Shown here in pieces: positions 1 to 23,626 of a stretch of 23,626 nt of DNA. Every line of letters begins with the position of its first letter. Positions within the stretch are counted from its first letter, which is position 1. Made by a program: the position numbers and the translations under genes. Source of the stretch: a virus; the IMG/VR virus record IMGVR_UViG_3300044726_000238, positions 1 through 23,626 of that record. One strand, 5' to 3'. Below the pieces are notes generated by a model. The model saw nothing but the letters and a program-made list of their open reading frames with translations, was not told the DNA's origin and did no database searches.

Positions 1-97
1 CGTCCAGCTCGTACCACAGGATCGTCTCGCCGTGCTCGTGCTGGTACCAGCTGAGGTGGCGCCGAACCTGGCTCAGCTCGATGCGTGGGCTGACCAT
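1..97 (-). CDS. Partial phage protein, N-terminal 32 residues only
   Basis: The reading frame starts with ATG at 97-95 and runs off the left edge. Its start overlaps the stop of the upstream 286-residue gene as ATGA, which is the usual coupling in this block and supports the start. The visible peptide begins MVSPRIELSQVRRHLSWYQ and continues with an acidic, tryptophan-rich stretch ending near WYELD. I do not recognise the family. Its position directly after a probable connector-type protein suggests another head or head-tail structural protein, but that is inference only. Confidence 0.6.
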   Translation of the reverse strand, partial: MVSPRIELSQVRRHLSWYQHEHGETILWYELD

Positions 98-957
98 CAG
101 GGGTTCGGTTCGGTGGGCAGCGTGCCGCCCTCGGCCTCGATCAGCTCACGCCCGGCATGGAACCCCTGAGGCGGATTGAACTGGCCCTGGGTGTCGGGCT
201 CGGTGAACAGACGACGTGGCCGGGAGATGTCGTCGTACTCACGCACCACGTACACCGGCACGAGCCGGTTGGTCGTCTTGCTCACACGACGGAGCGTGCC
301 GACTTCGGCGGCACCCAGGCCGACGCCGAGCATGTTCTCCTTCTCCTTCAACTTCTCGTTGAGACCACCGGGCCCAAACAGCAGCTGGTTGACCTGATGG
401 AACCTCTGCGTCGCCGGGATGTGCATCGCCTGCGGCGTCGACACGTCGATGTCCCGTGAGTACTCCACGAGCAGCGAGAAGAGCACGTCGTACGCAGTGC
501 GCAGAGCGACGAGGTCAGCCTCGACGTCACCGATCGACTCCAGCGTCCACGCCGGGTTGCCGTAGCCGTACTCGGCGATCGTGTTGACGGTGTGGAACTT
601 CAAGTCGGGGTCAGAGACCCACTCGACGTAGTAGCCCTCGACGTTGAGGTGAGCGGAGGAGGTGAACGCTGGGGTCGTCGGCTGCGTGGTGATGCGCAGC
701 AGGCCGTTGCGCTCATCGAGCGTGTAGCCGAACTCGGTGCCCGCCACGGTCACCTCGTGGTCATCGAGCACGCCCTTCCACGTCGTCGTACCGTCGGTAG
801 CCCACACGCTCATCCCGGCGAGCATGACGTTCTTGTGCGGCAGCTCGATCGTGCGCTGGGTCGAGCTGGTGGCCGGGGAGGTGGCGGTGAAGTAGACCGG
901 GAAGTCACGTAGCCACGAGCGGGCATCGAGCATCAGCGACTCGATGGTACGACCCAT
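97..957 (-). CDS. Phage structural protein, possible head-tail connector (286 aa)
   Basis: The frame is full length from ATG to TGA with high GC3. The protein has no signal peptide or membrane segment. The N-terminal third is rich in beta-type residues (about 20-120), and a helical stretch near 140-210 includes a run of charged residues around 200-210 (NEKLKEKEN). The acidic, proline-containing C-terminus looks disordered. It lies downstream of portal, capsid and tail-fibre genes, and its mixed beta/helical make-up would fit a connector or adaptor, but I see no diagnostic motif. The start is preceded by TAGCCT six bases upstream and not by a Shine-Dalgarno site, which fits a leaderless start. 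Structural role is moderately likely; the exact function is unknown. Confidence 0.65.
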   Translation of the reverse strand: MGRTIESLMLDARSWLRDFPVYFTATSPATSSTQRTIELPHKNVMLAGMSVWATDGTTTWKGVLDDHEVTVAGTEFGYTLDERNGLLRITTQPTTPAFTSSAHLNVEGYYVEWVSDPDLKFHTVNTIAEYGYGNPAWTLESIGDVEADLVALRTAYDVLFSLLVEYSRDIDVSTPQAMHIPATQRFHQVNQLLFGPGGLNEKLKEKENMLGVGLGAAEVGTLRRVSKTTNRLVPVYVVREYDDISRPRRLFTEPDTQGQFNPPQGFHAGRELIEAEGGTLPTEPNP

Positions 958-963
958 GAGGCC

Positions 964-969
964 AGGCTA
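964..969 (-). promoter_or_regulatory. Candidate leaderless -10 hexamer (TAGCCT) for the 286-aa gene
   Basis: On the minus strand TAGCCT is followed by six bases and then ATG (957-955), with no purine-rich ribosome site between. The same TAGCCTGG octamer stands before the terminase gene. It lies in the 14-base gap between two genes. No -35 box is evident. Confidence 0.5.
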
Positions 970-971
970 GA

Positions 972-1133
972 TCAGTCCCGGTCGAGCGTGTCGTCCGACT
1001 GGGCGACGTCGACCATGCGTACCAAGCCGGGCTCGAAGTTGTCGACGGCATCGTCGTCGGGGTCGTCGCTCTTGCCGGTGTAGAGCACACCGTCGACCGC
1101 ATCACGGTGGCTACCGAAGCGCTGCAGGCTCAT
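972..1133 (-). CDS. Small acidic hypothetical protein (53 aa)
   Basis: This short frame starts with ATG at 1133-1131, overlapping the stop of the upstream ADP-ribosyltransferase-like gene as ATGA, and ends in TGA at 972. The peptide starts MSLQRFGSHRDAVDGVLYTG and has a run of aspartates around residues 23-29 (DDPDDDA). It has no transmembrane segment. Start coupling, high GC3 and exact filling of the gap between two genes argue that it is real. No function is recognised. Confidence 0.6.
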   Translation of the reverse strand: MSLQRFGSHRDAVDGVLYTGKSDDPDDDAVDNFEPGLVRMVDVAQSDDTLDRD

Positions 1134-1576
1134 CAGTAATCGAAGTCCCCGTTCGGGTTGCGGACCAGGCCACCGACCACTCGTAGCGAGGAGCGGAATC
1201 GCAGTGACACCGGGCTGCCGTTCTCGGCGTAGTCGAGAGCATCACGCTTGTTGGCGGGGCCGTCGTTGAAGCCGTTGGGTCCGCTATCGGGGTCCGGTCC
1301 CCACGTCTCACTGCGCCGCTTCGGCTGGACCTGGAACACCCGTGGATGGTGCTCGATGCCGGTGCGCTGTGTGTCGCTGCGTGCTGCGTCGTCGGCGTAC
1401 TGCCACGCCTCGTGCCTGCTGGTGGTGGCGTAGTTCCAACCGAACGACTTCTGCATGGCGCTGTAGCGATGCCCGCCGACATGCTGGGCCAACTCCTCAG
1501 CAGCATCGGCCGCCGAGGAGGTGCCGTGGAAGAGGTCTCCGAACTGGTCGACGGAGATCTTCTGCCGAGCAGCCAT
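1133..1576 (-). CDS. ADP-ribosyltransferase-like protein, Arr-type (147 aa)
   Basis: Residues 15-21 read LFHGTSS, the first-strand H-G-T signature of the Arr/PARP-like ADP-ribosyltransferase fold. Around 50-62 there is a Y-A-T-T-S stretch followed by A-W-Q-Y-A, matching the second conserved strand and helix. Further on come VFQVQP with DPDS and, near the C-terminus, F-R-S-S-L-R-V-V-G, both like the VYEVEP...DP and YRS..LRVVG blocks of rifampin ADP-ribosyltransferases. Those enzymes move ADP-ribose from NAD+ to a target; the target here is unknown. The N-terminus (MAARQKISVDQ) only weakly resembles the DH tag of the other effector-like proteins. The gene starts three bases after the tail-fibre stop in transcription order, with no clear ribosome site. 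Confidence 0.7.
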   Translation of the reverse strand: MAARQKISVDQFGDLFHGTSSAADAAEELAQHVGGHRYSAMQKSFGWNYATTSRHEAWQYADDAARSDTQRTGIEHHPRVFQVQPKRRSETWGPDPDSGPNGFNDGPANKRDALDYAENGSPVSLRFRSSLRVVGGLVRNPNGDFDY

Positions 1577-1578
1577 GG

Positions 1579-3039
1579 CTAGGTCTTGATCAGCCAGTTG
1601 ACGGACTGCGACGGCTGGAAGAGTGAGAACGGCAGACCGAGGCCGGTCGGGTCGGCCTTCATCTGCGTCGTCGTCGCATGGTTGAAACCGGTCGGTTCGA
1701 GGTCCATGCCCGCCCCGGTGCCGTTGTTCTTCGGCAGGTTGTAGGGCGGCAGCATCGCCTGCGGCACCGAGTAGGCGTAGGGACCAGCTCGGGCGTGATC
1801 GTGACCGACCACACCGGCTGCGTAGTTCTCCCGCAGGATGTGATCGTGGGTCGGCAGCTCGTTGGTCGTCAGCGTCATGGCGGCGGCGCCGATGTTCTGG
1901 CCGACCGCCGTGGCCAGCGTGCCGTCCATGCCGAACAGCGTCTTGCCCCGGTAGTCGGGGAGCCGGAAGTTGCCTCCCGCCGCTGAGCCGAACTTGGTCC
2001 CACAGAACGCCGAGAGGTTGGCGTAGCCCGCCGACGACTGCTCGGTACCGTCACACACGAGGTAGCCGACGGGTACGGCGTTGGTACCGATGGTGCCCGG
2101 CCACGGGAGGATGGCGCCGACGGGGATCGCCTGTGACGACGGTACGTACTGCGCCATCGCCACCCACCCGGTGGCCAGACCGTCGGTGGTCTTGACGTAC
2201 AGCACGGTGTCGCCGTTGGCCGCTGTCTCGTTGAGGTACAGCGTTGGTCGATCGGCGGTGACCACTCCCTCCGGCGAGCCGCTGCCGGTGCGGAAGTTGA
2301 GCCCGGAGAGGCGCCCCTGGTCATCGATCCCGGCGATGGCAGCAGTCGAGCCCGACGCCTGCACCTCCAAGATGTTGTTGCCCTTGACCGGGTTGGCCGC
2401 CGCTTTGAGGATCAGCGCCTCGGTGGCGGCGTCGTTCTGCAGGATGGTCAACGACGTGGCCCACGACAGCGCTGCGTCGGCGGTGCGGGTGAGCAAGCTG
2501 CTGGCCCACGACATCGTGCCGTTGGCCAACGCCTTGAACGCCGACGTCTTCGTCGGTACGGACCAGTCGAGTACGACGTCGGTGTCGCCCGTGTAGTTGC
2601 GTCGCAGGCTGCGCATCAGCGTCAGCTGCTTCTGCACGATGTACGGGCTGGTGACCGAGCTGACCCCGGCACCGACATAGACGACCGCTGACATGCAGAA
2701 CGTCGTCTGGTCGTACATGGGGAGCGTCGGGTTGTTGCTCAGCGTCCCCTTGATCGCCACCGGCCCACCGATCACGTTCCAACCGATGATGTCGAAGCGT
2801 GGGTTGGATCCACCACCGTCGAGGGTCACCGGCCCAGCGGTCTTGGTGATCGGCGCACCATCGATGACGATCTCGGCCGCCGCCACCTGGACGGTCATCG
2901 ATGGACCGCCGGGTTGCGTCACCGTGCCGCCAGAGACCACACCGGTACGGAGATCGCCGAGGGCGTAGTAGTCGACGTTGTCGGGCTCGGTCAGATCGAT
3001 GTTCGGGGCATCGGGCCCATTGGGGACGTTGTAGGGCAT
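1579..3039 (-). CDS. Tail fibre / receptor-binding protein with phage tail collar domain (486 aa)
   Basis: Residues about 305-365 form a phage tail collar domain: IPVGAILPWPG, then P-V-G-Y-L-V-C-D-G, then F-R-L-P-D-Y-R-G. After it come several H-x-H motifs (THDH near 397-400, GHDH near 412-415), which in T4-like fibre tips bind iron. The C-terminus ends in SVNWLIKT, typical of collar-type fibres. The N-terminal 130 residues are beta-rich and probably attach to the particle; the middle part (140-300) resembles a repetitive fibre shaft. The ATG overlaps the stop of the upstream 108-aa gene as ATGA. It is the only clear tail gene in the window. It probably acts in host recognition; the receptor is unknown. 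Confidence 0.88.
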   Translation of the reverse strand: MPYNVPNGPDAPNIDLTEPDNVDYYALGDLRTGVVSGGTVTQPGGPSMTVQVAAAEIVIDGAPITKTAGPVTLDGGGSNPRFDIIGWNVIGGPVAIKGTLSNNPTLPMYDQTTFCMSAVVYVGAGVSSVTSPYIVQKQLTLMRSLRRNYTGDTDVVLDWSVPTKTSAFKALANGTMSWASSLLTRTADAALSWATSLTILQNDAATEALILKAAANPVKGNNILEVQASGSTAAIAGIDDQGRLSGLNFRTGSGSPEGVVTADRPTLYLNETAANGDTVLYVKTTDGLATGWVAMAQYVPSSQAIPVGAILPWPGTIGTNAVPVGYLVCDGTEQSSAGYANLSAFCGTKFGSAAGGNFRLPDYRGKTLFGMDGTLATAVGQNIGAAAMTLTTNELPTHDHILRENYAAGVVGHDHARAGPYAYSVPQAMLPPYNLPKNNGTGAGMDLEPTGFNHATTTQMKADPTGLGLPFSLFQPSQSVNWLIKT

Positions 3040-3365
3040 CAGGTGATCTTGTACTGATCGAGCATCACTGCGACGCCCTGATCGACCAAGGTCTTTGCGT
3101 CATCTGCCGACAGCAGGAGAGGCTGCCCAGGCGAGAGCTGGTACGAGCCGTTGGACACGGTGTACAGCCCGGAGACCAGACCGACGACGCCGACACCACC
3201 GGCCTCGGCCAACGTCGGCGGCAACGTGTAGGTCGGTGCCTCATCTTCCTGTGCTGGCTCAGGCGGCTGCTCCGGCGTCGGGACTTCGGTCGGCTGCTGC
3301 TCAGGCTCAGCCTCCTGGCTGTCGACTTCGGGGTTCTCTTCGTTGCTGGATGACTTGGAGGCCAT
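3039..3365 (-). CDS. Small acidic, Pro/Glu-rich N-terminal protein (108 aa), probably virion-associated
   Basis: The first 45 residues are dominated by E, P, Q and S and look disordered. The rest (about 46-108) is a small globular part with a glycine-valine stretch (GGVGVVGLVSGLY) and an acidic helix (LLSADDAKTLVDQG). There is no signal peptide. The ATG at 3365-3363 is preceded by GGAAAG at a usable distance. It overlaps the tail-fibre start and follows a 128-aa gene with a similar layout; both have D-E-(A)-P-T-Y at the junction between tail and globular part. The neighbours suggest a small structural or fibre-attachment protein. The family is not recognised. Confidence 0.6.
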   Translation of the reverse strand: MASKSSSNEENPEVDSQEAEPEQQPTEVPTPEQPPEPAQEDEAPTYTLPPTLAEAGGVGVVGLVSGLYTVSNGSYQLSPGQPLLLSADDAKTLVDQGVAVMLDQYKIT

Positions 3366-3368
3366 TGG

Positions 3369-3755
3369 TCACTTTCCTTGGATCAGTCCCTTGGGGAGGA
3401 AGTACTGGTACACACGCTCGTTCACCTCATAGAGAACGTCCTTGCGCATCGCCGGGAGGAGGTAGTCGATGCCGATGTAGATCGGCTCGACGTCCTGAGT
3501 CAGGCGGATCCGGTACGTCGGCTCGTCGCCCTCCACGATCTCGGGCTCGACCTCCACGATCTCGCTGACACCGCTGGCCCCGCCGAAGAAGGTCTGCGTG
3601 GTCGACAGCTGCGGAGGCGCCTGCTCGATCTCATCGACGCCCTCCTGCACGGGCTCCTCGGGGATGACCTCCAGTGGGCGCACCCCCGTGACGGAGAGAT
3701 CATCCGTGGGCGTCTCTTCGATGACTTCGGTGCTGGTGGTTCTACGAGTCGGCAT
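3369..3755 (-). CDS. Small acidic hypothetical virion protein (128 aa)
   Basis: I start this gene at the ATG at 3755-3753 (MPTRRTTST) and not at the longer in-frame start at 3827, because the longer form would run well into the upstream gene and because TAGGCT lies seven bases upstream of this ATG. Residues 10-75 are rich in E, P, V and T and probably disordered. Residues 78-128 hold the globular part, beginning DEPTYRIRL and ending in a helix with YQYFLPKGLIQG. It sits between the effector-like cluster and the tail-fibre gene and resembles the next gene in layout. The function is unknown; a small head or fibre-attachment role is possible. Confidence 0.6.
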   Translation of the reverse strand: MPTRRTTSTEVIEETPTDDLSVTGVRPLEVIPEEPVQEGVDEIEQAPPQLSTTQTFFGGASGVSEIVEVEPEIVEGDEPTYRIRLTQDVEPIYIGIDYLLPAMRKDVLYEVNERVYQYFLPKGLIQGK

Positions 3756-3762
3756 CAGACCA

Positions 3763-3768
3763 AGCCTA
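3763..3768 (-). promoter_or_regulatory. Candidate leaderless -10 hexamer (TAGGCT), spacing seven
   Basis: TAGGCT on the minus strand lies seven bases before the ATG at 3755. It is the only member of the set with a spacing other than six. No Shine-Dalgarno site is present before this start. Confidence 0.4.
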
Positions 3769-3771
3769 ATG

Positions 3772-4098
3772 TCAGCCCCGTGAGCGGCGGGGAAGCCGTC
3801 CGCCAACGGCCTTGGCCCAGGCGTCACCCATCGCCGTGCGATCGGGGGAGTGCTTGGGTGCGGGGATGCGAGCGTTCTGCTCGGCGAGACGATGCCCCTC
3901 GTCCCACATCGCCGTCGCTATCCCTCGGCGGGCCTGCTCCGGGTTGACACCGATGTTGAGGATGCTGCGGCTGTTCCACAGCATGGTGCCGAGCGAGTTG
4001 GCTCCAGCTCGTGCGGTTACCCGATGGACGACCTTCGCTGTGCCCAGCTCGGGGTTGTCGTAGTCGAACTGCAGCCCGAGGTGTTCATCGGCCGCCAC
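3772..4098 (-). CDS. GNAT-type acetyltransferase-like protein with DH tag (108 aa)
   Basis: The start is the GTG at 4098-4096, chosen because GGAGGT stands eight bases upstream and because it gives the N-terminus MAADEHLGLQ, which fits the DH signature of seven other proteins here. Residues about 47-65 read LNIGVNPEQARRGIATAMW, which resembles GNAT motif A (V-x-P-x-x-R-R-x-G-I-A) that binds acetyl-CoA. Residues 83-100 (HSPDRTAMGDAWAKAVGG) are typical of small phage GNAT-like proteins. The protein is shorter than a full GNAT domain of about 140 residues, so it may be reduced or inactive. It overlaps the preceding gene by 14 bases. Substrate unknown. Confidence 0.68.
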   Translation of the reverse strand: MAADEHLGLQFDYDNPELGTAKVVHRVTARAGANSLGTMLWNSRSILNIGVNPEQARRGIATAMWDEGHRLAEQNARIPAPKHSPDRTAMGDAWAKAVGGRLPRRSRG

Positions 4099-4540
4099 GG
4101 TGGTGCACCTCCGCCTTGTCGATCGAGGGGCCGCTGTAGCCCCACTCGATGATGTCGTTGCCACCGGTACGGACGTGCTTGGCGGGCACCGTTGCTTTGA
4201 GCACCGGCCAGTCCTGCGACTCGTCGCTCTCGTGGTAGCCGTGCTGGCGTGCGTAGCTCGGCGAGGTAGTCACCCAGTCGCCCGTGTTGATTGACGTCAC
4301 CCCGTGAGGTACTGCCCGGAAGATGTCCACGTTCGACTCGGGCGAGTTATGCGCACGACGAAGTGCCACTGCAGCTTCTCGGTCATGTACTCGGTCCCCG
4401 TGACCGAAGAAGTGAGGATTCTTGTAGACGTCGGGTCCGAACAATTCATCGAGGTTGTGTATTGCTGGTGATTCATCGTCAGCCTGTGGTTGGTGGATGC
4501 CCCGGTACTGATCCGGCGAGAGGTGGTCGGAGGCAGGCAT
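4085..4540 (-). CDS. ADP-ribosyltransferase-like protein with DH tag (151 aa)
   Basis: The N-terminus MPASDHLSPDQ carries the DH signature. The enzyme part has the layout of an R-S-E type ADP-ribosyltransferase: V-D-I-F-R-A-V-P with R75, then I-N-T-G-D-W-V-T-T-S-P-S-Y-A (89-97) with the T/S-x-S strand, then V-P-A-K-H-V followed by G-N-D-I-I-E-W-G-Y with E132 as candidate catalytic glutamate. The family transfers ADP-ribose from NAD+ to a protein or nucleic acid; the target is unknown. Residues 20-65 are a separate helical segment. The gene follows the ParB-like gene by three bases. TATCGT lies six bases before its ATG. Confidence 0.78.
   Translation of the reverse strand: MPASDHLSPDQYRGIHQPQADDESPAIHNLDELFGPDVYKNPHFFGHGDRVHDREAAVALRRAHNSPESNVDIFRAVPHGVTSINTGDWVTTSPSYARQHGYHESDESQDWPVLKATVPAKHVRTGGNDIIEWGYSGPSIDKAEVHHRGGR
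4107..4112 (-). promoter_or_regulatory. Shine-Dalgarno site (GGAGGT) that fixes the GNAT-like start
   Basis: GGAGGT on the minus strand, eight bases before the GTG at 4098, inside the 3' end of the upstream gene. It decides in favour of the GTG start over the upstream in-frame start at 4164. Confidence 0.7.
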
Positions 4541-4543
4541 CGT

Positions 4544-4894
4544 TCAACGATATCTCACGTCGTGGTGCTCGACAGGAAGGTACCGCTCGGGGTCTTCTTC
4601 GTAGGTCGCCTGCACACGATGGTGCCCGTCCCACAGCTCCGACCTGGCGTACCCGTGGAGCACGTCCACCGGCCGCTGCACACCGTGGCGCTTGATGTCC
4701 TCGGGGAGGGTCACGTCGTGCTGGTCGTCGCCCCACTGCAGCTCGGTGACGTTCTCACGGTGCTTCTCCCGCCACATGTGCGCCTTGCTGTCGTATCCGG
4801 CGTCGTCGCCAGCGATGTCGTCGTGCAGCTGGCGTGCCGTCATGAACATCTGCAGCTGAGGACCGAGGTGGTCACTGGCGGGCAAGGCGGTCAC
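4544..4894 (-). CDS. ParB-like (ParB/sulfiredoxin fold) protein with DH tag (116 aa)
   Basis: The start is GTG at 4894-4892, giving MTALPASDHLGPQLQMFMT; a TTG at 4885 would give MPASDHL and is an alternative. The core fits the ParB/sulfiredoxin fold: L-P-E-D-I-K-R-H-G-V-Q-R-P-V-D-V-L at 63-79, then L-W-D-G-H-H-R-V-Q-A at 87-96 with the D-G-H-H-R nucleotide-binding motif, then Y-L-P-V-E. ParB-fold proteins bind or hydrolyse CTP/ATP, and some are nucleases; which activity applies here is unknown. It overlaps the upstream gene by 23 bases and is a diverged paralogue of it: both share the tag, Q-L-Q-[ML]-F-M-T and an M-W-x-x-K block. It is too small and in the wrong context for a partition ParB. 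Confidence 0.75.
   Translation of the reverse strand: MTALPASDHLGPQLQMFMTARQLHDDIAGDDAGYDSKAHMWREKHRENVTELQWGDDQHDVTLPEDIKRHGVQRPVDVLHGYARSELWDGHHRVQATYEEDPERYLPVEHHDVRYR
4547..4552 (-). promoter_or_regulatory. Candidate leaderless -10 hexamer (TATCGT)
   Basis: TATCGT on the minus strand, six bases before the ATG at 4540, with the stop codon of the upstream gene lying between. No Shine-Dalgarno site is seen for this start. Confidence 0.4.
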
Positions 4895-5363
4895 TCTTCG
4901 CTGGCGTGCGACCCGGCGGTATGAGCGACGGGTACTCGAACTGGTTGTGGGCCGTCGGGAAGTAGATCGTGCGCTTGCCCCTGGCCTCCATGTCGGCGGC
5001 CGCAGCGATGCGATGGTGGGCGCCCGTGACGCTGGTCTCGGTGCGATCGAACGCCGGTATGGCGCCGATCTTGCGGACGTGGTTGATCTCGAAGCCAGAG
5101 GCGTCGTGCCCGGGCGCCTCGTCGCCCCACACCTCGGCGGGCGGATCCCAGCCGTGCTCCTGCAGCGACTTGTAGGTGCCACCGCCGTGCTCCATGCCGG
5201 AGCGCTTGGACTGGCGCAGCTTGCTCGCCCACATCTTGTCCATCGTCCCGCCGAAGCCGCCGAGCGGGTTGCGGTCGATCGAGTCGGTGATCATGCCCTT
5301 CAACTCGGTCCCCGTCATGAAGAGCTGGAGCTGCTCGGGGTTGACGTGATCGCTGGCGGCCAC
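4872..5363 (-). CDS. ParB-like protein with DH tag (163 aa)
   Basis: I choose GTG at 5363-5361, giving MAASDHVNPEQLQLFMTGTE, because this N-terminus matches the DH signature; a GTG at 5414 would add 17 residues with no ribosome site. The core resembles the neighbouring ParB-like protein: M-W-A-S-K at 44-48, Y-K-S-L-Q-E-H-G-W-D-P-P at 64-75, then G-A-H-H-R-I-A-A-A at 114-122 in place of D-G-H-H-R, followed by R-G-K-R-T-I-Y-F-P-T. The aspartate before GHHR is lost and the glycine replaced by G-A, so nucleotide chemistry may differ. It is the first leftward gene after the rightward cassette. TACGAT lies six bases before the start, and GAGGT directly abuts it. Confidence 0.7.
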   Translation of the reverse strand: MAASDHVNPEQLQLFMTGTELKGMITDSIDRNPLGGFGGTMDKMWASKLRQSKRSGMEHGGGTYKSLQEHGWDPPAEVWGDEAPGHDASGFEINHVRKIGAIPAFDRTETSVTGAHHRIAAAADMEARGKRTIYFPTAHNQFEYPSLIPPGRTPAKSDRLARQ

Positions 5364-5369
5364 ACCTCG

Positions 5370-5375
5370 ATCGTA
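5370..5375 (-). promoter_or_regulatory. Candidate leaderless -10 hexamer (TACGAT)
   Basis: TACGAT on the minus strand, six bases before the GTG at 5363. The gene is the first leftward one after two rightward genes and a bidirectional terminator, so it needs a promoter of its own; this is the best candidate. No -35 box is apparent. Confidence 0.5.
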
Positions 5376-5422
5376 TGCGAATCGGGCCTGGTAGGGGGAG
5401 GATGACAATCTCACCAGACAAG

Positions 5423-5451
5423 TTGATTACTGAATAGCGGTAGCGTATCAT
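5423..5451 (+). promoter_or_regulatory. Sigma70-type promoter for the rightward two-gene cassette
   Basis: TTGATT (5423-5428) is separated by 17 bases from TATCAT (5446-5451). Transcription would start near 5458 and leave a leader of about 70 bases before the ATG at 5527. It lies in the 163-base divergent gap between the ParB-like gene and the rightward gene. Confidence 0.65.
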
Positions 5452-5526
5452 CCGCCCAACTATCAACATGCCTCACTGGTTGCGAAAGACCAATGAGGCT
5501 GAACGACCTATCAGGAGGTCATCCAG

Positions 5527-6384
5527 ATGCCGAGCCTAGTTCCAAAGAAGATCACCATCCCTTCCACTGTCGAAGAGGCAGCGACGGCGCTGGGTGGTCT
5601 CGAAGCTCTGCTCACCGCCAAGGAGTGGCAGCGAGCGGCGATCGTCGCTGCGTTCGTCAAGATCGGCGAAGGCCGAGGCAAGTCGATCGGAAATAGCAGT
5701 TCTGCGATTTCACCGGTTCGATTCGCCAAGCTCAAAATCAACGGGCTGCAGTCCGAGAACACCGTGCGCATGTATGTCCAGCGCTGGCTCGACGCTCACG
5801 ACGGAGTCCACCCTGAGCCTGGTGCCCAGGTGTTGCTGCCCGAGACCCCGTGGCCTGTCACCCGCACCGGCACCGACGGCTACGACTCCGAAGAGGGCGC
5901 CGTCGAGACGATCAAGAAGCTCACCCGCAAGCACCCCACCGCCATCACCAAGGCGGCGGAGGAGAGCGACGAGGTGGCCGAGGCCACCGCCGACGCCGTC
6001 GAGCAGTCCTCCCCGGTGCGCACCAAGGTGGTCAAGCGGGCGACCAAGCGCAACGCCGAGCACAAGGCGAAGATCAAGGAGAAGATCAAGCCGCTGCAGG
6101 AGACCGCCGACAAGATCAAGGAGGAGTACGAACAGACCGACACCGGCTATGCCGATCCGACGCTGCAGACGCTCATCCGCCTGATCCGTGGGGTCCACGA
6201 GGCCGAAGTCGTGTGGGCGCTGGCCGGTGGCAACCGTGACGCCGATCTGATCGGCGCACTGTCCGAGCTGCAGTCCGCCATCGATGACTGGCGCAAGCGG
6301 GTCACCGGTACGGGCACGGTGGAGATCTCGGAGAACGACCGTGTGTGGGCCGACGAACTCGGCATCGACCTGGGAGTGATCTGA
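5527..6384 (+). CDS. Putative DNA-binding protein of the rightward cassette (285 aa)
   Basis: The start is well supported: AGGAGGT at 5513-5519 is seven bases before the ATG. Residues 66-90 (around K-I-N-G-L-Q-S-E-N-T-V-R-M-Y-V-Q-R-W) could form a helix-turn-helix. Residues 125-160 are acidic and alanine-rich. Residues 165-203 are strongly basic and predicted helical (many K and E), a likely coiled coil. The C-terminal 80 residues look globular (A-L-A-G-G-N-R-D-A-D-L-I). It has no membrane segment. It is transcribed against the late block from its own promoter and is followed by a strong hairpin. I infer a regulator or replication accessory expressed at a different time from the virion genes; the family is not recognised. 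Confidence 0.7.
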   Translation: MPSLVPKKITIPSTVEEAATALGGLEALLTAKEWQRAAIVAAFVKIGEGRGKSIGNSSSAISPVRFAKLKINGLQSENTVRMYVQRWLDAHDGVHPEPGAQVLLPETPWPVTRTGTDGYDSEEGAVETIKKLTRKHPTAITKAAEESDEVAEATADAVEQSSPVRTKVVKRATKRNAEHKAKIKEKIKPLQETADKIKEEYEQTDTGYADPTLQTLIRLIRGVHEAEVVWALAGGNRDADLIGALSELQSAIDDWRKRVTGTGTVEISENDRVWADELGIDLGVI

Positions 6385-6392
6385 CCAAGTAG

Positions 6393-6423
6393 GAGGGGCC
6401 AGTGCTGAGAACACTGGCCCCTC
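6393..6423 (+). terminator. Perfect 12-bp hairpin after the 285-aa gene
   Basis: Arms at 6393-6404 and 6412-6423 are perfectly complementary, G+C-rich, with a seven-base loop. It starts nine bases after the stop codon. There is no T-run after it, as is common for terminators in high-GC hosts; it may end or attenuate transcription between the two rightward genes. Confidence 0.7.
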
Positions 6424-6470
6424 TGAGTTATCCAACATCCATGAATAACCGACCATAGGAGAGTATCACG

Positions 6471-7061
6471 ATGAGTCAAGGAATCGACCTCGTGAACGCC
6501 GGGCTGGATTACTACTTCCAGCACCAGCGCACCAACCTCGGCAAGCGCCGAATCAAGATCGTCCGCACGATCAGCCGCACCACTTTGGGGCGATGCATCG
6601 CCTTCGCTGTCGGAGAGGAGTACAGCGACGGCCAGGTCAGCAACTGGCTGCAGGAGTACCGCTACGCACAGAAGGACAAGACGATGCTCTACCGCATCGC
6701 CGCCCGTGGGTACGGACGCAACGCCCGCTGGTACGTCCTCGCCGGGCCGAAGCTGGACAACCTCGACGGAGAGGGTGTCGTCATGGCTCACGCCGAGTGG
6801 ATCATCTCGGACGCCTCGAACCGGGTCGTCAGTGACGTCCTCCACGAGATCCTCCCCGCCACCGATCGGTACTCGGGCCTGCAGGACCGCATCGATGCAA
6901 CGGTCAAGAAGATCAACCACGCCCTCGACGGCATGCTCGCCGACGTCCGTGCGGACAAGAAGTGGTGGGAGAAGATGAACAAGCGGACCATCGACCTCAT
7001 CGCCGCTCTCACACCCGAGCAGGAGGCGCTCGTCGCCGACCTCGTCACCGACGAGGAGTAG
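6471..7061 (+). CDS. Hypothetical protein, second gene of the rightward cassette (196 aa)
   Basis: The ATG at 6471 follows AGGAGA at eight bases. The N-terminal 70 residues are basic and include a possible helix-turn-helix (E-E-Y-S-D-G-Q-V-S-N-W-L-Q-E-Y-R at about 49-64). Residues 70-140 are mixed, with A-R-G-Y-G-R-N-A-R-W-Y-V-L in the middle. The last 60 residues are helical (K-K-W-W-E-K-M-N-K-R-T-I-D-L, then an acidic end). It has no signal peptide. As with the gene before it, placement against the late block and a good Shine-Dalgarno site suggest early or regulatory expression. I do not recognise the family; DNA binding is a guess. Confidence 0.68.
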   Translation: MSQGIDLVNAGLDYYFQHQRTNLGKRRIKIVRTISRTTLGRCIAFAVGEEYSDGQVSNWLQEYRYAQKDKTMLYRIAARGYGRNARWYVLAGPKLDNLDGEGVVMAHAEWIISDASNRVVSDVLHEILPATDRYSGLQDRIDATVKKINHALDGMLADVRADKKWWEKMNKRTIDLIAALTPEQEALVADLVTDEE

Positions 7062-7074
7062 AGGCCCGTACGAA

Positions 7075-7102
7075 GCAGAGCGCCCCCGAAGGGGCGCTCT
7101 GC
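7075..7102. terminator. Bidirectional terminator between convergent genes
   Basis: Perfect 12-bp arms at 7075-7086 and 7091-7102 with a four-base CGAA loop. It lies in the 66-base gap between the rightward 196-aa gene and the leftward capsid gene, so it can stop transcription from both sides. Confidence 0.8.
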
Positions 7103-7127
7103 CATCGACCCCCGAGGGAGGAGGGGT

Positions 7128-8255
7128 TCAGTTGGTGAGGACTCGGACCACGGCCTGCGGCGTGATGGAGCCCCAGCCCCAAATGGCGTACCAGGCGAGG
7201 GCGTGCTCACGGCCGAAGTCGAGAACGCCGCCGTCACGCAGCTCGACGGGGAGCGACACGGCGTGCCCGAAGGCGTTGTCGCCGATCATCAGACCCTCGT
7301 AGTAGTTGTTCCCTGCCCCAGCGGGGAGGTACTTGACCTGCGTGGTCTCGATGAACACAACGTCGTTGATGCGCCCGATCTCGCCGAGCATGAAGTTGCC
7401 CGGTGCGGCGTACTTCGTGACCTCGATCCACTCGGGAGAGTCACGCAACCGGCGGGCCTGAGCCGGGTGCACGAAGAGCACGTACGTCTCGCCGAGCCGG
7501 GGGATGTTGAGGCTGGCGAGCGCCTGCACAGCGTCCTTCACGGTATGAGGCGTGAGGTAGTACTTGTTGGTGGCAGCGACGGCGCCGGTCACGGCGGCGG
7601 CGTTGGCCGCCTTGGTGCCGGGCTCGTAGATGTTGGTCGAGGCGCCCTGCCACGGGGCGGCGTCGTCGTAGCCGTAGACCTCGGACCCCGGCGACGCCAT
7701 CAGCTGGTTGCGGGCCTGGTAGTCCATGCTCTGCGCCATGTGGCGCCCGAGCAGACGAGAGGCCGACGCCATCACGTCATCGAAGCTGGCGTGGAGCAGC
7801 AGCTCCGAGACCGCCACGGCCGTGCCCTGCTCGGCAACGATGATGCGGAACTGGAACGCCGACAGCGCACGGGTCGACATGCGCACGCCTTCGGTGAGGG
7901 TTGCGCCCTGGTTCTCATCGACGTCGAGATTGTTGTATTTGAGAAAGTTCACCGTGAGGCCGGGAGTGACGCCCAGCTCGGTCTTCTTCACGGCGAACTG
8001 CTCGAACCGCAGGATGGGCATCGCCTGGAACAGGATCTCCCGGGACCAGACCGTCTGGATCGCCGGGGTCATCGTCGTGGAGCCGGTGATCGCCGTCCCC
8101 TGCGGATAGCCCTGGGTCACGAGACCAGACGGCGCTGGCGGCGCCTGCACACCGAGGAAGGCACCACCAACCGGCACGGCGGCCGGGTTGGAACCACCGG
8201 ACACGCCCGAGTACAGGTTGCCAGTACCCGAGATGCCACCTGAGATATCGGGCAT
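7128..8255 (-). CDS. Major capsid protein, N4-gp56-like HK97 fold (375 aa)
   Basis: The protein matches the N4-gp56 family of HK97-fold capsid proteins in length and in several blocks: R-E-I-L-F-Q-A-M-P-I-L-R-F-E-Q-F-A near 72-88, then L-T-E-G-V with A-L-S-A-F-Q-F-R-I near 119-138, E-Q-G-T-A-V-A-V-S-E near 141-150, and L-F-V-H-P-A-Q-A-R-R-L near 260-270. The first 60 residues are rich in G, P, S and V and probably form the N-arm. It builds the icosahedral shell. AGGAG is six bases before the ATG. It follows portal and scaffold in the usual head-gene order and is followed by a bidirectional terminator, so it ends one transcription unit. Confidence 0.87.
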   Translation of the reverse strand: MPDISGGISGTGNLYSGVSGGSNPAAVPVGGAFLGVQAPPAPSGLVTQGYPQGTAITGSTTMTPAIQTVWSREILFQAMPILRFEQFAVKKTELGVTPGLTVNFLKYNNLDVDENQGATLTEGVRMSTRALSAFQFRIIVAEQGTAVAVSELLLHASFDDVMASASRLLGRHMAQSMDYQARNQLMASPGSEVYGYDDAAPWQGASTNIYEPGTKAANAAAVTGAVAATNKYYLTPHTVKDAVQALASLNIPRLGETYVLFVHPAQARRLRDSPEWIEVTKYAAPGNFMLGEIGRINDVVFIETTQVKYLPAGAGNNYYEGLMIGDNAFGHAVSLPVELRDGGVLDFGREHALAWYAIWGWGSITPQAVVRVLTN

Positions 8256-8271
8256 GAGTTACTCCTTGAAG

Positions 8272-8328
8272 GTCGGAAGATCAAGCCAGTGCTGACCTAC
8301 AACAGACAGTAGTTCGGCCTCTTCCGAC
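8272..8328 (-). promoter_or_regulatory. Long-range inverted repeat in the scaffold-capsid gap
   Basis: Nine-base perfect arms (8272-8280 and 8320-8328) enclose 39 bases and almost fill the 84-base gap before the capsid gene. In the leftward mRNA this would form a large stem just upstream of the capsid Shine-Dalgarno site. A role in RNA processing, stability or partial termination is plausible but not shown. Confidence 0.4.
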
Positions 8329-8339
8329 GACGGGAGCTA

Positions 8340-9194
8340 TCAGCCTTGGTTGGCTCGGAACGAATTGCCCGCCGAGCGCAGTAGCTGCGGGCGCAGCCGT
8401 GCGTACTCGGCGTCGCTCAACGCAGCGATCTGTTGGGCGCTCAACGTCTGCTGCGATCCCTGCTGCTCCATCGGGCCGGTCGACGGTGACGTCGGCGCAA
8501 CGCCGGGAGCCTGCTGGCGGTACTGCTGCTGGTACGCCTGGAACTCGCCAATGATGCTGCTGGATGTCTGCGCCGCACGAGCTATCGACTCCTCGATCTC
8601 CTGCTCGGTGGTGCCGGTGATGTACGGGTGGAGGTGGGGCATCACCGCCTGGGCGATCTCGGGCTCGGCGAGCCGGTTGGCCTTGTACTGCTCCAGCGCC
8701 TGGAAGTGACGCTCCCGTTCAAGCAGCGCCTCGCTGGTGGCGGCACGCTCCTGTAGCTCTTGGAACTGCTGCTGCATCTCGGCACGCACCTGGCCAACCA
8801 GCTCGGTGGCCGACATGTTGCTCTCGGCGGCGACACGCTCGGCATCGAGGCGGGCCTGTTCGGCGGCAGCGGCCTCGGCCTCGGCGGCCTCACGAGCGGT
8901 ACGGGCCGCATCGATCTCGGTCTGCATGGCGGCCATCCGCTGCTGCATCTCGGTCAACGTCTCGCCCTGAGGAGCGACGGCGGCCGCAGCGGCGGCGGCA
9001 GCCTGCTGCTGCACCAGCTGCAGCTCCGCTGCCGACAGACCGCCGCCACCCGACGGCTGCTGGATCGGCGGTACGTGGGTGGCGGGCTGCACACCCTGGA
9101 GGAAGCCGTTGCCGGTGTTCCCCGTGGTGTTGGACTGGACCGTTCCCTGGTTCCCACCTGGCTGATCGGGGTTGATGGAGATGGTGTCCGACAT
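8340..9194 (-). CDS. Capsid scaffold protein (284 aa)
   Basis: The start is ATG at 9194-9192 (MSDTISINPDQ), chosen over an in-frame start 13 codons upstream because GGAGGG stands about six bases before it. Residues 1-50 are disordered and rich in N, G, Q and P. Residues about 52-175 are low-complexity A/Q/E helix with heptad character, a long coiled coil. The C-terminal 40 residues (around L-S-A-Q-Q-I-A-A-L-S-D-A-E-Y-A-R-L) resemble a capsid-binding helix pair. Such proteins direct capsid assembly and leave or are degraded before DNA packaging. Position between portal and capsid genes is the classic one. No protease motif is seen, so a protease-scaffold fusion is unlikely. Confidence 0.82.
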   Translation of the reverse strand: MSDTISINPDQPGGNQGTVQSNTTGNTGNGFLQGVQPATHVPPIQQPSGGGGLSAAELQLVQQQAAAAAAAAVAPQGETLTEMQQRMAAMQTEIDAARTAREAAEAEAAAAEQARLDAERVAAESNMSATELVGQVRAEMQQQFQELQERAATSEALLERERHFQALEQYKANRLAEPEIAQAVMPHLHPYITGTTEQEIEESIARAAQTSSSIIGEFQAYQQQYRQQAPGVAPTSPSTGPMEQQGSQQTLSAQQIAALSDAEYARLRPQLLRSAGNSFRANQG

Positions 9195-9223
9195 TGATTC
9201 CCTCCGAATGATGTTCGACAACG

Positions 9224-9242
9224 GCGTAGACACTATCTACGC
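9224..9242 (-). promoter_or_regulatory. Small hairpin between portal and scaffold genes
   Basis: Seven-base perfect arms (9224-9230, 9236-9242) with a five-base loop in the 66-base gap after the portal stop. No T-run follows. It could be an RNA-stabilising or attenuating hairpin that lets scaffold and capsid be made in larger amount than portal. Confidence 0.4.
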
Positions 9243-9260
9243 AGGTGGAAGAGGTCGAAC

Positions 9261-10970
9261 CTACTCCGTTGCGCCGACGTTGTTCGGATTGCGGAACTGG
9301 CCCATGCGAGGCATGTAGGCCCGTGTCGTCAGCTCGTTCATCAGGTTCATCGTGTTGGTGTCGAGCATCAGGCCAGGCATGGCGCCAGTGCCACCGGCAT
9401 CAGGTGAACCACCACCGCCGCCGTCACCACTGGCGCCTTCCTGCCCGGTCGCAGCAACCTCTGCTCCGCCGGGGACCATGCCCGTGAGCGCAACGATGGC
9501 GGACTGGATGGCGCTGTTCTGCAGCTGCAGGGCGCCCTGGTCCTTGGAGTCTTCGAGGATCTCGGCGAAGATCTCGGCCAGCTTCTCGTCGGGGAACTCC
9601 TCACCGAGGTCGGCGAGCGCACCACGCTTGGACTCGATGCCGAGCTGCATCTTCTGTGCGATCTCGTTGAGCTTGACGAGGATGTCGACGGGCAGCGGCT
9701 CGGGCCAGTAGACCGATGTCTCGTAGCTGTTGGGGTCAGCAGGGTCGAGCTGGGTGAGCTGGCCCGGCTTGGGCATCACCTCTTCCATCGGATCGAACAT
9801 CATCGACTGCGGTTCCTTCTGGAACAGCGTCAGGAGCACAAGCTCGTTGACCTGTTGGAAGCCGGTCTCGAAGTTGTTCTTCTTCATGCGGAAGCGCTGC
9901 ATCGTCGGTGCGTACTGGATGGCGAGCGCCACGCCCGACGTGTTGCTGATCGGCTGCACCTGACCGAGCGCCTGCTCGGGTACGCCGGTCATCTCGTGCA
10001 TCCCTCGCTTGACGACCTCCATGTAGCCGAGCACGCCATCTAGTTCGTGGATGGACTGCAACGTTTCGACCTTGGCGTCCTTTGGCAGGAACCACGTCTT
10101 CTTGGCGCCCTTCTCCAGCTGCGGCACCTTGGCGCCAGTGATGACGGTGATCGGCGCAGCGTGGTAGTTGACGATGTCGGAGACCTCCATCGCCTTCTCG
10201 TTGTACTCACGGTTGAGCGGGATGATGTCGCCGATGTCGGACAGCCCCCACGGGCTGCCGCTGACTTGGATGTTGGCGATGTAGACGATCGGGATCACGC
10301 CGAGCGGGTTGGGCCGAGCACTGATCAGCTCATCGTTGACGTACTCCTCGATGCCGCTGTCGGTGATCCGCTCGACGTAGGTGTTGACGATGCGGGTGCC
10401 GGTCTGGTCGGTCGAGAAGAAGCGGTACTTCAACTTGAACGAGAGAAGTCGTTGGCGATCGTGCTCGTGCCACTGCGGGAAGCAGTTGGCCGGGTTCAGG
10501 GGGAGGATCCGAACCCGGCCAGGGTGCAGCCGACCGGCCGGGTCGACGTAGGGATCCTCGTAAGCCACCTTGATGAAGAGGTCTCCGGTGACGCTGGCGA
10601 TCTGCCCCATCTCCCACAGCAGCGACGCCTTGCGGTTGTCCTGCTCCCACACCCGCTTCAAGATCGACGGCACGATCGCTGACGTTGCCGGTGGCGACTG
10701 GAACGTGACACCTCGACCAAAGGTGAAGTTCGTGAGGTAGTCGCTCAGTGCCCGTACGTAGTTGAAGGTGAACTGCGGCTCGCCGACCTCACGGCGGTAC
10801 GCCCAGTGGTGACCGAGGTAGTGCGCCCAGTAGAGCGAGTACCTGCTGAGGCGGATGCCGTGGACCTCCATCTCCTCGTTGCTGAGGTCGACCAAGCCCA
10901 GCGGGCTGATCTGGATGGCGAGGTCCGACGTGCCCGCCCGGTAGCTCGGCGGGTAGAAGGCGATGCTCAC
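9261..10970 (-). CDS. Portal protein (569 aa)
   Basis: Length, position and blocks fit an SPP1 gp6-like portal: an N-terminal part with F-N-Y-V-R-A-L-S-D-Y-L-T-N-F-T-F-G near 69-85, a wing-type region with L-L-W-E-M-G-Q-I-A-S-V-T-G-D-L-F-I-K-V near 117-135, W-G-L-S-D-I-G-D-I-I-P-L-N-R-E-Y-N near 243-260, and M-H-E-M-T-G-V-P-E-Q-A-L-G near 328-340. The C-terminal 90 residues are rich in G, A and D and probably disordered. Twelve copies would form the vertex channel for packaging and ejection. The start is GTG at 10970, overlapping the stop of the ADP-ribosyltransferase-like gene as GTGA, so portal translation is coupled to an effector-like gene. Confidence 0.88.
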   Translation of the reverse strand: MSIAFYPPSYRAGTSDLAIQISPLGLVDLSNEEMEVHGIRLSRYSLYWAHYLGHHWAYRREVGEPQFTFNYVRALSDYLTNFTFGRGVTFQSPPATSAIVPSILKRVWEQDNRKASLLWEMGQIASVTGDLFIKVAYEDPYVDPAGRLHPGRVRILPLNPANCFPQWHEHDRQRLLSFKLKYRFFSTDQTGTRIVNTYVERITDSGIEEYVNDELISARPNPLGVIPIVYIANIQVSGSPWGLSDIGDIIPLNREYNEKAMEVSDIVNYHAAPITVITGAKVPQLEKGAKKTWFLPKDAKVETLQSIHELDGVLGYMEVVKRGMHEMTGVPEQALGQVQPISNTSGVALAIQYAPTMQRFRMKKNNFETGFQQVNELVLLTLFQKEPQSMMFDPMEEVMPKPGQLTQLDPADPNSYETSVYWPEPLPVDILVKLNEIAQKMQLGIESKRGALADLGEEFPDEKLAEIFAEILEDSKDQGALQLQNSAIQSAIVALTGMVPGGAEVAATGQEGASGDGGGGGSPDAGGTGAMPGLMLDTNTMNLMNELTTRAYMPRMGQFRNPNNVGATE

Positions 10971-11281
10971 GGACCAACCCTACGTAGTACACGGAACCCA
11001 ACGGGGTCTGCGGCGACGTTGGCTCTGCCCCACACGTCGACCGGCTTGCTCATGTGCTCGACGGCGAAGACGTGCTCGGTGGCTGGGTCGTCGGGGTTAC
11101 GGCGGTTGTGCCGACGCACCTTGGCCCGTGCGATCTGGCTGGCCTCGTCCATCCGTGGCGTCGCCCACGCCGTCGGGAACTCGGTGTGCTCGGTGTCGGT
11201 GGGGTTGATGATGTCGCCCGGCTCGAACGGGTGAGCGGTGCCATGGAACAGCTCACGGTTGAGGTGCTCAACAGCGGTCAT
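10967..11281 (-). CDS. ADP-ribosyltransferase-like protein, Arr-type, with DH tag (104 aa)
   Basis: The ATG at 11281-11279 overlaps the upstream stop as ATGA and gives MTAVEHLNRELFHGTAHPFE, joining the DH-type tag directly to the H-G-T strand (L-F-H-G-T at 11-15) of the Arr-type ADP-ribosyltransferase fold. P-G-D-I-I at 21-25, F-P-T-A-W-A-T with D-E-A-S-Q-I-A at 35-51, V-F-A-V-E near 71-75 and F-R-V-L-R-R-V-G at the end follow the order of the rifampin ADP-ribosyltransferase blocks. It is shorter than Arr (about 140 aa). It is translationally coupled to the portal gene. NAD+ use is inferred from the fold; the target is unknown, and antibiotic modification is not implied by context. Confidence 0.75.
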   Translation of the reverse strand: MTAVEHLNRELFHGTAHPFEPGDIINPTDTEHTEFPTAWATPRMDEASQIARAKVRRHNRRNPDDPATEHVFAVEHMSKPVDVWGRANVAADPVGFRVLRRVGP

Positions 11282-12357
11282 CTCTTCGGCTTCAAGATGA
11301 AGTTGTTGGCCGGGCGGTGCGTGAGGTGCTTCCAGTCCTCGTCCGAGATCTCGGGCGGCTGCTCCTTCTCGAACAGCGTCGGCTGGCGCCACTGCTCGCC
11401 GAGGTGCTTCTGCGCACCCATCGCCTCGGCCAACGGCTGACCGCTGGCCCGCTCGAAGTTCTCGCCGAACGAAGGACGCTTGTGCATGCCCTTGTAGGCG
11501 GCGACGTCAGCGTAGGTGGAAGGGTCGTTGCGCCGGAACACCGTGTGCTTGGCGGAGTAGCCCTCGGCGAACCCCTCCACCGCCGGGAGGTCGTGACGAG
11601 ACAGGGTGACGAACCGCCGCCGGTCGGCCTCGAAGTCGACGTTGTGCCCGAACTCGTGGAGCACGGTGTGCTCGATCGAAGCTCGTGTGCGCTCGGGGCC
11701 GCCGCCAGGGTGGAGCTTGATCTCACGAGCGAGCGGCGGGCCTTCCAGCGAGGAGAACTTGGTGCGGTGCTGCCCGGCGGCCCTCGCCATCGGCTGCACC
11801 TTGATGTCGGGCGTGGCGCCGACGATGTCCTCCAGCGGCGCCGTCGAGCGGGCGAGGATGTCGACCACGGCGGCACGGGTCGCCGCTACTTGGTTCTTGC
11901 GCTTACCACCGACCTGACCGATCGCCGGATACACGCCGCCTGTGACGGTTCCCTCGAAGGGCACGGCCTTGCTACCGCCGGGGTACGAGAACGACGACGA
12001 GACGCCGACCTTGGGGATCGCAGCGGCGATGGCGTCACGTCGCTCGGGGGAGTAGCCGTGCGCAGCCCAGCGGTGCTCAGGCGAGGGCTTCATCGCTCGG
12101 GGATCCCACAGCGTGCCTTGGCTCGCCCGCCCCGGTCGCAACGGCTTGGGGTTCATCGGCGGGAGGTCAACGAGGTTGACGCCCATCCGTACGGCGTGCT
12201 CCTGGGCCCGGTTGACGGTGTGCAGGTGGGCGTCGACAGCGGAGTCCGTGTCGCCCGGTGCAGCAGCGGCCGAAGTCAGGTCACGCACACGGTCGACACG
12301 CTCACGAGCTACCCGGATCTCTCCAGCTGCTCCCGGTGGCTCGGCCACCTTGGGCAT
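11278..12357 (-). CDS. Zincin-type metallopeptidase-like protein (359 aa)
   Basis: Residues 233-241 read L-H-E-F-G-H-N-V-D, the HExxH zinc motif (H234, E235, H238), and V-E-G-F-A-E-G-Y at 260-267 offers E261 or E265 as third ligand, which fits a gluzincin-like layout. The N-terminal 220 residues are unlike known peptidase prodomains that I can name; they include a helical segment (1-60) and Q-G-T-L-W-D-P near 80-86. The C-terminus has Q-P-T-L-F-E-K-E. Unlike the other metallopeptidase-like protein (14134-15402) it lacks the DH tag at its N-terminus. ATGA overlaps couple it on both sides. It may cut a virion, host envelope or host intracellular protein; substrate unknown. Confidence 0.75.
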   Translation of the reverse strand: MPKVAEPPGAAGEIRVARERVDRVRDLTSAAAAPGDTDSAVDAHLHTVNRAQEHAVRMGVNLVDLPPMNPKPLRPGRASQGTLWDPRAMKPSPEHRWAAHGYSPERRDAIAAAIPKVGVSSSFSYPGGSKAVPFEGTVTGGVYPAIGQVGGKRKNQVAATRAAVVDILARSTAPLEDIVGATPDIKVQPMARAAGQHRTKFSSLEGPPLAREIKLHPGGGPERTRASIEHTVLHEFGHNVDFEADRRRFVTLSRHDLPAVEGFAEGYSAKHTVFRRNDPSTYADVAAYKGMHKRPSFGENFERASGQPLAEAMGAQKHLGEQWRQPTLFEKEQPPEISDEDWKHLTHRPANNFILKPKR

Positions 12358-12821
12358 CAGAGGATTGTGCCTCGGCTACGAGCGTTGGCGATCCCCGACG
12401 CCGTCTGTGGGCCCGGCGTGGCCATCGTCGGATCCCGGTACTCGTAGCTCAGCTTGTCCGGGTGCATCCGGTTCGACTGGCCGTTGCTGTCTTGGTACAG
12501 CGTGTTGGCGGCCGCCACCGAGTCGGTCACCGTGAGCGTCACGTTGGTCGAGGTGCCGGTGCCGTCGGTGTTGGTCGTGCGGACACGACCCTGGCGAACA
12601 CCAGCGCCGAGGTTGACGTTGAACGGCACAGCGGTGCTGATGCCAGCACCGGTCGCACCGACGGTCTTCACGGCGCTGACGGTGTCGAACTGGAAGTCAC
12701 GAGCCGAGGCGACGGGCGTGTGCGTGGCCGTGTCGGCGAGCTGCACCGGGGGAGTGAGGTTGGCCAGCGTCTGCGTCACGGTGTTGGGCGTGATCGTGAG
12801 CGTGGGAGCGGGGGTCGTCAT
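12357..12821 (-). CDS. Hypothetical Thr/Val-rich beta-type protein (154 aa)
   Basis: The first 110 residues are rich in T, V, A and N with an alternating pattern (T-L-T-I-T-P-N-T-V-T-Q-T-L), which suggests an all-beta, immunoglobulin-like or decoration-type domain. The last 45 residues are more polar, with Y-E-Y-R-D-P-T. There is no signal peptide or catalytic motif. The ATG at 12821 lacks a Shine-Dalgarno site but has TACGCT six bases upstream. It overlaps the metallopeptidase-like gene as ATGA. It could be a capsid decoration or head-fibre protein; this is inferred from composition only. Confidence 0.6.
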   Translation of the reverse strand: MTTPAPTLTITPNTVTQTLANLTPPVQLADTATHTPVASARDFQFDTVSAVKTVGATGAGISTAVPFNVNLGAGVRQGRVRTTNTDGTGTSTNVTLTVTDSVAAANTLYQDSNGQSNRMHPDKLSYEYRDPTMATPGPQTASGIANARSRGTIL

Positions 12822-12827
12822 GGCCCC

Positions 12828-12833
12828 AGCGTA
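12828..12833 (-). promoter_or_regulatory. Candidate leaderless -10 hexamer (TACGCT)
   Basis: TACGCT on the minus strand, six bases before the ATG at 12821, in the 39-base gap after the DH-tagged 76-aa gene. The same hexamer with the same spacing precedes the genes starting at 17963 and 19160. Confidence 0.55.
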
Positions 12834-12860
12834 GATCTGGCCCTGCTGGAGGCGGAGCTG

Positions 12861-13091
12861 TCAGCGGGCCCAGGACGGGTAGTGCGCCTCATCCAACTGC
12901 GGCCCCTCGATGTAGGGGTTGCTCGCCCGATGGCGCTCGAAATGGATGCTGTCGGGACCGACAGCTCGCCGTGCGTTGGCGACGGCCTCCTCGAAGCTCT
13001 TGCCCTCGATCGCCGTTCCACGAAGTAGGTGGCCGACGAGAGCGGCATGGGTCAACGCTCTGTCAGGTGACATGTGCTCATGCTTGGCCAT
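12861..13091 (-). CDS. Small DH-tagged protein of unknown function (76 aa)
   Basis: I start at ATG 13091-13089 and not further upstream, because this gives MAKHEHMSPDRALTH, which matches the DH signature (E-H-M-S-P-D-R compared with D-H-L-S-P-D-Q). The upstream in-frame part reads through a hairpin-rich gap and looks non-coding. After the tag come helical residues 13-45 (H-A-A-L-V-G-H-L-L-R-G, E-E-A-V-A-N-A-R-R-A-V) and an H/R/P-rich tail. No enzyme motif is seen. TACGGT lies six bases before the start and there is no clear Shine-Dalgarno site. It could be the bare carrier domain of the tagged family or a degraded member. Confidence 0.6.
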   Translation of the reverse strand: MAKHEHMSPDRALTHAALVGHLLRGTAIEGKSFEEAVANARRAVGPDSIHFERHRASNPYIEGPQLDEAHYPSWAR

Positions 13092-13097
13092 GCGCCA

Positions 13098-13103
13098 ACC
13101 GTA
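13098..13103 (-). promoter_or_regulatory. Candidate leaderless -10 hexamer (TACGGT)
   Basis: TACGGT on the minus strand, six bases before the ATG at 13091. It follows a 413-base stretch with hairpins and little coding signal, where a promoter would be expected. Confidence 0.45.
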
Positions 13104-13185
13104 CTTGCCACGGAGTTGGGGGAGGGTACGTCGCCACGTTGAGAGACTCACGGGCCTCTCGTACTTCTCAGCGGCCGTGATCCGC

Positions 13186-13356
13186 CTACCCGATGCCCTC
13201 GCCCGCCTCTGGATCCAACACAGCCTCCTCCGTTGGTAGCCAACCGAGGTGTCCCGCAGCAACAAGACCCGCCGGAGCGGGGCGGTCACTGCGTCGCATC
13301 CACTGAGGGCGACCACTAGCGAGCGTCTGAGCTTCACCAGCGCTAAGCGAGATCAC
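13186..13356 (-). CDS. Doubtful small protein (56 aa)
   Basis: A GTG at 13356-13354 stands nine bases after GGGAGGG and opens a 56-codon frame ending in TAG. The peptide starts MISLSAGEAQTLASGRPQW and ends in an acidic tail (E-A-G-E-G-I-G). Against it: many codons end in T or A, unlike the neighbouring genes, and no family is recognised. I list it because of the good ribosome site; non-coding DNA is the main alternative. Confidence 0.25.
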   Translation of the reverse strand: MISLSAGEAQTLASGRPQWMRRSDRPAPAGLVAAGHLGWLPTEEAVLDPEAGEGIG

Positions 13357-13383
13357 CGGTACGTACCCTCCCACGAAGTTGGA

Positions 13384-13412
13384 AGGAGCCGGGTCGCCAG
13401 AACCCGGCTCCT
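13384..13412 (-). terminator. Perfect 11-bp hairpin downstream of the 209-aa gene
   Basis: Arms 13384-13394 and 13402-13412 pair perfectly, with a seven-base loop. It lies about 90 bases after the stop of the tagged 209-aa gene in the leftward direction. No T-run follows, but the strength and position fit a terminator for the segment that starts near 16 kb. Confidence 0.6.
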
Positions 13413-13504
13413 ATACGTCGAGCAGATACTCAGGGCGAGGTCTGATTGCCGCAATCCTCTGGCCCTTCTTCGAGATCGACGTTCAAGATCACTGTAGCTC
13501 ACAG

Positions 13505-14134
13505 CTACAACTTGCCGCCGAGCATCACCGTGGCGGCGTTCTGGATCTTGACCGCCTTCAAGGCCGGGCCGTAGTCGGGCGTGTCGCCGAGGTCGTCATG
13601 CTCGCCACGAGCTACCGCCTTGCGCACCGAGCCGGAGGCGAACGGCTTGTCGGGATCCTCCGGCCGATCGAGGTCAGCCGTCGCCATGTAACGAGCACGT
13701 TGGTGCCACGGCTCATGAACGGCGAGGATCTGACTCGGCGGTAGGTCACCACGCAACGTCACTGTCGACTTGTTCTGCTCCAGACGAGCGACGTGCTCCT
13801 CGGCGGGCCGCCGGAGGTAGTTCTCCCCGATGTCGAGCTGTCCGCCACGTTCCGGGTCGGCGTAGCCCTCGACCACCGGAGCGTTGTCGAGGAGGTCGTT
13901 GCCAGGGCGGCCAGCGGTGGCAAAGACGAAGCTCTCGTCGCCTACATGGTCACGGTTCGCCGACTGCTTCAAGCCAGTGGCCTTGATGCTCTCGATCGCC
14001 TCGGGCCGGGTGTAGTGGTTGATCCGCACCATCCCCCCAGGGATCGGCTGGGTACCGAACTCGGGCGGGATCGAGGCAGGGTCGCCGACGAAGCGGGCGT
14101 GCTGCAGCTTGCTGACGTGATCGAGGGCGGACAT
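13505..14134 (-). CDS. DH-tagged protein with ADP-ribosyltransferase-like features (209 aa)
   Basis: The ATG overlaps the upstream stop as ATGA and gives MSALDHVSKLQHARF, a clear member of the tagged set. Residues 35-55 read M-V-R-I-N-H-Y-T-R-P-E-A-I-E-S-I-K-A-T-G-L, which resembles the first strand and helix of ADP-ribosyltransferase-like phage proteins (H-Y-T then I-x-x-x-G-L), followed by S-F-V-F-A-T at 68-73. Later blocks include L-P-P-S-Q-I-L-A-V-H-E-P-W-H near 131-144. A catalytic glutamate is not obvious. I call the fold with moderate confidence; substrate and activity are unknown. A seven-base-arm hairpin spans the stop codon (13493-13509). Confidence 0.6.
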   Translation of the reverse strand: MSALDHVSKLQHARFVGDPASIPPEFGTQPIPGGMVRINHYTRPEAIESIKATGLKQSANRDHVGDESFVFATAGRPGNDLLDNAPVVEGYADPERGGQLDIGENYLRRPAEEHVARLEQNKSTVTLRGDLPPSQILAVHEPWHQRARYMATADLDRPEDPDKPFASGSVRKAVARGEHDDLGDTPDYGPALKAVKIQNAATVMLGGKL

Positions 14135-15402
14135 CAGTGAGGCTCGATTCTCCCCGCATAGAAGGGCTCGCCGCCCAACGTGTTGTCAACCTCGGCGACG
14201 GTACGTGGGCGCTCGCCGAACTGGTTGTGAGCCAGCTCGGGCTCACCCCACAGCGACTCTTGGATCTCCTGACCCTGCTTGATCAAGCGACGGTCCTGGT
14301 GTCGGCGAACGGCCTGGGCAGCGACGTCGGTCATCGCCCGCTTCGGCCCCTTCTCTCCGCCGATCGTCAGGTTCTCCCAGGCCGCTCGGGCGTGCTCGGA
14401 GTGCTGATGGAGCATGGCGATGGTCGCATCGGTCGCAGACCCCGGGGTGCCATGGTAGGAAGCACCGCCGACGGTGCTGGCCTTCGGCGAAGGCTGGTAG
14501 CGAGGGTGCTCTCCGGTGGCGTCGTAGTGCGCCCGCACCCCGGCATAGAGCACACGGTCGGGGTCGTCCCAGGTTGCGTTCGCTCCGGCCTCGACCTCGT
14601 ACTGCGAGGAGTAGCCGAACTGCCGGTCGCTGATGTGGCTGTACGGCTTGGGCGCAGGGACTCCTTCGTCGTCTGGCATGTCCTCGAAGCCGGGAGCTGA
14701 CTTCATCTGCTCCCAGGTCTTGAGGTGACGGGCGTGCTCCTCGGCGATCCTGACGTGAGCCGAGTGCTGCCCGCCGTAGCGATCGACGTAGGCGTCGGCG
14801 AGCCCTTCCTTCAACGGGTCGGGAGACCAGCCCTGTTGGTTCCGGTAGAACTTGGTCGGGTTGCCACGCTCACGCTCGTTGGGCACCGTCTCGTAGTGGT
14901 GAGCGTGACCCATCTCGTGGATCAACGTCTCAGTGGCACTCTTCCTGAGACCAGCACCCTCGACGGCGATCAGCGGGACTCCGCTGTTGGTGTAGTGGCG
15001 GTAGAACCCCGACGCACCGGGCTCCCTCTCGTCGGCAACGTCGATCGGCGATTGGCCGCCGCTCCAATGCGCCGTCGGCACACGGGACTGAGCGAGGCTG
15101 CCGATCGCTGTCTCGACGCCCTTTGCTCGTTCCCCCGTCGGACGAAGCCGTGAGAGGTTGGCCGCTTCGTCGTACCCACCACCGTCGGGGTGAATCTTGC
15201 CCTGCGCCCCGAACAAGGTTCCCCGTGCGGGGATCTCGCCCTGGTCGAACAGCACGCCCTGACCGGTCACCGTCTCGTCGTCCCTCCAGTGCGCCTCGTC
15301 ACGAGACGGGTGGAAGGTCGGGTCGTTGGGCGCCTTGCGGGTGTCGCCTTGACGACGAGGCACGATCTTCGTCTGCTCACCGAGGTGGTCAGTGGCGGCC
15401 AC
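14134..15402 (-). CDS. DH-tagged zincin-type metallopeptidase-like protein (422 aa)
   Basis: The start is GTG at 15402-15400 with GGAGGT five bases upstream, giving MAATDHLGEQTKIVP with the DH tag. Residues 161-168 read I-H-E-M-G-H-A-H (zinc ligands H162 and H166, catalytic E163), and K-E-G-L-A-D-A-Y near 198-205 offers E199 as third ligand. The region before it (40-155) contains Q-G-V-L-F-D-Q and R-G-T-L-F-G; the 359-aa metallopeptidase-like protein has a similar Q-G-T-L-W block, so the two may be distant relatives. The C-terminal half (220-422) is H-, A- and E-rich with no motif I know. It is the largest tagged protein. Proteolysis is inferred; the target is unknown. Confidence 0.76.
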   Translation of the reverse strand: MAATDHLGEQTKIVPRRQGDTRKAPNDPTFHPSRDEAHWRDDETVTGQGVLFDQGEIPARGTLFGAQGKIHPDGGGYDEAANLSRLRPTGERAKGVETAIGSLAQSRVPTAHWSGGQSPIDVADEREPGASGFYRHYTNSGVPLIAVEGAGLRKSATETLIHEMGHAHHYETVPNERERGNPTKFYRNQQGWSPDPLKEGLADAYVDRYGGQHSAHVRIAEEHARHLKTWEQMKSAPGFEDMPDDEGVPAPKPYSHISDRQFGYSSQYEVEAGANATWDDPDRVLYAGVRAHYDATGEHPRYQPSPKASTVGGASYHGTPGSATDATIAMLHQHSEHARAAWENLTIGGEKGPKRAMTDVAAQAVRRHQDRRLIKQGQEIQESLWGEPELAHNQFGERPRTVAEVDNTLGGEPFYAGRIEPH

Positions 15403-15405
15403 GAA

Positions 15406-15516
15406 CTACCTCCGCAGCAGGATCACGACGAGGATGATGACGAGCACGAGCAGGATGAAGCCACCGCCGATGTAGATGCCCTCGGCGAGCACAGCGGAGA
15501 TGCTGGCTGGGATCAC
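15406..15516 (-). CDS. Small single-span membrane protein (36 aa), possible holin partner
   Basis: GTG at 15516-15514 overlaps the stop of the upstream two-span gene as GTGA. The peptide starts MIPASISAVLAEGIYIGG and has one strongly hydrophobic segment of about 20 residues (16-34, mostly L, I, V) ending in L-L-R-R, so the C-terminus is probably cytoplasmic. Its stop overlaps the Shine-Dalgarno site of the 422-aa gene. Pairing with a two-span small membrane protein is the usual look of holin or holin-antiholin genes, but no endolysin is in this window, so the call stays tentative. Confidence 0.55.
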   Translation of the reverse strand: MIPASISAVLAEGIYIGGGFILLVLVIILVVILLRR

Positions 15517-15734
15517 GGTGTGGCACCCGCCGTCGGTAAGGCGAGCAGCCCGAGAGCGATGCAGGCGAGACCGGCGACCACGAGGATCCAGTGGTAGCCC
15601 CACGCCCTCTCGCCCGTGGCGATCAGTCGCACCACCTCGATGACGAACAGGATGAACGCCACCAAGAACATGATCTCGGCGAAGTCCGGGCTGTTCATGA
15701 TCTCGGCGACCATGGCGGTTGCGAGTGTCTTCAT
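15513..15734 (-). CDS. Two-span small membrane protein (73 aa), holin candidate
   Basis: The protein has two hydrophobic segments, about residues 20-39 (I-M-F-L-V-A-F-I-L-F-V-I-E-V-V) and 48-68 (H-W-I-L-V-V-A-G-L-A-C-I-A-L-G-L-L-A-L), with a short basic-acidic loop (R-L-I-A-T-G-E-R-A-W). The ATG is preceded by AGAGGT. Length and two-span topology fit class II holins, and the next gene is a one-span protein translated by GTGA overlap. A membrane role in virion assembly or superinfection control is the alternative. Confidence 0.6.
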   Translation of the reverse strand: MKTLATAMVAEIMNSPDFAEIMFLVAFILFVIEVVRLIATGERAWGYHWILVVAGLACIALGLLALPTAGATP

Positions 15735-15736
15735 TG

Positions 15737-15997
15737 CTACCTCTTTCCCTTGAACCGTGGATTGGGGCCAGCCTTGATCCAGAGCGCACGCTCGAAGCTC
15801 ATGCCCTCTTCCTGCTCACGAGTCGGCCCGTCGTAGTCGTCGTCGTCGTCGGGGTGGTATCCGACCTTGCGGATCATCCGACCACTGATCCGCCCAGTTG
15901 ACCACCCGGTGCCGGTCGTGGTGACGCCACTACCGGGCTCATCGAGCAGCATGTCTTGGGAGGCGAGACCAGATATCTGTGTGCTCTTCTTGGCCAT
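15737..15997 (-). CDS. Hypothetical protein with a poly-Asp stretch (86 aa)
   Basis: The ATG overlaps the upstream stop as ATGA. The peptide starts MAKKSTQISGLASQDMLLDE; residues 50-56 are an aspartate run (D-D-D-D-D-Y-D) and the C-terminus is basic (N-P-R-F-K-G-K-R). No domain or membrane segment is seen. It lies between a 53-aa gene and the two-span membrane protein and ends three bases before that start. Probably a small virion or assembly protein; function unknown. Confidence 0.55.
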   Translation of the reverse strand: MAKKSTQISGLASQDMLLDEPGSGVTTTGTGWSTGRISGRMIRKVGYHPDDDDDYDGPTREQEEGMSFERALWIKAGPNPRFKGKR

Positions 15998-16158
15998 CAG
16001 TCTTCTCCCTTGGTGCTGAGGTTCTCCTGGCGCAGCGCCTGCCGAGCGAAGTATCGGTTCAGAGCGATACCCGGCTTGGGCTGGTCGGTACCGATGCCCA
16101 TGACGTAGTTGAGGGCGCTGTCGTTGGGATCCTGTGGGCGGTCGATCTGCTTCGGCAT
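15997..16158 (-). CDS. Small hypothetical protein (53 aa)
   Basis: This frame is defined by ATG at 16158-16156 and a stop that overlaps the next start as ATGA. AGAGG stands four bases before the start, a weak ribosome site. The peptide starts MPKQIDRPQDPNDSALNYVM and has a basic helix near residues 32-45 (A-L-N-R-Y-F-A-R-Q-A-L-R-Q). Its 5' end directly adjoins the promoter of the rightward 83-aa gene, so the two are divergent. No family recognised. Confidence 0.6.
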   Translation of the reverse strand: MPKQIDRPQDPNDSALNYVMGIGTDQPKPGIALNRYFARQALRQENLSTKGED

Positions 16159-16169
16159 GGCGCCTCTAG

Positions 16170-16198
16170 TTGTCCTGAGTCATGCAATGATGTACAAT
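16170..16198 (+). promoter_or_regulatory. Promoter of the rightward 83-aa gene (leaderless)
   Basis: TTGTCC (16170-16175), 17 bases, TACAAT (16193-16198), then six bases to the ATG at 16205. Transcription would start at or next to the A of ATG, and no Shine-Dalgarno site exists, so the message is probably leaderless. This is the only member of the TAnnnT set that also has a -35 box. Confidence 0.7.
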
Positions 16199-16200
16199 GA
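16185..16200 (+). repeat. CAATGA direct repeat overlapping the -10 box
   Basis: CAATGA occurs at 16185-16190 and 16195-16200, one helical turn (10 bases) apart, the second covering part of the -10 box. This is the layout of a repressor operator, but two six-base copies may be chance. Confidence 0.35.
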
Positions 16201-16204
16201 CTGC

Positions 16205-16456
16205 ATGGTCACATTGCCTGATGAAGTAGCCGTTGCCGTGCTCGATCTCGCTGAGGCGATGACCAACCCGACATCCCCCGAGCAGATCGCCTTCAACCTG
16301 CGGGTGGCGGCCTACCTGCTGCCGAAGCTGGAGGGCGCCTTCGTCACGGCCGGTGTCGATCCCGGCGACGTCGAGCGCCCCGAGATCCCCCTGCTCGTGG
16401 TCGGATCGAAGGCCGGTACGTGGCGGGACGGTGTGTGGGAGCCCGACGAGAACTGA
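16205..16456 (+). CDS. Moron-like rightward gene, small hypothetical protein (83 aa)
   Basis: The ATG at 16205 is chosen because a full promoter ends six bases before it; a longer in-frame start at 16109 would run antisense to the 53-aa gene. The peptide starts MVTLPDEVAVAVLDLAEAM. Residues 1-50 are predicted helical (L-D-L-A-E-A-M, R-V-A-A-Y-L-L-P-K-L), and the end is W-R-D-G-V-W-E-P-D-E-N. There is no membrane span or catalytic motif. The gene runs against the late block, has its own promoter and ends one base from the stop of a convergent gene. That is the layout of a moron expressed independently, for example in superinfection control; the function is not known. Confidence 0.72.
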   Translation: MVTLPDEVAVAVLDLAEAMTNPTSPEQIAFNLRVAAYLLPKLEGAFVTAGVDPGDVERPEIPLLVVGSKAGTWRDGVWEPDEN

Positions 16457-16457
16457 G

Positions 16458-17474
16458 CTACTCCCAGTCACTGATCGCTCCGGCGAACTGGCTGTAGGCG
16501 AGGTGCTGGTGTCGGGACAGGTCGTGGGCGGCGGGGTGGCCGGTGTGGGGGTCGAAGTACGGCTGGCCGAGACGGTTCGGCCCGACGGTACGGGTGCCAC
16601 CCTGTCGCTCGATCCCCTGCTTGACGTGCTCCCAGGAGATCGCCTGCGCCGCCGACGGGTGGATCCCGAAGTTGGACGCCGCCTGGATGACCACGTTGCG
16701 GGACTCCTCGTAGCGAGAGGTGCCACGCTTCAACGCCGCCGACGAGATCCCTCGACCGGTCTCCCACGGGCGCACCCGATTGGTCATCGTGTCGAAGGCA
16801 CGACCATCGATCGTGGCGAACCGAGCGTCCGACGGGTCGTGGATGTTGTGCATGAAGTTGTGCGTCTTCGGCCCACCACGGGGGTCCATCACGTCCTCGG
16901 GATCCTCCCCGGCGATGATCCGCCCGGCCCGCTGCAGCGAGCCGATGCCCGCCGAGCCGATCGACATCCCACGCACCACTTCACGAGCTGCGCCTCGGCT
17001 GGCTACCGCCCTGGCGTGCTCGCCCTTCTGCGCCCCCATGATCGTGTCCCAGCCGCCGGAGTCGATCCCCCGCAGCTCCTTGAAGGCGTGGATGTTGCTC
17101 CGCTCCCAGTCCATGTTCGGGCTGACGGCGGCGACGATCCCGGCCCCGGCGAGCATCTTGTCCGGTGACCCACCGAGGAAGTGGCCGCCCCGGATCCCCT
17201 TGCGCACCGCCTCGTGCACCTTGGGGTACCACTCCGAGCCCGAAGCGTGCTCGCCCTTGCTGGCCGAGGCGATCGAGTGGGTGAAGTTCGTGAGCGCCAT
17301 TTCGAACACGGCCGGGTCGTGGAAGTTGGGCATCCCCCCGAAGCGGATGGCCGTGTCGGGGTTGCCCGCCTCGGTCATCTTCGGGCGCCCCTTCTTGTCG
17401 ATGATGTGGTAGCGCTCGCCTTCACCACCGAGCTGAGGGAAGTTCTCCCGACCCTTGCTGCTTCTGATCGGCAC
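16458..17474 (-). CDS. DUF7178-like phage protein (338 aa)
   Basis: The start is GTG at 17474-17472 with GAGGAGA just upstream. Conserved-looking blocks are A-G-I-V-A-A-V-S-P-N-M-D-W-E-R-S-N near 110-126, K-T-H-N-F-M-H-N-I near 202-210, T-I-D-G-R-A-F-D near 220-227, and A-A-Q-A-I-S-W-E-H-V-K near 272-282. I recall these V-A-A-L-S-P, N-F..N-I and T-I-D-x-x-A blocks from a phage family listed as DUF7178, but cannot verify this. The order of helices and the conserved D would allow a nucleic-acid enzyme, yet no activity is established. It lacks the DH tag. It lies between the moron and a membrane protein. Confidence 0.6.
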   Translation of the reverse strand: MPIRSSKGRENFPQLGGEGERYHIIDKKGRPKMTEAGNPDTAIRFGGMPNFHDPAVFEMALTNFTHSIASASKGEHASGSEWYPKVHEAVRKGIRGGHFLGGSPDKMLAGAGIVAAVSPNMDWERSNIHAFKELRGIDSGGWDTIMGAQKGEHARAVASRGAAREVVRGMSIGSAGIGSLQRAGRIIAGEDPEDVMDPRGGPKTHNFMHNIHDPSDARFATIDGRAFDTMTNRVRPWETGRGISSAALKRGTSRYEESRNVVIQAASNFGIHPSAAQAISWEHVKQGIERQGGTRTVGPNRLGQPYFDPHTGHPAAHDLSRHQHLAYSQFAGAISDWE

Positions 17475-17483
17475 GTCGTCTCC

Positions 17484-17963
17484 TCAGTAGTAGAGCGCAG
17501 CTCGGGCGCCGAGGAACCACCCAGCGACGTCCCGAGCTGTCGAGTAGGGCGCTGACCGGTCCTCGATCCAGCGCAGGATGCCGTAGTAGGCGAGAGCGGT
17601 ACCAACCAAGCAGAGTGCGGGCGTGGCGCCGCCGACGAAGGCGCTAACCAAGCACCCGACCGCCGTGGCGACGGCGAGCGGCACGAGCGTGCGTCGGAGG
17701 GACGGCGCTAGCTCGCTTTCACCGTCCTCTCCGTACCGTGGTCGGACAGAGACCCCGAGGAGGAAGCCCAGCTGCGGGCGAGCGCACTGAGCGAGACGGG
17801 CGCAGACGTACCACGCCACAGCGATCGAGAACGTGGTGGCGACCCCCACGAAGGAGGACAACGGGAAGCCGCCACCAAGGCCAATCAGCGCCAGCACACT
17901 CACCCCGACGACGAGTGGCGCAACGATGCTGCGGACGACGCTGATTCGCCAGTTGGTGTCCAC
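17484..17963 (-). CDS. Four-span membrane protein (159 aa)
   Basis: Hydrophobic segments lie at about residues 10-29, 34-56, 92-110 and 113-131, with a charged loop at 73-91 (R-P-R-Y-G-E-D-G-E-S-E). The C-terminal tail is mixed. No signal peptidase site or known motif is seen. The start is GTG at 17963, without a Shine-Dalgarno site and with TACGCT six bases upstream inside a hairpin. Membrane proteins in late blocks can act in lysis, lysis inhibition or superinfection exclusion; I cannot tell which applies. Confidence 0.62.
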   Translation of the reverse strand: MDTNWRISVVRSIVAPLVVGVSVLALIGLGGGFPLSSFVGVATTFSIAVAWYVCARLAQCARPQLGFLLGVSVRPRYGEDGESELAPSLRRTLVPLAVATAVGCLVSAFVGGATPALCLVGTALAYYGILRWIEDRSAPYSTARDVAGWFLGARAALYY

Positions 17964-17966
17964 ATG

Positions 17967-17984
17967 CCCAGCGTAAGCGCTGGG
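17967..17984 (-). promoter_or_regulatory. Hairpin containing a TACGCT hexamer
   Basis: Seven-base perfect arms (17967-17973 and 17978-17984) with a four-base loop, between the 51-aa gene's stop and the membrane protein's start. In a read-through message it could act as terminator; in DNA the same bases hold the candidate -10 hexamer. Confidence 0.45.
17970..17975 (-). promoter_or_regulatory. Candidate leaderless -10 hexamer (TACGCT)
   Basis: TACGCT on the minus strand, six bases before the GTG at 17963. No ribosome site is present for this gene, so the hexamer is the only initiation signal seen. Confidence 0.5.
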
Positions 17985-18002
17985 GTCAGAGCACCGGGTT
18001 GA

Positions 18003-18158
18003 TCAGTAGCGCCCGGCCTGGGCGCCTTCTTGGAACGCTGCGTTCATCGAGTAGCCGACGTGGGCGTACGGCTCGAAGCCCTGGTACGGCTCATCGATCG
18101 GCTGGCTGGCCGCCTCTTCGCCTGGGGCGAGCTGCCCGGTGTAGTTCTGGTCTGCCAT
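18003..18158 (-). CDS. Small hypothetical protein (51 aa)
   Basis: ATG at 18158-18156 follows AAGGAG at seven bases, a good ribosome site. The peptide starts MADQNYTGQLAPGEEAASQP and is rich in Y, G, A and E, with P-Y-Q-G-F-E-P-Y near 24-31. No hydrophobic span. A hairpin (17967-17984) follows the stop. Small Y/G/A-rich proteins next to head genes are often minor virion components, but no homology is recognised. Confidence 0.62.
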   Translation of the reverse strand: MADQNYTGQLAPGEEAASQPIDEPYQGFEPYAHVGYSMNAAFQEGAQAGRY

Positions 18159-18170
18159 GGCTGGCTCCTT

Positions 18171-18752
18171 CTAGCGAGTGCGGTTCGAGGGGAGGATGAT
18201 GGACGGTCGGCCGCCGGGCGGCTTGAAGCCGGGGGCGAACGTGACCTGAGGGATCGTGCTGCCGCCTATCTGAGACGACGCTCCGGCGGCGTTGCCGAGA
18301 GTCGACACTGCTTCTCGTGCGTTGGCCTGAGTCGCCACGTCGACCGGGTTGACGGACGATGGTGCGGTACGGGCGGTGCGCACCTGGCGCTCCGTCAGCG
18401 GCTCAGCCTCACCGGCCTCGGTCATCGTCTCGGGCGTACCCATCTGCACCGCCTCCTGCATCCGACGGGCCCACAGGTTGCGGGGCGGGCCCGCCTTGCT
18501 GGCGAGGTAGCCCGAGATCGGCCTGTTGCCGAGGATGTCGTGGACGTCGTGCTGAGCGCCGGTCCCCTTGGTCATGCCCTCGATGTTCCCGGCGATGCGG
18601 TTCATCTCTCCCATGATCGACGGGGGAGACCACTGTCGAGCACGGTTGCGCCAGAGCACCTCTTGGTTGATCGGCGCCTGCGTCGAGAGCGGGCTGACGT
18701 AGGGGGTGTACGTCGTCCAGGTCGGTACGGCGCTCTTGTAGGACTTGGACAC
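18171..18752 (-). CDS. Hypothetical late protein (193 aa)
   Basis: The start is GTG at 18752, close behind the upstream stop at 18759, with neither a ribosome site nor a TAnnnT hexamer, so it probably relies on coupling. The peptide starts MSKSYKSAVPTWTTYTPYV. Residues 35-100 are polar and helical (R-N-R-A-R-Q-W, M-G-E-M-N-R-I-A-G-N-I), 100-150 are T/A/E-rich and the C-terminus is G/P-rich (F-K-P-P-G-G-R-P-S). The composition looks like an internal or minor virion protein. No function is recognised. Confidence 0.6.
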   Translation of the reverse strand: MSKSYKSAVPTWTTYTPYVSPLSTQAPINQEVLWRNRARQWSPPSIMGEMNRIAGNIEGMTKGTGAQHDVHDILGNRPISGYLASKAGPPRNLWARRMQEAVQMGTPETMTEAGEAEPLTERQVRTARTAPSSVNPVDVATQANAREAVSTLGNAAGASSQIGGSTIPQVTFAPGFKPPGGRPSIILPSNRTR

Positions 18753-18758
18753 CGCTGC

Positions 18759-19160
18759 TCAGTCGTCAATGACGGTGGGAGCCCGGCGGTAGGCGTAGCC
18801 ACCGGACACCACGATCATCTCGTAGGACGGTGGCGTCTGGCCGACCCCGGCCCCGGCGACGAAGTCGCTGAGCATCGCTGGCGCCTCGATCCAGCTGGCG
18901 CTGCCGACGTGGGCACGCTCACGCATCGTCTCGTCGGCGTGCTTGTACACGGCGTCGGGGTTGTTGTAGTTGATCCGCCCCGGCATGGAGGTGGGATCGA
19001 TGAACGCTCCCCGCACGAAGTCGTTGGGCACGTCCGTGTCGGTGCCGATGCCCTCCTCGAACCGCATGTCCCCACGGTTGCCCGCAGGGTTGGCGGCGAA
19101 GGCAAGCTCGAACGCCTGGGGGACACGCTCGGGGTAGAGCGGGTTCGGTGCAATCGTCAT
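18759..19160 (-). CDS. Hypothetical late protein (133 aa)
   Basis: ATG at 19160 has TACGCT six bases upstream and no Shine-Dalgarno site. The peptide starts MTIAPNPLYPERVPQAFELA. It has a soluble mixed composition, with R-G-D-M-R-F-E-E-G-I-G near 29-39 and a final V-S-G-G-Y-A-Y-R-R-A-P. It is the first gene after the terminase in transcription order. A head or packaging accessory role fits the position, but no motif supports it. Confidence 0.6.
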   Translation of the reverse strand: MTIAPNPLYPERVPQAFELAFAANPAGNRGDMRFEEGIGTDTDVPNDFVRGAFIDPTSMPGRINYNNPDAVYKHADETMRERAHVGSASWIEAPAMLSDFVAGAGVGQTPPSYEMIVVSGGYAYRRAPTVIDD

Positions 19161-19166
19161 GGTCTC

Positions 19167-19172
19167 AGCGTA
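19167..19172 (-). promoter_or_regulatory. Candidate leaderless -10 hexamer (TACGCT)
   Basis: TACGCT on the minus strand, six bases before the ATG at 19160, in the 24-base gap after the terminase stop. No -35 box is seen at 17 bases. Confidence 0.55.
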
Positions 19173-19184
19173 GTTCGGGGGCTA

Positions 19185-20771
19185 CTACCGGCGGCGCCCA
19201 TGGAACGGCGAGTCGATCTGAGTGATCACGCCGAAGTCCTCGTCCTCGGTGACGGCGCAAGCGAGCGCCGCCGAGTCGCAGTAGTCATCGAAGGCGTTCA
19301 CGACCTCGGGCGCCTCAGCGAGCATGTACTTGCCTGAGTACACCGTCTCCAGCTCCTCGAACTGCAGCCGGAAGCGCTTGTAGGCACGCAGCTTCTTGGT
19401 ACGGCGACCGGCCGGGTAGATGAACATCCGGCGCTCGACCAGAGCCTTCAACCGCTTCCACCGCTTCTCCTGGTCGGCCGGGTTGGAGCCGAGCGGCCGC
19501 ACGTCGATCCACGGCATCTCGTGGGCGATGCGCTCGGCGATCGGGCCGCCGAGCCCCTGGGCGTCCACGCCGATGATCGCAACGTTGTAGTGCGACAGGA
19601 ACTCGATGATCCTGGCGTACTGCTCCTCCCACGGCTTGTTGTGGATCTCCAGCCAGTTGAGGACACGGTGCTGGCAGTAGCCGTAGGGGTCGGGGTTGTT
19701 CCAGTCGACCCAGCAGACGGTGACGACGGTGGAGTCCTTGGTACGGGCGGGGTCGATCCCGGCGACGCAGCGGTCAACGACGAACCACGGCACAACATCC
19801 ATGTTCGGATCGCCGAGGCCGTCGAGCACCTCCTCGGTCACGAACATCCCCGACTCCAGCAGCCACTGGCAGGCGTAGCTCAGACGGAACTCATCGCTGT
19901 CCTCGCCGAGCCGTTCCTTCTCTCCGGCGATGTACTTCTTGTAGAAGTTGTTGAACTTGATGACCACCTTCCAGTCGTATTGGAAGTGGTCCTGCCGGGC
20001 GCCCCGCCGGGTCATCCGGCGCTTGTTGGCCTGGATGGCGTCGTAGAAGAAGTTGCGCTTCCTTGAACAGGTGCCGGTGAACACCTTGGTGCCGTTGGTC
20101 GACGCCAGCATCGGGAAGATCGACTTGCGGGCCTTCTCCGAGTCGCAGTCCTGGCTCTCATCGAGGAGGACGAAGTGGTACGTCTTCGACTCGATCTGCG
20201 CCTTGGGGTTGGCGGTCTGCATGCGGCAGATCGATCCGCTGTTGATCAGCTTGACAACCTTGACCTTCGACCCCTCCTTCTGCGGCACGTCCTCGATGTC
20301 CTCGTCGGCGAGGATCGAGCGGCCGTGCTTGGAGGTGAGGATGTCGTGGATCTTCGACCAGATCGTGAACGCCTGCTCTTCGGTGGGGGCGAACACGCCG
20401 ACCCAAAAGCCACGGGAGAACTGAGGGAACAGGTCGGGGTACGCCTTGGCCAGCCGGGGCAGCAGCACCATCAGCGTCGCCAGCACCGCAGCGAGCGTGG
20501 TCGACTTGCCCGACTGGCGGCACCACAGGGCGGTGATCTCGGCGCCGTCGTTGAGCAACACCGACTCGATCGCCCGGTACGCCAGATCCTTCTCGTACGG
20601 GTAGAGGTCCAGCTCGGTGAGCGCCTCCATGAAGACCATGCAGCGCATCACCAGCTCGTGGATGAACTCGGCGCTCTCGGGGTCGACCTCTACGAACTCC
20701 TCGCCGGGCTCGTCGGGATCTGGTTCCTCGAAGTAGCGCTCTTCGAGGATCTCACGAACGGCGGCTGTCAC
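19185..20771 (-). CDS. terL: Terminase large subunit (528 aa)
   Basis: This is the ATP-driven DNA-packaging motor. The ATPase half has Walker A C-R-Q-S-G-K-S at 84-90 and Walker B V-L-L-D-E at 201-205, followed by a C-motif-like F-T-G-T at 231-234. The nuclease half has the RNase H-like acidic residues in A-G-I-D-P-A-R (337-343, D340), G-V-D-A-Q-G-L-G-G (401-409, D403) and D-D-Y-C-D-S-A-A-L-A (495-504, D499). Length is normal. The start is GTG at 20771 with TAGCCT six bases upstream and no good Shine-Dalgarno site; the start codon also lies in a hairpin arm (20770-20805). No classical small subunit is adjacent; the HTH protein at 21943-22386 is the best candidate. Confidence 0.93.
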   Translation of the reverse strand: MTAAVREILEERYFEEPDPDEPGEEFVEVDPESAEFIHELVMRCMVFMEALTELDLYPYEKDLAYRAIESVLLNDGAEITALWCRQSGKSTTLAAVLATLMVLLPRLAKAYPDLFPQFSRGFWVGVFAPTEEQAFTIWSKIHDILTSKHGRSILADEDIEDVPQKEGSKVKVVKLINSGSICRMQTANPKAQIESKTYHFVLLDESQDCDSEKARKSIFPMLASTNGTKVFTGTCSRKRNFFYDAIQANKRRMTRRGARQDHFQYDWKVVIKFNNFYKKYIAGEKERLGEDSDEFRLSYACQWLLESGMFVTEEVLDGLGDPNMDVVPWFVVDRCVAGIDPARTKDSTVVTVCWVDWNNPDPYGYCQHRVLNWLEIHNKPWEEQYARIIEFLSHYNVAIIGVDAQGLGGPIAERIAHEMPWIDVRPLGSNPADQEKRWKRLKALVERRMFIYPAGRRTKKLRAYKRFRLQFEELETVYSGKYMLAEAPEVVNAFDDYCDSAALACAVTEDEDFGVITQIDSPFHGRRR

Positions 20772-20805
20772 CCCGCCAGGCTACGTCAGGCGTACTTGGC
20801 GGGGT
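20770..20805 (-). promoter_or_regulatory. Hairpin that can hide the terminase start codon
   Basis: Nine-base perfect arms (20770-20778 and 20797-20805) with an 18-base loop. The arms cover the GTG start of terL and the end of the 75-aa gene. In a read-through message the start codon would be paired; in a leaderless message starting at GTG the upstream arm is absent. Confidence 0.45.
20778..20783 (-). promoter_or_regulatory. Candidate leaderless -10 hexamer (TAGCCT) for terL
   Basis: TAGCCT on the minus strand, six bases before the GTG at 20771. The octamer TAGCCTGG is the same as before the 286-aa gene at the other end of the window. Confidence 0.55.
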
Positions 20806-21013
20806 CGAAGAGCTGGCCCTGGCGAGGGTCAGGCACCTTCGGGGTCCGGTGGTCGTTGAGGAACTCCGTCAGGCGCATGGCGTCCTGGTAGCTCATCGTG
20901 ATCTTCACGTCGTCGCCACTGGCCTCGGCCTTCATGTGGACGGCGGGGGTCACGGTACGGACGGCAGCTGCTAGCTCGTTGACGATCACGGGTACATTCA
21001 TAGAAGGAATCAT
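20786..21013 (-). CDS. Small hypothetical protein upstream of terL (75 aa)
   Basis: The start is the ATG at 21013 because AAGGA lies six bases upstream; the second ATG four codons later lacks one. The peptide starts MIPSMNVPVIVNELAAAVRT, continues with a beta-type stretch (V-K-I-T-M-S-Y) and a helix (Q-D-A-M-R-L-T-E-F-L-N-D-H-R), and ends in Q-G-Q-L-F-D-P-A-K-Y-A. It has the size of a small DNA-binding or packaging accessory. No HTH is evident, so I do not call it the small terminase. Confidence 0.62.
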   Translation of the reverse strand: MIPSMNVPVIVNELAAAVRTVTPAVHMKAEASGDDVKITMSYQDAMRLTEFLNDHRTPKVPDPRQGQLFDPAKYA

Positions 21014-21038
21014 ACGACATCCTTGAATAACTCACAAC

Positions 21039-21290
21039 CTACACGACGGTGGCCAGCTCCATGATGGCCCTGGTCATGCCCACCAGCTGGAGCGCTTGGT
21101 GGTGGGCCTCGATGGCGGCGTTGGCCTGGCCCTTGCGGTACTCAGTGAGTAGCCGGTCGATGTTGACGGCGGTCGCCTCCGACCACGTCTGCAGCGTGAG
21201 CTTGTCCATCCCCTTCGACCGTTGGTACGAGACCTCGACGGCCTCGTGCACCGGGTACTCGGTCAGGCGCTTCTCTCGTCGGAATCCCAT
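21039..21290 (-). CDS. Small helical hypothetical protein (83 aa)
   Basis: The start is the ATG at 21290, close behind GAGGG; a much longer frame reaching 21788 is set aside because it runs in the wrong phase through two other genes. The peptide starts MGFRREKRLTEYPVHEAVEV and is helical and polar (T-W-S-E-A-T-A-V-N-I-D-R-L-L-T-E-Y-R, then H-H-Q-A-L-Q-L-V-G-M-T-R-A-I). It overlaps the preceding gene by 28 bases. Position before terL is consistent with packaging or head accessory; function unknown. Confidence 0.6.
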   Translation of the reverse strand: MGFRREKRLTEYPVHEAVEVSYQRSKGMDKLTLQTWSEATAVNIDRLLTEYRKGQANAAIEAHHQALQLVGMTRAIMELATVV

Positions 21291-21568
21291 CGTCCCTCTT
21301 GCTCCTTGTCGACAGGGCGGCCGAACACCGACTCGATGATCGCATCGTCGGTGTCGGGGCGGGTGACACTGCCGAGCGGGTGGCAGATCCCGAAGCGGAG
21401 GGTGTTGGTGCCGAGACGGACGGCGATGCCGATGCCCTCGTAGTAGGGGGGTGCGACCGAGCGCATCCACGCTCGCTGGAACCTCGGCTGGTTGGCGCTG
21501 ATCGAGGTGACCGACGGGGCGATCGGTCCCCAGCCCATCCAGTAGGTGTGCAGCCAGACCTTGTTCAC
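21263..21568 (-). CDS. Hypothetical protein (101 aa)
   Basis: GTG at 21568 overlaps the stop of the KTSC gene as GTGA. The peptide starts MNKVWLHTYWMGWGPIAPSV and has an aromatic N-terminus, a central beta-type part (G-I-G-I-A-V-R-L-G-T-N-T-L-R-F-G-I) and an acidic-basic tail. No membrane span. It is embedded in a run of small coupled genes between the HTH protein and terL. No family is recognised. Confidence 0.6.
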   Translation of the reverse strand: MNKVWLHTYWMGWGPIAPSVTSISANQPRFQRAWMRSVAPPYYEGIGIAVRLGTNTLRFGICHPLGSVTRPDTDDAIIESVFGRPVDKEQEGRWDSDERSA

Positions 21569-21927
21569 TGGAACTGCTGGCCGACCACCTGGCGCTCACG
21601 CTCGACGTCGTCACTCCCGCCTTCCTCAGCGTCGTTGGAGTCGAGGTGGCCGGAGTAGCTGAACGAGCCCTGGAAGTACGGGTAGCCGTTGAGCACGTTG
21701 TTGATGTACCGACCCGCCGACGGGGCACGCCGGAAGTTGCGCCACACGTTGCGTGGTACTTGGTCGTAGACCCACGGCGTGCCGTCACGGAAGATGACGT
21801 GGACCTGGCTCAGGCCCGAGTCGTAGCGGGCGACGTTGAGCCGGGTGGAGCTGAACGGGAGCCATGGCCCCGGACGTGATCCATCCCCCGGCGTGGAGAG
21901 ATGTCTGCGATCACTGTTCGAGGCCAT
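21565..21927 (-). CDS. KTSC-domain protein (120 aa)
   Basis: Residues about 26-85 fit the KTSC domain: S-S-T-R-L-N-V-A-R-Y-D at 26-36, L-S-Q-V-H-V-I-F-R-D-G-T-P-W-V-Y at 39-54, V-P-R-N-V-W at 57-62, then R-A-P-S-A-G-R-Y-I-N-N near 67-77. KTSC domains are small beta-rich modules, sometimes linked to RNA- or lysyl-tRNA synthetase-related proteins; their exact role in phages is not settled. The N-terminal 25 residues are G/P/R-rich and the acidic tail (S-N-D-A-E-E-G-G-S-D-D) looks disordered. GGAG stands seven to eight bases before the ATG. It is coupled by GTGA to the next gene. Confidence 0.8.
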   Translation of the reverse strand: MASNSDRRHLSTPGDGSRPGPWLPFSSTRLNVARYDSGLSQVHVIFRDGTPWVYDQVPRNVWRNFRRAPSAGRYINNVLNGYPYFQGSFSYSGHLDSNDAEEGGSDDVERERQVVGQQFQ

Positions 21928-21942
21928 AGCGCACTCCGAACG

Positions 21943-22386
21943 CTAGACGGTGGCGGGCACCTTCTTGGCGACGACCTTGCGGGGCGCCACCTTCTTGACC
22001 GACGGCTTGCCGTTCAGCTTGACGACGTTGCCGTTGGCCTTGTCGCTGGCCTTGACCGTCGACAGCACCTTGACGGCGTTCTTGGGCGCCGCCTTGGTGG
22101 CCTTGGTCGCCTTGGTCGCCTTGGCCGGGGTGGCCGGGGCGGCGGCGGGCTTGGGGCCGGGGCGAGGCGCCACGTAGCGGGTTGCGAACCGCTTGATGTC
22201 GGCCGTCTTCCAGACCGGGCCGCAGCGCAGCACTGCGAGCGGCTTGGGGAACTTCGAACCCTCGGTCTGCTCTTCACGCCGACGAAGGTGCGAGAACGTC
22301 GACAGCTCGACGTTCATGATCTCAGCGGCCTCGCTCGCTCCGACGAGCGGCTGCGAATCGGGGCCGGGCTTGGTTGCTTCTGGCAT
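21943..22386 (-). CDS. HTH DNA-binding protein with histone H1-like tail (147 aa)
   Basis: Residues 13-68 resemble a MerR/excisionase-type winged HTH: L-V-G-A-S-E-A-A-E-I-M-N-V, S-T-F-S-H-L-R-R-R, then F-P-K-P-L-A, G-P-V-W and D-I-K-R-F-A. Residues 75-147 are A/K/P-rich, with K-A-T-K-A-T-K-A repeats and many V-K pairs, like a histone H1 tail, so the protein should bind DNA strongly. I start at ATG 22386 (nine bases from AGGAG); an ATG at 22395 is an alternative, nearly touching that site. Position three genes before terL makes it a candidate small terminase or late regulator. A dyad lies 36 bases upstream of the start. Confidence 0.7.
   Translation of the reverse strand: MPEATKPGPDSQPLVGASEAAEIMNVELSTFSHLRRREEQTEGSKFPKPLAVLRCGPVWKTADIKRFATRYVAPRPGPKPAAAPATPAKATKATKATKAAPKNAVKVLSTVKASDKANGNVVKLNGKPSVKKVAPRKVVAKKVPATV
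22091..22126. repeat. Four tandem 9-bp units in the HTH gene tail
   Basis: The unit GCCTTGGTC (plus strand) is repeated four times from 22091 to 22126, the first and last copies with one or two changes. It encodes the A-T-K tripeptide repeat of the basic tail. Such repeats change copy number easily. Confidence 0.7.
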
Positions 22387-22420
22387 CGTGCTCATACTCC
22401 TGTAGATGGACCCGGTCTGT

Positions 22421-22726
22421 TCAAGGATACATCCTTGCGGTTGCACGCCTCCCAGTCCGTAGGCAGTAGTCGTAGAAGAACACCTGATCTCCACGCCGGT
22501 TGGGCCGCAGCCAGCGGTCACCGAGGACGTGGAGCGGCATGTCGTACGCCCGGGGCTGGAGGTGGTCGTCGGGGGAGGGGTGCCAGTCGGCTGGTACGGA
22601 CGAGGGCTCCCAGGAGGCGTTGGCCTCGTGGACCTCGATCAGGTCGGTGCGGACCTTGCCCAGGATCTCCCGGGCGATCCGGTGGCTGATATCGAGAGGT
22701 ACGTTCCAGTCCTGCATGTGGGGCAT
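22421..22726 (-). CDS. Hypothetical protein, first leftward gene (101 aa)
   Basis: ATG at 22726 follows GAGGTAGG closely; a second ATG at 22717 is possible. The peptide starts MPHMQDWNVPLDISHRIARE and has a helix (I-A-R-E-I-L-G-K-V-R-T-D-L-I-E-V-H), a P/H-rich middle and an aromatic, basic end (F-F-Y-D-Y-C-L-R-T-G-R-R). It is soluble. It is the first gene after the divergent gap with the threonine-rich gene and ends on the dyad at 22422-22437. No function is recognised. Confidence 0.62.
   Translation of the reverse strand: MPHMQDWNVPLDISHRIAREILGKVRTDLIEVHEANASWEPSSVPADWHPSPDDHLQPRAYDMPLHVLGDRWLRPNRRGDQVFFYDYCLRTGRRATARMYP
22422..22437. promoter_or_regulatory. Dyad (7-bp arms, 2-bp spacer) before the HTH gene
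   Basis: CAAGGAT-AC-ATCCTTG is a near-perfect palindrome spanning the stop codon of the 101-aa gene, 36 bases before the HTH gene. The half-site ACATCCTTG occurs again at 21018-21026, just before the 75-aa gene. It could be the operator of the HTH protein itself. Confidence 0.4.
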
Positions 22727-22748
22727 CCTACCTCATCTTTCAATGCCA

Positions 22749-22777
22749 TTGCACAACAACGGCAAGTCATGTAGGGT
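22749..22777 (+). promoter_or_regulatory. Promoter for the threonine-rich gene
   Basis: TTGCAC (22749-22754), 17 bases, TAGGGT (22772-22777). Transcription would start near 22784, giving a leader of about 53 bases with TTGGAGG at 22825-22831. The divergent 110-base gap also contains a small CAATGCCATTG palindrome. Confidence 0.45.
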
Positions 22778-22836
22778 CCGCTCCAATGGCTGACCGGCTA
22801 GTTTGGGCCGATCCGGTGTGATTCTTGGAGGCTTCG

Positions 22837-23626
22837 ATGAAGGTGCGGGTAGCGGTGGCGGTCGCAGTGGCGGCGGCAGTGGCAGTCGGTGGGCCCGTGA
22901 TGGCGTTCCACGACGAGCCCGACAGTGGCTTTCGAGGCGGTCACGAGACGTCGACCACGACGCCCCGGGAGATCCCGACGACGACCCACGCCCCGGTGAC
23001 GTACCCGCACAACTACCCGACGACGACGCACACGCCCAACACCCTCGGGTCGACGTCGACCATCGTGAAGTACACGACCACCACGGCAGCGCCGACGACG
23101 ACGCATCCTCCGTACACCACCACCACCGTCGGCGCTACCTCAACCACGGCAGCGCCCACGTCCACTACCACCTCTACGACGACTGCTACGTCATCGACAA
23201 CGGTCCCCTCATCGAATACGACGACTACCACCTCCCCGGCGGTGACGACGACGACTGAGGTCACCCACAAGGTGTGGGTCTGCAAGTTCGTCGGGCGACC
23301 CGGGATCGATGAGGTTCTCCAGACCGGTCAGAACCCGATCTCGGTCGACGTCCACTCGATCCCCGATTGGCCGGTGGCCATCGGCTCGTTCTTCGCCGAC
23401 CGCCAGGGCCGCTCCCTGGTGATCGCCTTCGACATCGGCCAGGATCCGCCGAGCGTCCTCGGCTGCATCCCGACACCGCCGACAACCACGACTACGACGA
23501 CCACGACACCGGGTACAACAACCTCATCGACGTCTTCGACCACCGCTCCCTCAACGACGACCTCCACCGTGCCGGTTACCAGCACGTCTACGTCCACAAC
23601 GACGGTGGCCCCGACGACGAGCACCT
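22837..23626 (+). CDS. Exported threonine-rich protein, open at the right edge (263 aa seen)
   Basis: ATG at 22837 follows TTGGAGG at five bases. Residues 1-23 form a signal peptide: M-K-V-R, a run of A and V, and a V-M-A cleavage site before F24. Residues 38-140 and 213-263 are mostly T with S and P, like mucin stalks. Between them lies a small domain at about 142-212 (V-W-V-C-K-F-V-G-R-P-G-I-D-E, Q-T-G-Q-N-P-I-S-V, G-S-F-F-A-D-R-Q-G-R-S) with C149 and C210 that could form a disulfide. I recall similar domains in actinobacterial surface proteins but cannot name the family. The frame has no stop before the window ends. It runs away from the late block with its own promoter. It is probably anchored or released outside the cell; role unknown. 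Confidence 0.8.
   Translation, partial: MKVRVAVAVAVAAAVAVGGPVMAFHDEPDSGFRGGHETSTTTPREIPTTTHAPVTYPHNYPTTTHTPNTLGSTSTIVKYTTTTAAPTTTHPPYTTTTVGATSTTAAPTSTTTSTTTATSSTTVPSSNTTTTTSPAVTTTTEVTHKVWVCKFVGRPGIDEVLQTGQNPISVDVHSIPDWPVAIGSFFADRQGRSLVIAFDIGQDPPSVLGCIPTPPTTTTTTTTTPGTTTSSTSSTTAPSTTTSTVPVTSTSTSTTTVAPTTST

Follow-up and report, generated by a model that had tools for sequence, protein, structure and literature searches.

Comparison across related viral contigs supports the view that a small acidic-protein gene and the DUF7178-family gene converging on it form a 3'-to-3' unit whose two members are present, absent and exchanged together. The unit lies in IMG/VR virus record IMGVR_UViG_3300044726_000238 (positions 1 to 23,626), and this whole 23,626-nucleotide stretch is called the window below. 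The best explanation, to which we give a probability of about 0.45, would be that the small protein serves the predicted glycosylase as a dedicated partner, which binds and inhibits the late DUF7178 enzyme and is made ahead of late transcription. The argument draws on these features of the window:

16170-16175, plus strand: -35-like hexamer TTGTCC, read in the sequence
16193-16198, plus strand: -10 hexamer TACAAT, following TTGTCC after a 17-base spacer and preceding the ATG at 16205 by six bases (GACTGC); leaderless geometry
16185-16190 and 16195-16200 (span 16185-16200), plus strand: CAATGA direct repeat with a period of 10
16205-16456, plus strand: small acidic protein gene P0001, 83 codons plus TGA; pI about 4.1; predicted helices at residues 6-19 and 25-49
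16458-17474, minus strand: convergent DUF7178-family gene, 338 aa; pI 9.3; predicted HhH-GPD DNA-glycosylase fold
19185-20771, minus strand: terminase large subunit (PHROG 2, E 8.8e-29), late block
9261-10970, minus strand: portal protein (PHROG 64, E 5.3e-41; Pfam SPP1_portal, E 2.1e-25), late block
7128-8255, minus strand: major head protein, late block, given as context

The original prediction had read TTGTCC-17-TACAAT-6-ATG, an 83-codon frame and a convergent stop one base away, and all of this proved exact on re-reading. Because the terminase, portal and major head protein genes are all on the minus strand, the small plus-strand gene opposes the presumed late block, to whose strand the DUF7178 gene also belongs; the latter has a GTG start with a Shine-Dalgarno-like GAGGAG upstream, and the two stops are one base apart. 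Two further plus-strand genes oppose the late block, at 5527-6384 and 6471-7061; the former has an AGGAGGT Shine-Dalgarno sequence and, upstream at 5423-5451, a promoter-like site, and the best match of the two is merely a weak RecT-like PHROG (E 0.0049). A candidate late-block promoter, TTGTGA-17-TATGAT-7-ATG (21037-20999, minus strand), was read just upstream of the terminase gene, inside the ORF at 20786-21013, where the start would be the fifth codon. We also observed that several otherwise unlike late-block proteins on the minus strand (4085-4540, 4544-5182, 4872-5414, 10967-11392, 13505-14134 and 14134-15402) have in common, close to the N-terminus, a short motif around [D/E]-H-[L/V], which in 4544-5182 was spotted by eye and is internal to that ORF; this is possibly a common targeting tag, or else a chance likeness. 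The protein of 4085-4540 matches the PHROG 'ParB C-terminal domain'. Searches of cultured phages for DNA-level relatives of window positions 15000-20000 found none, and a pattern scan of genome contigs for prophage relatives returned 47 stretches and 0 relatives.

The first scan for the small protein gave only one near-identical contig and locus L003, whose homologue (46% identity) is in the same place and convergent with the same neighbour. The pairing became apparent from a profile scan for the DUF7178 neighbour, which retrieved 32 contigs; a small ORF lies at the DUF7178 3' end in 29 of them (23/26 without six close copies), always convergent (29/29), with 50-83 codons on the opposite strand and an end near that of DUF7178. 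In 23 loci the two ends range from an overlap of up to 68 nt through to a gap of 8. In L034 the open frame at the pair position reaches the contig end with its start out of view, the contig ending 54 bases above the first start codon of that frame; in L048 there is no small ORF and the next gene begins at the DUF7178 stop, and the AT-rich, distant L051 has no small ORF beside DUF7178. Searches from the small family reached 13 distinct contigs, and DUF7178 is present in 13/13, a count to be read with the fact that the queries were peptides of pair members and could miss an unlinked distant small gene. The locus L040 has an in-frame stop within its DUF7178 frame (2956-3741), and its small partner is intact. 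Among 50,697 cultured-phage records, four small-protein queries yielded four weak matches (E 0.5 or worse) in all, two of the queries matching nothing, and two DUF7178 queries matched 237 and 313 records, the 313 being mostly from actinobacteriophages. DUF7178 thus occurs in cultured phages where no small partner was found, indicating that the enzyme can do without one. The gene had been proposed to be a moron, a single gene with its own promoter; 'single' does not describe a gene that is tied to DUF7178 in 29/32 contigs and accompanied by it in every contig reached from its own family. The expected sporadic presence among relatives was seen, with absence from L011, L012 and L014, but the gene comes and goes with DUF7178 rather than singly. 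The linkage is strict, but the genes are convergent and do not form the single operon that defines type II toxin-antitoxin pairs.

The pair occurs in two genomic neighbourhoods and appears to have a history separate from that of its backbones. A terminase, portal or 133-aa gene of the window type lies near it in 18/32 contigs, and none of these is present in the available flanks of the other 14/32; seven loci of this second neighbourhood were examined, and several share another neighbour set. Neither gene is in the records of the nearest distinct backbones, L014 (terminase 90%, a fragment), L011 (86%) and L012 (83%). The corresponding region of L012 and L011 holds different long ORFs, at 11270-12724 (484 aa) and 11803-13233 (476 aa), respectively, and is possibly an exchange site. 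The terminase tree joins the window to L011 and L012 (100/100), neither of which has either gene, and branches with strong support in it require at least two changes of the first pair type; in the DUF7178 tree that type is one clade (96/100), the window standing with the other carriers. Moreover, the window-type backbones L041, L044, L046, L047 and L049 carry pairs nearer the second type, an affinity that is clear for the first four and marginal for the enzyme of L049. The DUF7178 of L047 groups with the second backbone at 99/94, those of L041, L044 and L046 fall outside the first clade, and that of L049, on a long branch, is placed uncertainly. The pair may have been lost in L011 and L012 rather than originally absent, and such loss, or recombination of the terminase, would explain part of the conflict between the trees. 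Nevertheless, the simplest account of the trees and the distribution is that the small gene and DUF7178 appear to move together, and this patchy presence and separate history of the small gene are moron-like, as predicted. Two side observations on the backbones are that the portal match of L010 (7502-9125) and the capsid match of L007 (10046-11173) are each split in two pieces, for which frame shifts, inserts or assembly errors are the alternatives.

The separate history of the pair, and the finding that L011 and L012 have another ORF (about 480 aa) at the matching place, would also be expected of a moron or cargo unit whose small protein targets the host or other phages, by exclusion or anti-defence, and is linked to DUF7178 only through a common mobile cassette. 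We consider this rather unlikely, as the near-obligate pairing, the convergence in 29/29 and the two neighbourhoods exceed what cassette sharing predicts.

The original prediction also held that the small gene has a complete promoter of its own and is expressed independently. By consensus counting alone this promoter is unremarkable and is weak evidence: one consensus match was found in 5 kb where 0.3 was expected, and the whole window has four such sites where about 2.0 were expected. A count only about twice chance would suit a non-functional gene, namely a frame and a promoter that both arose by chance in GC-rich DNA, and the single near-identical contig gives no independent evidence to the contrary. 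Such a reading is close to untenable, and is already contradicted by sequence conservation: homologues 30-48% identical occupy this position in DNA of about 45-69% GC, and the -10 geometry is shared by most of them.

It is this conservation of the -10 geometry across loci that makes the promoter credible. We defined a -10-like box as a hexamer with A second, T last and at least 4/6 matches, 5-8 nt upstream of the start, and used 23 non-redundant loci after removing six close copies (L022, L027, L029, L036, L042 and L050); L020 is a near-copy of the window, and 22 of the 23 loci are independent of the window. The box precedes the chosen small-gene start in 16/23 loci, against a background of 2.5% among the 13,027 start codons of these loci, although these loci are related and not independent, so that a binomial probability for 16/23 overstates the case. 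With a stricter box (at least 5/6) the figures were 6/23 and 0.3% of the 13,027 starts, and a weaker TAnnnT box (3/6) was found in four more of the 23 loci. The DUF7178 starts served as a control, with a -10-like box in 0/27 and Shine-Dalgarno-like words in 12/27. Since the choice of small-gene starts had followed the N-terminal pattern in the aligned proteins and was made partly with sight of the boxes, we scanned each of the 141 in-frame starts in the small ORFs, which reduces the choice bias: the box precedes 15/22 chosen starts reached by the scan (the chosen start of L023 was outside it) and 1/119 other in-frame starts. In L026, L038 and L040 a GGAG-type Shine-Dalgarno-like word occurs without a box, and L035 and L046 have both. 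The box is kept across loci of about 45-69% GC. Thus, the small gene is probably transcribed independently of the late block, in agreement with what had been proposed. The -10 geometry of this promoter is conserved, but the -35 is not, reaching at least 4/6 in 5 of the 20 loci having any box. Two loci do have the 17-bp spacing of the window, L003 (= L031) with TTGTAT-17-TATCCT-6-GTG and L007 (= L024) with TTGCAA-17-TACATT-6-ATG. In the window, TACAAT-6-ATG has no Shine-Dalgarno-like word found upstream, and the gene would accordingly count as leaderless by sequence. Leaderless genes are put at about 14% in mycobacteria (PMC7148126), which indicates that some hosts, at least, can use a start of this kind.

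Control by a repressor, which had been suggested from the CAATGA repeat over the -10 region, found no support. A 6-mer repeat at a period of 9-11 occurs in 3.0% of 40-bp windows of the sequence and in 1.1% of segment shuffles; CAATGA is repeated in 0 of the other 22 loci, two of which have a different 6-mer repeat at a period of 11. The repeat is probably a chance occurrence, and we rejected it as an operator on account of its absence from the other 22 loci and a frequency not far from chance. Expression in lysogens, as is often found for morons, is likewise unsupported, as a search of 11 related, partial records found a tyrosine integrase in 1/11 and a serine recombinase in 0/11.

The partner of the small gene in the window belongs to Pfam DUF7178 (PF23802, E 1.5e-19), and structure prediction suggests that this family is likely an HhH-GPD DNA glycosylase. 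The model was built from 24 sequences, the DUF7178 of L040 being left out of the enzyme alignment, and reached pLDDT 85.3 and pTM 0.82. Foldseek gave no match for it at E 0.001. In a second-look structure alignment, 28 of the best 30 entries (Z 5.6-9.5) carried the title of a DNA glycosylase or an endonuclease III homologue, with many mouse OGG1 entries among them, and the other two were a queuine-salvage protein (DUF2419) and an unnamed Pyrococcus protein. The best match was MjOgg (3knt_D; Z 9.5, rmsd 4.2, 179 aligned), a Z that is below the level the alignment tool calls safe for helical proteins and that arrangement alone can reach; however, the uniform glycosylase list and the drop to Z 2.7 after the best 30 argue against a mere helical arrangement. 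The sole PDB sequence match to the DUF7178 profile was AGOG (1xqo, E 0.13), and NCBIfam showed nothing common to more than one member. Lys203 and Asp223 are invariant in 24/24 sequences and presumably stand where the EndoIII and Ogg2 motifs put the hairpin lysine and the catalytic aspartate. Some of the cultured-phage relatives were annotated as glycosylases by their depositors. Among five cultured phages examined, no structural gene was found among the annotated neighbours of the DUF7178 relative; in four of the five all annotated neighbours are co-oriented, and Synechococcus phage S-CRES3 has its next annotated gene about 0.8 kb away on the opposite strand. These contexts fit a partner that is needed only where DUF7178 lies in a late cluster, but they equally show that the enzyme need not be harmful.

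The small protein of the window is predicted to be a helical hairpin, with pLDDT 93-98 over the first 50 residues. The 24 aligned small proteins matched no known family (best Pfam E 0.03, best PHROGs E 0.019), PADLOC gave no match for six proteins tested, and no sequence match to a known glycosylase inhibitor was found in Pfam, PHROGs or PDB sequences. Fold comparison of the model gave scattered two-helix matches only (best Z 5.9), with no known inhibitor among the matches listed. Designed helical-repeat and TPR proteins led the PDB sequence matches to the small-family profiles (E down to 5.8e-05), and we read these as helix resemblance and not as homology. The pI is at most 5.2 in 26/29 small proteins and 8.0 or more in 23/24 enzymes. 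Such charge complementarity suits any complex, including one in which the small protein assists the glycosylase as a positive cofactor or specificity subunit, for example by directing it to phage DNA ends or the capsid; the same linkage and co-exchange of both genes would follow. This possibility seems unlikely to us, because one would expect a single operon to encode both enzyme and subunit, whereas the opposite strand, the separate promoter and antisense late transcription would hinder a matched supply, and the four queries found no such gene in the cultured phages with DUF7178 relatives.

The small protein diverges faster than its DUF7178 partner: within the first type, small proteins average 40% identity and enzymes 49%, and between types the averages are 15% and 39%. 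Fast divergence with kept pairing is often shown by inhibitor or immunity proteins, a resemblance that falls short of proof. The two small-protein types align with an hhalign probability of 68, which is only suggestive of common ancestry, and the membership of the L047 small protein is weakly supported. The pN/pS ratios of the small gene in three pairs were 0.07, 0.27 and 0.59, and the close trio L022, L023 and L029 gave 0.55-0.91 on very few changes. The values from the three pairs also speak against an RNA-level unit, in which transcription of the small gene into the DUF7178 3' end limits expression through antisense RNA or polymerase collision, the protein being secondary. The spacing of the ORF ends, with one base between them in the window and up to 68 nt of overlap at other loci, and a search of window positions 14000-19000 that found no terminator-like site, would suit such a device. 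It is nonetheless quite improbable, since an antisense device needs no conserved protein, yet the protein frame is kept and homologous across diverse loci.

Thus, we return to the small protein as a dedicated partner and putative inhibitor of the glycosylase. The points counted for a partner are the linkage (29/32 and 13/13), the two neighbourhoods, the exchange, the promoter, the enzyme fold and the opposite charges. Counted against this reading are the lack of a sequence match to a known inhibitor, the search of cultured phages that found no partner, the enzyme's lack of a significant Foldseek match and its modest Z, the poorly conserved -35, the three loci having a Shine-Dalgarno-like word but no box, the pN/pS of the close trio, and the chance that L011 and L012 lost the pair; acidic small proteins are, moreover, common in phages. 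Inhibition, its timing and an antisense switch are what we infer from this arrangement. A host-type -10 box would give a message whose first base is that of the start codon or lies no more than about two bases from it and, as host RNA polymerase suffices for a promoter of this kind, the small protein could be present soon after phage DNA entry, before the late enzyme. It would then bind and restrain the enzyme, much as uracil-DNA glycosylase is restrained by Ugi and p56, and thereby spare the DNA early attack. Late transcription crossing the unit from the opposite side would be antisense to the small gene, and may thereby lower the supply of the small protein and release the enzyme. It is conceivable, although we hold it doubtful, that these parts constitute a new phage-borne system, in which a late glycosylase is paired with a fast-evolving small inhibitor fired on entry and convergent late transcription is the switch. 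The glycosylase of such a two-gene system would possibly enter with the virion, or have the DNA of the host or of a rival as its target.

Several known systems resemble parts of this proposal. In type II toxin-antitoxin and effector-immunity pairs, a damaging enzyme and a small partner are adjacent and move together. Unlike in those pairs, the genes here are convergent, have apparently separate promoters, and the enzyme lies in the phage late block. The uracil-DNA glycosylase inhibitors Ugi, p56 and SAUGI are acidic and, to our knowledge, are not paired with their target gene. Their targets are Ung-family enzymes, whereas the target proposed here is HhH-GPD-like and its gene adjoins that of the small protein; the latter matches none of these inhibitors in sequence, and blocking is a proposal made by analogy. 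Like the proposed small protein, they are described as small virus-encoded glycosylase blockers with strong sequence plasticity (PMC10303552, PMC3794593). Brig1 is a bacterial anti-phage DNA glycosylase acting on glucosylated bases of T4 (PMC11078745); like the putative DUF7178 glycosylase, it would represent such an enzyme in phage-host conflict, and the accessible text of that source describes no small convergent partner. Base-excision restriction enzymes are a further nearest idea (PMC10273834). Ogg2 (MjOgg), AGOG and EndoIII share the predicted fold with DUF7178, whose invariant Lys and Asp presumably stand where glycosylase motifs would place the catalytic pair, but sequence similarity is barely detectable and DUF7178 has an extra N-terminal part. 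Phage morons have their own promoter, are set against the late block and are patchily present. The small gene is like them in its promoter and patchiness, but is part of a two-gene convergent unit. Our literature search found no paper naming DUF7178, and among the listed titles and opening lines of abstracts on glycosylase inhibitors, leaderless genes in morons and mycobacteriophages, glycosylase antitoxins and virion glycosylases, none describes a glycosylase with a convergent small gene.

What looked like an isolated orphan frame is thereby seen as one member of a recurring two-gene unit, for which a biochemical hypothesis can be tested, and Pfam DUF7178 gains a structural lead. If inhibition were true, the small proteins would be an inhibitor family for another glycosylase superfamily, and the phages carrying the unit would be policing their own base-excision enzyme.
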